Part shown: positions 1 to 64,000 of the stretch, piece after piece | Position numbering within the stretch: position 1 is the stretch's first letter | Layout: each line of letters opens with the position of its first letter | Source: Sinimarinibacterium arenosum | GTDB lineage: Bacteria; Pseudomonadota; Gammaproteobacteria; Nevskiales; Nevskiaceae | Assembly (NCBI RefSeq): GCF_005047655.1 | Contig: NZ_SUKF01000004.1 | Coordinates: forward strand, 248,001-312,000 | DNA: 64,000 nucleotides | Direction: 5' to 3' | The notes under the pieces: generated by a model | Told to the model about the DNA's origin: nothing | Database searches by the model: none | The model's input: only the letters and a program-made list of their open reading frames with translations | Program-made: the position numbers and the translations under genes

Positions 1-734
1 ACATAGATGCCGGCATCCGATGCGCCGATCGACTCGGACTCTTCAATCAGGATGTTCTCGGAACCCACCGGGTAGATGCCGTAGCGGCCCGACTTCGGGC
101 TGACGGTGTAGTCAGGTGAGGTCGTATCCCCCAGGAAGTTCTCCGGCGCATTCGGATCCTGTGTCGCCGGATCGGTGCATTGCACCTCAAGCCGGTTGGC
201 GAAATTTGATGCCGTGATCGGATCGGCGCTCTCGCGGCCACCGCCCGAAGACCAGATCGCGCGCACCCGCTTCAGCGTCGCGTGATTCACGCCGCGCAGC
301 TCGATACCGTTGCCACCCGTGTCGAGCACGGTCAGATCCTGCACCGTCAGTCCGTGCACATTGACCGCGAGGATGCCTTCCGGCGCGTTGTTGCCCTTGA
401 ACGACAGCACAGTGCCGTCCTTGCCGCAGCCTTTGATCAACACGTCTTCGGTGTTGGTCAGCTGCAGGGTGGAACTCAGGTCGAAGAAGCCGCAGCTGAA
501 CTCGATGACGTCGCCCGGCGCGGCCTGGATCATCGCACCGACCATATCGGTGGTCGCCGATGCACCTGGAACGATGCGGAAGGTACGCCCTTCACCGCTC
601 GATCCCGATCCGCCCGGACCGACCCCACCTCCGCTGCCGTTGCCTCCGCCACTGCCACAGCCGGCAATCGTCAAAAGGCACAGCCCTGCCAGCGCCGGGA
701 CAACAGCGCTTGGACGCATCTTCATCAGCGACAT
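1..734 (-). CDS. Parallel beta-helix lipoprotein (3' end outside window)
   Basis: The gene starts at the ATG ending at 734, preceded by GAGGAGAG, and runs off the left edge, so about 244 residues are visible. The N-terminus is a lipoprotein signal (LLTIAGCGSGGG) followed by a Gly/Ser-rich linker. The rest is a succession of short strands (VIEFSCGFFDLSSTLQL, VLIKGCGKDGTVLSF, LTVQDLTVLDTGGNGIEL, VNHATLKRVRAIWSSGG) with the rhythm of right-handed parallel beta-helix proteins of the pectate lyase/mannuronan-epimerase fold. No catalytic residues can be assigned from the visible part. It is probably a surface or periplasmic carbohydrate-binding or carbohydrate-modifying lipoprotein; the substrate is unknown. 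Confidence 0.75.
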   Translation of the reverse strand, partial: MSLMKMRPSAVVPALAGLCLLTIAGCGSGGGNGSGGGVGPGGSGSSGEGRTFRIVPGASATTDMVGAMIQAAPGDVIEFSCGFFDLSSTLQLTNTEDVLIKGCGKDGTVLSFKGNNAPEGILAVNVHGLTVQDLTVLDTGGNGIELRGVNHATLKRVRAIWSSGGGRESADPITASNFANRLEVQCTDPATQDPNAPENFLGDTTSPDYTVSPKSGRYGIYPVGSENILIEESESIGASDAGIY

Positions 735-1073
735 GAGTTCTCTCCTCGTTCCGCAGAGCGGCACTTCCGGCCGCTTTTTGTGTGATTTTTTGCAATTCTA
801 GACCGCAATCGGGCGTCACACCCTAGTAGAAATTGCCCTGAGTGTGCTGACTCAACGGTTCGCATGCCCCGCTGCCACGGCAGCATTGCAAATCCACTGA
901 CTCGCCCATATACCCCATGGAGTACTGATGCAGATCATCGCGGGCACATACCGCGAGTGCCACGATGATCATCGTGGAAGCACCCTGCCCCGGGATCCGC
1001 TGCAGTTGTTCCAGCCGGTGAATCGCGCTGGGCCGCAGCTGGGTCCGGCCGTTGTGATTAAAGAGGATGAACC
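735..1073. other. Divergent intergenic region with 18-bp palindrome
   Basis: This 339-base region separates the beta-helix lipoprotein (minus) from the DUF2202 gene (plus). It must carry both promoters, but I cannot identify convincing -35/-10 pairs. The clear structure is a perfect 18-bp palindrome, CCACGATGATCATCGTGG, at 960-977, about 97 bases upstream of the DUF2202 start. It could be an operator or a small cruciform. No coding potential was seen. Confidence 0.5.
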
Positions 1074-1793
1074 ATGATGAAACCGAATCATCGAGGCCCG
1101 CTGCACACGGGCATTCGCACCACCACGCTGGTTGCCACCGGGCTCTGCCTGAGCCTGCTCGCGGCCTGTGGCAGCGGCAATGGCGGCGGCCCGCGCATTG
1201 GCCCGGATGGGTCGACGCCGATCAACCTGGCCTGCCAGCTCAACCAGATCGACGCCCTGCCACTGGAGGCACTGTCGACGGCCGAAAGCGACAGCATTGT
1301 CTTCATGCGTGAGGAAGAGAAGCTGGCGCGCGATGTCTATCTGACACTCGGCAACCTCTGGGCCCCGCCGATCTTCGACAACATTGCGGATAGCGAGGAA
1401 ACGCACATGGATGCGGTCAAGCTGTTGCTCGATCGCTACCAGCTGGCTGACCCGGCGGACGGCAATGGCGTCGGCGAGTTCACCAACACCGATCTGCAGA
1501 CGCTCTACGACCAGCTCGCCCAGCGCGGCGCCACCAGTCTGATCGAGGCCCTGACCGTGGGCGCGCTGATCGAAGACCTGGATATCTACGACCTGCAGAA
1601 CCAGCTCGACACCATCGTCGACAACCAGGACATCGCCAAGGTCTGGGCCAACCTGCAGAAAGGCTCACGCAATCATCTGCGCTCGTTCGCGTCGCGGCTG
1701 CTGGACTACGGCGTCACCTACGTTCCGCAGTACATCACCCAGGACGAATACGACGCCATCATCAACAGCGACTACGAAACCGGCGGCTGCTGA
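1074..1793 (+). CDS. DUF2202 ferritin-like lipoprotein
   Basis: This is a 239-residue lipoprotein: the signal peptide ends in LSLLAACGSG at about residues 27-36, so the mature protein is lipidated. The mature part has the DUF2202 ferritin-like four-helix pattern with the Glu/His motifs REEEKLARDVY, SEETHMDAV and GSRNHLRSF, which resemble di-iron ligand helices. Family members are mostly uncharacterised; a metal-binding or redox role in the envelope is inference. AGAGGATGAACC precedes tandem ATG codons at 1074 and 1077, so either may be used. The gene is followed by an intrinsic terminator and appears monocistronic. Confidence 0.88.
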   Translation: MMKPNHRGPLHTGIRTTTLVATGLCLSLLAACGSGNGGGPRIGPDGSTPINLACQLNQIDALPLEALSTAESDSIVFMREEEKLARDVYLTLGNLWAPPIFDNIADSEETHMDAVKLLLDRYQLADPADGNGVGEFTNTDLQTLYDQLAQRGATSLIEALTVGALIEDLDIYDLQNQLDTIVDNQDIAKVWANLQKGSRNHLRSFASRLLDYGVTYVPQYITQDEYDAIINSDYETGGC

Positions 1794-1823
1794 ACGGCCC
1801 TTCAACCTAAAGCCCTGTAACGC

Positions 1824-1857
1824 AAAACGCCCCTGCCAATACAGGGGCGTTTTTTTG
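1824..1857. terminator. Intrinsic terminator, possibly bidirectional
   Basis: The arm AAAACGCCCCTG (1824-1835) pairs with CAGGGGCGTTTT (1842-1853) around a 6-base loop and runs into six T residues. It lies between the convergent DUF2202 and sterol-desaturase-family genes. The matching A-run on the left side could let it also serve the minus strand. Confidence 0.88.
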
Positions 1858-1919
1858 ACCTCAAGGTATCGGCGCCGCTGCGGTCCTGCCGCTAACCGCA
1901 GCGCTGCGTTGGTGAGACT

Positions 1920-2804
1920 TCAGGCGGTCGTCATCGCCACGCCGCGGCGATCCGGGTAGCGCTGCTCGACCCAGTCCGGATGCTTCCAGAGGATGCGCAG
2001 ATCGCGGCAGGTCCAGACATCACGCCACATCGCGAACCACTCGTCGAGGTTCAGCCGCAGCGGATTGAGCGTCGTCGGCTGACGATTGGTGATGCCGTAC
2101 TCGATGCGTCCGGCGTCGCGCTCGTCCACAAAGGAGCCGAACAGACGATCCCAGATGATCAGCACACCGCCGAAGTTGGTATCGATCTGCGCCGGGTTGC
2201 GGCCGTGATGCACGCGGTGATGCGACGGCGTGTTGAAGATCGCCTCGTACCAGGCCGGCATGCGCTTGACGACTTCGGTGTGGATGAAGAACTGATAGAA
2301 CAGATTCAGTTCGATCGCGACGACCACGGAAAGCTTGTCGAAGCCGATCAGCGCCAGCGGCAACCACCACAGAATTGCCAGACCGCTCAGATCGAACAGA
2401 AAGTTCTGCCGCAACGCCGTCGACAGATTGAAGCGCGTTGAACTGTGGTGCGTGACGTGGGAGCACCACGCGTAGCGCAGCTTGTGCATCGCCACATGCA
2501 GACCGTAGAAGATCAGGTCGGTCACCACGAACAGCAGCGCGATCATCGCCCACTTGTTTTCGGGTGTGTACTGCAGGCCGAAGGCACGGATGTGGTCGTA
2601 AAAATGCGTGACGAATACCGCGACCACGACACCGTCGAACATCTTGTACATGAACCCGGTGGCGATGTTGGCGAACACCTCACGGGTCTGATAGGCCTCA
2701 GGCCGATGCTTGCGGATCCAGTACCAGCGCTCAATCAGGATCAGGCCGAGAAACGCACTACCGGCGATCAGCACAAAGCCAAGCGCGTGAAGTATGTCTT
2801 CCAT
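1920..2804 (-). CDS. Sterol desaturase/fatty acid hydroxylase family protein
   Basis: This is a membrane di-iron hydroxylase of about 294 residues. The ATG at 2804 is chosen because GGAG lies nine bases upstream and the protein then begins directly with a membrane segment; 29 residues of extra reading frame upstream look non-coding. Histidine clusters of the superfamily are present in order: HVAMH, HVTHH and, after further membrane helices, HHRVHH. These bind the di-iron centre that inserts oxygen into, or desaturates, a lipid or sterol chain. The substrate cannot be told from sequence. It is divergent from an AraC-family gene, and a 21-bp direct repeat (2854-2891) lies in its promoter region, so AraC-type control is likely. 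Confidence 0.9.
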   Translation of the reverse strand: MEDILHALGFVLIAGSAFLGLILIERWYWIRKHRPEAYQTREVFANIATGFMYKMFDGVVVAVFVTHFYDHIRAFGLQYTPENKWAMIALLFVVTDLIFYGLHVAMHKLRYAWCSHVTHHSSTRFNLSTALRQNFLFDLSGLAILWWLPLALIGFDKLSVVVAIELNLFYQFFIHTEVVKRMPAWYEAIFNTPSHHRVHHGRNPAQIDTNFGGVLIIWDRLFGSFVDERDAGRIEYGITNRQPTTLNPLRLNLDEWFAMWRDVWTCRDLRILWKHPDWVEQRYPDRRGVAMTTA

Positions 2805-2853
2805 GCCGTACAACTCCGAGTCGTGGGAATGATGAAACTGTAGGGATTGCGAG

Positions 2854-2891
2854 CCTGAGTATATTGACAATACGTGCCATATAATTAGCAA
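2854..2891 (-). promoter_or_regulatory. Candidate AraC operator pair (weaker copy)
   Basis: On the minus strand TTGCTAATTATATGG starts at 2891 and TTGTCAATATACTCAGG starts at 2870, exactly 21 bp apart. The first hexamers resemble the TTGTCA half-site seen at four other loci, but the second halves diverge. The site lies 50-90 bp upstream of the hydroxylase start and points toward it, inside an AT-rich patch. Confidence 0.5.
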
Positions 2892-2935
2892 TCCATGCCA
2901 AGCGGATCTGCGATCCGTATTTCCGGAGCCGACCC

Positions 2936-3940
2936 ATGAACTCCAGCAGCGGCGGACCGATCCGCGTCACCGGCGCCTGGACCGGCCTGCTCAGCGACTG
3001 GCTCGATCGCGAACAGCTCGCCGCACCAGCGATTCGCGCACGGCTGGCGCGCTACGCGCCGGACGATCCGGTGCCCGTCCGCGACTGGCGCATGCTGCTC
3101 GAACAGGCCACGCAGCTGCGGCCTGCGCTGGAAGCACCGGGGCTGGTCATTGGCTCAGGCGTCATGCCGCACCATGTCGGCGTACTCGGCTACCTGGTAC
3201 TGGCGAGCGACACGCTCGCCGAAGCGATGGCGGCCTACCAGCGCTACGAGCGCCTGTTCTACGGCATCAACATCGCTGAAGTGCGGATCACGCACGACCA
3301 GGCACAACTGCGCTGGGTACCCACCGAGACCGGACCGATTGCCGACGAGACCGCGATCGCCGCACTGGTGACGTTCATCCAGCGCCAGAGTCTCAACAAC
3401 GCGCCACCGTCACGCGTCTGCTTCGTCCACACCGCCAGCGTCGCCCACGCCCGCGCCTGTGAAGACTTCTTCAGGTGCCCGGTCGAGTTCGGCAGCAGTC
3501 ACACCGTGGTGCAGTTTCCAACCGCGCTGCTGGCGACGCCGATGCGGCATCACGAACCGGGTCTGCGCGCGCTGCTTGACCGCCAGGCGCAGGCGCTACT
3601 GAAGGCACTGCCTGACTCGAACGCCTTCGATCAGGCGGTACAGCAGGTACTGTTGCGCCAGCTGCCGGACGGCAACGTCCACATCGACAAGGTCGCAAGT
3701 GCGCTGCACCAGTCAACACGCACACTGCAGCGACGCCTCGCCGACAGCGGCATGACCTGGCAGCAACTGCTGGATCGCACCCGCGAGCAGCTCGCACGCC
3801 AGTACCTGCACGACCGGGGTCTGTCGCTGGCGGAAATCGCGCTGCTGCTCGGCTACAGCGAGCAAAGCACCTTCATCCGCGCATTCCGCCGCTGGGTCGG
3901 CACCACGCCCCTGGCGTTCCGGCGCAAGGCCCCCGCCTGA
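2936..3940 (+). CDS. AraC-family transcriptional regulator (arabinose-binding-like N-domain)
   Basis: This 334-residue regulator starts at the ATG at 2936 with GGAG seven bases upstream. The first 200 residues match the 'arabinose-binding domain of AraC, N-term' type found in OruR-like regulators, with the HHVGVLGYLVLASDTLAEA segment. The C-terminal 90 residues carry two helix-turn-helix units (VASALHQSTRTLQRRL and LAEIALLLGYSEQSTFIRAF). It is divergent from the hydroxylase and may regulate it. Two further members of the same subfamily lie at 11815 and 16839. Confidence 0.9.
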   Translation: MNSSSGGPIRVTGAWTGLLSDWLDREQLAAPAIRARLARYAPDDPVPVRDWRMLLEQATQLRPALEAPGLVIGSGVMPHHVGVLGYLVLASDTLAEAMAAYQRYERLFYGINIAEVRITHDQAQLRWVPTETGPIADETAIAALVTFIQRQSLNNAPPSRVCFVHTASVAHARACEDFFRCPVEFGSSHTVVQFPTALLATPMRHHEPGLRALLDRQAQALLKALPDSNAFDQAVQQVLLRQLPDGNVHIDKVASALHQSTRTLQRRLADSGMTWQQLLDRTREQLARQYLHDRGLSLAEIALLLGYSEQSTFIRAFRRWVGTTPLAFRRKAPA

Positions 3941-4058
3941 CGCCTCCGCTGCGCCGCAACGGGCGATCCAATGCGCCGCAGCAGTCAGAGGGGGGTCAAA
4001 GCGGTTACGATCGCGCTCTCCCGGCGACACGCCGCCCTACTCCAATCGAGAACTTCCG

Positions 4059-4487
4059 ATGAGCCATCAGCACATCTGCATGACCCAATCGTTCACCGCG
4101 CCGGTTGAATCGGTCTTCAACGCGCTGGCCGATCATGATGGCCTCGGCAGCATCCTGGGCGTGCCGGTCAAGCGGCTGCAGTCCGGTGTTGATGACATCA
4201 ACGGCGTCGGCTCGGTCCGCCGCATCGGCCCCGGCCCCATCGCCACCCAGGAAACCGTGACCGCCTTCGAGCCCGGCAAGAAGATCGCTTATCGCATCAC
4301 CCGTTTTGGCGGCCCGATCGTCAATCACCATGGTCAGGTGAAGTTCGCCAGGACCGACGCCGGTTGCGATGTCACCTGGGACATTCACTTCGACACCAAG
4401 CCGGCGTTTCTCGGCCCGCTGCTGCACAAGGTGCTCAAAGGCGCAATCAGCCGCGGATTGAGCAAGCTTTCCCAGCGTCTGTCCTGA
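4059..4487 (+). CDS. SRPBCC-family (polyketide cyclase-like) protein
   Basis: This is a soluble 142-residue protein with the START/Bet v1-like (SRPBCC) pattern: an N-terminal strand and helix (FTAPVESVFNALADHDGL), central strands ending in GPGPIATQETVTAFEPGK, and a long C-terminal helix (LHKVLKGAISRGLSKL). Such proteins have a hydrophobic cavity and bind lipids, sterols or polyketides. No catalytic residues are assigned. The gene stands alone between the AraC gene and a hairpin. Its position among lipid-metabolism genes suggests a hydrophobic ligand; that is inference. Confidence 0.82.
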   Translation: MSHQHICMTQSFTAPVESVFNALADHDGLGSILGVPVKRLQSGVDDINGVGSVRRIGPGPIATQETVTAFEPGKKIAYRITRFGGPIVNHHGQVKFARTDAGCDVTWDIHFDTKPAFLGPLLHKVLKGAISRGLSKLSQRLS

Positions 4488-4592
4488 GCGGCGGCGCAAC
4501 GCGCTGCTGCTGCGTCCACGCCGGGATTGCGCGATTTCGATCCGGCACTCGATTGGCAAGCGGATTGTGACCGTCCATCCGGAAATGTGAAC

Positions 4593-4628
4593 CCTTCAGC
4601 CCCGCGGGTGCCACCGCGGGGCTGAAGG
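4593..4628. terminator. Perfect 15-bp hairpin without T-tract
   Basis: CCTTCAGCCCCGCGG (4593-4607) is the exact reverse complement of 4614-4628, with a 6-base loop. It lies downstream of the SRPBCC gene and 47 bases before the next start. No T-run follows on either strand, so it may be a transcript-end stabiliser or a 5'-leader structure rather than a classical intrinsic terminator. Confidence 0.55.
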
Positions 4629-4675
4629 ACATCCAGGATGGACTGTGGTCTGATCGGCTTGGAGGACGAATCGAA

Positions 4676-4900
4676 ATGATTTCCGGTGCAACTTCCACGG
4701 CAGTCTCCAGCATCTACTCCGGCCTCAAGCAGTTCGATGCGGCTGCACAGGCCGTCGCCAGCGGCGGCGTCAGCGACAACCGGGAGCTGACCGAAGCACT
4801 GGTCTCAGGCCAGCAGGCCCGTCAGCAGATCGAGGCTTCGGCCAAGGTGCTGAGCACGGCCGACGAGACGCTCGGCACGCTCATCGACCGCTTTGCCTGA
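4676..4900 (+). CDS. Orphan flagellar-rod-like small protein
   Basis: This is a 74-residue protein with GGAGG eleven bases before the ATG. Its N-terminal 25 residues (STAVSSIYSGLKQFDAAAQA) resemble the start of flagellar rod/hook proteins. Its C-terminus (QARQQIEASAKVLSTADETL, then GTLIDRFA) resembles the conserved C-terminal helix of FlgC/FlgG/FlgE, where the usual form is 'AxxANxKVIxTADEMLGTLI'. The whole middle of a rod protein is missing. No other flagellar gene is in the window. It could be a minimal rod-like coiled-coil protein or a standalone family; function unknown. Confidence 0.72.
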   Translation: MISGATSTAVSSIYSGLKQFDAAAQAVASGGVSDNRELTEALVSGQQARQQIEASAKVLSTADETLGTLIDRFA

Positions 4901-5110
4901 TCCGCAAGCGGATACCGCTTGCTTCCGCTCGAGCCGCTACGGCTCAAGGCCCATCATGGGCAGGAAGTGGCGCGCAACGGCACTCGCGCCATGACGCGTC
5001 ACCCAGCCAATACCCCTTGAATCATCATTCGCAGCGCTGCGTGCAGCGGAGCTCACGGAAACGTCCGCCACGCGCCTGGGCAGTATCGCGATGGGATCCA
5101 CTACGGTCAT

Positions 5111-5148
5111 CTGTCCACCGGTGACAAGCAAACGTCCGGAAATGACAA
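5111..5148 (-). promoter_or_regulatory. Candidate AraC operator: 21-bp direct repeat
   Basis: On the minus strand TTGTCATTTCCGGACGT starts at 5148 and TTGTCACCGGTGGACAG starts at 5127, a spacing of exactly 21 bp. The first copy is the closest to the consensus of the set. It lies 72-109 bases upstream of the alcohol dehydrogenase gene start. Confidence 0.68.
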
Positions 5149-5219
5149 GCCGCAGTCGCCCCGCACCCTGAGCATGTCGATCTGACGCTGGAGACATCCG
5201 GCCACTCCAAGGATCGAAC

Positions 5220-6413
5220 ATGAAAGCTGTTGTGTGCCAGAACACCGTACTGTCCGTCGTCGATCTGCCCGAACCCACCCCCGGCCCCGGCCAGGTTCTG
5301 GTCTCGGTCGAGCGCTGCGGCATCTGCGGATCCGACCTGCACATTCGCCATCACTGTGATCCGATGAAGGCGTTGCTCGACAAGGTCGGCTTCGGCCGCA
5401 TGATGCCCGCCAGTACGGACCCATTGGTGTTCGGCCATGAGCTGTGCTGTGAAGTGCTCGACTTCGGTCCGGGCTGCGACCGGAAGATTCCGAAAGGCAC
5501 GCGCGTGGTCGGTCAGCCGGTGCTGCGCGTGGGTGGTGACATCCACCTGTCCGGACTTTCGCCGATCGCTACCGGCGGCTACGCCGAGCGCATGCTGATG
5601 CAGGAGTCGGCACTGGTTCCGGTTCCGAACGGTCTGTCGCCGGACATGGCCGCATTGACCGAGCCAATGGCGGTTGCCTGGCATGCGGTGCGTCGCAGCG
5701 AAATTGCCAGGAAGGACGTCGCCATCGTCATCGGCTGCGGGCCCGTCGGGCTTGCAGTGATCTGTCTGCTCAAGGCTCAGGGCGTCGGCACCGTGGTCGC
5801 CAGCGATTTCTCGCAAGGCCGCCGTGCGCTCGCCCGTCGCTGCGGAGCGGATGTCGTGATCAACCCGTCGGAAGGCTCGCCCTACGCGCCACGTCCGGGT
5901 GAGGACTTCATGCGCGATCTGCCGGCGCTGCTGGAGCTGTCCGTCGGCACGCGCGAGAAACTCGGCAAACTACCCATCCCCTGGCACGTCACCTGGCGCC
6001 TTGCTGAAAAGCTTGGCGCCGCGGCGCCGAAACGGCCGGTGATCTTCGAGTGCGTCGGCGTGCCCGGCATCGTGCAGCAGATCATCGACGGCGCGCCGCT
6101 GATGTCGCGCATCATCGTCGCCGGCGTCTGCATGCAGATCGACCGCTACGAACCCGCACTGGCGATCCACAAGGAGATCGACCTGCGCTTCGTGTTCGGA
6201 CACTCACCGCTCGAATACCGCGACACGCTGCAGATGATCGCCGAAGGCAAGGTCAGCTGCGCTCCGATGATCACCGGCGTCGTCGGTCTTGGCGGCGTCA
6301 GCGGTGCCTTCGAGGCATTGAAGGACCCGGAGACTCACGCCAAGATTCTGATTGATCCCCGCATCGCCCTGAACAACTCTGCGATCACGCCCGCCGCGTT
6401 CGGCCGGGCCTGA
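5220..6413 (+). CDS. Zinc-type alcohol dehydrogenase (MDR superfamily)
   Basis: This is a 397-residue NAD(P)-dependent dehydrogenase of the medium-chain family. The catalytic zinc site is visible as CGICGSDLH (residues 33-41) and FGHELCCEV; the Rossmann fold has IGCGPVGLAVI with an acidic residue (ASD) at the end of the second strand. The usual four-cysteine structural-zinc lobe is not apparent. The region after the Rossmann core is long, so this is not a simple short ADH. It starts 8 bases before the next hydrolase gene, so the two form an operon. It probably oxidises an alcohol or reduces an aldehyde or ketone in lipid or terpenoid catabolism; the substrate is unknown. Confidence 0.87.
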   Translation: MKAVVCQNTVLSVVDLPEPTPGPGQVLVSVERCGICGSDLHIRHHCDPMKALLDKVGFGRMMPASTDPLVFGHELCCEVLDFGPGCDRKIPKGTRVVGQPVLRVGGDIHLSGLSPIATGGYAERMLMQESALVPVPNGLSPDMAALTEPMAVAWHAVRRSEIARKDVAIVIGCGPVGLAVICLLKAQGVGTVVASDFSQGRRALARRCGADVVINPSEGSPYAPRPGEDFMRDLPALLELSVGTREKLGKLPIPWHVTWRLAEKLGAAAPKRPVIFECVGVPGIVQQIIDGAPLMSRIIVAGVCMQIDRYEPALAIHKEIDLRFVFGHSPLEYRDTLQMIAEGKVSCAPMITGVVGLGGVSGAFEALKDPETHAKILIDPRIALNNSAITPAAFGRA

Positions 6414-6421
6414 GGAACACC

Positions 6422-7243
6422 ATGGACTTCGCCCGCAAAACCCTGCAGATCAACGGCTTCGCCATGAACGTCATCGACGTCGGTGAAGGTGAACCGGTGC
6501 TGCTGGTCCACGGCTTTCCCGATACACAGTCCGTCTGGCGCCATCAGATTCCTGCCCTGGTCGCGGCCGGCTATCGTGTGATCGCGCCGGACACGCGCGG
6601 CTGTGGAGACAGCAGCCTGATGCCGAAGGTGTCCGACTATCACATCAGCCACCTGATTGCCGATCTCGCCGCACTGCTCGACGCACTGAAGATCGACAAG
6701 GTCAAGCTCGTCGGTCACGACTGGGGGGCGGTCATCAGCTGGCAGTTCGTCATGGCCCACCCCGATCGCGTGGAACGTTATGTTGCGCTCTCGGTCGGCC
6801 ATCCCAGCGCCTATGGCGGCGGCGGCCTCGAACAGAAGCTCAAGGGCTACTACGTTGTGCTGTTCCAGCTGCGCGGCTTCGCCGAATGGCTGCTCAAGGT
6901 GGGCAACTGGTCCTGCTTTCGATGGTTCACCGGCTTTGCCGGCGAATTCCCGCACTGGCACAAGGCCCTGAGCCGCCCCGGCCGACTGACGGCCGGCATC
7001 AACTACTACCGCGCCAATCTCGGCCTGATCCTGCCGCGCAAATACCCGCGCGTCTGCGTCCCCGTCATCGGTATCTACTCTGATGGCGACCGCTTCCTGA
7101 CCGAAGGACAGATGACCTCCAGCGCGCAGTACTGCGATGCCGGGTTCCGATATCGGCGCATCGAAGGTGCGAATCACTGGATGCAGCTGGACGCGCCGGA
7201 AAAGGTTACGCCAGCGATTCTGGAGGCATTGCATTCCACTTGA
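6422..7243 (+). CDS. Alpha/beta hydrolase, epoxide-hydrolase-like
   Basis: This is a 273-residue soluble alpha/beta hydrolase. HGFPD (30-34) forms the oxyanion region. VGHDWGAV places an aspartate nucleophile at residue 100, as in epoxide hydrolases and haloalkane dehalogenases rather than serine esterases. The charge-relay histidine is in GANHWMQLD near the end, and the acid candidate is in GIYSDGDRFL. It is 8 bases downstream of the alcohol dehydrogenase with GAGG before the ATG, so it is co-transcribed. A reaction on an epoxide is likely; the physiological substrate cannot be told. Confidence 0.86.
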   Translation: MDFARKTLQINGFAMNVIDVGEGEPVLLVHGFPDTQSVWRHQIPALVAAGYRVIAPDTRGCGDSSLMPKVSDYHISHLIADLAALLDALKIDKVKLVGHDWGAVISWQFVMAHPDRVERYVALSVGHPSAYGGGGLEQKLKGYYVVLFQLRGFAEWLLKVGNWSCFRWFTGFAGEFPHWHKALSRPGRLTAGINYYRANLGLILPRKYPRVCVPVIGIYSDGDRFLTEGQMTSSAQYCDAGFRYRRIEGANHWMQLDAPEKVTPAILEALHST

Positions 7244-7372
7244 ACCCGTGGGTGGCCATGTGTCGCGCCCTGCGTCACCGGCAGTGATCCCGCCAACATG
7301 ACCTGCATCAAGGCGCGCCTGGCCGATCTCCATTCTGATAGTGGAATAAACCCGCGTTAGAGCAGGTGCGAG

Positions 7373-8785
7373 ATGGAGAGAGTCAAATCACTGGACGCGG
7401 CATGGCTGTATCTGGAATCGCCAGAGACGCCCATGCACGTGGGATGCCTGCAGATATTTGCGCTGCCGCGCGGTGCCGGACGCACCTACGTGAAGAAGCT
7501 GGTCGAAATCGCGCGAACGATCACGCAGCTGGAACCGCCGTTTTCTCTTAAGCGACACCACTCCGCGCTCGGCGCGGTGCTGCCCTCCTGGGAGGAAGAA
7601 ACGCAGCCGGACATGACCCACCATGTGCCGCATCACGCACTGCCGGAACCCGGTGATGCACGCGAGCTGGAAAACCTGGTCGCGCGCCTGCAGAGCGATG
7701 AACTCGATACTGCGCGGCCGCTGTGGGAATGCCACATCATCGAAGGCCTGGCCGACCATCGCTTTGCCATCTTCACCAAGATCCATCATTCGTTGCTGGA
7801 CGGCGTCGGCGGCATGCGCCTGCTCGAAACCATGCTGACAACGAGCCCGAAGGACCGCGGCCTGCCCGCGTTGTGGTCACGACATCCGGAGCATCACCGC
7901 TCCGCGACGCGTGATGACGGCGAGCACACGCCGGGCGCTGTTATCGAACATGTACTGCACTTTGCCGCGACCCAGCTGCATGCGATGCAGGGGCTGTATC
8001 GCACGGCCAAGGCCTTCGGCAAGGCGGCACTCGACCCGAAGTCATCACCGCTGGCGTCGCCGTACACGGCGCCGAAGTCGATGCTGAACGTACCGATATC
8101 GCAGCAGCATCGGCTGGCAACGCTGGATATTTCGCTGACCCGGGTGCGCCGCCTGGGCAAGCGCGCGGGCGTCACGGTCAACGATGTATTTCTGGCGATG
8201 TGTTCCGGCGCCCTGCGCCGCTACCTGATGGAACACGACGCACTGCCGACGCAACCGCTGGTGGCAGGCCTGCCGGTGTCCCTCAGACCCGCCGGCGACA
8301 CCACCGTCGGCACGCTGGTGACCTTCATCCTGTCGACGCTGGGCACCGATCTCGACGACCCGGTCGAGCGCCTGATGGCGATCCATCGCTCGACGCTTGC
8401 GGCCAAGCATCAGCTGCAGCAGCTCGATCGCGCAGCGCTGACCGAGTACACCCTGCTGCTGATGGCGCCTTTCATCGTCAAGCTGCTGTCCGGCATGGGC
8501 GCGACCGGCCATCCGATTTTCAATCTGGTGATCTCGAACGTTCCCGGCCCGAGCCGTCCGCTTTACTACAACGGCGCGCGCCTCACTGCCATGTATCCGA
8601 CATCGATCGTCACCCATGGACAGGCGCTGAACATCACCGTGCTGTCGTACGCACGGCGCCTCAATGTCGGCTTCACCGCGTGCGGCCATTCGGTGCCGCA
8701 CCCGGAACGGATTGCGCAATATGCCGTGGAGGCGCTGGAGGAGCTTGAATCGAAGCTGCAGCCACGTCGACGGCACGCAGCCTGA
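7373..8785 (+). CDS. Wax ester synthase/acyl-CoA:diacylglycerol acyltransferase
   Basis: This 470-residue protein belongs to the WS/DGAT family that makes wax esters or triacylglycerol from acyl-CoA and a fatty alcohol or diacylglycerol. The catalytic motif HHxxxDG is HHSLLDG at residues 138-144. The N-terminus SLDAAWLYLESPETPMHVG matches the family start, so the ATG at 7373 is right. The C-terminal half has the family-conserved NLVISNVPGPSRPLYYNGA segment. Length agrees with the family (450-480). It is separated by 129 bases from the hydrolase gene; storage-lipid synthesis fits the neighbouring lipid genes. Confidence 0.94.
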   Translation: MERVKSLDAAWLYLESPETPMHVGCLQIFALPRGAGRTYVKKLVEIARTITQLEPPFSLKRHHSALGAVLPSWEEETQPDMTHHVPHHALPEPGDARELENLVARLQSDELDTARPLWECHIIEGLADHRFAIFTKIHHSLLDGVGGMRLLETMLTTSPKDRGLPALWSRHPEHHRSATRDDGEHTPGAVIEHVLHFAATQLHAMQGLYRTAKAFGKAALDPKSSPLASPYTAPKSMLNVPISQQHRLATLDISLTRVRRLGKRAGVTVNDVFLAMCSGALRRYLMEHDALPTQPLVAGLPVSLRPAGDTTVGTLVTFILSTLGTDLDDPVERLMAIHRSTLAAKHQLQQLDRAALTEYTLLLMAPFIVKLLSGMGATGHPIFNLVISNVPGPSRPLYYNGARLTAMYPTSIVTHGQALNITVLSYARRLNVGFTACGHSVPHPERIAQYAVEALEELESKLQPRRRHAA

Positions 8786-8840
8786 TCCCGCGCGCAGGAC
8801 TGCCGCTCTGAAACAGTCCTGTGCTGCGAAACCTCGGCGT

Positions 8841-10574
8841 TTACATCGAGATCGATCCCTTGCGGAAATCGCTACCACCGAGCAAGGCATTGACCAGCAC
8901 CGGTTGACCGGCGCGCGCCAGTTCGCGAGCGGACCGCAGCACCGCGGCTGACTCGCCGTCATTGCGGATCACCAGGCCCTTTGCGCCCAGGCCTTCGGCT
9001 GCGGCGTGGTAGTCGCTGGGGCGCAGCGGACAACCGACATCATCCTTGAGCACCTCAACCTGCTCGCGAGCGATCTGCGACCAGCAGGCGTCGTTGCCCA
9101 CGACCGCAACCAGACCGATACCGTGGCGCACAAAGGTGTCGAACTCCATCAGGCTGTAGCCGAGCGCGCCGTCGCCGAACAGCGTCCACAGTTCGGTCTC
9201 CGGCCGGCACAGCTTGGCCGCCAGCGCGAAGCCCGCACCGACGCCCAGCGTGCCGAATACGCCAGGATCGAGCCAGCTCAGGGCGTCCCTCGGGCTGAGG
9301 ATGTAGGACGCGGTCGCCACAAAATCTCCGCCGTCGGCAACGATCATGCTGTCGTCGGCAAGCTCTCCATCAATCTGCTTGCACAGCGCCAGCGGATTCA
9401 CGCCGCTGTCCGACGGCACCGCCTGCGCGCTGATTTCAGATTCACGCTGCGTATCACGTTCGCGCAGCTCGCCGAACCACGGAGTGCGGTCCGGCACCGA
9501 CGCCGGCGCGGCTTGCGCGACGGCGCGCAGGAACGCTGAAGCATCGGTCACCGCGCCGACCTGCGGGCGGCGATTGAGGCGCAGATCGTGCCGGTTGCGA
9601 TTGACCGCGACCACCGGAGTGCGTGGACGGATGTGCGCGCCGTAATCGAGCCGGAAGTCGCAGGGCACGCCGGCAAGGATCACCAGATCGGCCGCACGCA
9701 ACGCGTCTCGGCGCTTGTGCCGCATCTGCAACGGATGATTCGCGCCGAGCAGGCCGCGCGCCATGCCTGACAGATACACCGGAATGCCGAGCTGTTCCAC
9801 CGCTGCGCGCAAGGCGCTGACGGCGCCGACATCCAGCATGGCCTGACTGCCGATCACCATCAGCGGCCGTTGCGCAGTGGCGATGCGCTGCGCCGCAGCA
9901 GCGACATCGGACGGCTGCGGACTCGGCGGCGTGATCGTTTCCGCCACCTCGGACGGCGCGTGCACCTGGGCAAACTGACGATTCAGGTGCAATCGAAGAT
10001 ACGCCGCAATGGCGTGTTCACCGATGCCGGCACCGGGGCGCGGGGTGGACTTGGCGACGTACCACTGGCGCACCAGCGCCTCGTCGTACAGCAGGTCCAC
10101 CGGGCATTCGAGAAACACCGGGCCGGGCGTGCCCTCCGCCGCAACGCGCAGCGCGCGACGCAGCAGCGGCTCCAGATCGCGCACCCGTTTGGCCTGTGCG
10201 GCCCACTTCACGCTGGAGCGGATCAACGACATCTGGTCGATGTCCTGCAGCGCGCCGCGCCCACGCAATACCGTGGCCGTCGCGCCGCCCAGCAGCACCA
10301 GCGGCGATTGCGCCAGGCGCGCGTTCTGCACCGCCGTCAGTGTGTTGGTGAGGCCCGGACCCGCGGTCACCGCGGCAACACCGGGAATCCCGGTCAGCCG
10401 AGCAACCGCGTCTGCCGCAAATACCGCGGTGGCTTCGTGCCGCGTGTCGACCACGCGGATCCCCTGCGCCTTGCAGCCCACCAGGATGGGCGAGATGTGT
10501 CCGCCGCAAAGCGTGAACAGAAAACGCACGCCCTGCGCTCGCAGGACGCGCCCGATGATTTCGCCCCCATTCAT
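8841..10574 (-). CDS. Thiamine-diphosphate enzyme, ILVBL/2-hydroxyacyl-CoA lyase type
   Basis: This 577-residue protein has the three-domain layout of acetolactate synthase relatives. The N-terminal domain carries the activating glutamate in [20 protein letters not shown] (Glu47) and the GPGLTN segment. The C-terminal thiamine diphosphate/Mg site is [15 protein letters not shown] followed by the asparagine in VVGNDACW. The sequence style ([14 protein letters not shown] at the start, [13 protein letters not shown] near the end) is closer to vertebrate ILVBL (also called HACL2) than to IlvB. No regulatory subunit gene is adjacent, which argues against valine biosynthesis. Cleavage of 2-hydroxyacyl-CoA to an aldehyde one carbon shorter plus formyl-CoA is the best guess; oxalyl-CoA-decarboxylase-like or acyloin chemistry is possible. 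Confidence 0.85.
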
Positions 10575-10726
10575 TGATTATTTCCTCTCGGTACGCTGCC
10601 GTAGCATGCGTAGCCCCCACCCGTCCGACCTTGATCCAGATCATCCCGTGCGGATACGGAGGTTTGAGAGGCGGAAATCCTCGGCGCACTGAAGCGATCA
10701 GATCGCCGTTGCCGCGAGCGAGAGCC

Positions 10727-11413
10727 CTAGGACAGCAAGGCCCCCAGCCATCCCAGCCCCAGGAATAGCGCCAGCAAGATACCGCCTGCGAGCCAGCGCC
10801 ACTCCGGGAAGGTCAGATCCGTCGATACCGGCACCAGAACGACCTGCTGTGCCATGAACTTGTACGGCATGTACGGCAGGTAATTGGGATGCGTCACCAG
10901 CTTGAAGAACGTGCGCCGGCTCGGGTACCGCATCATGATGATCCGGCTCCACTCGTCCAGTTCGCGACCGGCGGCATGAATGTCATGGCGGGATGTCTTG
11001 CCACCGATCATCAGCGTGTTTCGCCCCTGTGCCGAACCCGCCATCATTGGATAGGCTCCGAGGCTGAGCGCCAGGGGTACGACATTGTTTTCGTAGTGTG
11101 CATTAGCGTCCTGAGGCGCGCCCTGAAACTCCGGCGCCCCTGGAAAGCGCCGCAGTTCCTCGTGATAGCGCATCAGATTGAGCATGTAGATCGGCTTGCC
11201 GTCATCGGACGCGGCCCACTCACGCAGACGTGCCTGCATGTCGGCCTTCTCAGCCGCCGGCAGCGTGGTCGCTGCCACCTTGGCCAGATAGCCGTCGAGT
11301 TCTTCCGGCGTAATGGCCCCACGCACCAGCCCGGGCACCTGCCACAGCCACACCGCGGCGAAGGCCAGCAGACAGACAGCGCCGACTATGAGCATGTAAT
11401 GACTGGTGAGCAT
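10727..11413 (-). CDS. Membrane-anchored DUF1330-like protein
   Basis: The start is the ATG at 11413 with GGAG nine bases upstream; the reading frame continues further upstream but without gene-like sequence. The 228-residue product has an N-terminal membrane helix (YMLIVGAVCLLAFAAVWLW) and a C-terminal one (GGILLALFLGLGWLGALL). Between them, YMLNLMRYHEE and EWSRIIMMRYPSRRTFF with HPNYLPYMPYKFMA resemble the dimeric alpha-beta barrel of DUF1330. Bacterial DUF1330 proteins are normally soluble and about 95-100 residues, so the membrane anchoring is unusual. Function unknown. Confidence 0.7.
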   Translation of the reverse strand: MLTSHYMLIVGAVCLLAFAAVWLWQVPGLVRGAITPEELDGYLAKVAATTLPAAEKADMQARLREWAASDDGKPIYMLNLMRYHEELRRFPGAPEFQGAPQDANAHYENNVVPLALSLGAYPMMAGSAQGRNTLMIGGKTSRHDIHAAGRELDEWSRIIMMRYPSRRTFFKLVTHPNYLPYMPYKFMAQQVVLVPVSTDLTFPEWRWLAGGILLALFLGLGWLGALLS

Positions 11414-11535
11414 CAAGAACTCCAAATCGTCTAGTAAAAGCCGCCGCTCATCCGCACCACGAGCAACTGACGCCGCCAACGGTTCCGCAGAACCGAGACC
11501 CTGCATCCATCCTGTGGGCGACACGCCCTGCAGAC

Positions 11536-11573
11536 TTGTCATCAACGCACTGCAGGTTGTCATTTCCAGACAG
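11536..11573 (+). promoter_or_regulatory. Candidate AraC operator: 21-bp direct repeat
   Basis: Half-sites TTGTCATCAACGCACTG (11536) and TTGTCATTTCCAGACAG (11557) are 21 bp apart. The site is about 120-160 bases upstream of the DUF1330-like start and about 240 bases upstream of the AraC start. Confidence 0.65.
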
Positions 11574-11752
11574 TGCGCACGTCGCATCAGGCCAGGCGCG
11601 GATCGGGACAGAGCGCATTGCCGCTGCTTCCATCGGAGGCAGCGCAGAATCCACGGCGAGTCACCCCGGGGAAATTCCCCGCGGGCATCGTGCTATCGTT
11701 GGGACGCCTCCTGCCCATCAAGCCCGATCGGTAAAAAATCAATGTCAGGGGC

Positions 11753-11790
11753 TTGCCATTTCCCTACTTTGTGTTGTCATTTCTGGACAG
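11753..11790 (+). promoter_or_regulatory. Candidate AraC operator adjacent to AraC start
   Basis: Half-sites TTGCCATTTCCCTACTT (11753) and TTGTCATTTCTGGACAG (11774) are 21 bp apart and end 24 bases before the TTG start codon at 11815. A site this close to the start would lie over or downstream of the promoter, which fits autorepression. Confidence 0.68.
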
Positions 11791-11814
11791 GCAAAGGACC
11801 TGGAGGAGAGAACA

Positions 11815-12843
11815 TTGGCAACCCGAGGCGCCCCGCTGCTACCGGCACGTTACTACGTGCTGTTCTGCGATTGGCTGAAATCCGTGGGCGTCAATATCGA
11901 ACAGCTGCTGAAGCAGTCGCGCATCGATGCGAACGAGTTCTTCGGCCCCGACGCGATGCTGACGCTGGAACAGGTCGACGCGCTGCTGGATCAATCGTTC
12001 GAAGCCACCGGCCGGCCTGATCTGGGCTTCGACTGGGGGCGACAGATCAAGCTCAGCTCGCACGACATCCTGGGCTACGCCTTGCTCAGCAGCCCGACGC
12101 TGGATTACGCACTGCGATTGAGCTCACGCTTCTATCGCCTGATGACGCCGACCTTCCGCCTGAGCTACCGACGCAATGCCGAAGTCGCGGAAATGGAGTT
12201 CAGCCCGGTCATGTCGATGAAGCCGCAGACACTGCGTTTTCATATCGAAGGGATCTCGGTCTCGGTACATGACCAGGTGAGAATCCTGCTCGGCGGCACC
12301 ATGCCACCGTACGACTACTACGTCTCGATCGCGCAGCCGGCCTATCACCAACGCTATCGCGAGCTGAACCCGGCGCGCTGGCACTTCGAGGCGCAGCAGA
12401 CTCCCGGCATGCGTGTTGCGCTGAGCGCCAATCTGGTTGACCGGACGCTGGAAATGTCGGACCGGACGGCTTTGCAGATGGCGGAGTCGCGCTGCGAGGC
12501 CTTGCTGGAGCATGTCAGCCAGGGCTCAGGACTCGCCGACTGGGTGACGATGATGCTGCACGAAGCCCGCGACGGCATGCCCACGCTGGACGATCTCGCG
12601 CACATCCTGCACATCACCTCGCGCACGCTGGACCGCCGCCTGCGCAAGGAGGGTCAGCACTTTCTCGACATCGCAAAACAGGTCCGCCACGAAAAGGCGC
12701 GCAATCTGCTTGCCGGCGGAAAGATGTCGGTCACCCAGGTCGCGCTGCAATTGGGTTACCAGGATGTCGCCAACTTCACCCGGGCCTTCAAGCGCGACAG
12801 TGGCATGAGTCCAACTGAATTCATCAGCGCCGAACGCAAGTAG
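11815..12843 (+). CDS. AraC-family transcriptional regulator, TTG start
   Basis: The best start is the TTG at 11815, directly after GGAGGAGAGAACA; the open frame extends further upstream but through the operator sites. The product is 342 residues. It has the OruR-type N-terminal domain (LPARYYVLFCDWLKSVGVNI through about residue 200) and C-terminal paired helix-turn-helix units (LAHILHITSRTLDRRLRKEG and VTQVALQLGYQDVANFTRAF). It is flanked by the DUF1330-like gene and, convergently, the aldehyde dehydrogenase. A 21-bp operator pair overlaps its leader, so it may regulate itself. Confidence 0.88.
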   Translation: MATRGAPLLPARYYVLFCDWLKSVGVNIEQLLKQSRIDANEFFGPDAMLTLEQVDALLDQSFEATGRPDLGFDWGRQIKLSSHDILGYALLSSPTLDYALRLSSRFYRLMTPTFRLSYRRNAEVAEMEFSPVMSMKPQTLRFHIEGISVSVHDQVRILLGGTMPPYDYYVSIAQPAYHQRYRELNPARWHFEAQQTPGMRVALSANLVDRTLEMSDRTALQMAESRCEALLEHVSQGSGLADWVTMMLHEARDGMPTLDDLAHILHITSRTLDRRLRKEGQHFLDIAKQVRHEKARNLLAGGKMSVTQVALQLGYQDVANFTRAFKRDSGMSPTEFISAERK

Positions 12844-12884
12844 TCTGGCAGTCCGGAGGCTGCCGCCCTCCGCGTGCGTGATGC

Positions 12885-14321
12885 TCAGAGGCTGACGGCC
12901 CCCATCACGGCCTTGAGCTGGGTGAATTCCTCGATGCCAGCCGCGCCCCACTCGCGCCCGAGACCGGAACGCTTGTAGCCACCGAACGGCGCGTGCAGAT
13001 CGAGGCCCGCGCCATTGAGGTGAACCATGCCGGTGCGCAAGCGCCGCGCCACGGCACTGGCGCGCTCGATGCTTCCACCCCAGACGTAGCCGGACAGGCC
13101 GTACTCGCTGTCATTGGCCATGGCGACCGCTTCGTCTTCACTACGATACGGAATGATCGTCAGCACCGGCCCGAAAATCTCTTCGCGCGCGATCCGCGCC
13201 TGATTGTCTGCGGCGACGAAGACGGTCGGCCGCGCGTAATAACCCTGCGTCAGTCCGTCCGGACGGCCCAGCCCGCCGGCCACCAGGGTCGCACCCTCGT
13301 CGATGCCGGCAGCGATCAGGGCTTGCACACGCTGAAACTGGCGTGCGTTGGCGATCGGTCCGGTGGTGGTGCGCGCGTCGAGGGGATCGCCCACCACCAG
13401 TTGCTGCACGGCCTCGGCAGCAATCTGTTCAACCTCGGCCAGCATTGCCGCCGGCACCAGCATGCGCGACGGCGCGTTACAGCTCTGCCCGCTGTTAATC
13501 ATCATCTGCAGCACGCCTTGCGTCACCGCCTGCTTCAGCGGCGCGTCCTCCAGGATGATGTTGGCAGACTTTCCGCCCAGCTCCAGTGACACGCGCTTGA
13601 TCGAGTCAGCACCGTTTCTGGCGACTGCAGCGCCTGCGGCGGTCGAACCGGTGAGCGACACCATGTCGACCTTCGGATGCGTCGCCATGCTCGGCCCGAT
13701 CTCCGGCCCCATGCCCCAGACCAGGTTGAACACCCCGGCGGGAGCACCGGCTTCGTCGAGAATCTCCGCCAGCAGATGCGCCGACAGCGGCGCCAGATCC
13801 GAGGGTTTGAGCACCACGGTACATCCGGCCAGCAAGGCCGGCGCGAGCTTGCAGGCGATCTGGTTCATCGGCCAGTTCCACGGCGTGATCAGCGAGCACA
13901 CACCGACGGGTTCGCGCAGCAGCACCGTACTGCCCTGCGTGCGCTCCCACTCGAAGTGCTCGGCCAGCGCTGCTGCGATCTGAAAATGCCACAAGCCGAT
14001 CGGTGCCTGCAGCGTCCTGGAGAGCTGCTCGTAGGGCGCGCCCATCTCGGTCGTGATCGCCAGCGCCATCTCCTCCACGCGGCGCTCGTACACCGCAGCT
14101 ATACGCTGCAGCAGCGCCAATCGCTCGCTCAGCGGCGTCGCCGCATAGGCCGGAAACGCGCGGTACGCCGCATCGATGGCGCGCTCAAGATCGGCCGCAC
14201 CGCCCATGTGAACGCTCGCAATTGGCTGCTCCGTCGCCGGATTGATGACCGCGACAGCAGACGCAGCTGCGGTCGAGGCCTGCCACTGGCCGTCGATGTA
14301 ATGCCGATCGAAAGTACGCAT
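12885..14321 (-). CDS. NAD(P)-dependent aldehyde dehydrogenase
   Basis: The start is the ATG at 14321 (MRTFDRHYIDGQW), with GGAG upstream; the longer frame reading back into the upstream gene is not used. The 478-residue protein has all ALDH landmarks: the coenzyme-domain VSLTGSTAAGAAVARNG, the glutamate motif LELGGKSANIILEDA, and the catalytic cysteine in NSGQSCNAPSRM. The C-terminal EIFGPVLTIIPY and GYKRSGLGREWG match the superfamily. It follows the propeller gene by 52 bases and is probably co-transcribed with it. It oxidises an aldehyde to the acid; fatty aldehyde is a reasonable inference from context. Confidence 0.92.
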   Translation of the reverse strand: MRTFDRHYIDGQWQASTAAASAVAVINPATEQPIASVHMGGAADLERAIDAAYRAFPAYAATPLSERLALLQRIAAVYERRVEEMALAITTEMGAPYEQLSRTLQAPIGLWHFQIAAALAEHFEWERTQGSTVLLREPVGVCSLITPWNWPMNQIACKLAPALLAGCTVVLKPSDLAPLSAHLLAEILDEAGAPAGVFNLVWGMGPEIGPSMATHPKVDMVSLTGSTAAGAAVARNGADSIKRVSLELGGKSANIILEDAPLKQAVTQGVLQMMINSGQSCNAPSRMLVPAAMLAEVEQIAAEAVQQLVVGDPLDARTTTGPIANARQFQRVQALIAAGIDEGATLVAGGLGRPDGLTQGYYARPTVFVAADNQARIAREEIFGPVLTIIPYRSEDEAVAMANDSEYGLSGYVWGGSIERASAVARRLRTGMVHLNGAGLDLHAPFGGYKRSGLGREWGAAGIEEFTQLKAVMGAVSL

Positions 14322-14373
14322 ACCGCTGCTCCGTGCAGAGTTGGAATTCAGCAACGATCCGTCAAAGCCGTGC

Positions 14374-16173
14374 TCAGCTCGCGCCGAGGATCGCGGCGCG
14401 ATCGTCGGCACCGCCTTCGGGATCGACGCACAGGAACGACGGTACCCCATCCTCGATCGCGTACGAGGGCAGATTGGACTGACTCGAGCACGCCTGCCCG
14501 TCGGAGGTGAACTCCCAGTCGCGCAGCCAGGTGACGCGGGTCGGACTCGGATAGGTCACGAAGGTCTTGGTCGCCGGGATGAAGCGGAACCAGCGATCCG
14601 ACATGTTCGAGGTGATCCAGATGTCTCCGGTGATCGGGTGGACGTTGAGTGCGTACGGCACCTCGTACTCGTTCGGGGCCAGCAGCGGCAGCGGATAGCT
14701 TTCGAACTTCTGGGTCCTGGTGTCGTAGCTCATCAAGGCGCTGTCGTCGAATGCGGGAATCCACAGCACCCCGTTCTTGTCGAAGCGTGGACGGCGCGGT
14801 CCCTTCAACGGCGTGTCGATTTCGGTCACTTCCTGCGTGACCGGATCGATGCGTCCGATCTTGTTCAGATAGAGCTTGGCGTACCAGATCGATCCGTCGA
14901 CCGGATTGACGTCGATGCCATAGGGGAAGTTGAGGATCGAGTGACCGAGATTGGCGAACTTGTGCGGCGACAGCTTCAGCTGCAGATCATTGCCCGGGAA
15001 CCAGGCCGCGAGCTTCATCACCACCGGCAGCGCCATGTCGGTCAGCCAGCGCCAGAAGCCGTTATGCGGCAGGCTGATGACCGTGAAGGTTTCGGTCTTG
15101 GGATCGAAACGAACGACTTCATTCGACAGCACCACGGTGAACCAGACGATGTCGTTCTTGTCGACGCGAATCGTATGCGGATACAGGTGCCGGTGCCCCA
15201 GCTCATAGACCTTGAACTCGCGCGTCTTCGGGTCGAACGACGCCACCGACGATGACAGTGCGTTGGTGATCCAGAACCGACCATCGCTGGTCTGCGCCAG
15301 ACTGTGCGGACCGTGCTTGCCGGAGAACACGCCGATCGGCAGCGGAATGCCCGACAGCACACCCCCCGTGGGCAGGTCGATATCCGGTTCATGGAAGGTC
15401 TCGATCTTGTTGGTCTTGCGATCAAGGAACCACACCACGTCGTGGCCTTCGTCGGCACCGTACAGATTGTCGTCCTGCCCGACCGCCGCATCGTGAATGA
15501 ACGACAGTCCGTCGCCGACCAGCCATTCCTCAACCTTGGCGTTTTTCAGTTCGGGACTGACGTCGTAGCTCTGGATCGCCTTGACCGGATCAGGGGTGAA
15601 TCCGCGCGTCAGCGTTCCGGCGATACCGTTGGCATCCGCGTCTGTCAGCATCGCGAAATAGCCTTCCATGCGCCGGATGGTCGCGCGCCACGCCGTCTCT
15701 TCCCGCGGCACGCGCGTCAGCGAGTTGCCCATCTGGTGACAGTAGTTGCACTGGCTGACGAAGGCGGCGCGCAAGTCGGGGTTGTCCCATTGCAGCTTGG
15801 TCAGATGCGCTGACGCGGTCAGCGTGTCCGACAGCTTCTGCGGATCGCTGATTTTCTCGACGGTGAAGTCGACCTGCGCGGTCGTCTCACCCTGTACCTC
15901 GACGGTTTGCACCTCGTCCTCGAAGTACGGCACCCGCGCCCGCACTGCCAGCACACCGTCGTAGCCGGTGCGGATGGCATAGCTGCCATCTTCGGCAGTG
16001 TAGACCGTGGTCTTGCGCTGCTTGTCGGCGTTGAACACCGTCACCAGCGCACCGGACACCGGCGCGCCGGACGCCGTCACCACGTGGCCGGAAAACTGTG
16101 CGGCCGGCGCTGCGGGACTGCCGAGCGCAGCAGTCAGGGCAATGCCGGAAAACAACAGGGATCTGAGACGCAT
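14374..16173 (-). CDS. Secreted protein: carboxypeptidase-regulatory-like domain, CxxCH heme site, streptogramin-lyase-like propeller
   Basis: This 599-residue protein has a signal peptide ending in SPAAPAAQ. Residues about 25-110 look like a carboxypeptidase-regulatory (transthyretin-like) domain (SGHVVTASGAPVSGALVTVF). A single c-type heme motif follows, CNYCH, in FVSQCNYCHQMGNSLTR at about residue 140. From about residue 210 to the end the sequence has the Vgb/NHL beta-propeller pattern (GPHSLAQTSDGRFWITN, PYGIDVNPVDGSIWYAKL, PYALNVHPITGDIWITSN). A periplasmic redox or lactonase-like enzyme is possible; the true reaction is unknown. It leads an operon with the aldehyde dehydrogenase. Confidence 0.82.
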   Translation of the reverse strand: MRLRSLLFSGIALTAALGSPAAPAAQFSGHVVTASGAPVSGALVTVFNADKQRKTTVYTAEDGSYAIRTGYDGVLAVRARVPYFEDEVQTVEVQGETTAQVDFTVEKISDPQKLSDTLTASAHLTKLQWDNPDLRAAFVSQCNYCHQMGNSLTRVPREETAWRATIRRMEGYFAMLTDADANGIAGTLTRGFTPDPVKAIQSYDVSPELKNAKVEEWLVGDGLSFIHDAAVGQDDNLYGADEGHDVVWFLDRKTNKIETFHEPDIDLPTGGVLSGIPLPIGVFSGKHGPHSLAQTSDGRFWITNALSSSVASFDPKTREFKVYELGHRHLYPHTIRVDKNDIVWFTVVLSNEVVRFDPKTETFTVISLPHNGFWRWLTDMALPVVMKLAAWFPGNDLQLKLSPHKFANLGHSILNFPYGIDVNPVDGSIWYAKLYLNKIGRIDPVTQEVTEIDTPLKGPRRPRFDKNGVLWIPAFDDSALMSYDTRTQKFESYPLPLLAPNEYEVPYALNVHPITGDIWITSNMSDRWFRFIPATKTFVTYPSPTRVTWLRDWEFTSDGQACSSQSNLPSYAIEDGVPSFLCVDPEGGADDRAAILGAS

Positions 16174-16838
16174 GGCGAACTCCTGGAAGACTCAAATGTG
16201 AACAGCGGAGGTCTCGACCGCGAGATGCTCTGCGGTGATCCAGCCGGCGCTGCGGACAATGAAACGGACACTGTAATCTGCGGTTTCACGCGCCTTCGGC
16301 AACCACCGCGACGCCTCAAACACCTGCGGCAGCCGATCCCGGATTTCGAGCACCACGGCAGCGCCGGCAGCAGACGTTGCAGACGTTGCAGACGCGAGGG
16401 TTTGAGCTTTCGATTTCACGGCTGCGACAGTTCACGCGGTCGGCGCAGCTCGGCGACCAGCTCCTGGACGAAATCAGACGATGCGCCCCTGGGCACGGAG
16501 AAGATCTGCCGGCCGGCGACATGCGCACGCATCGACGGCGACTCCAGATGCAGGAACATTGCGTCCATCGGGGACAGCTTTCGGGTCACGGCGTGGAACC
16601 TTCACGGTGAGATTGACCCATGCATGGTCTGCTTGCGGCGCGCTGCAAACTTGTCATTTGCCGACTTCACCTTGTCATTGTCGGACACGACGACGGACGG
16701 CGCCCGCGAACTGAGCCCAAATCACGGCAGTCGGCGCCCAAACGTGCGGCGATTGCACGACAGAACCGCACCTCGACTGTTCTCAATCCAGCGCAGGGAC
16801 CTTAATGTGTCGCACCAGAACGAGGAGCGGGACCGCGG
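16174..16838. promoter_or_regulatory. 665-base divergent control region
   Basis: This long gap separates the propeller/ALDH operon (minus) from an AraC-family gene (plus). It holds a 21-bp operator pair at 16651-16688 and a short 9-bp repeat (CAGACGTTG, two and two-thirds copies) at 16371-16394. A 75-codon minus-strand frame at 16192-16419 starts with GTG, has no ribosome site and no recognisable family, so I do not call it. Otherwise nothing is seen. Confidence 0.5.
16651..16688 (+). promoter_or_regulatory. Candidate AraC operator: 21-bp direct repeat
   Basis: Half-sites TTGTCATTTGCCGACTT (16651) and TTGTCATTGTCGGACAC (16672) are exactly 21 bp apart. This is one of the clearest pairs because both halves keep TTGTCATT and the GAC core. 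It lies about 150 bases upstream of the AraC gene at 16839. Confidence 0.7.
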
Positions 16839-17852
16839 GTGAGCGAGCACCGGATTCCCATCATTTACAGCCGCATCATTGCCTCGGCCGTCGGCAGGAA
16901 GGCGGCCGAGTTGCGTCCTGCGCTTCCCGGGGGGCTTTCTTCGGGCGCGGATGGCTATATGTCCGGCGCGCAGTACGAGGCACTGCTGCGGGCTGCATGC
17001 GCGGTCTCCGCAGACCCGCTGATTGCCTTGAAGGCCGGCGCCAATATTCCGTTCAGCGTGCACGGGCCGCTGGGCATCGCCGCCATGTCGAGCGCGACGC
17101 TGGGTGATGCCCTGTCGGTGATCGGTCGTTACGCCGCCTTGCGCAGTCCGTTCTGCGCGATGCAGGCCGTGGAAGACAGCGATACCGTGATTTTCTTGTT
17201 TCAGATGGATACCAGCCTGCACGATCAGACCGATGCTGCGCTGGATTTCATCCTGTCGACCATCGGCTGTTCGATCTCGAGCCTGATCGCCGAGCCGCTG
17301 GCGACATTCCGTCTTGAGCTCAGGCGCAGAAAGCCGGCGCAGGCCCGCGAGTACACCCGGATTCTGGGCTGCGATGTGGTGTTCGGCGCAGCACGGAACG
17401 CCTTCGTGATCAGCAAGGACAGCCTGGCGACACCGCTGCTGGGCGCGAATCCGGAAGAGTTCGACAAAGCCCTCGAACGCCTGCGCAGCATGCACCTTCC
17501 ACAGGGACGCCTGCCGCTGCTGCGCGAACGAGTGATCAATGTTTTCGCGAACCGCAGCGGACATCTGTGTGCTCTGCCCGAGTGCGCACGCTCGCTCGGT
17601 ATGTCGACACGAACGCTCCAGCGCAAGTTGCGCGCCGAGGGCCTGTCATTCGAAACGCTGCGCGACACCTGGCTGAGCGAGCAGGCGCTGGACTTGCTGC
17701 TGCGCGAACACCTGTCGGTGGAAGTCACCGCAACGCTGCTTGGTTACAGCGAGATCGCCAATTTCCGTCGCTCGTTCCGACGCTGGCATGGCGTGGCCCC
17801 CGCGGCCTACCGCGCACGCCAGGCCAAGACACGCGCCCGCACTCGCCGGTAG
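16839..17852 (+). CDS. AraC-family transcriptional regulator, GTG start
   Basis: The GTG at 16839 follows GAGGAGCGG; the product is 337 residues. It has the same architecture as the regulators at 2936 and 11815: an OruR-type N-terminal domain (VHGPLGIAAMSSATLGDALS) and C-terminal DNA-binding helices (CARSLGMSTRTLQRKLRAEG and VTATLLGYSEIANFRRSFRR). The tail is arginine-rich. It is followed 116 bases later by the Baeyer-Villiger monooxygenase, whose leader carries a distinct 21-bp direct repeat; this regulator is the natural candidate for that site. Confidence 0.9.
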   Translation: MSEHRIPIIYSRIIASAVGRKAAELRPALPGGLSSGADGYMSGAQYEALLRAACAVSADPLIALKAGANIPFSVHGPLGIAAMSSATLGDALSVIGRYAALRSPFCAMQAVEDSDTVIFLFQMDTSLHDQTDAALDFILSTIGCSISSLIAEPLATFRLELRRRKPAQAREYTRILGCDVVFGAARNAFVISKDSLATPLLGANPEEFDKALERLRSMHLPQGRLPLLRERVINVFANRSGHLCALPECARSLGMSTRTLQRKLRAEGLSFETLRDTWLSEQALDLLLREHLSVEVTATLLGYSEIANFRRSFRRWHGVAPAAYRARQAKTRARTRR

Positions 17853-17869
17853 TACCGGTTTCCGGGTCA

Positions 17870-17905
17870 TGGCGCAATATGACCCCCTCGTGGCGCAATA
17901 TGACC
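17870..17905 (+). promoter_or_regulatory. Distinct 21-bp direct repeat before monooxygenase gene
   Basis: The 15-mer TGGCGCAATATGACC occurs at 17870-17884 and again, without mismatch, at 17891-17905, a 21-bp period (two helical turns). It lies about 64-99 bases upstream of the monooxygenase start codon. The sequence differs from the TTGTCA set, so it may be the site of a different AraC-type regulator, most simply the one encoded just upstream. Confidence 0.75.
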
Positions 17906-17968
17906 TTACCCAGTCCACGCTGATTTCAGAAACTGGCGGCATACGATTTCTATAAGAGGAGAATCCCG

Positions 17969-19489
17969 ATGGGATCCGCACACCTGTATGCGTTGCGCTC
18001 GCCGTCCGTGGTGGTGATCGGCGCCGGCATGACCGGCATCCTGCTGGCAATCAAGCTGCGAGAAGCCGGCGTGACCAATCTGACGATTCTCGAGAAAGCC
18101 GATCGTCTCGGCGGCACCTGGCGCGAGAACACCTACCCCGGCGTCGCCTGCGATATCCCGGCGCACATGTACACCTACTCGTTCGAGCCCAACCCGGAGT
18201 GGAGCCACCGCTTCGCCCACGGCGACGAAATCCAGGAATACTTCGAACGCGTTGGCCGCAAATACGGCGTAACCAACTCGATCCACTTCAATGAAGCCGT
18301 GACGAGTTGCGTGTACGACGCCGGCAAGTGGACGGTCAAGACCAGCAAGGGTCGTCTGGTCGTCGCCGATTTCGTCATCAACAGCACCGGCATCCTGCAC
18401 CACCCGGCCAAGCCCGATATCAAGGGCATCGAGACCTTCGGTGGCGCGATGTTCCATACCGCCGAGTGGGATCATCAGGTTGATCTGCGCGGCAAGCGCG
18501 TCGGAATCATCGGCACCGGTTCGACCGCGGCACAGGTGATACCGGAGGTCGCAAAGATCGCCGGAAAGCTGTCAGTGTTCCAGCGCACGCCGCAGTGGCT
18601 GCTACCGCTGGGCAACAAGGACGTTTCCGAACGGGAAAAGGAGAAGCTGCGCAAGAACCCGATCAAACTGCTGCGCCTGCGCAAGTTCTACATGTGGGCG
18701 ATCAGCCAGCTGCTGACCAAGGCAGTGACCGGACACAAGCTGCAGAACGTCCTGTTCAGCACCATCTGCAAACTGAATCTGAAGCTCAGCGTGCGCGACC
18801 GCGCACTGCGCGCGAAGCTGACGCCGAACTACACCGTCGGCTGCAAACGCATCATCGTCAACACCACGTTCTATCCGGCAATCCAGCGCGACAATGTCGA
18901 ACTGGTCGTTGACCGCATTGATTCCATCAACCCCACGGGGATCAAGACCCGCGATGGCAGGCAGCACGATCTGGACGTGTTGATCCTGTCCACCGGCTTC
19001 AACCCGGTTGCGTACATGCGACCGATGGAAGTGATCGGACGCGACGGCCTGCACATCAACGATGCCTGGAAGGACAAGATCCGCACCTATCGCTCGCTGT
19101 GCATGCCGGGATTCCCGAACAACTTCCTGATGCTCGGACCGAACTCGCCGATCGGCAACTACTCGGTGATCGAAATGAGCGAAGTCCAGTGCAACTACAT
19201 CCTGCAGATCATCGAGCGTTGGCGCCGCGCCGAGTTCGACGCGATCGAAGTAACTGAAGCCGCGACCCGGCGCTTCGCCGAAACCATCAAGGCCGGCATG
19301 AGCAAGACGGTCTGGGTCGGCGGCTGCCAGAGCTGGTACCTGGACGGCGACGGCGACCCGATCCTGTGGCCCTATACCTGGGACCGCTGGGAGCGCGAAA
19401 TGGCGACGCCCGAGATGGCTGACTTCACCACGCAGAAGTTCGCCAGCGGCGGCAGCGTGATCGTACCCGAAGAGCGCGTGGCCTCATGA
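17969..19489 (+). CDS. Flavin-dependent Baeyer-Villiger monooxygenase
   Basis: AAGAGGAG precedes the ATG; the product is 506 residues. The FAD-binding Rossmann motif is GAGMTG (18-23), the NADPH-binding one is IIGTGSTAAQ, and between them the Baeyer-Villiger fingerprint FxGxxxHxxxW is present exactly as FGGAMFHTAEW (157-167). Such enzymes insert oxygen next to a ketone to make an ester or lactone. Substrate range cannot be read from sequence; cyclic or long-chain ketones or steroids are possible. The single gene lies downstream of an AraC gene and its direct-repeat operator. Confidence 0.92.
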   Translation: MGSAHLYALRSPSVVVIGAGMTGILLAIKLREAGVTNLTILEKADRLGGTWRENTYPGVACDIPAHMYTYSFEPNPEWSHRFAHGDEIQEYFERVGRKYGVTNSIHFNEAVTSCVYDAGKWTVKTSKGRLVVADFVINSTGILHHPAKPDIKGIETFGGAMFHTAEWDHQVDLRGKRVGIIGTGSTAAQVIPEVAKIAGKLSVFQRTPQWLLPLGNKDVSEREKEKLRKNPIKLLRLRKFYMWAISQLLTKAVTGHKLQNVLFSTICKLNLKLSVRDRALRAKLTPNYTVGCKRIIVNTTFYPAIQRDNVELVVDRIDSINPTGIKTRDGRQHDLDVLILSTGFNPVAYMRPMEVIGRDGLHINDAWKDKIRTYRSLCMPGFPNNFLMLGPNSPIGNYSVIEMSEVQCNYILQIIERWRRAEFDAIEVTEAATRRFAETIKAGMSKTVWVGGCQSWYLDGDGDPILWPYTWDRWEREMATPEMADFTTQKFASGGSVIVPEERVAS

Positions 19490-19600
19490 AGGGCAGCCAG
19501 GGCTGGCTGCTGTTCTGCACCGGCACTGGAACCCGGCAGCCGAGGCGCAGGGTCGCAGTGAACTGACGGTCCCGCACACGGGGCGTCAGCCAAGCTGGGG

Positions 19601-19637
19601 GGCTTGAGGCGTCATGGGGAACCTGGCGCCTCAAGCC
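19601..19637. terminator. Inverted repeat between convergent genes
   Basis: GGCTTGAGGCG (19601-19611) pairs with CGCCTCAAGCC (19627-19637) around a 15-base loop. It overlaps the end of the cyclase gene and sits downstream of the monooxygenase. There is no strong T-run, so the terminator role is tentative. Confidence 0.4.
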
Positions 19638-20970
19638 TGAACAGCTCCCACTCATCAGGGACACCCTTGAGAACGTGCCTGCCGAAGGCGGAGAACGTGT
19701 AGCGCGAGCCCAGCAGAATGTCCCGCACCGTGCGCGAGACCACGACTTCGCCCGCACCCGCCTGCGCCATGACGCGTGCGGCAATGTGCACGGCAATGCC
19801 GCCGATGCGATCACCCTCGCGCAGCTCAACGTTTCCTGCATGCACACCGGCGCGAATGTTTATTCCGAGCGACGTCACCGCTTCCTGCAGCGCCTGTGCG
19901 CAGTCGATTGCACGCTCAGGGCGTTCGAACGTCGACAGCGTCCCGTCCCCTGAGGATTCGACGAATCTCCCTTGGTACAAGGCGACCTGCTCGCGCACTG
20001 CGCGATCATGCTTTTCCAGTAGTACCCGCCACTCGCTGTCCCCCTTGTCCGCAGCGCAGCGCGTCGAGTCCACGATGTCCGTGAACAGCACCGTCAACAG
20101 CGCACGCTCCGGTTCGGCGCCGTGGCGGCGTCCGGTGACGAACTCCTCGATATGGCCCAGCACGATGTCCGGATTCTCGAAGACCACAATGCCGTCAGAG
20201 CCCGGCAGTTCAACGAAGCGTGCGCCGGGAATGTGATCGGCCAGATAGCGTGTCTGTGCCACCGGGATCAGCGAAAAGTTCCGGCGTGCCATCACCAGGG
20301 TCGGAACGTGAATCTGCGGCAGCAGGTGTCGTGCATCGAGGTGCGCCTGACTTTCCAGGTTCTCGGCCATCGCAGCCGGCGAGGCAATCGCACGCTGATA
20401 CTTTGCGCTCCAGCGCATCAGCGCTTCGTCCTGTGCCTGACTGGGAATGAACAGGGCGGACATTTGCGCCGTTCCCCAGTACTTCAGCACGGACGCCTTG
20501 ATCCGCTCCACCACTTCCGGCGGGAAGCCCTGCGGATAGCCCGGCTTTGCAGTCATGCAGGCCGCCGTGATGCCAAGTATGAGCCCCGAGCAGCGCTCGG
20601 GATGACGGCTCACGAACTCGAGAACGGACACCCCGGCGTCCACCGTCAGGGTGCCGAATATGATCGGGGCGCTGGAGCCGGCGGCGTCCAGCACGGCCAT
20701 ACAGTCCTGATCCCAGTGATCCACCGGCGAGAGCCCGCTGTTGCTCGGCGGGTCCGAAAGGCCGGCACCACGACGATCGAACATGATCAGGCGGGAGAAG
20801 GACGCCAGTCTGCGGAAGAAGCGTGCAGCGGCAGGTTCTTCCCACATCGTATCCAGATTGCTCCAGAAACCTGTCGTCATCAGCAGATCCCGGGGGCCGT
20901 CGCCCAGCACCTGGTAGGCGACTCGGTCGTCACCGACCGTGGCAAAACGGGTTTCGGGTGCGGCGGCCAT
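19612..20970 (-). CDS. Alpha/beta hydrolase fused to class III nucleotidyl cyclase
   Basis: This is a 452-residue two-domain protein. Residues about 1-275 form an alpha/beta hydrolase (VAYQVLGDGPRDLLMTTGFW, FDRRGAGLSDPP), but the nucleophile elbow, around GTLTVDAGVS, lacks the usual GxSxG serine, so it may be a sensing domain. Residues about 290-450 form a class III cyclase with both metal aspartates (LFTDIVDST and VESSGDGTLSTF) and IRAGVHAGNVE. It should make cAMP or cGMP when the hydrolase-like domain binds a ligand. Similar fusions are known in mycobacteria and proteobacteria. It is convergent with the monooxygenase gene. Confidence 0.87.
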   Translation of the reverse strand: MAAAPETRFATVGDDRVAYQVLGDGPRDLLMTTGFWSNLDTMWEEPAAARFFRRLASFSRLIMFDRRGAGLSDPPSNSGLSPVDHWDQDCMAVLDAAGSSAPIIFGTLTVDAGVSVLEFVSRHPERCSGLILGITAACMTAKPGYPQGFPPEVVERIKASVLKYWGTAQMSALFIPSQAQDEALMRWSAKYQRAIASPAAMAENLESQAHLDARHLLPQIHVPTLVMARRNFSLIPVAQTRYLADHIPGARFVELPGSDGIVVFENPDIVLGHIEEFVTGRRHGAEPERALLTVLFTDIVDSTRCAADKGDSEWRVLLEKHDRAVREQVALYQGRFVESSGDGTLSTFERPERAIDCAQALQEAVTSLGINIRAGVHAGNVELREGDRIGGIAVHIAARVMAQAGAGEVVVSRTVRDILLGSRYTFSAFGRHVLKGVPDEWELFRLEAPGSP

Positions 20971-21425
20971 GGCGTCAGATCCCCGGCGTCAGTGCGTCAA
21001 AACGCAGGGGCATCGACGACCGGGCCTCTGTACACCGCACTTCCTGTGCCTGCGCCCAGCGGCGCAGTGCAAGATGGCGCGAAATCCCACGTATGCATCA
21101 TCTCTCCCCGGAAATTCCACTCGCAGTACCGGCCACATCATCAGCCTGGATCAGCGCGCGCCTGTTGACCCAGGTCAGTCGCGCAGACTTGCGGCGCCGC
21201 CGTCGCCCCCAAGCTCGCGGAATGTACACAGCGAGTTCAACGTGAATCACTTGCCGAACGATGTCATGCACGCACCGCACTCGTCCGATCGTGGTATCGC
21301 GTGGCCTCCAGGATTAGGCTAGATTAGGTCATAGCTGAGAGAAAGACGCTGCGAACGTCTTCGAGAAGGGCCCGGCCTCAGGCGACCGGCATACACCGAG
21401 CAGCACCCAGCAGTGGAGTGTCCAC
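20971..21425. other. Divergent intergenic region
   Basis: This 455-base region lies between the cyclase fusion (minus) and the DUF1302 gene (plus). It contains a 10-bp-spaced direct repeat GATTAGG at 21312-21318 and 21322-21328, about 100 bases before the DUF1302 start. No 21-bp AraC-type pair and no credible small gene were seen. Confidence 0.4.
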
Positions 21426-23978
21426 ATGCACGCCTATTCCATCGCCTTTGTTCGCCTTGCTGCTCTCGCCGCCTTGATGTCCGCGCAGGCGGCGCACGCC
21501 ATCAGCTTTGATCTGGACGCCGACGGCGACTGGAAAGGCGTACTCAATACGACGATGACCGCTGGCGCGGCATGGCGGATGCAAAGCCCGTCGTCCCAAC
21601 TGATCGGCAAGTCCAACCTCGACCCGTCGCTGTGTGCCCATCAGTACCAGTCCTGCCAGGGTCTGTTTCTGACCCAGACCTACCCGGCCACGCACATCGC
21701 CGCGTCGCCAGGCATGCTCTCGATGAACGCGGATGACGGCAACCTGAACTACGCCAAGCACGACCTGTTCTCGGGCATCGCCAAAATCACCCAGGACCTC
21801 ACGCTGACGCTGGGAGACTTCGGCATCTTCGCGAAGTGGCTGTACTTCTACGACTTCGTCAACAATGACTTCACCGAATATCACCCTAACCGGATCACGT
21901 CAGAGAATGTGAACGCGGCGGGCTTCCGGAATGACCCGATCTCCAACCGGTATTTCGACCACACGTTCGGTCCGGGCAGCGTCGTCGAGAACCCTCGGAA
22001 CGACGGAGAGATCCTGCGCCAGGTGGGTGCAGATCTGCAGTTGCTGGACCTGAATTTCTACGGACGGGTCACCCTGCCCGGCGATCGCGAGCTGAGCTTC
22101 AAGATCGGCCGGCAGGCAGTGAACTGGGGCGAATCGACGCTGCTGGCAATCAACAGCCTGAACCAGGCGAATCCCGTCAACGCGAACAATCTCTACCGCA
22201 TCGGCACGCAGGTCGAGGAGCTGTTCACGCCGGTCAACATGGTGTCGCTGAGTACGGAACCCTTTCTCAACAGCACCGTGGAAGTGTTCTACCAGCTCGA
22301 ATGGAAACCGGTCGAAGCCCCGGCGCCCGGCAGCTATTTCAGCTACTCCGACCTGGGCACCAACAACGCGGTGATGAATGCCAATGTCAGCTTTGGTGGC
22401 GCTGCCGAGGACCCGGAGGGTCTGGGTACGTTCCAGGACAATCCTCTGGCGCTGATCACTGACACCACGTCGACGATCCGCCGTATCCGCGACAACACAC
22501 CCGACGCCTCCGGCCAGTATGGAATCGCGTTCAAGTACTACGCCGAGGATCTGAACAACGGCACCGAGTTCGGGCTGTATTTCATGAACTACCATTCCAG
22601 GTTGCCCTACGTCAGCTTCTACGCGTCGCAGCCCTCGTGCGCACGTCGTGAAGGCAACAGCCAGGGCATCGATGCCCGCAATACCATCGAGTTCCTGCAG
22701 ACCTGCTCGAATCTTCCGGCCGTGGCGATCAGCAGCGCCCGGCAGCAGCTGACCGCAGATGCGGTGAACCTGATTCTGAATAATCCGCAGGTCATCGGCG
22801 ATCTGGGCGTTGTTGGATCGCTGCTGGGTGATCCGGTCGGTGCACTCGGCGTGCTGCAGGGGCTGCTGCTGGGCGGCGACCCTAACGCGCCACTGTCGGA
22901 TGCAGTGCCGCTGGACACGGCGATGATCCAGTTCGAGTATCCGGAGAACATCCAGCTGTTCGGGCTCAGCTTCAACACACCGGTCGGCGAATATGCGCTG
23001 CAAGGTGAGGTCGCCTATCGGCCACACCAGCCGTTGCAGATCGCCTTGGCTGACCTGTCGTTTGCAGCCTACGGCCCCACCCTGACCCGCTGTCACGACC
23101 CCAATCTGGGATGTGCCGGATCATCCGCGGGCAGCGGCTTTCAGGAGGACGGCACGCACAGCGCGGACAACGGCATCTACTATGGGGGCAGTGATGTCGC
23201 TGACACGGATCCGGCGTTCTCATACAACGACACCATCAATATCCTGCTGGGCGACGCACCCGGTTCGGCCCGTGCCTTTCCCAATTTCGTGATCCCTTAT
23301 CGCGGCGGCATCGTCGGCGAGAACGCGGCGACCGACCTGAGCAAACCGCTGAACTCGAAGAACCCGGGCTACATCCGCGGCTGGGAATACTTCTCGACCT
23401 ACGAGTTCAATCTGGGCTTCACCCGCGTCTACGGCGCCAGCGACAACCCGTTCGGGGCCGACCAGATTCAGCTGGTCGGCGAGCTGGGCGCAATCTGGAC
23501 ACCGGGCCTGCCGTCGCTGGACCAGCTGCAAATCGAAAGCCCTGGCGTCTACACCAGCGCATCGGCCGGTGCCGACGGTACCGGCGCAGACGGGTCACGC
23601 CAGGCCTGCTCGACCAATCCGACCTGCGTCGTCGGCCCAGACGGTCTGCGCTTCAACCCCACCCAGGCCAACCTCGACGCGTATGTCGACAAGCTGGCCT
23701 GGGGCTACCGCGTGATCACGACGCTGAAGTACGAAAGCGTCTACGGGCCGATCAGCGTGCAACCCTTCATCATCTGGGCACATGACGTCAGCGGCACCGG
23801 TCCCGGCCCTGCGGAGAACTTCGTCGAAGGCCGCAAGCAGGCCTACCTCACGATCGAAACCCGATACAAGAGCGCCCTGTCCTTCACCGTCGGCTATGCC
23901 TGGTTCTTCGGCGGCGGCGCAAACAATCTGTACAGCGATCGCGACTTCGCACAGGCATTGGTGAAGTACCAGTTCTGA
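21426..23978 (+). CDS. DUF1302 outer-membrane protein
   Basis: This 850-residue protein has a signal peptide cleaved after AQAAHA (about residue 25) and a C-terminal phenylalanine (ALVKYQF), both typical of outer-membrane beta-barrels. The N-terminal ISFDLDADGDWKGVLNTTMT and the internal GRQAVNWGESTLLAINSLN are hallmarks of the DUF1302 family, which commonly sits beside DUF1329 and transport genes in hydrocarbon- or steroid-using proteobacteria. No DUF1329 partner is present here. A role in passage of hydrophobic substrates is inference from family context. Confidence 0.88.
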   Translation: MHAYSIAFVRLAALAALMSAQAAHAISFDLDADGDWKGVLNTTMTAGAAWRMQSPSSQLIGKSNLDPSLCAHQYQSCQGLFLTQTYPATHIAASPGMLSMNADDGNLNYAKHDLFSGIAKITQDLTLTLGDFGIFAKWLYFYDFVNNDFTEYHPNRITSENVNAAGFRNDPISNRYFDHTFGPGSVVENPRNDGEILRQVGADLQLLDLNFYGRVTLPGDRELSFKIGRQAVNWGESTLLAINSLNQANPVNANNLYRIGTQVEELFTPVNMVSLSTEPFLNSTVEVFYQLEWKPVEAPAPGSYFSYSDLGTNNAVMNANVSFGGAAEDPEGLGTFQDNPLALITDTTSTIRRIRDNTPDASGQYGIAFKYYAEDLNNGTEFGLYFMNYHSRLPYVSFYASQPSCARREGNSQGIDARNTIEFLQTCSNLPAVAISSARQQLTADAVNLILNNPQVIGDLGVVGSLLGDPVGALGVLQGLLLGGDPNAPLSDAVPLDTAMIQFEYPENIQLFGLSFNTPVGEYALQGEVAYRPHQPLQIALADLSFAAYGPTLTRCHDPNLGCAGSSAGSGFQEDGTHSADNGIYYGGSDVADTDPAFSYNDTINILLGDAPGSARAFPNFVIPYRGGIVGENAATDLSKPLNSKNPGYIRGWEYFSTYEFNLGFTRVYGASDNPFGADQIQLVGELGAIWTPGLPSLDQLQIESPGVYTSASAGADGTGADGSRQACSTNPTCVVGPDGLRFNPTQANLDAYVDKLAWGYRVITTLKYESVYGPISVQPFIIWAHDVSGTGPGPAENFVEGRKQAYLTIETRYKSALSFTVGYAWFFGGGANNLYSDRDFAQALVKYQF

Positions 23979-24145
23979 GTTGATCCACGCGTTCACTTGG
24001 GGGCCGTACTCTGCCGCTCCAGATGGTCGCCGTGTGCGGCTTCAGTGCAAATGCCGCTGCGGGCCACATTCCCGACATTCCATGCGCTAAGCGCGTGAGC
24101 GCACCGACTGGACGCTGACTCGCGTCTATCGTGCCTCCCTGCACC

Positions 24146-24182
24146 GATACCGCTGCCTCGCAATCTCGTGAGGCGCGGTATC
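24146..24182 (+). promoter_or_regulatory. Leader hairpin just upstream of csbD-like start
   Basis: GATACCG (24146-24152) and GCCTC (24155-24159) pair with GAGGC (24170-24174) and CGGTATC (24176-24182), with one bulged base and one G-U pair. It ends four bases before the GAGAGG ribosome site at 24187. It could be a 5'-leader control element or a terminator for upstream transcription. Confidence 0.5.
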
Positions 24183-24195
24183 TCAGAGAGGTTTC

Positions 24196-24429
24196 ATGAA
24201 CACCATGAGCGAAAAACACGCGAGCGCCAACATCACCCAGACCACTGGCGCCTGGAAACAGCAGATGGGCGCCGCCAAGGTCACCTGGGGCAAGCTGACT
24301 GACGACGAGCTGCTGCAGACCGAGGGCCATGTCCAGAAACTGGTCGGCCTCGTGCAGGAACGCTACGCCATCACGCGCGATGAGGCCGCAGCACAGATCA
24401 ACGGCTTCTTCGACAAGCACAAAGCCTGA
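24196..24429 (+). CDS. CsbD-family stress protein
   Basis: This is a 77-residue acidic, helical protein with the CsbD pattern: WKQQMGAAKVTWGKLTDDEL, then TEGHVQKLVGLVQERYAITR and a C-terminal helix. In the family the hallmark is 'W..x.G..K..WGxLTDD...'. CsbD proteins accumulate under general stress; no biochemical function is settled. A second ATG nine bases on (MSEKHAS) is possible, but GAGAGG favours the first. It starts a run of envelope and stress genes. Confidence 0.88.
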   Translation: MNTMSEKHASANITQTTGAWKQQMGAAKVTWGKLTDDELLQTEGHVQKLVGLVQERYAITRDEAAAQINGFFDKHKA

Positions 24430-24518
24430 ACAAAGCCACGTCACACGGAGCCCGCGGGAAGTCGTCGTTCAAGCGCGCCTGCGAGGCATCCGCGCATCAC
24501 CCGAATTGGAGAAACACC

Positions 24519-25352
24519 ATGAATCATTCATTCCGCAAAACGCTGATGGCTTCCGCCATCGCGCTCAGCTCGTTTGGCGTCGGCAGCACCGCCTTCGCCA
24601 GCGACACGGTGGGTCAGAACATGACGGAGGCTCGCCAGGAAACCCAGATCTGGACGACCTACGCACTCAGCCCCAACCTGCGTGCCAACGACCTCAAGGT
24701 CTCGGTGCATGGCGGCAAGGCCACACTGAGTGGCACCGTTGAAGAAGGCGTGAACAAGGACCTGGCCAAGCAGATCGCGCTCGGCGTCAAAGGCGTGACC
24801 GAAGTCGACAACCAGATTGTCGTACAGCCTGAGTACGTCGCCGCCGTCTCCACCGAGCGCAGCTATGGCCAGGTAGTCGACGATGCCACCATCACTTCGA
24901 CGGTGAAGTCCAAGCTGTTGTGGAGCAAATACACCGATGGCTTGAGCACCGACGTCGACACCAATCGCGGCAACGTCAAGCTCATCGGCACTGCCGACAG
25001 CGAAGCCGCCAAGAGCCTCGCCGGCCAGCTCGCCGGCAATACGCGCGGTGTTGCCTCAGTCGACAACCAGCTCGTGGTCAAGACACCGAAACCGGGCCTG
25101 GTCGACAAGACCAAGGCGGTCACCCAGGAAGCTGGCAATGATATCGCCGACGGCTGGATCTCAACCAAGGTGAAATCCATGCTGCTGTATTCGAGCAACG
25201 TCGAAGGCTCGGACATCACGGTCGACACCCAGAACGGTGTTGTCACCTTGAGCGGCAAGGTGGACAGCGGCGCTGAGCGCGCGCTTGCCATCGAACTGGC
25301 CAGCAACGTTCGCGGCGTCAAGAGCGTGCAGTCGAAAGCCTTGAAGTTCTAA
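24519..25352 (+). CDS. Periplasmic triple-BON-domain protein
   Basis: This is a 277-residue protein with a signal peptide ending in GSTAFAS (about residue 28). Three BON domains follow, at about residues 40-110, 125-195 and 205-275. Each has the pattern of a helix (IWTTYALSPNLRANDLKVSV; STVKSKLLWSKYTDG; STKVKSMLLYSSNVEG), a central GGKATLSG or NGVVTLSG turn, and VKGVTEVDNQIVV-like ends. OsmY, the well-known osmotically induced periplasmic relative, has two BON domains. BON domains bind phospholipid surfaces. GGAG precedes the ATG. A terminator hairpin follows. Confidence 0.92.
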   Translation: MNHSFRKTLMASAIALSSFGVGSTAFASDTVGQNMTEARQETQIWTTYALSPNLRANDLKVSVHGGKATLSGTVEEGVNKDLAKQIALGVKGVTEVDNQIVVQPEYVAAVSTERSYGQVVDDATITSTVKSKLLWSKYTDGLSTDVDTNRGNVKLIGTADSEAAKSLAGQLAGNTRGVASVDNQLVVKTPKPGLVDKTKAVTQEAGNDIADGWISTKVKSMLLYSSNVEGSDITVDTQNGVVTLSGKVDSGAERALAIELASNVRGVKSVQSKALKF

Positions 25353-25372
25353 GCCTGACGCTCTGACATGAA

Positions 25373-25411
25373 GAACGCCGCGCAGTCCGCTCACCGGACG
25401 GCGCGGCGTTC
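25373..25411 (+). terminator. Nested hairpin terminator after BON gene
   Basis: GAACGCCGCGC (25373-25383) pairs with GCGCGGCGTTC (25401-25411), with an inner GTCCG/CGGAC pairing. A short T-rich stretch (CATTTT) follows. It may also overlap the leader of the next gene. Confidence 0.7.
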
Positions 25412-25448
25412 TCATTTTCAGGCGCCGCCGCAGGATCACGGCGTGCGC

Positions 25449-26354
25449 ATGCCGTCGTTCATGACCCACCTCGTCGCGAAAGCCGCCCTCACTGCGGCCC
25501 TTGTTCTATTCGGAGCAGTTCCAGCCCATGCGCAGGACGCCGCTGCGCTGACAGCGCGCCACAACACCCTGCGCGACGCGCTTGCGCAGAACGCGTTTCA
25601 ACGCCCCCTGTACCTGGAGTCGAACGAGACTCAGGACCAGTTGAAAGGCGATATCTACGTACAGATCGCGCAATCCTACGGCGTCGCCGGCCCGGCGATG
25701 CGGGACATCGGTCATTGGTGCGATCTGTTGATCCTGCACCTCAACGTCAAGGACTGCTTCGCCTCCACGCCGGGCCAGCCCGCAAGCCTGAACCTCAACG
25801 TAGGACGCAAGTTCGACCAGCCGCTCGAAGACACCTACCCGTTCGATTTTCTTTACCGCGTGCTGAAGTCGGAACCGGACTATCTGCAGGTCGAGCTGAC
25901 CGCCGAGGACGGTCCGATCGGCACGTATCGCTATCGCATGGTGCTTGAAATCGTCGCACTCGACAGTGGGCACAGCTTTCTGCATCTGTCCTACGCCTAC
26001 AGATTCGGTCTCGCGGCCCGCATGGCCATGCGGGGCTATCTCGCGACCATCGGACGCGAGAAGCGCGGCTTCAGCATCGTGGGGCACGACACCGGCAGCG
26101 GGACGGTCTACATCGGCGGCACACGCGGCGTGATCGAGCGCAACACCATGCGCTACTTCATCGCCATCGAGGCCTATCTCGGAGCGCTGTCAACGCCCGA
26201 ACCGCAGCGCCTCGAAAAACGCCTCAACGACTGGTACGCAGGCATCGAACGCTATTCCACACAGCTGCACGAACTCGAACGCGACCAGTACCTCAGCATG
26301 AAGCGCAAGGAAGTCCGACGTATGGAAACCCTCCATGCGGACCGGACACCCTGA
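25449..26354 (+). CDS. Periplasmic protein of unknown function
   Basis: The frame is open from 25368 but the first 27 codons lie across the terminator hairpin, so the ATG at 25449 (or the ATG at 25461) is preferred; both give a signal peptide (MTHLVAKAALTAALVLFGAV then AHAQ). The mature protein is about 270 residues with two cysteines close together (HWCDLLILHLNVKDCF), a possible disulfide. I do not recognise a family. The pattern of alternating strands (YRYRMVLEIVALDSGHSFLH) suggests a lipocalin- or START-like barrel, which is only an impression. It sits in the envelope-stress cluster. Confidence 0.7.
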   Translation: MPSFMTHLVAKAALTAALVLFGAVPAHAQDAAALTARHNTLRDALAQNAFQRPLYLESNETQDQLKGDIYVQIAQSYGVAGPAMRDIGHWCDLLILHLNVKDCFASTPGQPASLNLNVGRKFDQPLEDTYPFDFLYRVLKSEPDYLQVELTAEDGPIGTYRYRMVLEIVALDSGHSFLHLSYAYRFGLAARMAMRGYLATIGREKRGFSIVGHDTGSGTVYIGGTRGVIERNTMRYFIAIEAYLGALSTPEPQRLEKRLNDWYAGIERYSTQLHELERDQYLSMKRKEVRRMETLHADRTP

Positions 26355-26542
26355 TAGATCCCCACGGCCGCCGGAAACTCATCTGCTCTGGGTACGGTAA
26401 CGAACTGAACTCGCCGACCCTTTTGTCTACTGTTGCAGCTGAGGACCGCTCAAGGCCTCACTACCAGCTCTTGCTGCGGATGCCGAGGTTCTCGACAGCG
26501 CACCCCGGGCCCGAAAAGAACACATCCCCGAGGACATCAGAC

Positions 26543-26944
26543 ATGAATCGAACAATCGCCGCGTTGCCGCAGAAATCCCTGGCTCGAGCCTGGCTCTCAG
26601 CGATGGGCCTGCTGGTACTCGCGGGCTGCGCATCGGTGCCGCAGCCGCCAACCAAGGCCCTGCAGGCCGCCGAGCTGGCAATCGCCAATGCAGAGAATGA
26701 ACGCGTCGCTGACTACGCCTCACCGGAACTCGGCGAAGCACGCGAGAACCTGACCGCTGCGCGGGAAGCCGTACTGCGGGACAAGATGGTCGTCGCCGAG
26801 CGCCTTGCCGAACAGTCCCAGGCCAACGCGCAGCTCGCAACAGCCAAGGCCGAGGTCGCGAAGGCTGAAGTCGTCAATGACGAGATGCAGAAGAGCATCG
26901 AGACCCTCAAGCTTGAAATGCAGCGCAATCCGGAAGCCCGCTAA
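26543..26944 (+). CDS. DUF4398 lipoprotein
   Basis: The start is the ATG at 26543, giving a 133-residue lipoprotein with signal MGLLVLAGCASVP. The mature protein is one long alpha-helical region rich in Ala, Glu and Lys (ALQAAELAIANAENERVADY, then AREAVLRDKMVVAERLAEQS), the DUF4398 pattern. It is predicted to form coiled coil in the periplasm. Its stop codon overlaps the next ATG by one base (TAATG), so it is translationally coupled to the OmpA-like lipoprotein, which shares the same helical domain. Confidence 0.87.
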   Translation: MNRTIAALPQKSLARAWLSAMGLLVLAGCASVPQPPTKALQAAELAIANAENERVADYASPELGEARENLTAAREAVLRDKMVVAERLAEQSQANAQLATAKAEVAKAEVVNDEMQKSIETLKLEMQRNPEAR

Positions 26945-27831
26945 TGAACACCAACCACACTTTTTCCAAGCGTCTGATCGCGGTTGCCGCAGCCGCGCTA
27001 CTCACCGCTGCCTGCTCGGCGTCGCTGACCCGGCCTGATGGCGCGGACGACACTCGCACCAAGCTGACCCAGCTACAGTCCGACTCACAGCTCGCCAGTC
27101 GCGCGCCGGTCGAGATCAAGGACGCTGAATCCGCCGTGCGTGCCGCCGAGAAGCCGCGCGCGGACACCGATCTGGGCCATCACCTCGTATTGATTGCCGA
27201 TCGCAAGGTCGATACCGCCTCGGCCACCGCAAAAGCACGTCTGCTGGAAGACCAGCGCAAGACGCTGAGCCAGCAGCGCGAAACTGCGCGACTCGATTCG
27301 CGTACCCGTGAAGCGGACCATGCGCGCAGCGATGCGACTGCAGCCCGAGCCGACGCGACTGCCGCGCGCTACCAGACCGACATCGCGCGAATGGAAGCCA
27401 ATGGCGCTCGCCAGCAAGCCGACGAGCTGCAGCGACAGATCACCGAACTCAACGCCCGCGAAACCGACCGCGGTCTGGTCGTCACTCTGGGCGACGTGTT
27501 GTTCGCAACCGGCAGATCCGAACTGCGCGGCGGCACACCGGGTGACCTCGGCAAGCTCGCCGCGTTTCTCAACAAGTATCCGGATCGCAGCGTGATCATC
27601 GAGGGTCACACCGACAGCGTCGGCAGTGAGAACTCCAACTTCAGTCTGTCGGAGCGTCGCGCCGCCTCGGTGAAGTCCTATCTGGTCGGTCAGGGCGTCT
27701 CATCCAGCCGCGTGACTTCGACCGGCAAGGGCGAAGGTTCGCCAGTCGCCGGCAACGACTCCACCTCAGGTCGCGCGCAGAATCGCCGGGTCGAGGTGAT
27801 CATTACGAACGTGCAGACTTCGTCGAAGTGA
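26944..27831 (+). CDS. OmpA-family lipoprotein with DUF4398-like helix
   Basis: This 295-residue protein has a lipoprotein signal (VAAAALLTAACSASL). It then has a helical, coiled-coil region of about 130 residues like the preceding DUF4398 protein. The C-terminal 110 residues form an OmpA-type peptidoglycan-binding domain (FATGRSELRGGT, IIEGHTDSVGSENSNFSLSE, RAQNRRVEVIITN), with the diaminopimelate-binding aspartate and arginine present. It should tether a membrane to peptidoglycan. Coupled translation to the upstream gene suggests the two make a complex. Confidence 0.9.
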   Translation: MNTNHTFSKRLIAVAAAALLTAACSASLTRPDGADDTRTKLTQLQSDSQLASRAPVEIKDAESAVRAAEKPRADTDLGHHLVLIADRKVDTASATAKARLLEDQRKTLSQQRETARLDSRTREADHARSDATAARADATAARYQTDIARMEANGARQQADELQRQITELNARETDRGLVVTLGDVLFATGRSELRGGTPGDLGKLAAFLNKYPDRSVIIEGHTDSVGSENSNFSLSERRAASVKSYLVGQGVSSSRVTSTGKGEGSPVAGNDSTSGRAQNRRVEVIITNVQTSSK

Positions 27832-27847
27832 AGCATGCCTGGAGGCC

Positions 27848-29311
27848 ATGGTGACTGAGGTCGCCGTTGCATCAGAACCCGCGCGGCGCACGCCGCGCGG
27901 GTTTTCGGCCATCACGCCCCCGCGACAGCTCGGCTTGCTGCTGGTCGCGCTGCTGGGGCTCCAGGGCTGTGCCAGCTTGCCCGATGCTCAACGCGACCGC
28001 GCGATACCGCACTCCGATCAGGTCAAATTTGAGGGCACACGCGGACCAGTCTCGAACGCCACCAGCGATGCGATCATCGACAAGATCGAAGGCCGGCATG
28101 GCCAGTCTGATCTGCTGGACAAACACCTTGCCTACGAGCAGGCCGTCAACGCGAACAGCCCGCTCGTTCTGGGAAACAAGCTCAGCCTGTTGCAGAACGG
28201 GCCCGACACCTACAAGGCCATGTTCGCCGCGATCCGCGAGGCGAAGGATCACATCAATCTGGAAACGTTCATCTTTGACGATGGCGAGGCCGGCCGCCAG
28301 TTCTCCGACTTGCTGCTCGAACGCCAGGCCGCCGGCGTGCAAGTGAACGTGATCTACGACAGCGTCGGCAGCCTGCTGACACCTGCCAGTTTTTTTCAGC
28401 ACCTTAAAGACGGCGGCATCCGGGTGCTCGAATTCAATCCGGTCAATCCACTGGCCGGAAACCGGAAGGAATGGGCACTGAATAACCGCGATCACCGCAA
28501 ACTGATGGTGATCGATGGCCGCATCGCATTCACCGGCGGGATCAACCTCAGCGACACCTATTCCAGCAGCCCCTCGGGCAGACGCCCGAAAAAGACTGCG
28601 GATTCAACAATGGCAAAGACAGGCGGCTGGCGCGATACGCATATCGAGATCGAAGGCCCCGCCGTTGCCGAATTCCAGAAGCTGTTTCTGGATAGCTGGA
28701 ACAAGCAAAAAGGCGAAGAACTGGCCGCGCGCAATTATTTTCCGGAGTTGAAGCCACAGGGTGCCGGCATCGTGCGCGCCATCGGCAGCACGCCGGACGA
28801 TCCGCAGCGCCTGATCTATCTCACACTGCTCTCAGCCATCACGCACGCCGAGCACAGTGTCCATCTGACCATCGCGTACTTCGCACCGGATCCGCAGCTG
28901 CTGCAAGCCCTGACCGATGCGGTTGCTCGCGGCGTCGATGTCAGCCTCGTGCTGCCGAGCTACTCGGATTCCTGGGCGATTTTCCATCTCGGTCGCTCTT
29001 ACTACACCAAGCTGCTTCGCCGAGGCGTGAAGCTCTTTGAGCGTCGCGACGCGGTGATGCACGCCAAGACGGTGTGTATCGACGGCGTGTGGTCGACCAT
29101 CGGTTCAACCAATCTCGACTGGCGCAGCTTCCTGCACAACGACGAGATCAATGCGGTCGTGCTGGGCCGCGATTTCGGCACGCAGATGAACGCGATGTTC
29201 GACGCTGACATCAGCGCGTCGCAGGCCATCGATCTTGAACATTGGCGGCACCGCTCCTGGGCATTGCGCCTGAAGGAACAGACGGCGCGGATCGCGGCGT
29301 ACTGGCTTTGA
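27848..29311 (+). CDS. Cardiolipin-synthase-like phospholipase D lipoprotein
   Basis: This 487-residue protein has a lipoprotein-like signal (LLLVALLGLQGCASL). It carries two phospholipase D HKD motifs: HRKLMVIDGRIAFTGGINL at about residue 220 and HAKTVCIDGVWSTIGSTNLD at about residue 400. The spacing and the surrounding residues match ClsB/ClsC-type cardiolipin synthases more than nucleases. It joins two phosphatidyl lipids or hydrolyses one. Putting such an enzyme in a stress cluster with OmpA- and BON-domain proteins suggests membrane remodelling. It follows the OmpA gene by 16 bases (GGAGG precedes the ATG). Confidence 0.9.
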   Translation: MVTEVAVASEPARRTPRGFSAITPPRQLGLLLVALLGLQGCASLPDAQRDRAIPHSDQVKFEGTRGPVSNATSDAIIDKIEGRHGQSDLLDKHLAYEQAVNANSPLVLGNKLSLLQNGPDTYKAMFAAIREAKDHINLETFIFDDGEAGRQFSDLLLERQAAGVQVNVIYDSVGSLLTPASFFQHLKDGGIRVLEFNPVNPLAGNRKEWALNNRDHRKLMVIDGRIAFTGGINLSDTYSSSPSGRRPKKTADSTMAKTGGWRDTHIEIEGPAVAEFQKLFLDSWNKQKGEELAARNYFPELKPQGAGIVRAIGSTPDDPQRLIYLTLLSAITHAEHSVHLTIAYFAPDPQLLQALTDAVARGVDVSLVLPSYSDSWAIFHLGRSYYTKLLRRGVKLFERRDAVMHAKTVCIDGVWSTIGSTNLDWRSFLHNDEINAVVLGRDFGTQMNAMFDADISASQAIDLEHWRHRSWALRLKEQTARIAAYWL

Positions 29312-29571
29312 ACTTAAACGAGCCACCGCATCTCGCCGATAGAGGTTCCTCGCGTCTGCTCTCGCTCGATATCCAGGTCGGACCAGACTGTTGCCGAGCC
29401 CGGCTCGCAGAAGGTGTCGCAAAGCGCCGAGGTCATTCGTCACGATGTCCGTTTCCGATCAGTTCTCCTGTCGCCACGGACAGTCGCCTGCGTCGGGCAA
29501 CAATTCCCGGGGCCGAAGCGTAAGATGAATCGTGCACCCCGGCACTTCCCGGTCAGATCACAGGTTCGATC

Positions 29572-30315
29572 ATGACCCTGCTGCATAGCCCCAACCAGAA
29601 TCACCTCCTCGCGGCCCTGCCGGAGGCGGAATTCGAACGCCTGTTGCCTGACCTCGAACTGGTACCGATGCGGCTCGGCGATCTGCTCAGCGAATCCGGT
29701 GAGCCCGCGCAGCACGCATGGTTTCCGACCACCGCCATCGTGTCGCTGCAATACATGCTGGAGAGCGGCGATTCATCCGAGATCGCGAGCGTGGGCCACG
29801 AAGGCCTGTTGGGCGTCTCCCTGTTTCTGGGCGGCAAGACCACACTGAGCCGCGCCATCGTGCAGACCGCAGGGCACGGCTACCGCCTGCGTGCGAAACC
29901 GCTGATGACCGAGTTCGATCGCGCCGGGATGCTGATGCGCCTGCTGTTGCGTTACACGCATGCGCTGATGGCGCAGATGTCTCTGACCGGGGCCTGCGCG
30001 CGTCACCACTCGCTGTCGCAGCAACTGTGTCGTTGGCTGCTGACGACACTGGACCGCATGCCCTCCAATGATCTCGCCATGACCCAGGAGTTGATCGCCG
30101 GCATGCTCGGCGTGCGTCGCGAGGGGGTCACGGAGGCCGCCGGCAATCTGCGCGACCTTGGGGCCATCAGCTATCGCCGTGGTCACATCACCGTGCTCGA
30201 TCGCGCGCTGCTCAACACACAGGTCTGCGAGTGCTACGCCGTGATCAAAAAGGAAAACGCGCGCCTGCTATGCGATGTAAAGCACCGACAGGATGCTGTC
30301 GGGGGTGTGAAGTAG
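29572..30315 (+). CDS. Crp/Fnr-family transcriptional regulator
   Basis: This is a 247-residue regulator. Residues 10-140 form a cyclic-nucleotide-binding-type beta-barrel (MRLGDLLSESGEPAQHAWF, then VGHEGLLGVSLFLGG), and the C-terminal 80 residues carry a winged helix (MTQELIAGMLGVRREGVTEA). The four FNR-type cysteines are absent, so it is not an iron-sulfur sensor. A 260-base gap before it contains no gene that I can see. Its TAG stop overlaps the GTG start of the histidine kinase gene by one base, so the regulator and two-component proteins form one unit. Confidence 0.88.
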   Translation: MTLLHSPNQNHLLAALPEAEFERLLPDLELVPMRLGDLLSESGEPAQHAWFPTTAIVSLQYMLESGDSSEIASVGHEGLLGVSLFLGGKTTLSRAIVQTAGHGYRLRAKPLMTEFDRAGMLMRLLLRYTHALMAQMSLTGACARHHSLSQQLCRWLLTTLDRMPSNDLAMTQELIAGMLGVRREGVTEAAGNLRDLGAISYRRGHITVLDRALLNTQVCECYAVIKKENARLLCDVKHRQDAVGGVK

Positions 30316-32015
30316 TGGAATCCGCCAAACAGGACCCTTCGATCATCATGACTCTTTTCACACCAGGCGACGTTCCCGAATCACCCGCACAGCAGGTGCT
30401 CCTGAAAACGCAGGCCCTCGGCTCGGCGATTCTGAGCAGCGCCAGCTTCTCCATCATCGCGACCGACGAGAAAGGCATCATCCAGCTGTTCAATGTGGGC
30501 GCTGAACGCATGCTGGGATATCGCGCCGACGAGGTCGTGAATCGTATCAGCCCCAGCGACATTCACGATCCCGCTGAGGTCATGGCGCGCGCGCAGGCCC
30601 TGAGCCTGGAGTTCTCAACGCCCATCACGCCGGGCTTCGGCGCGCTCGCATTCAAAGCCTCGCGTGGCCTGGAGGACAGCTATGAGCTGACCTACATCAG
30701 CAAGGGCGGTGCCCGCTTTCCCGCGATCGTGTCGATCACCGCGCTGCGCGATCAAGACGGCGTCATCATCGGCTACCTGCTCATCGGCGCCGACAACTCG
30801 GCGCGCAAGCAGGTCGAGGACGAGCTGATCAAAGCCAAGGCGTCGGCAGAAAAGGCCAATCTCGCGAAGTCCGACTTCCTGTCCAACATGAGCCACGAGC
30901 TGCGTTCGCCACTCAACGCGATTCTCGGCTTTGCGCAGCTGATGGAGTCCGGATCGACGCCATTGACCGCGGACCAGAAGGAAAGCACCAGCCACATCCT
31001 GCAGGCCGGCTGGTACCTGCTGGACCTGATCAACGAGATCCTCGATCTGGCGCTGATCGAGTCCGGCAAGATGCTGTTGTCGCCAGAACCGACGGCACTC
31101 GACGAGATCCTGCTCGACTGCCAGACCATGATCGAGCCCGAGGCGCGCAGTCACGGCATCACCATGAACTTCTGCCGTGAGGACAAACCCTGCTACATCC
31201 TCGCTGATCGCACGCGGGTCAAGCAGGTCCTCATCAACCTGTTGTCCAACGCCATCAAGTACAACAGTGCCGGCGGCAGCGTCACGGTGAGCTGTGCGCT
31301 GGAGGGCGCCGAGCGTGTCCGCCTCAGCGTTGCCGACACTGGCCTCGGCCTGTCTCCGGAACAGCTTGCGCAGCTGTTCCAGCCGTTCAACCGGCTGGGC
31401 CAGGAGCTCAATGGAGAGGAAGGCACCGGCATCGGACTGGTCATGACCCGGCGCTTGGTGGAACTGATGGGCGGGGTCATCGGCGTGGAAAGCACCGTCG
31501 GCAAAGGCAGCGTGTTCTGGGTGGATTGGCTGCGTACAGCCGAACCGCAGCTGCACGAAACAGACATCGCATCAGTGGCACCGACACCCGTCCCAAAACC
31601 ACACGACCCCGACCTGCGTACGCTGCTCTACGTGGAGGACAATCCGGCCAATCTGCGATTGGTCGAGCACCTGATCGCGCGCCGCCCCAACCTGCATCTG
31701 TTGAGTGCGGGCGATGCCGCCAGCGGCATCCACCTTGCGCGCGAGTTTCTACCCAAGGTGATCCTGATGGACATCAATCTGCCGGGCATCAGCGGCATCA
31801 AGGCGCTGCGCATGCTGCGCGAGGATCCTCTGACCCAGCACATTCCCGTCATCGCGGTCAGCGCCAATGCCATGCCGCAGGACATCCGCAAGGGGCTTGA
31901 GGCCGGTTTCTTCCGCTATCTGACCAAGCCGATCAAGGTCGGCGAATTTATGTCGGTGCTGGACGTGGCGCTTGCCTACGCGGCGACCAGCGCGGCCACG
32001 CGCGGAGTGCATTGA
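30315..32015 (+). CDS. Hybrid sensor histidine kinase (PAS-HisKA-HATPase-REC)
   Basis: I choose the GTG at 30315 as start because it overlaps the upstream stop (TAGTG) and GGGGGTG lies upstream; an ATG at 30348 without a ribosome site is the alternative. The product is about 566 residues with no membrane segment. Domains in order: PAS (SIIATDEKGIIQLFNVGAER), HisKA with the phospho-acceptor in MSHELRSPLNAILG, ATPase (NLLSNAIKYN, ADTGLGLSPEQ, EGTGIGLVMTRR) and a REC receiver with the acceptor Asp in ILMDINLPGISGI. It is a cytosolic hybrid kinase; the signal is unknown. The next gene overlaps its stop. Confidence 0.9.
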   Translation: MESAKQDPSIIMTLFTPGDVPESPAQQVLLKTQALGSAILSSASFSIIATDEKGIIQLFNVGAERMLGYRADEVVNRISPSDIHDPAEVMARAQALSLEFSTPITPGFGALAFKASRGLEDSYELTYISKGGARFPAIVSITALRDQDGVIIGYLLIGADNSARKQVEDELIKAKASAEKANLAKSDFLSNMSHELRSPLNAILGFAQLMESGSTPLTADQKESTSHILQAGWYLLDLINEILDLALIESGKMLLSPEPTALDEILLDCQTMIEPEARSHGITMNFCREDKPCYILADRTRVKQVLINLLSNAIKYNSAGGSVTVSCALEGAERVRLSVADTGLGLSPEQLAQLFQPFNRLGQELNGEEGTGIGLVMTRRLVELMGGVIGVESTVGKGSVFWVDWLRTAEPQLHETDIASVAPTPVPKPHDPDLRTLLYVEDNPANLRLVEHLIARRPNLHLLSAGDAASGIHLAREFLPKVILMDINLPGISGIKALRMLREDPLTQHIPVIAVSANAMPQDIRKGLEAGFFRYLTKPIKVGEFMSVLDVALAYAATSAATRGVH

Positions 32016-32854
32016 TGCTCAGTCACGGCGACATTCTGAAGGCCAGTGTCCTGATTGTGGACGACACCGAAGCGAACGTGCGTCTGCTCGAACAGATGCT
32101 GCGCAGCGCCGGCTACAGCGCCGTCAGTTCGACGATGGACCCGACCCGAGTCTGCGCACTGCACCGCGAGCACAGCTATGACCTGATCCTGCTGGATCTG
32201 CAGATGCCCGCCATGGATGGTTTTGCGGTACTCGAAGCGCTGAAGTCAGTCCAATCCGACAGCTATGTGCCGGTACTGGCCATTACGGCGGAGCCAGCAC
32301 ACAAGCTGCGCGCGCTGCAGGCCGGTGCAAAGGATTTCGTCGCCAAGCCCTTCGATCTGCTCGAGATCAAGACCCGTATCCACAATCTGCTCGAAGTGCG
32401 TCTGCTGTATCGCGCACTGGCCGAGCATAACCAGCGTCTCGAAACGATCGTACAGGAACGCACCGCAGAACTGCGAGCGAGCGAAGCGCGCTTCAAGCGT
32501 CTCACCGAGCTGTCTTCCGACTGGTACTGGGAGCAGGACGCCAACGGCAATTTCACGCAGGCCTCCGGACAGGCGCTGGAGATGCTCGGCATCGGTGGCG
32601 ACAGTGACGCAGGCTGGAACGATGCTGAGCGCAGCGCACTCGAAGCGCTCATTGCCGCGCGCAGACCGTTCCTCGACCTTGTTTACAGCCGCGTCAACGC
32701 CGTTGATGGCGCGACGCAGTTCTTCCAGGTCAGTGGTGAACCAATATTCGATCCTTCCGGACGCTACGCCGGCTATCGGGGCGTCGGCATGGACGTGACC
32801 GCTCGCATGCTGGCAGCGCAGAAACGCAGGGCCGAGACGCAGTCCAATACCTGA
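32015..32854 (+). CDS. REC-coiled coil-PAS protein without output domain
   Basis: The ATG at 32015 overlaps the kinase stop (TGATG), giving 279 residues. The receiver domain has the phospho-acceptor in LILLDLQMPAMDGF and the switch residues TAEPAH and KPF. A coiled-coil segment (RLLYRALAEHNQRLETIVQE) leads to one PAS domain ending at residue 265. There is no HisKA, GGDEF or other catalytic domain after the PAS, so it may have been cut short or may act through partners. It most likely pairs with the hybrid kinase. Confidence 0.87.
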   Translation: MLSHGDILKASVLIVDDTEANVRLLEQMLRSAGYSAVSSTMDPTRVCALHREHSYDLILLDLQMPAMDGFAVLEALKSVQSDSYVPVLAITAEPAHKLRALQAGAKDFVAKPFDLLEIKTRIHNLLEVRLLYRALAEHNQRLETIVQERTAELRASEARFKRLTELSSDWYWEQDANGNFTQASGQALEMLGIGGDSDAGWNDAERSALEALIAARRPFLDLVYSRVNAVDGATQFFQVSGEPIFDPSGRYAGYRGVGMDVTARMLAAQKRRAETQSNT

Positions 32855-32870
32855 GGCCCATCACCCCTCG

Positions 32871-33341
32871 ATGCGCACCGAATGCCGCCCTGCGGCCATC
32901 GCGATGTTCCTGATCGTGGCGATGCTGAACCTCAGTGGCTGCGCGTCAACCTCGATGCTGCGCCCGTTTACCACGGATGCCTGCAGCCTGTTTCCGGACG
33001 GCGACGCTGAGGATGCTTCGCGCTGGTCAGAATGCTGCGTGGCGCACGACCAGCTGTACTGGCGCGGCGGAACGGCAACGCAGCGCAGGCACGCCGATGT
33101 CGCGCTACGCGACTGCGTGCTCGCCCACACCGGCCGCCAACACCTGGCCGACCTGATGTTCCGCGGTGTACGCATCGGAGGATCACCGCTGTTGCCGACG
33201 CCGTTTCGCTGGGGCTACGGCTGGCGCTACGGCCGCGGCTATGCACCGCTCACGCCGGACGAACAGCGAATGGCCGATGAGAAACACGCGGAATACTCGC
33301 TCAAGCGATCTGAAGCGGCCTGCACACCACCTTCAGAATGA
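32871..33341 (+). CDS. Small lipoprotein with PLA2-like CCxxHD motif
   Basis: This 156-residue protein has a lipoprotein signal (MFLIVAMLNLSGCAST). Its one striking motif is ECCVAHDQLYW, close to the CCxxHDxxY of phospholipase A2 active sites. The other PLA2 disulfide cysteines are reduced in number (DACSLF, RDCVLAH, AACTPP). Such small proteobacterial lipoproteins are otherwise uncharacterised. Its position beside cardiolipin-synthase-like and PAP2 proteins makes a phospholipid role plausible, but that is inference. Its 3' end overlaps the convergent PAP2 gene by nine bases. Confidence 0.72.
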   Translation: MRTECRPAAIAMFLIVAMLNLSGCASTSMLRPFTTDACSLFPDGDAEDASRWSECCVAHDQLYWRGGTATQRRHADVALRDCVLAHTGRQHLADLMFRGVRIGGSPLLPTPFRWGYGWRYGRGYAPLTPDEQRMADEKHAEYSLKRSEAACTPPSE

Positions 33342-33875
33342 TCGTTCCCAACGCATGCCGAGAAAATCCGGGCCGATAACCGGCGCCAGATGGCTGGCAT
33401 GCTCCGGCGTGACAAAGAGCTTGGAAACCCCGTATGACACCGCTGCACCAGCAATCACGTCACGCCAGCGATGGTGATCCGTATCAACGCGGACATAGGC
33501 GATATAGCCGACCGCGGCATAGGCCGGAAGACCGAACTTCCAGCCATAGCGATCCTGCAGGAAGGCCGCGCTCGAGGTCGCAAATCCGACGTGTCCCGAA
33601 GGAAATCCGTAAGGATGTCCGTTGGGCCGCTCACCCCAACTGGTTTGATTGAAAACAACGCGCAGTGAGGTGTTCAGCACCAGACTGACGCCGGTGCTGC
33701 GCAGAAATTGTTTCGTCCCTTCCCCGTCATCCTTGAAATACGCAACGGCCAGGGAGGCCAGAGGCAACACACCGGTCACGATATCGGCCGGAAGCTCCTC
33801 GCTGATGGCCTGCGCCGGAACAGCATGAAAGCAGAGCAAAGCGACAACAACGGCAGCTGGAATGGTTCGTGCCAC
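33333..33875 (-). CDS. PAP2-superfamily lipid phosphatase
   Basis: This 180-residue protein starts with GTG at 33875 after GGAG. It has a signal sequence (TIPAAVVVALLCFHAVPAQA). The PAP2 signatures are present: GERPNGHPYGFPSGHVG (motifs 1 and 2 run close together) and VRVDTDHHRWRDV (motif 3, with the histidine nucleophile). The N-terminal lysine of motif 1 is less clear. It probably removes phosphate from phosphatidate-type or undecaprenyl lipids in the periplasm. It is convergent with the PLA2-like lipoprotein gene. Confidence 0.87.
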   Translation of the reverse strand: MARTIPAAVVVALLCFHAVPAQAISEELPADIVTGVLPLASLAVAYFKDDGEGTKQFLRSTGVSLVLNTSLRVVFNQTSWGERPNGHPYGFPSGHVGFATSSAAFLQDRYGWKFGLPAYAAVGYIAYVRVDTDHHRWRDVIAGAAVSYGVSKLFVTPEHASHLAPVIGPDFLGMRWERSF

Positions 33876-33978
33876 GGGGAACTCCTTGGAGCAGAATCAG
33901 ATCCGGATTGGCAGATCGGGAAAGGAAAATCGGAAAACTCCGCGCGTGGGGCGCGTGGGGCCGAGACGGTCTAATCGA

Positions 33979-35481
33979 TCAGGGGCCACCTTCGGCCTTG
34001 GTGCGCCAGTCGACGGTGCCGGAGCGCGTCTGGCCAAGGTAGGCGTAGCCGATGCTGATCGCGCCGACGCTCTGGTGCGTGTCGGGCAAGCCGTCGTAGC
34101 GCGCGTCACGGCGCGAAGCCACGTACTTGAGCGCGATGCCGTGCAGGTTGTACACGCGCACGGTCAGTGCGACATCGGCGCGGAAAATGTTCTCCTCACC
34201 GCCGCTTTCGTCGGACTGCGAACTGGTGACGTAATACTGCCGTGCCGTCATGTCGAGCGAGACGCGATTGCGAAAGATCAGGCGCATCGCCAGCAGACCC
34301 TGAGGCGTTACGCCATGGTGATAGTCGCGCAAACCGACCTGCCGTATCGTTCCCGCCGAACCGTAGCCCAGACCGCCCAGCGCACTGCCCTGAAGGGCCA
34401 CGGTGTCAGACAGCCACCATTGACCCGTAGTACCGAGCGACGCGGCCGCCGTGGAGATGCGGAAGATCTGCGGCGCGATGTAGTCGTAGCTGCCGTACAG
34501 ACCCCAGATGCCGCGATAGTAGTCGCCCACCGCGTAGTCGGTGCCGAACAGCAGACCGCGCGTCATCACGTTCTCGAACACGTTGCTGCTGGCTGCGGTG
34601 AACTGGAAGTGGAAGTAGTCGAAAGGGCGCGTGTAGGTGTAGCCGGGCTTTCCGGGCAAGCCGTAGCCGACCGTGAAATCGGCAATCGCTTCGCCCGTGT
34701 CGTAGCTCTGGGGCGTCGGCGTTTCATCGGCAGCCTGATTCGTGTTCACGTTCGAATGCACGCTTGAGTTGAAATTCATGCCAACTGCCATGCGCGTATA
34801 CACCGCCGGATCATTGCTACGGAACACGCCGTCGAAGCGTTTACCGTAGACGAGCCGGTTGAGCCCGGTGGACGGCGAAATCGCCGCGGCGCCGAGTTCG
34901 CGCCAGAAGCCCGGAGCCCCGCCGTCGCCGCTTTCGAGCAGCAGACTCGCCAGGCGGAACAGCGGTTCGCCCAGAAAGCTGCCGCCAAAACCAGTGGTGA
35001 TCTGATCGTTGATCGAAGGCTTGGTGGTTTCGCCTGCGAGTTCCCACATCGCGCTGCCGAGGAGGGTGTATGCCGAAGCCTCCCAGTAACCGAGACCTGC
35101 TGAGCGGGCAAATCCGTGGTACATCGAGCCCTGATACGGGTGCCCGAACTGGTTGATGCTGAAAGAGTCGTTGTCGTAGACCCAACTCCCGTTCAGGTTG
35201 CGCCTGAAGGACGAGAAATCGGAATCGTAATCCGAGGTGCCGGAAAACTGGCGATTAAACAGGTTGAGGGCGGCGTCGAACATGAGGATGTCGCCGATCG
35301 GAACCAGGTAGCTCTTGCCCTCGCCAACACCCCAGTGGAGCAAGGGCCTGGGTTTGTCGTCGGCAAAGGCGGTCGGCGCACGCTGCTGCGACTTCATATC
35401 GAGCTCCGGATCTTCGGCCGCGAGCAGTTCGATCGGTGCCATCAGCATCAGCAGCAGGACAAACAGCGCATTGATCTTCAT
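33979..35481 (-). CDS. DUF3943 outer-membrane protein
   Basis: This 500-residue protein has a signal peptide (NALFVLLLMLMAPIELLAAE). The N-terminal part (LHWGVGEGKSYLVPIGDIL, then NDSFSINQFGHPYQGSMYHG) is the DUF3943 signature. The remainder alternates strands in the manner of an outer-membrane beta-barrel. Function is not established in the family. It is upstream of the PAP2 gene by about 100 bases on the same strand, so the two may be co-transcribed. Confidence 0.87.
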   Translation of the reverse strand: MKINALFVLLLMLMAPIELLAAEDPELDMKSQQRAPTAFADDKPRPLLHWGVGEGKSYLVPIGDILMFDAALNLFNRQFSGTSDYDSDFSSFRRNLNGSWVYDNDSFSINQFGHPYQGSMYHGFARSAGLGYWEASAYTLLGSAMWELAGETTKPSINDQITTGFGGSFLGEPLFRLASLLLESGDGGAPGFWRELGAAAISPSTGLNRLVYGKRFDGVFRSNDPAVYTRMAVGMNFNSSVHSNVNTNQAADETPTPQSYDTGEAIADFTVGYGLPGKPGYTYTRPFDYFHFQFTAASSNVFENVMTRGLLFGTDYAVGDYYRGIWGLYGSYDYIAPQIFRISTAAASLGTTGQWWLSDTVALQGSALGGLGYGSAGTIRQVGLRDYHHGVTPQGLLAMRLIFRNRVSLDMTARQYYVTSSQSDESGGEENIFRADVALTVRVYNLHGIALKYVASRRDARYDGLPDTHQSVGAISIGYAYLGQTRSGTVDWRTKAEGGP

Positions 35482-35637
35482 GAGCCAGATATACGCGCCC
35501 CTGACCGGCTGCTCTGTGCGTCAGCGCACCCAGCACTCCTCATCATTCGCAGCACCCGTGCGCTGTCGAACAGACGCCCGTGCTGCATGTGGCAATGCTG
35601 CTCGTCCAATCAACTCGACTTCAAGGGGTACACACCG

Positions 35638-35856
35638 ATGGAAACGAAAAAGATCGTTGCAATACTGCTGATCGCTGCCGGTGCACTGAGCCTCGGCTAC
35701 GGCGGCTTCAGCTACACGCGGGACACGCATCGCGCCGACATGGGTCCGATTCATCTTTCCGTTGCGGAGAAGGAATACGTCAGCGTGCCGGTGTGGATCG
35801 GTGTCGGCGCCCTGCTCCTGGGCGGCATTCTTCTGCTATCACGCAAGTCCGCATAA
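35638..35856 (+). CDS. Small two-helix membrane protein, DUF3185-like
   Basis: The ATG at 35638 gives a 72-residue protein with two membrane helices (KIVAILLIAAGALSLGYGGF and VPVWIGVGALLLGGILLL) and a short linker. The layout resembles small DUF3185-type proteins, but the match is by general pattern. It is between the DUF3943 and DUF1161-like small genes. A strong hairpin follows. Confidence 0.68.
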   Translation: METKKIVAILLIAAGALSLGYGGFSYTRDTHRADMGPIHLSVAEKEYVSVPVWIGVGALLLGGILLLSRKSA

Positions 35857-35862
35857 AGCTAA

Positions 35863-35895
35863 AAGCCGGCAACCGATTGACTCGGTTGCCGGCTT
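35863..35895. terminator. Strong 14-bp hairpin between convergent genes
   Basis: AAGCCGGCAACCGA (35863-35876) pairs perfectly with 35882-35895 around a 5-base loop. The minus strand then reads TTTTAGC, so a T-tract exists only for minus-strand transcripts; it may work in both directions. Confidence 0.8.
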
Positions 35896-35909
35896 CCGGT
35901 TGAGGCCCA

Positions 35910-36404
35910 CTAGTCGTGACGCTTGTTGCTCCCGTTGCCGCTACCGTTGTCGTTGTCGTTGCCGTGACCTTTGTTGCCATGCCCATCACCACGGTCATCC
36001 CGTTCGTGATGATCGCCATCGCCATGATCACGGCGACCGTCACCGCGCTCGTCCTGGTGCCGCTGACGGTAGTGGCTCACGTAAACCTGGTCGTACCAAT
36101 CGTGGTTGACGAAATACACCCGCCGATCGCAGGCGTTGTATTCATGGCAGTGGCGATTCCAGTGGCGAGACTCGCCAGGTCGGACATGCAGGTATATGGG
36201 TTCCTGTCGCACGCGCTCATGTTCAACGATGACCGGTTGCGAGTAGTAGACCCTTGGCCGCGGCGCATCGCCCAAATCAATAACGCCATAGAAGCCGGGC
36301 TGCCCGGCGTTGATGGAAACACCGACATCCGCGGCCAGCGAGGGCGCGCTGAAGGCGCCCAGCGCCATCACGGCGCCGATTGCGAGATTCAAATTTTTGT
36401 TCAT
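35910..36404 (-). CDS. Secreted His/Asp/Gly-rich small protein
   Basis: The ATG at 36404 is chosen because GGAGGCCACC precedes it and a signal peptide follows (IGAVMALGAFSAPSLAAD); the frame is open further upstream. The 164-residue product has a middle with many aromatic and histidine residues (ESRHWNRHCHEYNACDRRVY) and a C-terminal 60 residues of low complexity rich in Asp, His, Gly, Arg and Asn. It could bind metal, but no family is recognised. Such secreted proteins often appear in envelope-stress settings. Confidence 0.72.
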   Translation of the reverse strand: MNKNLNLAIGAVMALGAFSAPSLAADVGVSINAGQPGFYGVIDLGDAPRPRVYYSQPVIVEHERVRQEPIYLHVRPGESRHWNRHCHEYNACDRRVYFVNHDWYDQVYVSHYRQRHQDERGDGRRDHGDGDHHERDDRGDGHGNKGHGNDNDNGSGNGSNKRHD

Positions 36405-36615
36405 GGTGGCCTCCTGCATGGACCTTGTATGGGCGGTTCCGAATGGCTCGCCCTCACCACCCCACTGTTTGCGCTTCAGCCGAAAGTCACCGTGCGGTGA
36501 CGAACACAGAACGCCGATCCATTGCTGTGTGTGCCGCCGCACAGCGTGCGATCGGCCACGACGTTCACCCTCAAGGCTCTCGGCGTTCCGCCGTCGCCGC
36601 ACTGGAGTCATCGTC

Positions 36616-36762
36616 ATGCTCGAAACCATCGCCATCGTCGTACTCCTGCTCTGGGCGCTCGGACTCGTCTCCTCCTACTCAATGGGGGGCTTCATCCACA
36701 TTCTTCTGGTCATCGCGATCGTGGTCATCCTGATCCGGGTTATCCAGGGCCGCCGCATCTGA
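36616..36762 (+). CDS. Lmo0937-family small membrane protein
   Basis: The ATG at 36616 has CTGGAG upstream. The 48-residue product has two membrane helices with the family pattern LLLWALGLVSSYSMGGFIHI followed by a second helix ending in IRVIQGRR. Lmo0937 proteins are small, stress-linked membrane proteins of unknown role. It shares a strand with the stress genes but is separated from them by other genes. Confidence 0.87.
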   Translation: MLETIAIVVLLLWALGLVSSYSMGGFIHILLVIAIVVILIRVIQGRRI

Positions 36763-36836
36763 AAGTTCGCCAGTGTTGATCGGCAAGGTCAGGTCACGCG
36801 CCGCTCGGACCCGGTGCGGCGTTCAAGCTCGCGCAG

Positions 36837-37027
36837 GTAGAGGAATCGAATGTTCCGGGGCGCGCGCGGCAGGATGACCCGGCGCGCTGCGCCTCGCCCT
36901 TCGGGTCGTCCCCGCGAGGCGGCAACGATCAAGCCGGCGGCGCCGGCTTGTCGAACCTGAGCATCATTTGTCGCAGGTTCGAATGCGCGGTCTGACTGAC
37001 GGTGGTGCCGTGTCTTGCCGCCTGTAC
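36837..37027. repeat. Tandem repeat copy 1 (191-192 bp), tRNA-flank derived
   Basis: This segment is repeated almost identically in the next 192 bases. It begins with GTAGAGGAATCGA and carries a tRNA-3'-end-like remnant (GCGCGCGGCAGGATGAC). It also contains two hairpins: AAGCCGGC/GCCGGCTT and TCGAACCTG (36951-36959)/CAGGTTCGA (36974-36982). The second resembles a tRNA T-arm in reverse. No coding content. Confidence 0.75.
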
Positions 37028-37219
37028 GTAGGGGAATCGAGTGCTCCGGGGTGCGCCCGGCAAGGATGACTCGGCGCGCTGCGCCTCGCCCTTCGGATCG
37101 TCTCCGCTGCGCGGCGACGATCAAGCCGGCGCCGCCGGCTTGTCGAACCTGAGCATCATTTGTCGCAGGTTCGAATGCGCGGTCTGACTGACGGTGGTGC
37201 CGTGTCTTGCCGCCTGTAC
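37028..37219. repeat. Tandem repeat copy 2, leading into tRNA-Arg
   Basis: This is the second copy of the repeat, starting GTAGGGGAATCGA. It contains GGTGCGCCCGGCAAGGAT at 37050-37067, which matches the 3' end of the adjacent tRNA-Arg (GGTGCGCCCGGCAGGAT) with one inserted base. The T-arm-like hairpin is at 37143-37174. It ends at GTAGGGGAA where the true tRNA 3' end begins, so the tRNA end is effectively a third, functional copy. Confidence 0.75.
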
Positions 37220-37229
37220 GTAGGGGAAA

Positions 37230-37306
37230 TGGTGCGCCCGGCAGGATTCGAACCTGCGACCCTCGGCTTAGAAGGCCGATGCTCTATCCAACTGAGCTAC
37301 GGGCGC
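37230..37306 (-). tRNA. tRNA-Arg (anticodon UCU)
   Basis: This is a 77-base tRNA on the minus strand with CCA encoded (37230-37232). The acceptor stem GCGCCCG/CGGGCGC, D-loop GCTCAGTTGGATAGAGC, anticodon loop CTTCTAA (anticodon TCT, reading AGA) and T-arm GCAGGTTCGAATCCTGC all pair. A TACAAT -10-like hexamer lies at 37318-37323 on the minus strand. Its 3' flank is the tandem repeat. Confidence 0.96.
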
Positions 37307-37566
37307 GCTGGGCCCGAATTGTACGTGTTTTGTCTACGCTGTGGCCCAAAAAAGTAGAACCGGTGGCAGTCAAAAAGCCAGGGGCAACAGCCCGATTCCG
37401 GCATCAAACCGGACCCGGATTTCGTCGTGCACAAACACCTGGAATTCGCCCACCCGACGACCGGCTTCGACGATCGTCGAAAATCCTTCGTCAGATCGGT
37501 ACAAACCGCAAATTTCCAGCTAGGATACGAACGCGCAATGAGGGCGCTTAGCTAGGGGACAGTGAT

Positions 37567-38049
37567 ATGGCGAAAGCCACCAAGAAGAAACCGGCGGCAA
37601 AGAAGGCAACCGTGAAGAAGGCGGTCGCCAAGAAGGCTCCGGCGAAGAAGGCACCGGCCAAGAAGGCGGCTGCCAAGAAAGTTGCAAAGAAAGTTGTGAA
37701 GAAGGCCGTCAAGAAGGTTGCTGCCAAGAAGGCTGCTCCGAAGAAGGCTGCAGCAAAAAAGGCCGCTCCGAAGAAGGCTGCTCCCAAGAAGGCCAAGCGC
37801 AAACCCAGCGCTGCGCTGATGAAGGACATGACGCCCAGCGCGATCTTGGCCGAAGTCGTCGGTTCCAAGCCGATGCCTCGTGGCCAGATCACGAAGAAGC
37901 TGTGGGCCTACATCAAGAAGAACGGCCTCCAGGATGCAACCAACAAGCGTCAGATCAATGCCGACGAGAAGCTGAAGAAGGTGTTCGGTGGCAAAGCCAT
38001 GGTCAACATGTTCGAGATGACCAAGCTGGTCAGCAAGCACATCAGCTGA
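37567..38049 (+). CDS. SWIB/MDM2-domain protein with histone-H1-like tail
   Basis: This is a 160-residue basic protein. Residues 1-80 are a lysine/alanine-rich tail of KKA, PKK and AKK units (KKAAPKKAAPKKAKRKPSAA), like bacterial H1-like proteins and AlgP. Residues about 80-160 form a SWIB domain (LMKDMTPSAILAEVVGSKPM, WAYIKKNGLQDATNKRQINA). SWIB domains occur in eukaryotic chromatin remodellers and, in bacteria, notably in chlamydiae and some gammaproteobacteria. It probably binds DNA or nucleoid components. A T-rich terminator follows. Confidence 0.9.
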   Translation: MAKATKKKPAAKKATVKKAVAKKAPAKKAPAKKAAAKKVAKKVVKKAVKKVAAKKAAPKKAAAKKAAPKKAAPKKAKRKPSAALMKDMTPSAILAEVVGSKPMPRGQITKKLWAYIKKNGLQDATNKRQINADEKLKKVFGGKAMVNMFEMTKLVSKHIS

Positions 38050-38060
38050 TGGCACTCTGT

Positions 38061-38094
38061 GCGACGCATGCGGCCTTCGCCTGCGTCGCTTTTT
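38061..38094 (+). terminator. Intrinsic terminator after SWIB gene
   Basis: GCGACGCA (38061-38068) pairs with TGCGTCGC (38082-38089), loop of 13 bases with further partial pairing, followed by TTTTT. This is a classical intrinsic terminator 11 bases past the stop codon. Confidence 0.87.
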
Positions 38095-38266
38095 ATTTCC
38101 CGGCACCGACGCCGGACTGAAGCATCGGGCTTGGGCGCTGACGCTCCCTTCACGGAGCCGGTGCGACGGCCATACCGGCCTTAGTAAAAATTTAGGCTCG
38201 CCGTCACGCGTGCCGCAGTACTGTGCGCGCTCCCATCCGCAATCCCGGATTCCGCAGGAGCGCCCG

Positions 38267-39250
38267 ATGAAATTCCGAACGCTGTCCGCAGTGCCGCTCT
38301 GGGCGCTGTGCGTATGTGCCCCCGCCGGAGCGGCCGAACGCATCGGCACGTTCACCGTCGAGATTCGCGTCAGCGGAACACAGCACTGGGCCGCTACGCA
38401 GGACTACGCCGACTCGACCATCTCCGAGTACTACAAGGTCGTGACCCACGTGAAGTCCGATGGCGAGGCGGTCAACTACAACCCGCTCGATCCCAATGCC
38501 GCGCAACAGCAGATGGCCAAGGCGGCCGCCGTGCAGCGCAGGGTCAACGCGGTTCGTGGTGCGCCGGCGCCGGAACGTCCGGCGACGCAGGCCGAGTATC
38601 AGGCACGCCAGCAGGCCCTGGCCGAACAGGCGCAGCGCGATCAGATTGCCTGTGGCGCCGATACCGCCTGTCTGATGCAGCTGGCGATGAAGTACTCGCA
38701 GGCTACCGCCTCGGTGGAAATGCCAGGCCTGGATGTCGACGCGGTGAATCTCGACGACGACGCAGAGGAGCCTCCGCGCTATCTGAACTACATCGGCTAC
38801 GAGAGCTGCCCCACGCAGATCGAGGTCCGGATTGATCGACGCAGCAAGGGGGCGTACTCCGATGTGGCCGGCATGATCCCGTTCACCGAACGCGAAGAAG
38901 CGACGCGCTCGGATTCGGACCCGACCTTCATGCAGTGCTTCAGCCAGCAGACCGTGTACGATCTGGTCGACCAGAAGATTCACAGCTACGGCTTCCGCCC
39001 TCCGCAGGCGCGCGGACTTTACCTGCGCACGGAGCCCTACAGAGAGACGCGCAACGACGACAGTGAGATTTCCGGCACGGCGATCGCGATGGACTGGGTC
39101 AATGAACAACTCCGCCATGCGCCCGCGTCTGGCACCCGCAGCACCACACTCACCTCGCCTGCGCAGGCATTGGTCGGCACCGCAACCGCTGACGCCAAGT
39201 TCAGCGGCAAGATCGACGTGACACTGAGTTGGAAATTCGATCCCGGCTGA
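38267..39250 (+). CDS. Periplasmic protein of unknown function
   Basis: The start is ATG at 38267 with CAGGAG upstream; the product is 327 residues with a signal peptide (LSAVPLWALCVCAPAGAAE). The mature part has an N-terminal strand-rich segment (GTFTVEIRVSGTQHWAATQD), an alanine/glutamine-rich helical middle (QAEYQARQQALAEQAQRDQI), and a cysteine pair (IACGADTACLMQ). A second half (RSKGAYSDVAGMIPFTEREE) ends in IDVTLSWKFDPG. I do not recognise a domain. No functional context is clear. Confidence 0.72.
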   Translation: MKFRTLSAVPLWALCVCAPAGAAERIGTFTVEIRVSGTQHWAATQDYADSTISEYYKVVTHVKSDGEAVNYNPLDPNAAQQQMAKAAAVQRRVNAVRGAPAPERPATQAEYQARQQALAEQAQRDQIACGADTACLMQLAMKYSQATASVEMPGLDVDAVNLDDDAEEPPRYLNYIGYESCPTQIEVRIDRRSKGAYSDVAGMIPFTEREEATRSDSDPTFMQCFSQQTVYDLVDQKIHSYGFRPPQARGLYLRTEPYRETRNDDSEISGTAIAMDWVNEQLRHAPASGTRSTTLTSPAQALVGTATADAKFSGKIDVTLSWKFDPG

Positions 39251-39357
39251 AGGTGCTCCCTGTCCGGAAGCACCGCCTGAACGGGCATAATTCACCGCCC
39301 CGGACACTTGCGCGATGGCAGCAGCACATCGTTGTCACTGCGCACACAGGATCAAAC

Positions 39358-40131
39358 ATGAGCACTGACCGCGACGTCATCGCCTATCGCTGGCACCGCA
39401 ATGCGCTGCACGCCATTGAGTTTCCCCAGACAGTCGAGCTGGAGCAGCTGCTGGGGATCGAGCGGCAGAAGCAGGCGGCAGTACAGAACACGCGCCAGTT
39501 CGTCGAAGGGCGTCCGGCCAACCATGTCCTGCTGACTGGTGCACGCGGCACCGGCAAGTCGTCACTGGTCAAGGCGCTGCTGACGCAGTTCGCGGCGCAG
39601 GGCCTGCGTCTGGTCGAGGTGCATCCACACGATCTGGTCGATCTGCCTGACGTCGTCGCGCCGCTACGCGGCAAACCGGAGCGATTCATCCTCTACGTTG
39701 ACGACTTCTCCGTCGCCGACAACGATCCGGCACTGACCGCGCTGAAGACCGCGCTCGACGGCGGCATTGAGGAGCCACCGGAAAACGTGCTGATCTACGC
39801 CACCTCGAACCGCCGGCATCTGATGCCGGAAACCAAACGCGATAACCAGGAATACCAATGGGTCGACGACGAACTGCATCCAGGCGAGTCGACCGAAGAA
39901 AAAATTTCGCTATCGGAACGCTTCGGCCTGTGGCTGTCATTCCTGGCGTTCAATCAGACCCAGTATCTGGATGCGGTCCGTCTGCACCTGCATCTGCTGG
40001 GACACACGCAGTGGGACGAGAACACCGAAAAGATGGCACTACGCTGGGCACTGAACCGCGCCTCGCGTAGCGGTCGCGTCGCGCGCCAGTTTGCGCGTGA
40101 CTGGGCCGGGCGCGATACCGCGCCCGGCTGA
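39358..40131 (+). CDS. DUF815-family AAA-type ATPase
   Basis: This is a 257-residue P-loop protein; the ATG at 39358 is the natural start. The Walker A motif is TGARGTGKSSL at about residues 60-70, Walker B is ILYVDDFSV, and sensor-1 is IYATSNRRHL. The layout matches DUF815, a family of small ATPases with the C-terminal FGLWLSFLAFNQTQYLDAV segment. Family function is unknown. It stands between unrelated genes. Confidence 0.9.
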   Translation: MSTDRDVIAYRWHRNALHAIEFPQTVELEQLLGIERQKQAAVQNTRQFVEGRPANHVLLTGARGTGKSSLVKALLTQFAAQGLRLVEVHPHDLVDLPDVVAPLRGKPERFILYVDDFSVADNDPALTALKTALDGGIEEPPENVLIYATSNRRHLMPETKRDNQEYQWVDDELHPGESTEEKISLSERFGLWLSFLAFNQTQYLDAVRLHLHLLGHTQWDENTEKMALRWALNRASRSGRVARQFARDWAGRDTAPG

Positions 40132-40147
40132 GTGCCCGGAGATTCAG

Positions 40148-40435
40148 CTAGTTGCTGCGTGCACGCACGACCAGCGCTTCGATCCGGTCGATGCGCACGA
40201 TGGCGTCGTAATATTCCTTGCCGCTGAGTTCGGTCAGCTTCACCGTGCCGCTGCCGAAATCGCTGACGGTACCGGTGAGTTCCTGGCCAGCACCGAGCAT
40301 GACGGTAACGCGCTTGCCCTTGTTGCTGGACAGCGCGTCGCGCATGTTCGGATCGTCGGCCATGGCAAGCGGCCCCCACAGCATGGCACCAAGGGCGGCA
40401 GCCGCCAACAATCTCCGCGAAGTCACAACGCTCAT
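40148..40435 (-). CDS. Secreted small protein with Sm/SH3-like fold
   Basis: This 95-residue protein has GAGGAG upstream and a signal peptide (LAAAALGAMLWGPLAMAD). The mature 70 residues (GKRVTVMLGAGQELTGTVSD, then GSGTVKLTELSGKEYYDAIV and RIDRIEALVV) have the five-strand spacing of an Sm-like or SH3-type barrel, as in Hfq-like proteins, but here exported. This fold call is by pattern only. It is 94 bases downstream of the acyl-CoA-binding protein gene on the same strand. Confidence 0.68.
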   Translation of the reverse strand: MSVVTSRRLLAAAALGAMLWGPLAMADDPNMRDALSSNKGKRVTVMLGAGQELTGTVSDFGSGTVKLTELSGKEYYDAIVRIDRIEALVVRARSN

Positions 40436-40529
40436 CGTTTCACTCCTCTCATGACGGCCTTACGCGGCCATTGGAAACTGCCTGCGTCATTGCTCGTGCA
40501 GCGGTCATGGCGCCCAGAAGGACGCTGCC

Positions 40530-40796
40530 CTACTTGTGCGACTTCAGCAGACTGGAGACCTTGTCGATGTACATCCGCATTGCCTTGTCATTGCTGGTGC
40601 CCTTGAGCTTGGCCCAGGCGTCATACTTGGCGCGACCGACCATATCCAGCATTCCCGGGCGACTGCCTTTGACATCGCCGTCGCTGGCCTGCTTGAAGTG
40701 CGCATACAGAAACAGCATGTCGTTGTTGTCCGGACGCTTGGTCAGCGTCTTGACGTCTTTTTGAGCTTGTTCGAACTGTGCCTGGATCTCGGCCAT
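40530..40796 (-). CDS. Acyl-CoA-binding protein
   Basis: The ATG at 40796 follows GGAGGG and gives an 88-residue protein, the normal ACBP size. The four-helix ACBP signature is present: LTKRPDNNDMLFLYAHFKQA, then SDGDVKGSRPGMLDMVGRAK and YDAWAKLKG. The lysine and tyrosine that hold acyl-CoA are there. ACBP is scattered in bacteria and common in eukaryotes. It should buffer long-chain acyl-CoA, which fits the wax-ester and lipid genes elsewhere in the window. The frame is open upstream but non-coding. Confidence 0.93.
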   Translation of the reverse strand: MAEIQAQFEQAQKDVKTLTKRPDNNDMLFLYAHFKQASDGDVKGSRPGMLDMVGRAKYDAWAKLKGTSNDKAMRMYIDKVSSLLKSHK

Positions 40797-40867
40797 GCAA
40801 CCCTCCGTTTGGTCGGCTTCAACTGATTTGCCAGCATAGCAAACCTCGGGTGACGTTCCCGCGACGA

Positions 40868-42109
40868 TCAGACTCGGCCGCCGAATAAACGCGCGCCCGA
40901 TCCGTCCAGCGAATAGGAATATCCGATCTCCATTTCGAAGTCGACGAAATGCGTCAGTCGCAGCCGCAACGCCACGCCGATACTGCTGTAGACCTTCTGG
41001 AAATTGGCGTCTTCCGGATGCGCGAAGACGTTGCCGGCCTCGGCGATCACCACACCCCGCAGCCAACGCCAGTACAGCGGACGCGCGTATTCCGCCGTCA
41101 GGTAGTAGTAGGCATTGCCCTCGATGAAGTTGCTGTCGTAGCTGCGCAGCGCTGACGATCCCCCCAGACCGAATTGGCGCACACCATCGGGACCGCTGAA
41201 GTACAGGCCGGTGTAGGCCTTCAGGTGCACCGTCTGATGCTCGAGCGAGCCAACGTTGAAATAGCTCGCGTAGGCTGCATTCCACGCGGTGTAGTTGTAG
41301 TCGCTACCCAATTCGCGGTGCGCACCCTCGACACTGACCGACCACCAGCGTCCGACGTCACTGTAGATATGGTTATGAAAGTCGCGGTAGCGGATCTGCA
41401 GCACCGGTGCCAGCGCGTCGCCGTATGCCGCTGGAGCGAACTCGCCGGAAGTTCGTTGTTGTTGCCAGTTCACGCCCGTCCCGACGGTATAACCCTGGCT
41501 TGCGGCTCCGTCTGAATATGTGCGCGAACCGCGCAGCGACACCGTCCGAAAATCCTCGGTGTACTCGCCCAGGTCGCCCTGCACCGGTCGCGTCGTGTAG
41601 CCGACGCTGCCACTCAGCGCATACGGCGAGCCGAATGCGAACGGAGCACGATAGCTGGCAACAAAATTGGTTTCCTTGCCGATGCCCTGGCGCTTGCGGT
41701 CCTCCTGCTCCACCAGCACATACAGCGAGTGGTTACGCCCGGTAACGTTGTCCCAGCGCAGCTGCGCCCCGTAGGAGTAGCGACCGTCGCTTTTTACGTC
41801 GCCGCGCGGCAGCGGCAGAAAGTAGTAGCGTTCGTCGACCCGGAACACCAGGCGCACGCCGCCATCGACCGGCTCCTGTCGCAGGTTGACGCGCCGGAAC
41901 AGTCCGAGATCCTGAATGCCCTGCCGGCTCTTTTCGATCTGAGCCGGATCGGCCGGATCACCGACCTTGACGACCATTTCACGCAGCATGACCTGCGGCC
42001 GTGTGACTTCATTGCCCTCGAACGCGATCTCGACAATGGTCGGATACGCGTCATCGGCAAACGATTGCAGCGATATCAGCAACAGCAATGCCGTTGCCAG
42101 ACGCTTCAC
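40868..42109 (-). CDS. Omp85-family outer-membrane protein with one POTRA
   Basis: The GTG at 42109 overlaps the folA stop (GTGA), giving 413 residues with signal peptide (LATALLLLISLQSFADD). Residues about 20-100 are one POTRA-type domain (VEIAFEGNEVTRPQVMLREM). The rest is an Omp85 C-terminal barrel with the lid-lock region GGSSALRSYDSN (the VRGF/Y-type motif) and final strands ending GARLFGGRV. It is much shorter than BamA and TamA, so it is a small member, perhaps for surface lipoprotein or patatin-type export. It is co-transcribed with folA. Confidence 0.87.
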   Translation of the reverse strand: MKRLATALLLLISLQSFADDAYPTIVEIAFEGNEVTRPQVMLREMVVKVGDPADPAQIEKSRQGIQDLGLFRRVNLRQEPVDGGVRLVFRVDERYYFLPLPRGDVKSDGRYSYGAQLRWDNVTGRNHSLYVLVEQEDRKRQGIGKETNFVASYRAPFAFGSPYALSGSVGYTTRPVQGDLGEYTEDFRTVSLRGSRTYSDGAASQGYTVGTGVNWQQQRTSGEFAPAAYGDALAPVLQIRYRDFHNHIYSDVGRWWSVSVEGAHRELGSDYNYTAWNAAYASYFNVGSLEHQTVHLKAYTGLYFSGPDGVRQFGLGGSSALRSYDSNFIEGNAYYYLTAEYARPLYWRWLRGVVIAEAGNVFAHPEDANFQKVYSSIGVALRLRLTHFVDFEMEIGYSYSLDGSGARLFGGRV

Positions 42110-42591
42110 GGCGCTCGATCCAGCGTTATAAAGGCGAACGCATACGCATGGCGCTCATCAGGTGCATGCACTTCACGCGCAGTTTCACGCCACTGCCCAC
42201 GATCAAAATCGGGAAACCAGGCGTCACCGTCAACTTCGGCATCGACTTCGGTCAGATAGAGCCGGTCCGCGCGCGACAACAGCTGCCGATACAGCTCGGC
42301 GCCGCCGATGACCATCAGCTCCTGTGACGGCTCGTGCGCCTGCAGCGCCGTCTCCAGACTCTGGAACACGCGCGCGCCCTCGGCACGGAAGGCGGGATCG
42401 CGGCTGATCACCCAGTTGTCCCGCTCCGGCAACGGTCGCCCAAGCGAGATCCAGGTCTTGCGCCCCATCAGTACGGTTTTTCCCCGCGTCAGGCGCTTGA
42501 AGTGGCGAAGGTCGTCCGGCAGTCGCCACGGCAGATCTCCGTTGCGGCCGATCACACGGTTACGGTCGAGTGCTGCAATCAGACTGAGCAT
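42106..42591 (-). CDS. folA: Dihydrofolate reductase
   Basis: This 161-residue protein reduces dihydrofolate to tetrahydrofolate using NADPH. It is the right length for FolA and has LSLIAALDRNRVIGRNGDLP, the active-site acidic residue in LPDDLRHFK, the NADPH loop GRKTW, and VIGGAELYRQLL. It overlaps the Omp85 gene. thyA, which produces dihydrofolate, lies two genes away on the same strand, a common arrangement. Confidence 0.96.
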   Translation of the reverse strand: MLSLIAALDRNRVIGRNGDLPWRLPDDLRHFKRLTRGKTVLMGRKTWISLGRPLPERDNWVISRDPAFRAEGARVFQSLETALQAHEPSQELMVIGGAELYRQLLSRADRLYLTEVDAEVDGDAWFPDFDRGQWRETAREVHAPDERHAYAFAFITLDRAP

Positions 42592-42604
42592 GCGGGCATT
42601 GTGC

Positions 42605-43485
42605 CTAGGGAAGATGCTGTGTGCCCAGCAGCGCCCGCTGATTCACCGCCTGGATCGCGTCCACGACAATCTGCGGCTGCTTCCACAACACGAAATGCCC
42701 GGCGTCCGCCAGACGCTCGATTCGCGCCCAGCGCGCCGGTAAAACGCGCTCTGCGAAGTCTGCAGTGCGCGGATCAACCAGCCGGTCATGCTCACCCTGG
42801 ATCACCACGGTCGGCACCCGCAGCGAAGACCAGCGCGGCATCAGCGCCTGCAGTTCCTCACGCAGCGGCAGCATCTCCGCATTGGACTTCAGTAACTCGT
42901 CCGGCGCGAGCCAGCGCGCAATCCAGGTATCGCCCAGGAGGTTGTACCAGCGCGGATGCTCGTACTCCGGCGCCATCGATGGCGCGATCAGCACTGCGGC
43001 GCGCACCTGTCCGGGATAGTCGAGCGCCAGTTGCGCTGCAATCGGCCCGCCCAGCGAATGGCCCACGACGATGGTCGAAGCCTCGCCTTTGCCGAGCAGT
43101 GGCGCCAGCAGCCTGCCCTGCGCGGCCATGTTCGGATCCGCGGCGCCGACCGACCGGCCGTAGCCAGCTCGATCCGGTGCGATCAGGGTGCCCATGCGTT
43201 GCAGCGCCGGATCGCGCAGATAGGCGGCCCAGGCTTCCCAGCTGCCGGGGCTGCCGTGGATGAACAGGATCCGCGTCTGCTCCGAACCCGGCATCTCAAC
43301 GTAGTGCAATGTTCGACCATCCACCTGATAGGTGGCGTCCAGCGGCCTCGGCGGATCGGGAAACAGGGTCTTGACGTCGCACAGCGGATACGGCCCACCA
43401 GAACAGGCAGAAAGCACTGCAGCCGCCGCCCCCCCATCATCGACAACAGTGCGCGCACCGTGTGCGCCGTTCGCATCCGCGACAT
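42605..43485 (-). CDS. Alpha/beta-hydrolase lipoprotein with apparent frameshift in signal peptide
   Basis: The main frame (42605-43417) encodes a hydrolase: oxyanion HGSPGSWEAW, nucleophile elbow VGHSLGGP with serine, acid in VVIQGEHDRLVDPRT, and histidine in LADAGHFVLW. Read in that frame alone, no lipoprotein start is found. An ATG at 43485, three bases after the upstream stop, begins MSRMRTAHTVRALLSMMGG. One added base in the run of seven Cs on the plus strand (43429-43435) would join it to AAAAVLSACSGG, a perfect lipoprotein signal. So the gene is either phase-variable or has a sequencing error. Substrate unknown. Confidence 0.82.
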
Positions 43486-43488
43486 GCG

Positions 43489-44382
43489 TTACAGCATCAA
43501 ACCCAGGGCGAACAGCAGGATGGTGCCCAGCACCACCGCGACGTTGAGACCCAGCATCGGCATCAGTGCCTGATCGTCCTGCGCACGGCGTGTGACTTGC
43601 GTCGCCAGAATCACCGCAGCCGGCAGCGCCAGCAGGCCCAGCGCTGCCATCATCGGAAACACTCCGGACGCGCAGCCTGCACCAATCACCGCGAACGGCG
43701 CCAGCACGAAGGCAGCATAGATGCGCGCACTGGCGACGCGACCGATCACGATCGGCAGATGACGCCGACCGATCTGCCGATCCGCCTCGACGTCGGGAAA
43801 CTGATTGATCAGCAACAGATCGCTGACCAGAAAAAACGGCACCAGCGAGGCAAGCACTGCAATCGAGTCATAGCGTCCCGTCAGCACATAGGCGGTACCA
43901 ATCACCATCAGCGGACCAAAGCCGACGCCGGGAGCCAGCAGACACAACAACGGGCTGCGCGTAATCCAGCGGGTGTAGGCCACAACAATGACCAGACCCA
44001 GCAGCCCCAGCGGCACGATACCGGCGCCGCGGACCCAGGCCACGTAGAGCCCGATTCCCGCGGTCGCGACCAGGCAGGCAACCCCCGCCAGCAACGTGGC
44101 CGCCGCCGCATCCGGATGCGCCGGCAGCGTTCCACTGCCCCCGCTGAACGGTGTACGCAGCGTGATGGAGTCCAGGCCGGAGCGGAAATCCTCGTACTCG
44201 TTGAGCAGATTGACCGCGGCGTGCGCCAGCGTGCCGCCGAGCAGCACCAGGATCGTCAGGCCGGGGGCAATCGATCCGGTCTGATGGATCGCCGCCGCGA
44301 TGCCGAGCAAAACGCACAGCGGCGAAAGCACCATGAAATTCGGTCGAGCGGTGGCAACAACCTGAGACAGCCTCGATGTCAT
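43489..44382 (-). CDS. UbiA-family prenyltransferase
   Basis: The ATG at 44382 has GGGGGTT upstream; the 297-residue protein has about eight membrane helices. Two aspartate-rich motifs of the superfamily are visible: NLLNEYEDFRSGLD and LLINQFPDVEADRQIGRRHL. They bind Mg and the prenyl diphosphate. The acceptor could be a naphthoate, benzoate or other ring; the sequence resembles MenA-type more than UbiA proper, but this is not decisive. It lies 14 bases after thyA and four before the hydrolase lipoprotein. Confidence 0.88.
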   Translation of the reverse strand: MTSRLSQVVATARPNFMVLSPLCVLLGIAAAIHQTGSIAPGLTILVLLGGTLAHAAVNLLNEYEDFRSGLDSITLRTPFSGGSGTLPAHPDAAAATLLAGVACLVATAGIGLYVAWVRGAGIVPLGLLGLVIVVAYTRWITRSPLLCLLAPGVGFGPLMVIGTAYVLTGRYDSIAVLASLVPFFLVSDLLLINQFPDVEADRQIGRRHLPIVIGRVASARIYAAFVLAPFAVIGAGCASGVFPMMAALGLLALPAAVILATQVTRRAQDDQALMPMLGLNVAVVLGTILLFALGLML

Positions 44383-44396
44383 CGGAACCCCCATGG

Positions 44397-45191
44397 TCAA
44401 ACCGCGACTGGTGCCTTGATGTGCGGCCACGGCTCATAGTCGGACAGCGTGAAATCTTCGTAGCGGAATGCAAACAGATCGCTCACTTCCGGATTGAGCG
44501 TCATCTTCGGCAAGGCACGCGGCGTTCGCGACAGCTGCTCGCGCGTCTGCTCCAGATGATTGCTGTACAGATGACAGTCACCGCCGGTCCAGACGAAATC
44601 GCCGAGCTTCAGTCCGGTGACCTGGGCGATCATCATCATCAACAGTGCGTAGGACGCGATGTTGAACGGCACGCCCAGGAAAATGTCGGCACTGCGCTGG
44701 TACAGCTGGCACGACAGGCGCCCCTCGGCGACGTAGAACTGAAAGAACGCGTGGCACGGCATCAGCGCCATCTGGTCCAGCTCACCGACATTCCAGGCCG
44801 ACACGATCAGGCGCCGTGAGTCCGGATTGCCGCGAATCTGATCCAGCAGCAACTGCATCTGATCGATCGCACGACCATCGGGCGCCGGCCACGACCGCCA
44901 CTGCTTGCCGTAGACCGGACCGAGCTCGCCGTTGGCGTCGGCCCACTCGTCCCAGATCGAAACGCCGTTCTCCTTCAGATATCCGATATTGGTCTCGCCG
45001 CGCAGAAACCACAGCAGCTCATGGATAATCGAACGCAGATGCAGCTTCTTGGTCGTCACCAGCGGAAATCCCCGCTGGAGATCGAAGCGCATCTGGTAGC
45101 CGAACACGGACCTGGTGCCGGTGCCGGTCCGGTCCTCCTTGTGCACGCCGTGTTCAAGAACATGGCGCATCAGATCAAGATACTGCTGCAT
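44397..45191 (-). CDS. thyA: Thymidylate synthase
   Basis: This 264-residue protein has the same length as the E. coli enzyme. The catalytic cysteine is in [13 protein letters not shown] (about residue 146), the folate and dUMP sites are in [24 protein letters not shown] and [12 protein letters not shown]. It methylates dUMP to dTMP with methylenetetrahydrofolate, generating dihydrofolate for FolA encoded two genes downstream. Confidence 0.98.
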
Positions 45192-45279
45192 GGCGGCGCT
45201 GGGCTCTCGTCGTCAATGGTCCCGGACAGCGCCCATTCTAGACCGAAATGATCGAAACCCCCGAAGCAGGCATCCGCAC

Positions 45280-45822
45280 ATGAGCTATGACATCGAAACC
45301 GACCGCCTGTTGATCCGGCCGTGGCAGCCCGACGACCGCCCCGCATTCGCCCGCATGGCGGAGGACGCGGAGATGATGCGATACGTGAACGGCTCGCCGA
45401 TGTCATCGGCGCAGATCGATGTCTTCTTCGCGCGCCAGAACGCCAATCTCACCCGCACGGGCATGTGCATGGGCGCCCTGGTCCTGCGCGAGACCGGCGA
45501 AGTGATCGGCGTCGCGGGCGCGCAGCCGCTGGACCGGAATCCCAGCCACGACATCGGCTGGTGGATCTGGAAAGCGCATTGGCGCCGCGGCTACGCCGCC
45601 GAAGCGGCCGCCGCGATTGTCGACCATGCCTGGACCCGACTGGGTCTGGCGTCGATAGGCGCAGTGATCGACCCGGCGAACATCGCGTCGATCGGCGTGG
45701 CCGAGAAAGTCGGCATGCAGCTGCGCCACCGCACCACCGCCGACCAGACCGCGTCATGGCGCCCGGTTATCGATGTGCTCGTCTTTGGCATCGAGCGGCC
45801 GCGCGCCGCCGCGGAACCCTGA
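45280..45822 (+). CDS. GNAT-family N-acetyltransferase
   Basis: The ATG at 45280 gives 180 residues. It has the RimJ/RimL-like start (IETDRLLIRPWQPDDRPAFA), the acetyl-CoA loop region (DIGWWIWKAHWRRGYAAEAA) and IASIGVAEKVGMQLRHRTTA. This is the general N-acetyltransferase pattern (Acetyltransf_3 type). Substrate unknown. It is divergent from thyA and convergent with the TauE gene. Confidence 0.9.
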   Translation: MSYDIETDRLLIRPWQPDDRPAFARMAEDAEMMRYVNGSPMSSAQIDVFFARQNANLTRTGMCMGALVLRETGEVIGVAGAQPLDRNPSHDIGWWIWKAHWRRGYAAEAAAAIVDHAWTRLGLASIGAVIDPANIASIGVAEKVGMQLRHRTTADQTASWRPVIDVLVFGIERPRAAAEP

Positions 45823-45842
45823 GCCCGCCGGGAAGACCGCAC

Positions 45843-46604
45843 TCAGCCGAGCTGCAACAGACTGGCCAGCAGCAGCGCCGATGCCGAGACCGCCAGCACG
45901 CGATAGATCCACAGACGGAACGTGACCTCGTCGACACGGTGGTGCAGGCGCTCCCCCAGCACGATGCCGAGCGGAATCAGCGGCAGATACGCCAGCACAT
46001 GCGGCGCCAGGGGCTGCAGCCGCCCCTGGTTCAGGTACAGCAGCGTCAGCAGGCTGTTGAGGGAGAACCAGACCAGAATCAGCGTAGCGCGAAAACGCGC
46101 CTTGTCGAGGCTCAGCCCCGCGAGTCCGTACACCAGCAGCGGCCCGCCCGAAGCAAACAGGCCATGGGTCACCCCCGCACCCAGGACGATGCCGCGGCTC
46201 CACCAGCCGGACTTGGGTGCCGCAACATGGCCACGCGCGGCGCGGCGCAATTCACGCAGGACGAACCACAGCACCAGCAGCGCAAAACCGACCTTCAGCA
46301 GCGCGCCGCCCAGCACCGGCTGCACCCAGTAGCCGAGCACCGTCCCCGCCAGCATGAACGGCATGATCAGCCGCCCCAGCAGGCGCCAGTCGATGTGATT
46401 CCGGTGACGCCAGCTCAGAAAACCGGTCATGCAGATGTTCAGTGGGACGAGAACCGTCTGCACGTCATCGATCGGCAGAATCAGTGCCCCCAGCGACAGC
46501 GCGATGACGATGCTGCCGAAGCCGGTCATGGCCTCGGTGGTATAGGCCAGCAGAATGAATCCGCCCAGCAGCAGATCGCGCCAGAGCGGCAGCAGGTCAG
46601 TCAC
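45843..46604 (-). CDS. TauE/SafE-family membrane exporter
   Basis: I place the start at the GTG at 46604 after GGGGGC; the open frame is longer but arginine-rich and implausible. The 253-residue protein has seven or eight membrane helices with the family-typical GFGSIVIALSLGALILPI and GAGVTHGLFASGGPLLVYGL. TauE/SafE proteins export sulfite, sulfoacetate or other organic anions. It is 85 bases downstream of the amidohydrolase gene on the same strand. Confidence 0.87.
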   Translation of the reverse strand: MTDLLPLWRDLLLGGFILLAYTTEAMTGFGSIVIALSLGALILPIDDVQTVLVPLNICMTGFLSWRHRNHIDWRLLGRLIMPFMLAGTVLGYWVQPVLGGALLKVGFALLVLWFVLRELRRAARGHVAAPKSGWWSRGIVLGAGVTHGLFASGGPLLVYGLAGLSLDKARFRATLILVWFSLNSLLTLLYLNQGRLQPLAPHVLAYLPLIPLGIVLGERLHHRVDEVTFRLWIYRVLAVSASALLLASLLQLG

Positions 46605-46689
46605 CGATGCCCCCTGCACCGCGCCACACAGGCGACTCGCCGGACCGATGGCACGGCGCGCCGCTGGCCGGCGACCTCTTCCCGGTGCG

Positions 46690-48498
46690 TCAATGGGCCG
46701 GCTTGCCGGCCAGGTGCAGACCGCGGGCGTCCTCCGCATCCGGACGTGCCGGCAGGAACTGACCATAGCCGGTGGCCTTGCCCAGATCCTCGGCGTAGCC
46801 GTGATCGCGATCGTAGGCGAGCTTGCCGTTGATCAGGACCGCATCGACCGCGTTGTCATTGCGGTTGACCAGACGGGTCATCTGAAACGCCGGGAACTCC
46901 GCATCGTGCATGTCGAAGACCTCGGGCCCGAGTCCTTCCGGGTTGACGACGACGACATCGGCGCGATCGCCCACCCGGATATGTCCGGCCTCGACGCCAT
47001 ACCAGTCCGCAAGCTCGCCGGTCAGCCGGTGAATGGCGTGCCCGATCGACATGAACGGCTTGCCCTCCAGCTCGGCATCACGCACGTACTTGAGCATGCA
47101 CAACGGGAAGTTGTAGGACGCCAGATTCTTCAGGTGGGCGCCGGAGTCCGCGAATCCGATATGGACCTGCCGGTTCCTGCACAGCTTGCGCATCACGTGA
47201 ACGCGCTCACCGGCAAACTGCACGCCCCAGCGCAGGCGTTCGCGGTATTCCAGCGCCAGATCGAGGAAGGTATCAATCGGATCGCGCTGGCGCTCCCGCG
47301 CAATCTCGGCAAAGTTCTTGCCGACCAGCGACGCATCCGGGCATTCCACGACCCAGGCGTCGGCGAACTCGCGATGCCACAGGCCGGCGGAGAGCATCGA
47401 TTTCATGTTCCGGCGCAGGATGGCGCGGAACTCCGGCTTGGCCGCCTCCGCGTACATGTCCTCCGGGTTCTTGATATCGCGCAGGATGCGCGCGTCGGCC
47501 AGCTCGCCGAAGGAATTGAAGTCGAGTCCGTAGGCGTAAATGATGAATGGCGACGGCAGGAACTGCCAACGCAGATTGGCTCTCAGCACCGTGTTGGCAA
47601 ACCACCCGCCCAACGGACCGAGAAAGTACAGATTGGGCATGGACTTGAGATCCAGCACCGTCAGCAGCGACATCTTCAGCGCCTTGCGGAACCAGCCCAT
47701 CGCACTGAGAAAGAACGCCACGATGTTGATCTTGCCCACCGCATCCGGCGCGGATTGCAGTACCCGGCCACGGCGGCGCAGGATCGCGTGCAGGCGACGA
47801 TATTCGCGCCAGTGCGCATACGTGGAGGGCAGCGGCTTGGCCCAGGCCCGATCACCATCCATGCGGTCCAGCTTCGTCGTCATCGTGGAGAGGCCGGCAA
47901 AGCCCGCGTCCAGCGCCTCTTCCAGCAGCTGCTCCATGGTCCGCATTTCTTCTTCAGTCGGAACCACACCACTCACCGCGCGCTCCAGACCCATCGCGCG
48001 CACGCGGATATCCGAGTGGCCGATGAAGGGCGCAAGGTTGGGACCCAGCGGGTGGTTCTCGAAAAAGTTGCGGAATTCCGTCGGTGAGCGCCAGCGCTTG
48101 AGCTTGTTCAGCAGCGGCAGGACCTGTGCGCGGGGCACCGCCTCGACGCGCGTGAACAGATCCGAACAGTCTTCCGGTTCGGCACACACCATGGAGATGG
48201 AGCAGATGCCGGTCATCACCGTCGTCACGCCGTGGCGCACGGACTCGGCCAGCTCGGGGGCGGCGATGATTTCGGCATCGTAGTGCGAGTGCGCCTCGAT
48301 GAAACCGGGACAGACCCAGCGCCCGCTGGCATCGATGACCCGGGTGGATTCCCCGGGCATCAGCGGTTCGGCGCTGACCGCCGCCACCTTGCCGTTGACG
48401 ATGCCGAGATGCCGGACCGGCCCCAGAGCCGCGGCGTCGTCCGAAGGCATCGACCCGTCGAAGTAGTGCCCATTGGCAATGATGATGTCGTATTTCAT
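46690..48498 (-). CDS. D-aminoacylase-type amidohydrolase
   Basis: This 602-residue protein belongs to the amidohydrolase superfamily and resembles N-acyl-D-amino-acid deacylases. The HxH metal motif is in PGFIEAHSHYDAE, the signature cysteine region near GVTTVMTGICSISM, and the C-terminal DRADVVVVNPEGL is typical of the family. It contains an insertion of about 100 residues (residues 220-330, including WFRKALKMSLLTVLDLKSMP) that is longer than in secreted D-aminoacylases. It likely cleaves an N-acyl amide; a lipid-linked substrate is an inference from neighbours. The next gene upstream ends six bases away. Confidence 0.88.
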   Translation of the reverse strand: MKYDIIIANGHYFDGSMPSDDAAALGPVRHLGIVNGKVAAVSAEPLMPGESTRVIDASGRWVCPGFIEAHSHYDAEIIAAPELAESVRHGVTTVMTGICSISMVCAEPEDCSDLFTRVEAVPRAQVLPLLNKLKRWRSPTEFRNFFENHPLGPNLAPFIGHSDIRVRAMGLERAVSGVVPTEEEMRTMEQLLEEALDAGFAGLSTMTTKLDRMDGDRAWAKPLPSTYAHWREYRRLHAILRRRGRVLQSAPDAVGKINIVAFFLSAMGWFRKALKMSLLTVLDLKSMPNLYFLGPLGGWFANTVLRANLRWQFLPSPFIIYAYGLDFNSFGELADARILRDIKNPEDMYAEAAKPEFRAILRRNMKSMLSAGLWHREFADAWVVECPDASLVGKNFAEIARERQRDPIDTFLDLALEYRERLRWGVQFAGERVHVMRKLCRNRQVHIGFADSGAHLKNLASYNFPLCMLKYVRDAELEGKPFMSIGHAIHRLTGELADWYGVEAGHIRVGDRADVVVVNPEGLGPEVFDMHDAEFPAFQMTRLVNRNDNAVDAVLINGKLAYDRDHGYAEDLGKATGYGQFLPARPDAEDARGLHLAGKPAH

Positions 48499-48504
48499 AA
48501 AGGT

Positions 48505-49134
48505 CTAAATCACGTTAAAAAGTACCAACGCGTAGGAATAGAACCTGACGAAACGCGCCAAGCCGTACACCAGGTACGTTCTGAATGGGTACTCGACCAT
48601 ACCAGCGATGGTGCTGGCAATGGCGAACGGAATCGGCAACAACGCCGCGACGATGATGAACGCACCGCCCCACTTGCGCATGAAGCGCACGTGCTGGGCG
48701 TGACGCTCGAAGAGATAGGCATGAACCCGGGGAATGTGCTCGATCCGGCTTCCGATCGCGTACGCCGTGATCCCGCCGAGATACGAGATCACCGCCAGTA
48801 TCGTGACCATCAGGTAGGGCGTTTCGGGAAACCGCGATCGCGCCCACAGCATGAACAGATCCGGCGGGATCATGCCCAGTATCGACTCCGATACGTAGAA
48901 CAGCGGGAAGACGTACGCCGGCGGCAGGCTTTCCTCGACAAATGCCCGGAGCTTGATCTGGTAACTGCCCAGATACGGTTCGACCAGCAGATAGGCCCCG
49001 ACCAGCAGCGCGAGGATGGCCGATATTTTCAGAACATTGGTCAGCACCAAGGCGTGAAAGCCCGAACGATGGGAGTATCGGTTCAGGACCTGGATCTGTC
49101 GCCAGGTCGTGCGTCTCTTCGCCCTGATGTTCAT
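48505..49134 (-). CDS. VTT (DedA-like) membrane protein
   Basis: The ATG at 49134 starts a 209-residue protein with five or six membrane helices. The VTT/DedA pattern is visible: a reentrant segment around SESILGMIPPDLFMLWARSR, the GGITAYAIGS helix, and an arginine- and glycine-bearing FMRKWGGAFIIVAALLPIPF with the Pro-rich IPFAIASTIAG. VTT proteins move phospholipids or related lipids between leaflets. The next gene downstream, the amidohydrolase, starts six bases after its stop, so they form an operon. Confidence 0.85.
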   Translation of the reverse strand: MNIRAKRRTTWRQIQVLNRYSHRSGFHALVLTNVLKISAILALLVGAYLLVEPYLGSYQIKLRAFVEESLPPAYVFPLFYVSESILGMIPPDLFMLWARSRFPETPYLMVTILAVISYLGGITAYAIGSRIEHIPRVHAYLFERHAQHVRFMRKWGGAFIIVAALLPIPFAIASTIAGMVEYPFRTYLVYGLARFVRFYSYALVLFNVI

Positions 49135-49193
49135 CTTTTTTTTGGCATCGCAATCACGAGCCGCGCCCTCCCCCGCTGACGTCGCACGCACGC

Positions 49194-49925
49194 CTACGAA
49201 CCCTCCATCGCCTGAAGTCGATTGCGAGCGTGCTGATCAGCGCCGGGCGAGTCGTCGCCCGACTCCAGCAGCTGCCGAATGTTGCGCAAGGCGTTGTACG
49301 GGCCCTGAACCGAAAGCGAATTCATCAGCCAGGCCGGAACCGGCCCGCCCGGATCGACGTGTATTTCGGTGCTGACCCGGACGCTGGATTCACCGGTGCG
49401 AACGACGGTCCAGACACCATCGGCCTGATCGACACGGACACGACCCGCAACCTTCGGCAGCACGCCATTTTCGGCGGTCGCACGAATCTGCGCGCTGGAG
49501 CCGTCGGCAGCAATCGCCCAGGTGCGGCGCATCACCATGTCGCGGTCATTCACCGGCCACGGCAGAGCATTGTGCACATAGATCAGGTCTTCGACGTCCG
49601 AAACCTGCGCGTACACCGACGCCTCGACACAGATCTCGTCCCACCGGGGTCGCATCGAAGCATCGAGCAGCAACGCGACGGTGCGTGCGAACGAAGCTTT
49701 GATATCGACCTCGGCCCTGATTGCACGGACCGACGACCCTTCAACTAAACGACTGGACACCTGGATACCGTCCTCGTTCCTGTCGAGACGCCAGACATCG
49801 GAAGCGCCACCCCACGCCTGAAACGATGACAACAGGAAAGCGGCCATCACGCCAACCGCAGTGAGCCGCTTTCGGCGCCGCCGTACGCGGGCGTGCTCAG
49901 AAGCGATAGCCAATTTCGAGCTCAT
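49194..49925 (-). CDS. Secreted START-domain protein
   Basis: The start is the ATG at 49925, which overlaps the end of the TonB receptor gene by 29 bases; it gives a 243-residue protein with an arginine-rich then hydrophobic N-terminus (RRRRKRLTAVGVMAAFLLSS). The mature part is a START domain (VWRLDRNEDGIQVSSRLVEG, DLIYVHNALPWPVNDRDMVM). START domains hold a sterol or phospholipid in a closed cavity. Here it may be periplasmic and carry a lipid delivered by the receptor; that is inference from gene order. Confidence 0.85.
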   Translation of the reverse strand: MSSKLAIASEHARVRRRRKRLTAVGVMAAFLLSSFQAWGGASDVWRLDRNEDGIQVSSRLVEGSSVRAIRAEVDIKASFARTVALLLDASMRPRWDEICVEASVYAQVSDVEDLIYVHNALPWPVNDRDMVMRRTWAIAADGSSAQIRATAENGVLPKVAGRVRVDQADGVWTVVRTGESSVRVSTEIHVDPGGPVPAWLMNSLSVQGPYNALRNIRQLLESGDDSPGADQHARNRLQAMEGS

Positions 49926-52743
49926 AACTCGCGCTGGGATAGACACCGCCGAAGTGGGTTCCGCGGAAGCCCGGCGAGTCCTGCGCCGCCGCGAGAGATT
50001 CATGGCTGGTGACGTTGTCGCCGAACAAGGTCACGTGCCAGGTATCGTCATGCGACTTGATGCCCAGCTGCAGTCCATACGTGGTGCTGGCAACGCGGGT
50101 ATCGATCGGGTCCAGGTCGGTAGCCAGGGGAACCTCCGTCGTATAGCTGGCGGTCATGCCGGCCAGTGTCAGGAACGGCAGATCGAACAGCGTACCCTGC
50201 CATCCGGCGGTGAAAGTCGATTTAAGGGTCGGAACCAGCCGCAGGCGGCGACCGGTCAGGTCACACGGCGGCGGGTTGGTGTCTTCGGCCGTGCACGCCG
50301 CGCGATCGAATTCGGAATATTCCGAATGAGTCAGCGCGCCGTTCAGCCCGAGCAGGACGCCATACGGCGTCATCAGCAGGCCTTCGTATTCCAGACCGTA
50401 GATCGTCGCCGAAGCCGCGTTCTCGACAACGTAGGCGACGCCGTTGAAAGTCGACACCTGCAGATCGTTGAAGTCGGTGTAGAACAGTGACGCATTCAGG
50501 CGTGCTGCACCGCCCAGCCATTCCGACTTCGCGCCCAGCTCATAGGTCAGCGCCGTTTCGTCGTCGAACTCCAGATTGATCGCGTTTACCGGCTGACCGG
50601 TGAATCCACCCGACTTGTAGCCCTGCGCTGCGGTGAAATAAGCCATCGCCGCATCGTTGATGTCGAACTGAACCGACGCCTTCGGGATGAAGTTGAAGGT
50701 CTTGCGCTCGCGCTGGGCGTCGAACTGTGTATCGCCGGTGATGATGATCGGGAAGATCGTCGAGCCCAGCGGATTCGGGCCGACGCAATAGTTCACCGGC
50801 GACGGGATGCCTCCAAGCAAAGGGAGATCGAGCGGCAACAGCTGCTCGCAGGCGTCGCCGGTGATCACTGCGTTGCCTTCGCTGCCGGTACGGTTGTTGA
50901 GCAGCCGATGCGTCGTATCGAGCGCCTTGGTTTCATAGTTCAGTCGACCACCGAAGGTGGCGGACCAACGTTCGGCAAAATGCCACGTTGCTTGCCCGAA
51001 CAGTGCGGCGCTGTCGGTGACCTGCCCGAAGCGCGTCAGCTCCGTTTCGACCGGCGTGGCCCCGCCCTCCAGCGCCTGGCGCGCCTGGATCAGTTCGCCG
51101 GCCAGGCGGCCGCTGGTTGCGTCGTCCAGCACCTGATCCTGACAAGCTTGCGGATCAGGCGACTGCAGACAGGCCATACGCTCGAGTTCCCCGGTGACCT
51201 GAAGCAGCTCATTCAAGGTCAGAAATTCGCGGATGTTGTAATTGGCCGTCAGATCCGATCGCATGTAGAACAGACCGCCAACAAACTCGATATCTCCCGG
51301 TGGCGAGGTGATGCGCAATTCCTGGCTGTACTGGCGCAACGCCTCGTTGTTATCCAGGATCAGAAAAGGGATCGGCGAGAAGTCAGCGTCCATCCGCACG
51401 AGTTCATTCAGCCACGTGTAGTTGGTGATGCTGGTCAGCACGGAGTCACCATCCAGCGTCCAATCCGCCTTGAGGGTGGCGTCATAGGCATCCCGGGCGA
51501 TCCGCCCCTGGCTGTCCTTGGCCGTCAGCTCGTCGAACGGATCGGCCGACGTGCGTGGGTCAAACACCTGCATCGCCGCAAGATGCCGGTCGCGCGCGCG
51601 AATCAGCTGACTTCCCTCGCCGTGCTGGCCCATGACGCTCGCATTCAATGTCAGACCAACGGTGAGGGCATCGATCGGATCCCACACAAACCGCAGGCGC
51701 GCCGCCTGGTTGTCATGGTTTTCCTCGTCGATGCCGATGGTCGAGTTGTATACGCTGCCGTCACGCGTTTGATTCATCACCGCCGCGCGCCAGTTCAAGT
51801 TGTCAGTCAGCGGGCCGGTTGCGGTCAGCCGAACACGTTGCTGGTTCCGGTCCCCGAGCAGCACATCCGCCTTGAGACTGAAGTCCGGCTCCGGCATCGC
51901 CGTACGGAAATGAATCGCGCCTGCAGAAGCGTTCTTGCCGAACAGGGTGCCCTGGGGGCCACGCAAGACCTCGATGGCTGCGAGATCGAGCATGGCCTGA
52001 TTGATGTAAGACGCTCGGCCGTAGTAGACCTCGTCGATCAGGATCGCGACCGACTGTTCGAACCCGCGGTTGTAGCTGGACCCCAGGCCACGCATGTAGA
52101 TGCTTGGAAACGATGGTGTCGCGAGCACGTCCAGATTGGGCACGTAGTTGGCGACTTCGTTCATGTCGCCCATGTTCTTGTCGACGATGTCCTCGCCACC
52201 GATCGCGGTCACCGACAAGGGTACGGACTGGATGTCCTCTGGACGCTTCTGCGCGGTGACGACGATCTCCTCCAATGCCTTGCGCGTGGGGCGCGATCTC
52301 GCCTCCGGGACGTTCTTTTCCGGCAAGGTGATGACGTCGAGCTGGCCTTCGTCATGCTGCGGCGATTCCGAAGAGTCTGATGCGTCTGACACATCAGATG
52401 CGCCAGATGCGTCAGATGCGTCGGATGCGTCGGATGCGTCAGATGCGTCGGATGCGTCGGATGCGTCGGATGCGTCGGATGCGTCGGATGCGTCGGATGC
52501 GTCGGATGCGTCGGCAGAATGATCCGGCGGTTTCTGCACGTCGTTCCGAGCGTCCTGACCTTCAGGCGAGGCATCACCGAACAGGCTGTCGAAATCAAAG
52601 TCCGAGCCAGCGTCTTCCTGCGCAAATACTGGCGTAACTGCGAGCAGCGCGCACACCATCAGGAATGCACCTGCAACGCGCACGCCACGAAAATGCGAGC
52701 GCGCCTGAGGCGCGCCGAACAGCACCGATGAAATCAGTAGCAT
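49897..52743 (-). CDS. TonB-dependent receptor with Asp-Ala-Ser repeat linker
   Basis: This 948-residue outer-membrane receptor has GGGGGAGGAG before the ATG, and a signal peptide (VCALLAVTPVFAQED). Residues about 75-125 are a low-complexity linker of Asp-Ala-Ser units. The plug starts at LEEIVVTAQKRPEDIQSVPL (about residue 165) and includes EVLRGPQGTLFGKNASAGAI. The barrel continues to the C-terminal EIGYRF. It imports a substrate using TonB energy. Among paralogues this fits the large substrate-varied group common in lipid- and polymer-users. The START-domain gene overlaps its end; the substrate is unknown. Confidence 0.93.
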   Translation of the reverse strand: MLLISSVLFGAPQARSHFRGVRVAGAFLMVCALLAVTPVFAQEDAGSDFDFDSLFGDASPEGQDARNDVQKPPDHSADASDASDASDASDASDASDASDASDASDASDASDASGASDVSDASDSSESPQHDEGQLDVITLPEKNVPEARSRPTRKALEEIVVTAQKRPEDIQSVPLSVTAIGGEDIVDKNMGDMNEVANYVPNLDVLATPSFPSIYMRGLGSSYNRGFEQSVAILIDEVYYGRASYINQAMLDLAAIEVLRGPQGTLFGKNASAGAIHFRTAMPEPDFSLKADVLLGDRNQQRVRLTATGPLTDNLNWRAAVMNQTRDGSVYNSTIGIDEENHDNQAARLRFVWDPIDALTVGLTLNASVMGQHGEGSQLIRARDRHLAAMQVFDPRTSADPFDELTAKDSQGRIARDAYDATLKADWTLDGDSVLTSITNYTWLNELVRMDADFSPIPFLILDNNEALRQYSQELRITSPPGDIEFVGGLFYMRSDLTANYNIREFLTLNELLQVTGELERMACLQSPDPQACQDQVLDDATSGRLAGELIQARQALEGGATPVETELTRFGQVTDSAALFGQATWHFAERWSATFGGRLNYETKALDTTHRLLNNRTGSEGNAVITGDACEQLLPLDLPLLGGIPSPVNYCVGPNPLGSTIFPIIITGDTQFDAQRERKTFNFIPKASVQFDINDAAMAYFTAAQGYKSGGFTGQPVNAINLEFDDETALTYELGAKSEWLGGAARLNASLFYTDFNDLQVSTFNGVAYVVENAASATIYGLEYEGLLMTPYGVLLGLNGALTHSEYSEFDRAACTAEDTNPPPCDLTGRRLRLVPTLKSTFTAGWQGTLFDLPFLTLAGMTASYTTEVPLATDLDPIDTRVASTTYGLQLGIKSHDDTWHVTLFGDNVTSHESLAAAQDSPGFRGTHFGGVYPSASYELEIGYRF
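52379..52513. repeat. 9-bp minisatellite (15 units) within TonB receptor gene
   Basis: Fifteen contiguous 9-base units, mostly GATGCGTCG on the plus strand, occupy 52379-52513; the last eight are identical. On the coding strand each unit gives Asp-Ala-Ser. Units 1-3 and a few others carry single-base changes, so the array is expanding from its 5' coding end. It is in frame, so unit gain or loss changes linker length without frameshift. Confidence 0.9.
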
Positions 52744-52872
52744 TGTCTCCTCCCCCTGCTACTTTTTAATTTAGTTGCGCCTGAGCAACTCCCCCGACTT
52801 TTTACACATCTTCCTGCGACAGCAATTTACACGAGCGCAGCGGGCGCCTTGCCGGCATCCGAAGAACTCAGT
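52744..52872. promoter_or_regulatory. TonB receptor leader with small palindrome
   Basis: AGTTGC (52773-52778) and GCAACT (52785-52790) form a palindrome with a 6-base spacer, about 30 bases upstream of the TonB receptor start. Surrounding A/T runs (CTTTTTAATTTAG) suggest a promoter. It could be the operator of the nearby GntR regulator. Confidence 0.45.
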
Positions 52873-53562
52873 TCACCGCGACTCTTCTGATAACAGCCCA
52901 TGAACGTTGTGTACGGTCGGCGACTTCTCGACCGTCTTCAGATCCGGGGCCGTCCCCAGCAACAGATCCCCCAGACCGGTTGAAACGCCCCACCACAGCT
53001 TCTCATCACGGTAGTGATGCAGTCGATGCATGCGTTGACGGCGACGGTAGTACTCGATCGGCGGACACCATGTCGTGTGCCCGAGGAAGTGACAGAACTC
53101 GTAGTGCAATGCCAGCGCGAAGTACGTCGCCATGGCACCCGTCGCCAGCTCAATGGTCGGGAACAGCCAGTAGGCCAGTCCCAACAGTATCGGCACCACT
53201 GTCGGAAACACTTCCTTGTTGATCGTGATGTCGCGCAGATCCGAAGGATTCGCGTGATGTGCACGATGCGAACGACCGACGCTGAGATCAAAGTTGATGC
53301 CAAAGATCCTGCGCGGCTTCATGTGCAGCAGATAGACGTGGATCAACCATTCCTGCACCGGCCAGAACGCCAGGATGCACAACGGTGCAATCAGATCCGC
53401 GTAACTCCAGTCGCCGAGATAGAGACGAAAGCCGATCAGGCCAACCGCAAGCGCCGTCAGAATCTTCGGACTCATGTAGCTGTAAAACGCCTTGAAAAAC
53501 GCGCTACCCGTCGTCGGGTTCACCGGCTCAGCACTCTGGGCTTGATTCACACTGGTCTTCAT
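52873..53562 (-). CDS. Fatty acid hydroxylase/sterol desaturase family protein
   Basis: The ATG at 53562 (after GAGGGGGATC) starts a 229-residue membrane protein. The di-iron histidine motifs are HVYLLHMK, HRAHH, HYEFCHFLGH and HRLHH, which is nearer to the Scs7/FA2H (fatty acid 2-hydroxylase) and carotene hydroxylase layout than to C-4 sterol oxidases. Four membrane helices frame them. It is distinct from the hydroxylase at 1920. It lies 20 bases downstream of the GntR gene and 129 bases before the TonB receptor. Confidence 0.9.
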   Translation of the reverse strand: MKTSVNQAQSAEPVNPTTGSAFFKAFYSYMSPKILTALAVGLIGFRLYLGDWSYADLIAPLCILAFWPVQEWLIHVYLLHMKPRRIFGINFDLSVGRSHRAHHANPSDLRDITINKEVFPTVVPILLGLAYWLFPTIELATGAMATYFALALHYEFCHFLGHTTWCPPIEYYRRRQRMHRLHHYRDEKLWWGVSTGLGDLLLGTAPDLKTVEKSPTVHNVHGLLSEESR

Positions 53563-53582
53563 TGACGATCCCCCTCGAAGCG

Positions 53583-54320
53583 TCATTTGATTTTTTGTTG
53601 AGCATGGCGCTCATACAGATCAAGAAACTGGTAGATCGCATTGCTGCTGCTGTCGATGTACTCGCGCGCACAATGCATGGCTTCTTCACGGGCACCCTGC
53701 CGGACCAGCGCCGCGAGCTGCCGAAAGGTGTCCAGCTTGCGCAGGTCGCGACCCAGCATCTGGGTCAACAGATCCCAGATCGGCTCGTAGGTCTTGCGCA
53801 GGGAATTGAACGCCAGGCGATAGGCAATATTGCCGCTGCCGTCGACCAGCACGTCCCAGAACTCGAACGCGAGACGCTGCAGCTCAGCGGGTGCGATCGC
53901 CGCCACCATGCCGTCAACGATGGCGTCCAGACGATCGGCGGTGATGTCGCGACCATGGACTGCGGCGTCACCGGCAATTTCCGGCGAAAGCACCTGACGC
54001 ATGCGCACGATGCCGCGTGCCACATCAACCTGGATCTTGCCCTGCCGGTCGAACAACAGACTCGGCAGCAGATCCGCTCCGGCTTCCATCCGGTAGTCCA
54101 GCACCGTGGTCATGCCGCCATGCTTCACCTCGACCAGGCGAGCTTGCTGAAGGCGCTTGATCGCCTCACGAACCGCGTTGCGACTGACGCCCAGCATTTC
54201 GGACAGCAAGCGCTCAGACGGCAGCTCGTCCCCGGCCTTCAACTCCCGGCTGACGATGCGATTGCACAACTGATCAAACACTTCGTCCGAGACGGATCGC
54301 TTATTGATCGCCTGAAACAT
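53583..54320 (-). CDS. GntR-family regulator with FCD domain
   Basis: The ATG at 54320 with GGGGGTGG upstream gives 245 residues. Residues 1-75 are a GntR winged helix (VSDEVFDQLCNRIVSRELKA, LPSERLLSEMLGVSRNAVRE). The rest is an all-helical FCD/FadR-type effector domain, where VDVARGIVRMRQVLSPEIAG holds possible ligand residues. Regulators of this group bind fatty acyl-CoA or small organic acids. It heads an operon-like run into the hydroxylase and may govern the TonB island. Confidence 0.9.
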   Translation of the reverse strand: MFQAINKRSVSDEVFDQLCNRIVSRELKAGDELPSERLLSEMLGVSRNAVREAIKRLQQARLVEVKHGGMTTVLDYRMEAGADLLPSLLFDRQGKIQVDVARGIVRMRQVLSPEIAGDAAVHGRDITADRLDAIVDGMVAAIAPAELQRLAFEFWDVLVDGSGNIAYRLAFNSLRKTYEPIWDLLTQMLGRDLRKLDTFRQLAALVRQGAREEAMHCAREYIDSSSNAIYQFLDLYERHAQQKIK

Positions 54321-54738
54321 GACCACCCCCATCAAGTGCACATATCCCACCAGTGAACCAGGATGATAGCCAAGCGCCAGACGGATCACATGATTTCAGC
54401 ACGCACCCCTGCCGCAACGACGCCCGCGGAATGCCCAATCGAGCGGATATCTTTTAATTATTATTCAATTGCTTATGAATTTATTGGCGCCATCAAGATC
54501 TGCCACTGATCCAGCGATCCCGCCTGTCAGCGATTCACACCGCATCCGTCAGAGCACCAAAAAGGCAAGCGAATCGCTGCGGAAAGCAGCGGCCCCACAC
54601 CCTAGAGCTTGGTCAGTGGGCCGGAGCCGTCTCGTGCAGGAAACAGCGGATCGTCACCCTGACCACGACAACCGCTGATGGATGCAGACGAGCTACCGAG
54701 GCAATGGTTTTGCCTCCGCATCACGGGAGCAATCTGCC
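54321..54738. other. Intergenic region upstream of GntR gene
   Basis: This 418-base region holds the GntR promoter area and the 3' end of the peroxidase transcript. An AT-rich patch (54450-54487) contains TTTTAATTATTATTCAATTG and is the likely promoter. A small hairpin GAGGCAA (54698-54704)/TTGCCTC (54710-54716) lies just past the peroxidase stop. No gene is seen. Confidence 0.4.
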
Positions 54739-56370
54739 TCAACGCGCGACGAGAAAAACCGCGTCGGAAATCTCGTTGCCGATCGCCGTATTGTCACGAA
54801 TCACTCGCGCCAGCGTTGTCGACTCGACCCTCGAGCGATCCTCAGGCGTCAGCATCTGAATGTCGGGATTCTGGTACCAGTAGCGGTCGCCATCGCGCAA
54901 TCTCTCGAACTGGTCCGCAATGATCCTGATAAACAACTCGCCCACCAATGCGCCGGGAACATGGTCCTCGGACAGCCCGCCGATCCACGGATCGATCAGA
55001 TCGACACTGCCATAGGTCTGCTGCAGGCGCTGAACGATTTCAGGATCACTGGAGATCTCGTCAAACCGCGTCTTGGCCGGCAGACCAAAAGCCAATCGCA
55101 TACCGTTGTAGCTCGGCATGCCGTGATCGCGCCCGCGCTGGATATTAAGAGCGGCCAGATCCAAGCCGCCTGAACCAGGCGAGCCGAACAGAAAATTACG
55201 CAGATCATCAACGATGAATGGATCGATTTCCTGTGCTGTCTGCGATGCCAGCCCACGCAGGATCGGGTCGATCCCGCCGTCGGTCAGCAGGCGCTGCGGC
55301 TGAAAATAGGCGTCACGCAGCGGCAGGTCACCCGCTGCAACCGACGCTCCTTCGGATTCCAATCTCCGCAGCACCGGTGACACCATGCTATGCCCGACTC
55401 TAAAGGCGACTGAGGTGAACTCGTTCATCATGCGCGCATTCACATCCGCGTCATAACCCGCATACGGCGCAAGCACTCCGGGGCCGAGCAGAATCGGCAG
55501 GAACTCGTTGTAGGTGATCGCTTGCACCTCGGCGCCGACAATGGCTCTCGCACGCTGGTAGATGCGTTCGTCCGAGAGCGCCGGATCTCGTTGATGGATA
55601 CGATCCGCAACCAGGTTGTGTTCACGAACGAAAAGGGTATGCATCGCAGTCAAGCCCAATTGTTCATTCGCGCGTACATCTCCAGCCAGGAACAGACTGG
55701 AATCATTGGGCGACGGCGCGTTATCGAATCCCGCGTCATTGAACGGCAGAAACCCTTGGGGACTGATCCGGAGGCGGCCCGTGCCATCGTGAGTGCGCAA
55801 TGCATCCGCCCTGACCGGATCCGAGCCATAGACATTGCTGGCGTCGATGTACGCGGTCAGCGTGTTCATCTGCTCGCGCGGTCCATTGATCCCGCTGAGC
55901 GGATCAAAGCTGCTGCGATTGAAATCGATCACCACGGCACCTGTCACGCCTGGATCGAATTGCGGATCGCCGGGCGGTACCGGAATGCCAAGTGGCTCCT
56001 TCGGGCTCGCCTCCGGTGACCGACTGAGATCGTGATCGAGAAACTGCCCCCACTGCCATAGAAAATCAGACGCGCCGCGGCGATTGGGCCGCGACACATC
56101 CTGCCGGCAGACGCCGCTGCTCACTGCTCGCGGATTCGGTCGCTCCGGACCTGCAGGCGCCGAAAAACCATCGGCAAACGCCGCATCGGCCTCGCGCAGC
56201 AGCGGATGGCCAGCTTCTCCCATCGTGGGATCGTTCGGATTGTTGCCGGCCCCGTCGATGGCTCGAACGTCGAGGGCTGCTTCGCGTTCGGACGACGATG
56301 AACCGCTGTCACAACCAGCCAGTATCAAGGCGATTATCGCCACTGCGACTGAATGTTTCTGGATCGCCAT
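54739..56370 (-). CDS. Lipoprotein animal-type heme peroxidase
   Basis: The ATG at 56370 starts a 543-residue lipoprotein (signal VAIIALILAGCDSGSSSS). The mature protein is a heme peroxidase of the animal (myeloperoxidase/peroxidasin) superfamily: distal histidine in QWGQFLDHDLSRSP, IDASNVYGSD, TAMHTLFVREHNLVADRI, and proximal histidine in AFRVGHSMVSPVL. The catalytic arginine and calcium loop are plausible from QWGQFLDHDLS and DASNVYGSD. Such bacterial lipoproteins are rare. It would use peroxide to oxidise halide, thiocyanate or organic substrates at the cell surface. The gene is monocistronic. Confidence 0.92.
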   Translation of the reverse strand: MAIQKHSVAVAIIALILAGCDSGSSSSEREAALDVRAIDGAGNNPNDPTMGEAGHPLLREADAAFADGFSAPAGPERPNPRAVSSGVCRQDVSRPNRRGASDFLWQWGQFLDHDLSRSPEASPKEPLGIPVPPGDPQFDPGVTGAVVIDFNRSSFDPLSGINGPREQMNTLTAYIDASNVYGSDPVRADALRTHDGTGRLRISPQGFLPFNDAGFDNAPSPNDSSLFLAGDVRANEQLGLTAMHTLFVREHNLVADRIHQRDPALSDERIYQRARAIVGAEVQAITYNEFLPILLGPGVLAPYAGYDADVNARMMNEFTSVAFRVGHSMVSPVLRRLESEGASVAAGDLPLRDAYFQPQRLLTDGGIDPILRGLASQTAQEIDPFIVDDLRNFLFGSPGSGGLDLAALNIQRGRDHGMPSYNGMRLAFGLPAKTRFDEISSDPEIVQRLQQTYGSVDLIDPWIGGLSEDHVPGALVGELFIRIIADQFERLRDGDRYWYQNPDIQMLTPEDRSRVESTTLARVIRDNTAIGNEISDAVFLVAR

Positions 56371-56501
56371 CAACCGATTCCGCTGATCGTCCACATGCTC
56401 AAAGTATAGCGCCCGCTCGACACGATTCAGTACCGACGAGGCCTGTGCAGAGAACTGGTCTGAAGCGCGCCAATCTCGCAGGAGGCACGAGCGCTGCAGT
56501 G

Positions 56502-57725
56502 TCAGGACTCGACGGCCGCCCCGCGGTAAGTGAGCTGCGGCGTTTCTGCATCAACGATGCGGGCGCGATAGGTCACAACCTGTGTCACTGGCTGCGCAAA
56601 CAGACAGGTTTCGGTTACACCAGCGGCTTCAGCGGCGCGCATCACCGCCTGCAATACCACCTGTGCGCGGTCGCTGGGCATCACGGTCTGCACCCAGTTG
56701 CGTTCGCGGTTCAGGCGACGTCCCATCGCTACCCGGGATTCCGCCTCGATGAAGCGCGCCGACATCACATTCGCACCCGAGGCGCCGGCCCGCAGCGCCG
56801 CGCCCAGAAGCAGCTGAGTGTGCACCTGCCCCGAGATGAATGTCAGTCGGGTCTGAGCCAGTGGCGCAATGGCCCGTTCGTCATCGCCAAGCCTCAGCCC
56901 CGCCGCCTGTGCTCCGCCGTCAAGACGCACGACCGCACGACGGCGCCAGTCAGTGTTCCCCATTAGGGCATCGATCGCACCAATGACCTGCTGCATATCC
57001 GCAGCGTAATTGCGGCTGCCGACGATGCTGGCCAGGCTGACGATGCCTTTCTGCACCGGCATGCGATACAGAAATCCGCGACCGGGCATCTCCAACCGTG
57101 CCGCCATGCTGATCGCCGCGATGACGGCGTCGGCGTCGGCGTTGTCGACGATCAGCGTCACGACTTCCTTGGTGCGCTTCTTGGTGATACGCAGCCAGCC
57201 CAGGCGATCACGCAAGCCGCGACCTTCGCAATAGAACACGACCGGACCATGCGCACCGACCTGCATCGCGGCACGCGACACCGCCTCGGTCTGCTCAGGC
57301 TGCACGATGCACGACAGCAGCGAAAGGTTCTCGCGCAAGGCAATTGACGCGTCGACGGCCTCCTCTTCGGATTCATGATCCTTCCAGATCGGAAAATCCG
57401 GGGTGTGGTACAGATCATCGCAGGGCACCGAGTACACGGCACCGGCGCCCGGGTAACGCAAACCAGCGGCGTGGGCAATGTCGCGGATCACGCCATCCAC
57501 CTGCGAGTCCGGAACCAGGAAGCGCAGGATCTCCTTTTCGGGACTGATCAGCGGCAGAAACCGCTGCACCCACTGATCACGGATCAGCGTGCCGCGCGCA
57601 TTGGTGACGAAGGCATTGCGCTCTCCCGAGGCAAACAGCTGCTCGATCACCGGCTTGGCACTGGCCGGCGGCAGGATCGCCGCCACCACCGAAACCTTGT
57701 GCAGCACGCGGAAAGTGCTGCTCAT
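56502..57725 (-). CDS. Triple PII-like domain protein
   Basis: This 407-residue soluble protein has three successive PII-like (ferredoxin-like) units: residues about 10-115, 125-255 and 285-400. Each shows an A-x-x-x-G pattern mid-unit and ends in a strand (GAGAVYSVPCDDL; GRGFLYRMPVQKG; TETCLFAQPVTQV). The B-loop signature of GlnB is not conserved, so uridylylation is unlikely. Its ATG overlaps the stop of the upstream DUF1538 gene (ATGA), so it is translationally coupled to that membrane protein. Control of the transporter by a nucleotide or metabolite is the natural idea. Confidence 0.82.
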   Translation of the reverse strand: MSSTFRVLHKVSVVAAILPPASAKPVIEQLFASGERNAFVTNARGTLIRDQWVQRFLPLISPEKEILRFLVPDSQVDGVIRDIAHAAGLRYPGAGAVYSVPCDDLYHTPDFPIWKDHESEEEAVDASIALRENLSLLSCIVQPEQTEAVSRAAMQVGAHGPVVFYCEGRGLRDRLGWLRITKKRTKEVVTLIVDNADADAVIAAISMAARLEMPGRGFLYRMPVQKGIVSLASIVGSRNYAADMQQVIGAIDALMGNTDWRRRAVVRLDGGAQAAGLRLGDDERAIAPLAQTRLTFISGQVHTQLLLGAALRAGASGANVMSARFIEAESRVAMGRRLNRERNWVQTVMPSDRAQVVLQAVMRAAEAAGVTETCLFAQPVTQVVTYRARIVDAETPQLTYRGAAVES

Positions 57726-59602
57726 GACACCTTGACTAAGGCGGCATCCCCACGGCGGGAACGCGACACCAGCAGACCGACGCCGAGCACCGTCACGATC
57801 GGGCCGACCGAAGCCAGCGCCAGCACGCCGAATCCGTCACTGACACCGGGTACGTTGGCGCCAATACCCAGGCCCATGGCCAGCACCAGCGGCACCGTGA
57901 TCGGCCCGGTGGTGACGCCGGCACTGTCCCAACCAAAATTGACGAACTCCTCTGAGGAAATCGCCGTCAGCACCAGCAGCAGCAGATACGGCGGAACCAG
58001 CAGGTATTCCAGCGGGATATCGAACGCGATCTTGATCACGCCAACCGCGATACCGGCACCGACGCCCAGTGCGACCGACTGCATCAGCAGGGACTTCTTG
58101 AATGCCCCGATGGTGATCTTTTCGACCGTGCGGCCCAATGCGTTCAGCGCCGGCTCCGCCAGCGTGGCGCCGTAGCCGAGGAAAAACCCGAACACCGCGG
58201 CCAGCACCTTGCCGGCGGTCTGCGTGGCGAACAGCGGCTCATGCAGACCTTCGGCACCCCACGGCGTCAGCGTTGCAAAACTCAGGGGCACGTTGCTGCC
58301 CAGTTGCGCGCCCAGCGGCGTCAGCCCCAATGTCATGCCAAGCATGAACAGACTCATACCCGCCAAGGCGAACATGACACCGATGAAAATCTCGTCGCGA
58401 TTGCGCAGTCGCTCCGGCAGCACCAGTCGCAAGGTCACCAGCAGAAAGAGGCACAAGGGCACGATCGCGCGCAGCGCCACCATCGCACCCTGCTTCAGTT
58501 CCTGCAGCAGTCGCAGCTGCGGATCCCAGGTCTCGCGCGATACCACCTTGGACTGCAGCAGCTGGCGTTTTTCCAGCACCAGACTGGCAGCATCCACAAC
58601 AATGCGGCCATCCACGAGCTCGCTGTATCCGCCCTGGAAGCGCAAACGGTAGTCACTCGGCGGAACCCCGCTCTTCAGAAACTTGCGGAACTCCTCCTCG
58701 CTGAAACCATCGGGTTCGGTTGTGTTGCGCGGCTGTATCGGCGAAGCCTGCGCTTCGATCGCGGCCACCGCGCCTGCATAGTTCGCGCGCCCGTAGTAGT
58801 CGTCCTGCTGCACATGCCACAAACCCAGCAGCAAGACGGCGAGAATCGGAAACAGCGAAGCCAGGGTCACGATGCCGAATCCCGCATTGCCACTGTCGCC
58901 GTCGCCGACGATGCGGCAGACCCCGATGCCGAGTGCCAGCACCAGCGGCACCGTGACCGGACCGGTCGTGACCGCACCGCAGTCCCATGCCAACCCCAAC
59001 ACTGGCTGCAACACGTCGCTGGTGTGCGCATAGACCGTCAACGCGCACAACAACACCACCAGCGGCAGAACGATGGCTTTCAGGCTCCAGCCCAGAAAGA
59101 AACGCAGAATGCCGAACATCACCGCAACGCCGACACCGACACCAACGACAGCCACCAGCTGATCAGGAAAATCGTTGAGCAGGCTGTACAGCAGTGGCAT
59201 CTGCTGCGGTTGCACATCAGCCCCGGCACTGCGCAGTACCGCAATCGCCGGCTCGGCAAAGGTTGCGCCCAACCCCAGCAGAAACGCGAACAGCAGAATC
59301 ACCGGCAGCGAGGAATTGCGCGGCAGAATCGCGCCAATGGTCTCGCCCAGCGGCATCAGGCCGAGACGCAGTCCCTCCATGAAAAACATCAGCCCCAGCG
59401 CGACGATCGCGATGCCGACGCCGATCATCACTGCATGCACGATCGGCAAGCCAAGCACCAGGATCTGGAACAGCAGCAGATACGCGACAATGAACCACAC
59501 CGCGCGCAGCTGTTCGAGCAGATTTTCGTAGAAATACGGGCCCAGGATTTTCAGCGTTTCGCCAAAGCTCAGACGAACACGCCCCGTAGCCCCGGCACTC
59601 AT
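57722..59602 (-). CDS. Two-repeat DUF1538 membrane protein
   Basis: This is a 626-residue protein with about 16 membrane helices and an internal duplication. The halves share FMEGLRLGLMPLGETIG versus FMLGMTLGLTPLGAQLG, GATFAEPAI versus GATLAEPAL, and GAVTTGPVTVPLVLALG versus GVTTGPITVPLVLAMG. A soluble loop of about 120 residues (around residues 270-380) lies between. DUF1538 proteins are predicted transporters whose substrate is unknown; inverted or duplicated halves are typical of secondary carriers. It overlaps the PII-like gene. Confidence 0.87.
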   Translation of the reverse strand: MSAGATGRVRLSFGETLKILGPYFYENLLEQLRAVWFIVAYLLLFQILVLGLPIVHAVMIGVGIAIVALGLMFFMEGLRLGLMPLGETIGAILPRNSSLPVILLFAFLLGLGATFAEPAIAVLRSAGADVQPQQMPLLYSLLNDFPDQLVAVVGVGVGVAVMFGILRFFLGWSLKAIVLPLVVLLCALTVYAHTSDVLQPVLGLAWDCGAVTTGPVTVPLVLALGIGVCRIVGDGDSGNAGFGIVTLASLFPILAVLLLGLWHVQQDDYYGRANYAGAVAAIEAQASPIQPRNTTEPDGFSEEEFRKFLKSGVPPSDYRLRFQGGYSELVDGRIVVDAASLVLEKRQLLQSKVVSRETWDPQLRLLQELKQGAMVALRAIVPLCLFLLVTLRLVLPERLRNRDEIFIGVMFALAGMSLFMLGMTLGLTPLGAQLGSNVPLSFATLTPWGAEGLHEPLFATQTAGKVLAAVFGFFLGYGATLAEPALNALGRTVEKITIGAFKKSLLMQSVALGVGAGIAVGVIKIAFDIPLEYLLVPPYLLLLVLTAISSEEFVNFGWDSAGVTTGPITVPLVLAMGLGIGANVPGVSDGFGVLALASVGPIVTVLGVGLLVSRSRRGDAALVKVS

Positions 59603-59695
59603 GCCTCGATGTCCTGCAAGGGTCGCTCCGTATAGCGTCCAGCGTACTCAGCGACGCCGAACCTTGCCGCAATGTACAGCACCAGAGATGCCAGC

Positions 59696-60490
59696 CTAGC
59701 GGCCCACACGACGCTTGCGGTAGCCCCAGATCAGCATCACCGCTCCGGCCAGCCACATCGGCTGACTCAATACCATGCCTTCGGTGATCCAGCCGGTGCC
59801 ATAGAGATAACCGATATGCGCGTCCGGCAGACGCACGAACTCGACCATCGTCCGAAAGACACCGTAACCGATCAGGAACAGCGCCGACACCGCCATCCGC
59901 GGGCGTGGTTTCTTGCCGTAGAACCACAGGATCAGAAACAGCACCAGGCCTTCGAGAATGGCTTCGTACAGCATCGATGGATGCCGCGGCAGCGAACCGG
60001 CCTTCTGGAACACCATGCCCCAGGGCAGGTTTGTCGGTGCGCCCCACAACTCGCCGTTGATGAAGTTGCCGATACGCCCGGTAAACAGGCCCAGCGGAAT
60101 CATCGGCGCGGCGAAGTCGGCGACTTCAAAAAATTTCAGCTTGTGTACGTGCCCGAACCAGGCGAACGCGACCAGCACACCGATCAGGCCACCGTGAAAC
60201 GACATGCCGCCTTCCCAGATACGGAAGATCACGGTGGGTTCGGCAACGAAGCCCTTGAAGTTGTAGAACACCGTGTATCCGATGCGGCCGCCCAGGATGA
60301 CGCCCATGACCCCGTAGAACAGCAGGTCGGAGACGCGTTCCTTGGGCCACTGGATGTGCGCCATCTGCGCGCGGCGCGTGCCGAACCACCAGAACCCGAG
60401 GAAGCCCAGCAGATACATGATGCCGTACCAGTGCACGGCCAGCGGGCCGAGATGGACGGCGACGGGATCGATATCAGGATGAACGAGCAT
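59696..60490 (-). CDS. lgt: Prolipoprotein diacylglyceryl transferase
   Basis: This 264-residue membrane enzyme transfers diacylglycerol from phosphatidylglycerol to the cysteine of prolipoproteins. The signature GRIGNFINGELWG is present, as are FHGGLIG (with the essential histidine) and the DPVAVHLGPLAVHWYGIMYL start. It is the maturation enzyme for the many lipoproteins encoded in this window. Confidence 0.97.
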   Translation of the reverse strand: MLVHPDIDPVAVHLGPLAVHWYGIMYLLGFLGFWWFGTRRAQMAHIQWPKERVSDLLFYGVMGVILGGRIGYTVFYNFKGFVAEPTVIFRIWEGGMSFHGGLIGVLVAFAWFGHVHKLKFFEVADFAAPMIPLGLFTGRIGNFINGELWGAPTNLPWGMVFQKAGSLPRHPSMLYEAILEGLVLFLILWFYGKKPRPRMAVSALFLIGYGVFRTMVEFVRLPDAHIGYLYGTGWITEGMVLSQPMWLAGAVMLIWGYRKRRVGR

Positions 60491-60548
60491 GCGCGCGATT
60501 GTACTGTTGCGAAGATGACGGCGCTGCGCACGCCGTCACCGGTCTGGC

Positions 60549-61724
60549 CTAGCCGTTGATGACGCGACAGACAAAGGCCTTCAGATAGCGCGTTTCGACG
60601 ATCGCCGGATGCACCGGATGATCCGGTCCTTGCCCACCCTGCTCGAGGATCTGCAAACGCCGGCCGGCCGCCCGCGCCTCTCGCAGCAGCACGCGTTGCA
60701 GCTGTTCCGGCTCCAGATGATGCGAGCACGAGCAGCTGATCAGAATGCCGTCACCGGGCAACAGCTGCATCGCCGCGCGATTCAATGCCGCATAGTGTTC
60801 GATGCCAGCGTCGTGGTCCTTACGCCGCTTGATCAGCGCAGGAGGGTCGACCACGATGACGTCAAAGGTTCGTGCGTCACCGCGCAGCGCTTTCATTGCA
60901 GCCAGCGCGTCGCCACGGATCGCCTCCAGCTCGACCCCATTCAGCGCCGCATTGGCCTTGGCCGCGTCCAGCGCAGACTCGGACGAGTCGATGCAGCTGA
61001 CTTTCGAGGCGCCGTAATGCGCCGAGCGCAGCGCCCAGGCGCCGACGTAGCTGAACACGTCCAGCACGCTGCGACCGCGCACATAGCGTTGCAGGCGCGT
61101 GCGATTGTCGCGCTGGTCGAAAAAGAACCCGGTCTTCTGTCCGGCGGTCAGCGACAGCGCATAACGCACGCCGTCCTCATCAATCTCGACGCGGTCCGGC
61201 ACCGTGCCGACCACTTCGGTGTAGGCGGGCAAGCCTTCCAACTCGCGCGCACTGCTGTCGTTGCGCAGCACGATACCCTCAGGCTTCAGCACCGCCTGCA
61301 ATGCAGCCAGCACTACGTCCTTCAGACGTTCGATACCCGCCGTGGTGATCTGCACGACACAGACCGCGCCATAACGGTCGACGACCAGTCCCGGCAGGCC
61401 GTCGGCCTCGCCGTAGACCAGCCGGTAGTACGGCCCCGGGTAGATCCGCTCGCGCAACGCCAGCGCCGCGGCAATACGCCGCTCGAACCAGGCCTGATCC
61501 AGCGGTGCGCTGACGTCACTGCTGAGCAGGCGCAGCGCCAGTAGCGTCCGCGGATTGACATAACCGACACCCAGCGGCTTGCCGCGGCTGTCGAGCAGAC
61601 GGCACAGCGTACCGGGCTCGATGGTCTTGTAACGCTCGTCGGTGTCGATCTCGTTGGAGTACGCCCACAGGTGCCCGGCACGCAGCCGGCGCTCCTCGCG
61701 GGCCCGAAGCTTCAGGGTAATCAA
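60549..61724 (-). CDS. rlmI: RlmI-like 23S rRNA cytosine methyltransferase
   Basis: This 391-residue protein has an N-terminal PUA-type RNA-binding domain (residues 1-75, LRAGHLWAYSNEIDT), a middle EEHUD-type domain, and a C-terminal SAM-binding methyltransferase (DVFSYVGAWALRSAHYGASK, VDPPALIKRRKDH). This is the RlmI/RlmK-like layout; RlmI makes m5C1962 in 23S rRNA. Catalytic cysteine position is consistent with ILISCSCSHHL. It is 58 bases upstream of lgt and 21 bases after the kinase gene. Confidence 0.85.
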   Translation of the reverse strand: MITLKLRAREERRLRAGHLWAYSNEIDTDERYKTIEPGTLCRLLDSRGKPLGVGYVNPRTLLALRLLSSDVSAPLDQAWFERRIAAALALRERIYPGPYYRLVYGEADGLPGLVVDRYGAVCVVQITTAGIERLKDVVLAALQAVLKPEGIVLRNDSSARELEGLPAYTEVVGTVPDRVEIDEDGVRYALSLTAGQKTGFFFDQRDNRTRLQRYVRGRSVLDVFSYVGAWALRSAHYGASKVSCIDSSESALDAAKANAALNGVELEAIRGDALAAMKALRGDARTFDVIVVDPPALIKRRKDHDAGIEHYAALNRAAMQLLPGDGILISCSCSHHLEPEQLQRVLLREARAAGRRLQILEQGGQGPDHPVHPAIVETRYLKAFVCRVING

Positions 61725-61745
61725 GCGCGTCGCGCCGGTGAGAAC

Positions 61746-62678
61746 TTATGCGAAGTCAAAGCGGAATTCTTCCTTGAACCGGCTGCGGAACTGCTCGAGA
61801 TCAAACCGGTGATTCTGGGTGCCCGGGCGCTCGATGTTGTACGCCCCCATCAGCGAGGCAATGCGGCCGATGGTCGGCCAGTCCATGCCCTGCATCAAAC
61901 CGTACAGCAGGCCGCCGCGGAACGCGTCACCGCAACCGGTGGGATCGGTCAGCGAATCGGCCTTGGCGCAGGGCACGTCATGCACCTTGTTGGCGGTATG
62001 AATGTGCGCGCCCTTGCCACCGCGCGTGACGATCAGCGCGTCGACACGCGCGGCAATCTCCTTCAGCGACCAGTCGGTCCGATCCATCAGCAGTTCCGAC
62101 TCGTAGTCGTTGACCGCGACATATGACGCCTGTTCGATAAACGTGCGCAGCTCGGCGCCGTTGAACATCGGCAGACCCTGACCGGGATCGAACACGAAAG
62201 GAATACCTGCTTCGGCAAACTGGCGGGCATGCTGGATCATGCCTTCGCGGCCGTCCGGCGACACCGTGCCAATCTTGATGCCCTGCTCCGGCACTGCCTG
62301 GATGTGGGCATGATTCATCGCGCCCGGATGGAATGCGGTGATCTGGTTGTCGTCCAGATCGGTCGTGATATAGGCCTGCGCGGTATAGGTTTCCGGCACG
62401 GTCTTGATGTAGTCGCGCGGGATGTCGTTCTCGTCCAACCACTCGGCGTAGCGGTCAAAATCCGCGCCGACCGTACCCATCGGCAGCGCATCACCGCCGA
62501 GCAGTTTCAGGTTATAGGCGATGTTGCCCGCAGTGCCGCCGTACTCGCGCCGCAGCTGCGGCACCAGGAAGGCAACGTTCAGGATATGCACCTTGTCCGG
62601 CAGGATTTCGTTCTTGAAGTGTCCCGGAAAGACCATGATCGTATCGAAGGCGAACGATCCGCAGATGAGTGCAGACAT
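61746..62678 (-). CDS. PfkB-family carbohydrate/nucleoside kinase
   Basis: This 310-residue kinase has the PfkB N-terminal GGTAGNIAYNLKLLGGDALP and the C-terminal DPTGCGDAFRGGLLYG motif with the catalytic aspartate. The overall form is close to adenosine kinase-like members. Substrate (adenosine, a sugar) cannot be fixed. It lies between rlmI-like and dgkA on one strand. Confidence 0.87.
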   Translation of the reverse strand: MSALICGSFAFDTIMVFPGHFKNEILPDKVHILNVAFLVPQLRREYGGTAGNIAYNLKLLGGDALPMGTVGADFDRYAEWLDENDIPRDYIKTVPETYTAQAYITTDLDDNQITAFHPGAMNHAHIQAVPEQGIKIGTVSPDGREGMIQHARQFAEAGIPFVFDPGQGLPMFNGAELRTFIEQASYVAVNDYESELLMDRTDWSLKEIAARVDALIVTRGGKGAHIHTANKVHDVPCAKADSLTDPTGCGDAFRGGLLYGLMQGMDWPTIGRIASLMGAYNIERPGTQNHRFDLEQFRSRFKEEFRFDFA

Positions 62679-62714
62679 GGAGAAGTCTCAGAAGTGGGGG
62701 CCGATGGGCCGTGC

Positions 62715-63074
62715 TCAGCCGAACAATACCAGTCCCCAGACCAGCGGGACCTGCAACAGCGACAAGTGTACGGCAGCCGAGCCCAGGTCTTTTGCGCGCC
62801 CGGACAATTCGTGCCATTCCGGACCGATGCGATCGACGACAACCTCGACCGCGGTATTCAGCAGCTCGACCAGCAACACCAGAATCAGACTCAGCATCAT
62901 CACGGCGCGCTCGATGCCGCTGTGCCCCAGCCACAGACCCAGCGGCGCCAGCAGCACGACCAGAATCACCTCGATCCGGAATGCTTCTTCATTGCGCAGT
63001 GCCCAGCCCAGACCGACGTAGGACACCCGCGTCGCCCGGATCAGCCGCGCCCAGCCCTTGATGCCGTCTGCCAT
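62715..63074 (-). CDS. dgkA: Diacylglycerol kinase
   Basis: The ATG at 63074 gives a 119-residue integral membrane protein, the family size. The conserved LLNTAVEVVVDRIGPEWHEL and SGRAKDLGSAAVHLSL place the catalytic glutamate and Mg ligands. It phosphorylates diacylglycerol, recycling the product made by lipid-transfer reactions in the envelope. It is 22 bases after gcvPB. Confidence 0.94.
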   Translation of the reverse strand: MADGIKGWARLIRATRVSYVGLGWALRNEEAFRIEVILVVLLAPLGLWLGHSGIERAVMMLSLILVLLVELLNTAVEVVVDRIGPEWHELSGRAKDLGSAAVHLSLLQVPLVWGLVLFG

Positions 63075-63096
63075 GGTGCGGCTCGTCCGGCGTCGC

Positions 63097-64000
63097 TCAG
63101 ACTGCTGCGGGCTGGTAGCGCAGGTCCAGCTGACGCGCCGCACGCACGTCATCAAGACGACGCACCGGCATCGTGTACGGCGCACCCTTGACGTGGGCGA
63201 TGTCAGCCTTGGCCTCGTTCCAGATCGCCACCAGCGCGTCGACGAAGGCGTCCAGCGTTTCGCGATCCTCTGATTCGGTCGGCTCGATCAGCAGGCACTC
63301 CGGCACCAGCAACGGGAAATACACCGTCGGCGCATGGAAGCCATAGTCGAGCAGGCGCTTGGCGACATCGGTTGCCGTCAGCTCGATTTCAGCCTTCTGC
63401 TTCTTCAGGGTGACGATGAATTCGTGACTGGCGCGGCGCTTGGGGAATGCCAGGTCGAAGCCCTCGGCCTTGAGCCGCGCCGCCAGATAGTTGGCATTGA
63501 GCGTGGCGAATTCACCGACGCGATGCATGCCTTCGCGGCCCAGCATGCGTGCATAGATGTAGGCACGCATCAACACGCCGGCGTTGCCCATCCATGCTGA
63601 CAAGCGGCCGATGGTCTGTGGCAGATCGCGCTCGTCGAGCCAGCGATAACGCTCGCCGTCCTTTGCGACGACCGGGATCGGACGAAACGGCAGCAGACGC
63701 TGCGACATGCCGACCGCACCCGCACCCGGACCACCACCGCCGTGCGGCGTCGAGAAGGTCTTGTGCAGGTTCATGTGGATGACGTCGAAGCCCATGTCAC
63801 CCGGACGCACCTTGCCGAGGATCGCGTTGAGATTGGCGCCGTCGTAGTACAGCAGGCCGCCGGCCTCGTGCACGATGCCAGCGATCTCCTTGATGCGACG
63901 TTCGAACACGCCGAAGGTCGACGGGTTGGTCAGCATGATGCCGGCGGTCTTCGGACCGACCGCGGCCTTCAGCGCCTCGACGTCGACGTCGCCGTCGGCA
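63097..64000 (-). CDS. gcvPB: Glycine dehydrogenase subunit 2 (5' end outside window)
   Basis: The visible 300 residues are the C-terminal part of the PLP-containing subunit of glycine decarboxylase. The PLP lysine lies in [20 protein letters not shown]; the start of the frame continues out of the window on the right. GcvPB is the second half of P-protein in organisms that split it from GcvPA. It is followed closely by dgkA, and gcvPA is expected further to the right. Confidence 0.94.

Follow-up and report, generated by a model that had tools for sequence, protein, structure and literature searches.

The window analysed here (64,000 nucleotides from Sinimarinibacterium arenosum) holds three genes for AraC-type regulators, AraC1, AraC2 and AraC3, among genes related to lipid and alcohol metabolism. 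All three belong to the same Pfam type (PF12625 + HTH_18, above the cut-off in each), with a C-terminal AraC-type DNA-binding domain and an N-terminal sensor domain. The features discussed below, with their positions in the window, are as follows.

1920-2804, minus: fatty acid hydroxylase gene, divergent from AraC1
2837-2842, minus: predicted -10 (TACAGT) of the hydroxylase gene, +22 to +27 from operator A'
2864-2900, plus: operator A', predicted operator of AraC1, a different 21-bp direct repeat (TTGACAATACGTGCCA / TTAGCAATCCATGCCA)
2936-3940, plus: AraC1, predicted owner of A', divergent from the hydroxylase gene
5111-5148, minus: operator B, two half-sites at period 21, upstream of the ADH gene and inverted relative to it
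5170-5175, plus: predicted -10 (GAGCAT) of the ADH promoter, +22 to +27 from B
5220-6413, plus: zinc-type alcohol dehydrogenase (ADH), predicted target of B
6422-7243, plus: alpha/beta hydrolase, adjoining ADH
7373-8785, plus: WS/DGAT acyltransferase, following the hydrolase in the same direction, putatively in its operon
10727-11413, minus: DUF1330-like gene (ATG at 11413, ORF opening at 11587), predicted target of C
11509-11514, minus: predicted -10 (CAGGAT) of the DUF1330-like gene, +22 to +27 from C
11536-11573, plus: operator C, upstream of the DUF1330-like gene and inverted relative to it
11753-11790, plus: operator D, 24 bp before the AraC2 start, predicted autoregulatory copy
11815-12843, plus: AraC2 (TTG start after GGAGGAG), predicted regulator of B-E
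12885-14450, minus: aldehyde dehydrogenase (ALDH), downstream of the propeller gene, putatively in its operon
14374-16173, minus: propeller protein (Vgb-lyase-like, CarboxypepD_reg), predicted target of E
16416-16589, minus: WS/DGAT N-terminal remnant of 57 codons, 61 bp from operator E
16624-16629, minus: predicted -10 (GACCAT), +22 to +27 from E
16651-16688, plus: operator E, facing the remnant and the propeller gene (minus) and 150 bp before AraC3 (plus)
16839-17852, plus: AraC3, probably outside the B-E regulon

The DUF1330-like gene of the window matched no Pfam family, and its label comes from a relative in locus L052 that matches DUF1330 below threshold (E 0.049).

An initial annotation had described five 21-bp direct repeats in this region; four of them (B, C, D and E) are confirmed where it placed them, and the fifth (site A, 2854-2891, minus) does not belong to the set. 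The shared motif is C-Y-TGTCATTTnnnGACA, present twice at a period of 21 bp, with B weak in its downstream half and C in its upstream half. Within the window, four half-site pairs with at least 27 of 34 consensus matches occur at period 21 and none at the remaining periods between 8 and 44. In a matrix built from 17 sites (B, C, D and E included) the four score 38-46, and the best pair at other periods between 12 and 39 reaches 13.3. Across the 4.54 Mb genome the 21-spaced pattern, allowing up to three mismatches, matches B, C, D and E only (reversed control, 0), and the same pattern re-spaced to 22 bp gives no match. A simple search for TTGTCA pairs with a gap of 0-30 returned four genome-wide, namely B, C and E at period 21 and a fourth at period 27 (reversed control, 3). 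The specificity claimed for the 21-bp period stands, pairs at 20 or 22 bp not being equally frequent.

The operator recurs upstream of AraC2 relatives in 39 of 79 loci from Gamma-, Beta- and Alphaproteobacteria, which bears out the conservation in related genomes that had been proposed as a check. In 37 of these 39 relatives, 9-84 bp lie between the end of the operator and the matched part of the AraC gene downstream. In 67 loci whose own sites are not in the matrix (including L049, whose genome gave another matrix site), period 21 yielded 33 sites in 29 loci and 34 other periods together yielded four. Presence of the operator clusters on the AraC2 tree (6 changes, against a shuffled mean of 26.5); the other 40 relatives show no such operator, including the Rugamonas paralogs L075 and L088 (about 42% identity) and L074, which is placed inside an operator clade. 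Acinetobacter relatives (about 28% identity) have no such operator upstream, and in two of them a weak pair (18-19) follows the AraC gene. Elsewhere in the family, every one of 13 sites has in the same 3-kb locus an AraC gene whose best match in the window is AraC2, directly downstream of the site in 12 of them; of the two S. soli sites, one is found beyond the 3' end of the AraC2 ortholog. Searching from the motif alone in 368 other genomes of the class gave four matches, all beside AraC-type genes and three directly upstream, with the site in L162 at the 3' end of its AraC gene. The sites are thus far from random, period-specific and recurrent in other genomes, and they look like AraC-type operators, in agreement with the initial annotation.

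Within each half-site TGTC and GACA are inverted copies of one another, so that TGTC-N7-GACA could be read as a palindrome for a symmetric dimer of another family (e.g., TetR) beside which the AraC gene is incidental. We regard this reading as very improbable and disfavour it: the orientation of the operator is identical in 39 of 39 loci, the ATTT beside TGTC is one-sided (each T column conserved in at least 70 of 78 half-sites and the A in 69 of 78), and the matches found from the motif alone adjoin AraC genes.

Site A was rejected as a member of the B-E set on its matrix scores (-31 at its original register, and -4.0 for the best pair in 500 bp around the AraC1 start) and is replaced by A', which overlaps it. 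A' recurs upstream of an AraC1 ortholog; in the ortholog locus L181 the strongest repeat is not at lag 21 and the half-sites were recognized by eye. Neither of two AraC1 orthologs (L181, L182) has a B-E type operator upstream. Site A had been mis-registered, and we predict from these comparisons that A' is the operator of AraC1 and the hydroxylase gene. The hydroxylase gene had been counted among the genes flanked by a single motif; as AraC1 would have its own operator made of different half-sites, this gene leaves the B-E regulon.

The initial annotation also had all three regulators sharing the sites. That AraC1, AraC2 and AraC3 all use operators B-E would accord with their common Pfam type, with the position of E before AraC3, and with other PF12625 AraCs in the genus that share 28-31% identity with AraC3 and stand beside a near-identical operator (GGTCATTTnnnGACA, period 21). 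Against this, AraC1 and AraC3 each share only 23% identity with AraC2, A' consists of other half-sites, and the one close AraC3 ortholog (L211, 69%) has no site upstream, though the neighbouring monooxygenase gene is kept, which also weakens AraC3 as the owner of E. Shared use therefore appears unlikely; the motif tracks the AraC2 clade, and most likely one regulator rather than three owns it. As for the other genus matches, L136 and L160 carry the site on the AraC gene's far side, the L144 site, with 3 mismatches and no AraC-like gene nearby in its locus, seems to be a chance match, and L152 and L158 were left out of locus inspection.

Consensus sigma-70 scans at B, C and D found no promoter. 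A conserved -10 hexamer, xAxxAT, stands on the target side of the operator at a fixed +22 to +27; its columns carry 0.91, 0.91 and 1.13 bit, where the 99% null is 0.32 (3 of 42 target-side rows removed as near duplicates). Operators B, C and E fit this hexamer, and D has no -10 on its divergent side (here 3 of 40 rows were near duplicates and removed). A chance origin of the sites, or an unrelated dispersed repeat, might be entertained as the motif is short and one genome of the family (G033) does carry an unrelated repeat starting TTGTCAT, but the near-zero controls, the fixed distance of the -10 and conservation over three classes leave this scarcely credible, and as far as computation goes the controls refute it.

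Our data make it likely that B-E are operators of AraC2, which would act as a class II activator of its targets and regulate its own gene through D. An AraC2 dimer would read each operator as a head-to-tail pair of half-sites (TGTC-ATTT-nnn-GACA) at the 21-bp period, which would bring four recognition boxes onto the same face of the helix. Operators B, C and E are inverted with respect to their targets and stop at the position expected for the target -35; the -10-like hexamer follows 22-27 bp on, and ligand-bound AraC2 may recruit RNA polymerase there. The predicted targets would be the ADH, alpha/beta hydrolase and WS/DGAT genes from B, the DUF1330-like gene from C, and the WS/DGAT remnant, propeller and ALDH genes from E, whereas D, immediately before the AraC2 start, would mediate autoregulation. 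That AraC2, as owner of the sites, would mainly repress its targets is improbable in our view; the 24-bp distance of D from the AraC2 start and the placement of the operator before the AraC gene in 37 of 39 relatives would suit autorepression, but on the target side the operator reaches no further than -35, so that the -10, at its fixed distance, stays uncovered, which is the geometry described for the XylS activator.

Among the AraC2 relatives with the operator, an AlkB homolog is the commonest gene faced across it (21 of 39 loci), a ferredoxin-P450 pair is faced in L076, and L050, L051 and L052 have a row of ADH, hydrolase, propeller or DUF1330-like genes on the opposite side of the operator from AraC2 and facing it, the hydrolase gene being beside ADH in all three and the propeller homolog of L051 directly facing the AraC2 relative. 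From the targets and the relatives beside alkB a lipid response of the AraC2 system is plausible, and we infer a ligand that would be aliphatic, lipid- or alkane-derived. The three alkB homolog loci scanned in this genome (L127-L129) contain no period-21 pair; its AlkB homologs were therefore rejected as further targets, which leaves this strain with an indirect link to alkanes.

The operator architecture is that of XylS and SphR and already well known, whereas the motif itself fits neither. As in the AraC/XylS type, the operators are direct repeats of fixed period and polarity beside regulator or target, and the promoter-proximal half-site would lie at -35 with the predicted -10 at a fixed distance. 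The XylS repeats are 6 bp apart, i.e., at a period of 21. By inspection, the XylS boxes (TGCA-N6-GGNTA) differ from TGTC-N7-GACA; the XylS ligands are aromatic and its target genes are other than those of AraC2. At the Pm promoter, XylS is described as using a pair of 15-bp direct repeats located upstream, of which the proximal one shares two bases with the -35 box (PMC4225500, PMC5481539). SphR of Pseudomonas aeruginosa is described as an AraC-family regulator with sphingosine as its ligand and few genomic sites, its 15-bp half-site TGNCCSNNRNNSNCC occurring as direct repeats with 6-8 bp between them, i.e., at a period of 21-23 (PMC3900636). This spacing is compatible with period 21 and the ligand of SphR is a lipid, but the half-site as given there has C at position 5 and ends in CC, whereas TGTCATTTnnnGACA has A at position 5 and ends in CA, and the targets differ; the comparison with SphR is one of half-site letters.

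The best NCBIfam match of AraC2 is CypR (NF053784, an equivalog with a cut-off of 500 bits), all three regulators scoring well below that cut-off (AraC2 143, AraC3 147 and AraC1 107 bits). CypR, AlkR and APR1, AraC-type regulators of alkane hydroxylases, resemble AraC2 in that its relatives with the operator face AlkB homologs or a ferredoxin-P450 pair; AlkR of strain ADP1, however, is said to use an inverted repeat (PMC8784404), in contrast to the direct repeat found here. The AraC2 profile is also related to the solved full-length structure of VirS (8rcx, E 7.9e-22), the likeness being a profile match to the VirS chain of a regulator from another phylum. The mymA operon that VirS regulates, with monooxygenase, ADH and WS/DGAT-like genes, may be similar in gene content. 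VirS of Mycobacterium tuberculosis is described as an AraC regulator with a link to fatty acid modification and with higher levels on lipid media (PMC9044949). Among the literature matches listed for the motif or for operators of alkane-related AraC regulators, which took in few subscription papers, there is no report of this motif.

More broadly, we see an even chance that PF12625 AraCs share an operator grammar, TGnC-N7-GnCA twice at period 21 with the -10 at +22 to +27, in which the letters vary by regulator clade and the geometry is fixed, and that genes standing in one row in relatives are here split into units each with its own operator copy. If so, the regulons of alkane- and lipid-sensing AraCs (alkB, P450, hydroxylase and propeller/ADH clusters) could be read from sequence across Proteobacteria. 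A 2013 review states that the role of several Alcanivorax AraC-family genes beside CYP153 genes had not then been investigated (PMC3664771), and a later one reports that A. borkumensis cypR has since been tested by gene inactivation (PMC8784404). A scannable operator with its -10 geometry would assign targets to many such regulators in Gamma-, Beta- and Alphaproteobacteria, and the same geometry would suggest promoters for hydrocarbon sensors. Locally, it offers a predicted regulon for the poorly known propeller and DUF1330-like genes, set apart from the neighbouring AraC1-hydroxylase system. In the genome G033, the dispersed repeat mentioned above makes up most of the matches.

Four direct repeats in the window, which we term operators B to E, carry half-sites whose starts are spaced 21 bp apart in every case:

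5111-5148, minus strand: operator B, halves TTGTCATTTCCGGAC / TTGTCACCGGTGGACAG, beside the ADH-hydrolase-WS/DGAT genes
11536-11573, plus strand: operator C, halves TTGTCATCAACGCAC / TTGTCATTTCCAGACAG, beside a DUF1330-like gene
11753-11790, plus strand: operator D, halves TTGCCATTTCCCTAC / TTGTCATTTCTGGACAG, upstream of the regulator gene AraC2
16651-16688, plus strand: operator E, halves TTGTCATTTGCCGAC / TTGTCATTGTCGGACAC, beside propeller and ALDH genes

The initial annotation had proposed five such pairs; these four lie exactly where it placed them, whereas the fifth (site A, 2854-2891, minus strand) was rejected as a member of the set, with a matrix score of -31 at the register first proposed. 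In the window, four consensus-like half-site pairs scored at least 27 of 34 at period 21, and no pair did so at the remaining periods between 8 and 44; with a matrix built from 17 sites, B-E included, B-E scored 38-46, and no pair at another period between 12 and 39 exceeded 13.3. Across the whole genome (4.54 Mb, 24 contigs), TTGTCA pairs with a gap of 0-30 occurred four times (period 21 in B, C and E, period 27 in the fourth; reversed control, three), and a longer pattern allowing up to three mismatches matched B, C, D and E only, with none in the reversed control. The same pattern re-spaced to period 22 had no match against four at period 21, which bears out the spacing as specific, and a more relaxed pattern run across 11 genomes of the genus again found only B-E in the window genome.

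The sites are also conserved in related genomes. The pattern search recovered 17 sites in 13 of 58 genomes of the family (reversed control 0), and all 13 sites from other genomes share a 3-kb locus with an AraC gene that, of the proteins encoded in the window, matches AraC2 (11815-12843, plus strand) best. The AraC2-like gene starts just downstream of the site in 12 of these 13, the exception being a second operator of Solimonas soli (L048:5601-5637), about 0.5 kb past the 3' end of the AraC2 ortholog and facing a cupin-domain (ChrR-like) gene. A scan of named genomes, from which the best 80 of 334 were retained, gave 79 loci with AraC2 relatives, and in 39 of them the operator lies upstream of the AraC gene, in identical orientation in all 39; the genera include Solimonas, Nevskia, Hydrocarboniphaga, Fontimonas, Rugamonas, Pseudoduganella, Undibacterium, Ralstonia, Ideonella and Zavarzinia. 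At 67 loci of this best-80 set whose own sites contributed nothing to the matrix, period 21 yielded 33 sites, spread over 29 loci, against four sites for the other 34 periods (10-44) combined; 50 column-permuted matrices at a higher threshold of 20 yielded none. Independently of any matrix, lag 21 was the strongest 16-base direct repeat, ties counted, in the 200 bp upstream of 30 of the 39 operator-bearing genes (from the best 80 of 334); the next most frequent lag was strongest in 3. A motif-first search of 368 other genomes of the class returned four matches (control 0), all adjoining AraC-type genes, three directly upstream and one at the 3' end. One family genome (G033:C1) also contains a dispersed repeat starting TTGTCATNGCGAG, in many copies and unrelated to the operator.

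The most likely owner of the motif is AraC2, not all three PF12625-type regulators of the window: a B-E-type operator is absent from the 15 PF12625 paralogs encoded elsewhere in the genome (of 18 in all; best score 8.8), there is no site upstream of the one close AraC3 ortholog (69%; n=1), which retains the neighbouring monooxygenase (85%), and AraC1 has a different operator of its own. The original suggestion of sites shared by three regulators is therefore not sustained. In the protein tree, the sister of AraC2 is an S. soli protein with 67-68% identity (support 100/100), and AraC2 groups with operator-bearing loci L049-L052 at weaker support (91/55); operator presence is clustered, needing 6 changes where shuffling gives a mean of 26.5, a clustering that near-copies aid. 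Against AraC2 ownership stand two Rugamonas paralogs (~42% identity) and L074, placed within an operator clade, all without an operator. In one AraC clade (L078, L082, L083, L085) the opening letters of the operator, TTGTCA/CTGTCA, have become CGGTCA or CCGTCA, a joint change of the two halves suggestive of co-evolution between operator and regulator. A sister operator, GGTCATTTnnnGACA, also of period 21, adjoins other PF12625 AraC genes 28-31% identical to AraC3 (L145, L146, L154, L156, L160; genomes G039, G040, G042), and in G040 and G042 two oppositely oriented copies flank one AraC gene.

Near the rejected site lies a different repeat:

2864-2900, plus strand: operator A', TTGACAATACGTGCCA-N5-TTAGCAATCCATGCCA, period 21, 35 bp before AraC1

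An AraC1 ortholog divergent from a hydroxylase (L182) has TTGACGATCCATGCCT-N5-TTGACGATTGATGCCA, and a second (L181) has a degenerate version recognised by eye, lag 21 not being its strongest repeat. On the hydroxylase side, the hexamer at +22..+27 from the operator end is TACAGT in the window, GACAAT in L182 and TACAGT in L181. From these ortholog repeats and hexamers, A' is predicted to be a separate AraC1-hydroxylase operator sharing the B-E geometry. Among 64 non-redundant regions upstream of PF12625 paralogs, a sample including loci reached through AraC1 and AraC3, lag 21 was the strongest or joint strongest direct-repeat lag in 22 and the next lag in 12, and this excess, with the geometry of A', indicates that the period may be general for PF12625-type AraC regulators.

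Relative to the target gene the operator is inverted, and a hexamer xAxxAT (background rate in the window 0.009) stands at a constant distance beyond it: GAGCAT at B, CAGGAT at C and GACCAT at E, each at +22..+27. Across 39 non-redundant target-side sequences, which include B, C and E, the information content is 0.91, 0.91 and 1.13 bit at columns +23, +26 and +27; the 99% null from 500 shuffles is 0.32. This fixed distance suggests that the promoter-proximal half-site would sit at the -35 of the target, leaving the -10 free at +22..+27. A consensus sigma-70 scan found no promoter at B, C or D, so that the -35 appears poor, as expected for an activated promoter, and AraC2 would activate the targets at B, C and E. 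Operator D, which lies 24 bp ahead of the AraC2 start and has no fitting xAxxAT hexamer on its divergent side, is probably an autoregulatory copy. The geometry of operator and -10 at fixed distance is usable for prediction.

The gene types facing the operator in L050 (ADH, propeller, hydrolase), L051 (propeller, ADH, hydrolase) and L052 (DUF1330-like, hydrolase, ADH), where it separates them from the AraC2 relative, are those adjoining B, C and E, which form separate units in the window. Between E and the propeller gene lies a fragment, apparently the leftover of a longer gene:

16416-16589, minus strand: WS/DGAT N-terminal remnant, 57 codons, 61 bp from E

The commonest gene facing AraC2 relatives encodes an AlkB homolog (in 21 of the 39 loci with the operator, from the best 80 of 334; FA_desaturase and rubredoxin domains are present in the AlkB reference protein); others are a ferredoxin-P450 pair (L076), a fatty acid desaturase (L072), an M24 peptidase (L049) and a DUF1329 protein (L090). 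The AlkB homologs of the window genome have no B-E-type site in the three loci scanned (L127-L129). To judge from the alcohol and aldehyde dehydrogenases, hydrolase and wax ester synthase and from the alkB-linked relatives, the ligand of AraC2 may be an aliphatic lipid, alcohol or alkane. A DUF1302 protein is encoded at 21426-23978 (plus strand), and DUF1302 relatives also lie close to several loci with the operator (L056, L058, L063, L073, L090).

XylS at Pm is likewise described as having its promoter-proximal half-site at -35 (PMC4225500, PMC5481539), and SphR is reported to use 15-bp half-sites 6-8 bp apart, with a period of 21-23 that includes 21 (PMC3900636); the B-E half-site sequence matches neither. 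Comparison strongly supports an already known AraC/XylS-type architecture with a half-site fitting neither XylS nor SphR. The nearest full-length named family to AraC2 is CypR, far below whose cut-off it falls. No earlier report of the motif was found in searches for it or for alkane-AraC operators in the mainly open-access literature. On the araC side of alkB-type loci, TTGACA is frequent in the upstream half, and a T occupies position +2 past the operator in 22 of 37; the operator may thus enclose the araC promoter (TTGACA-17-GACAnT), which would suggest autorepression.
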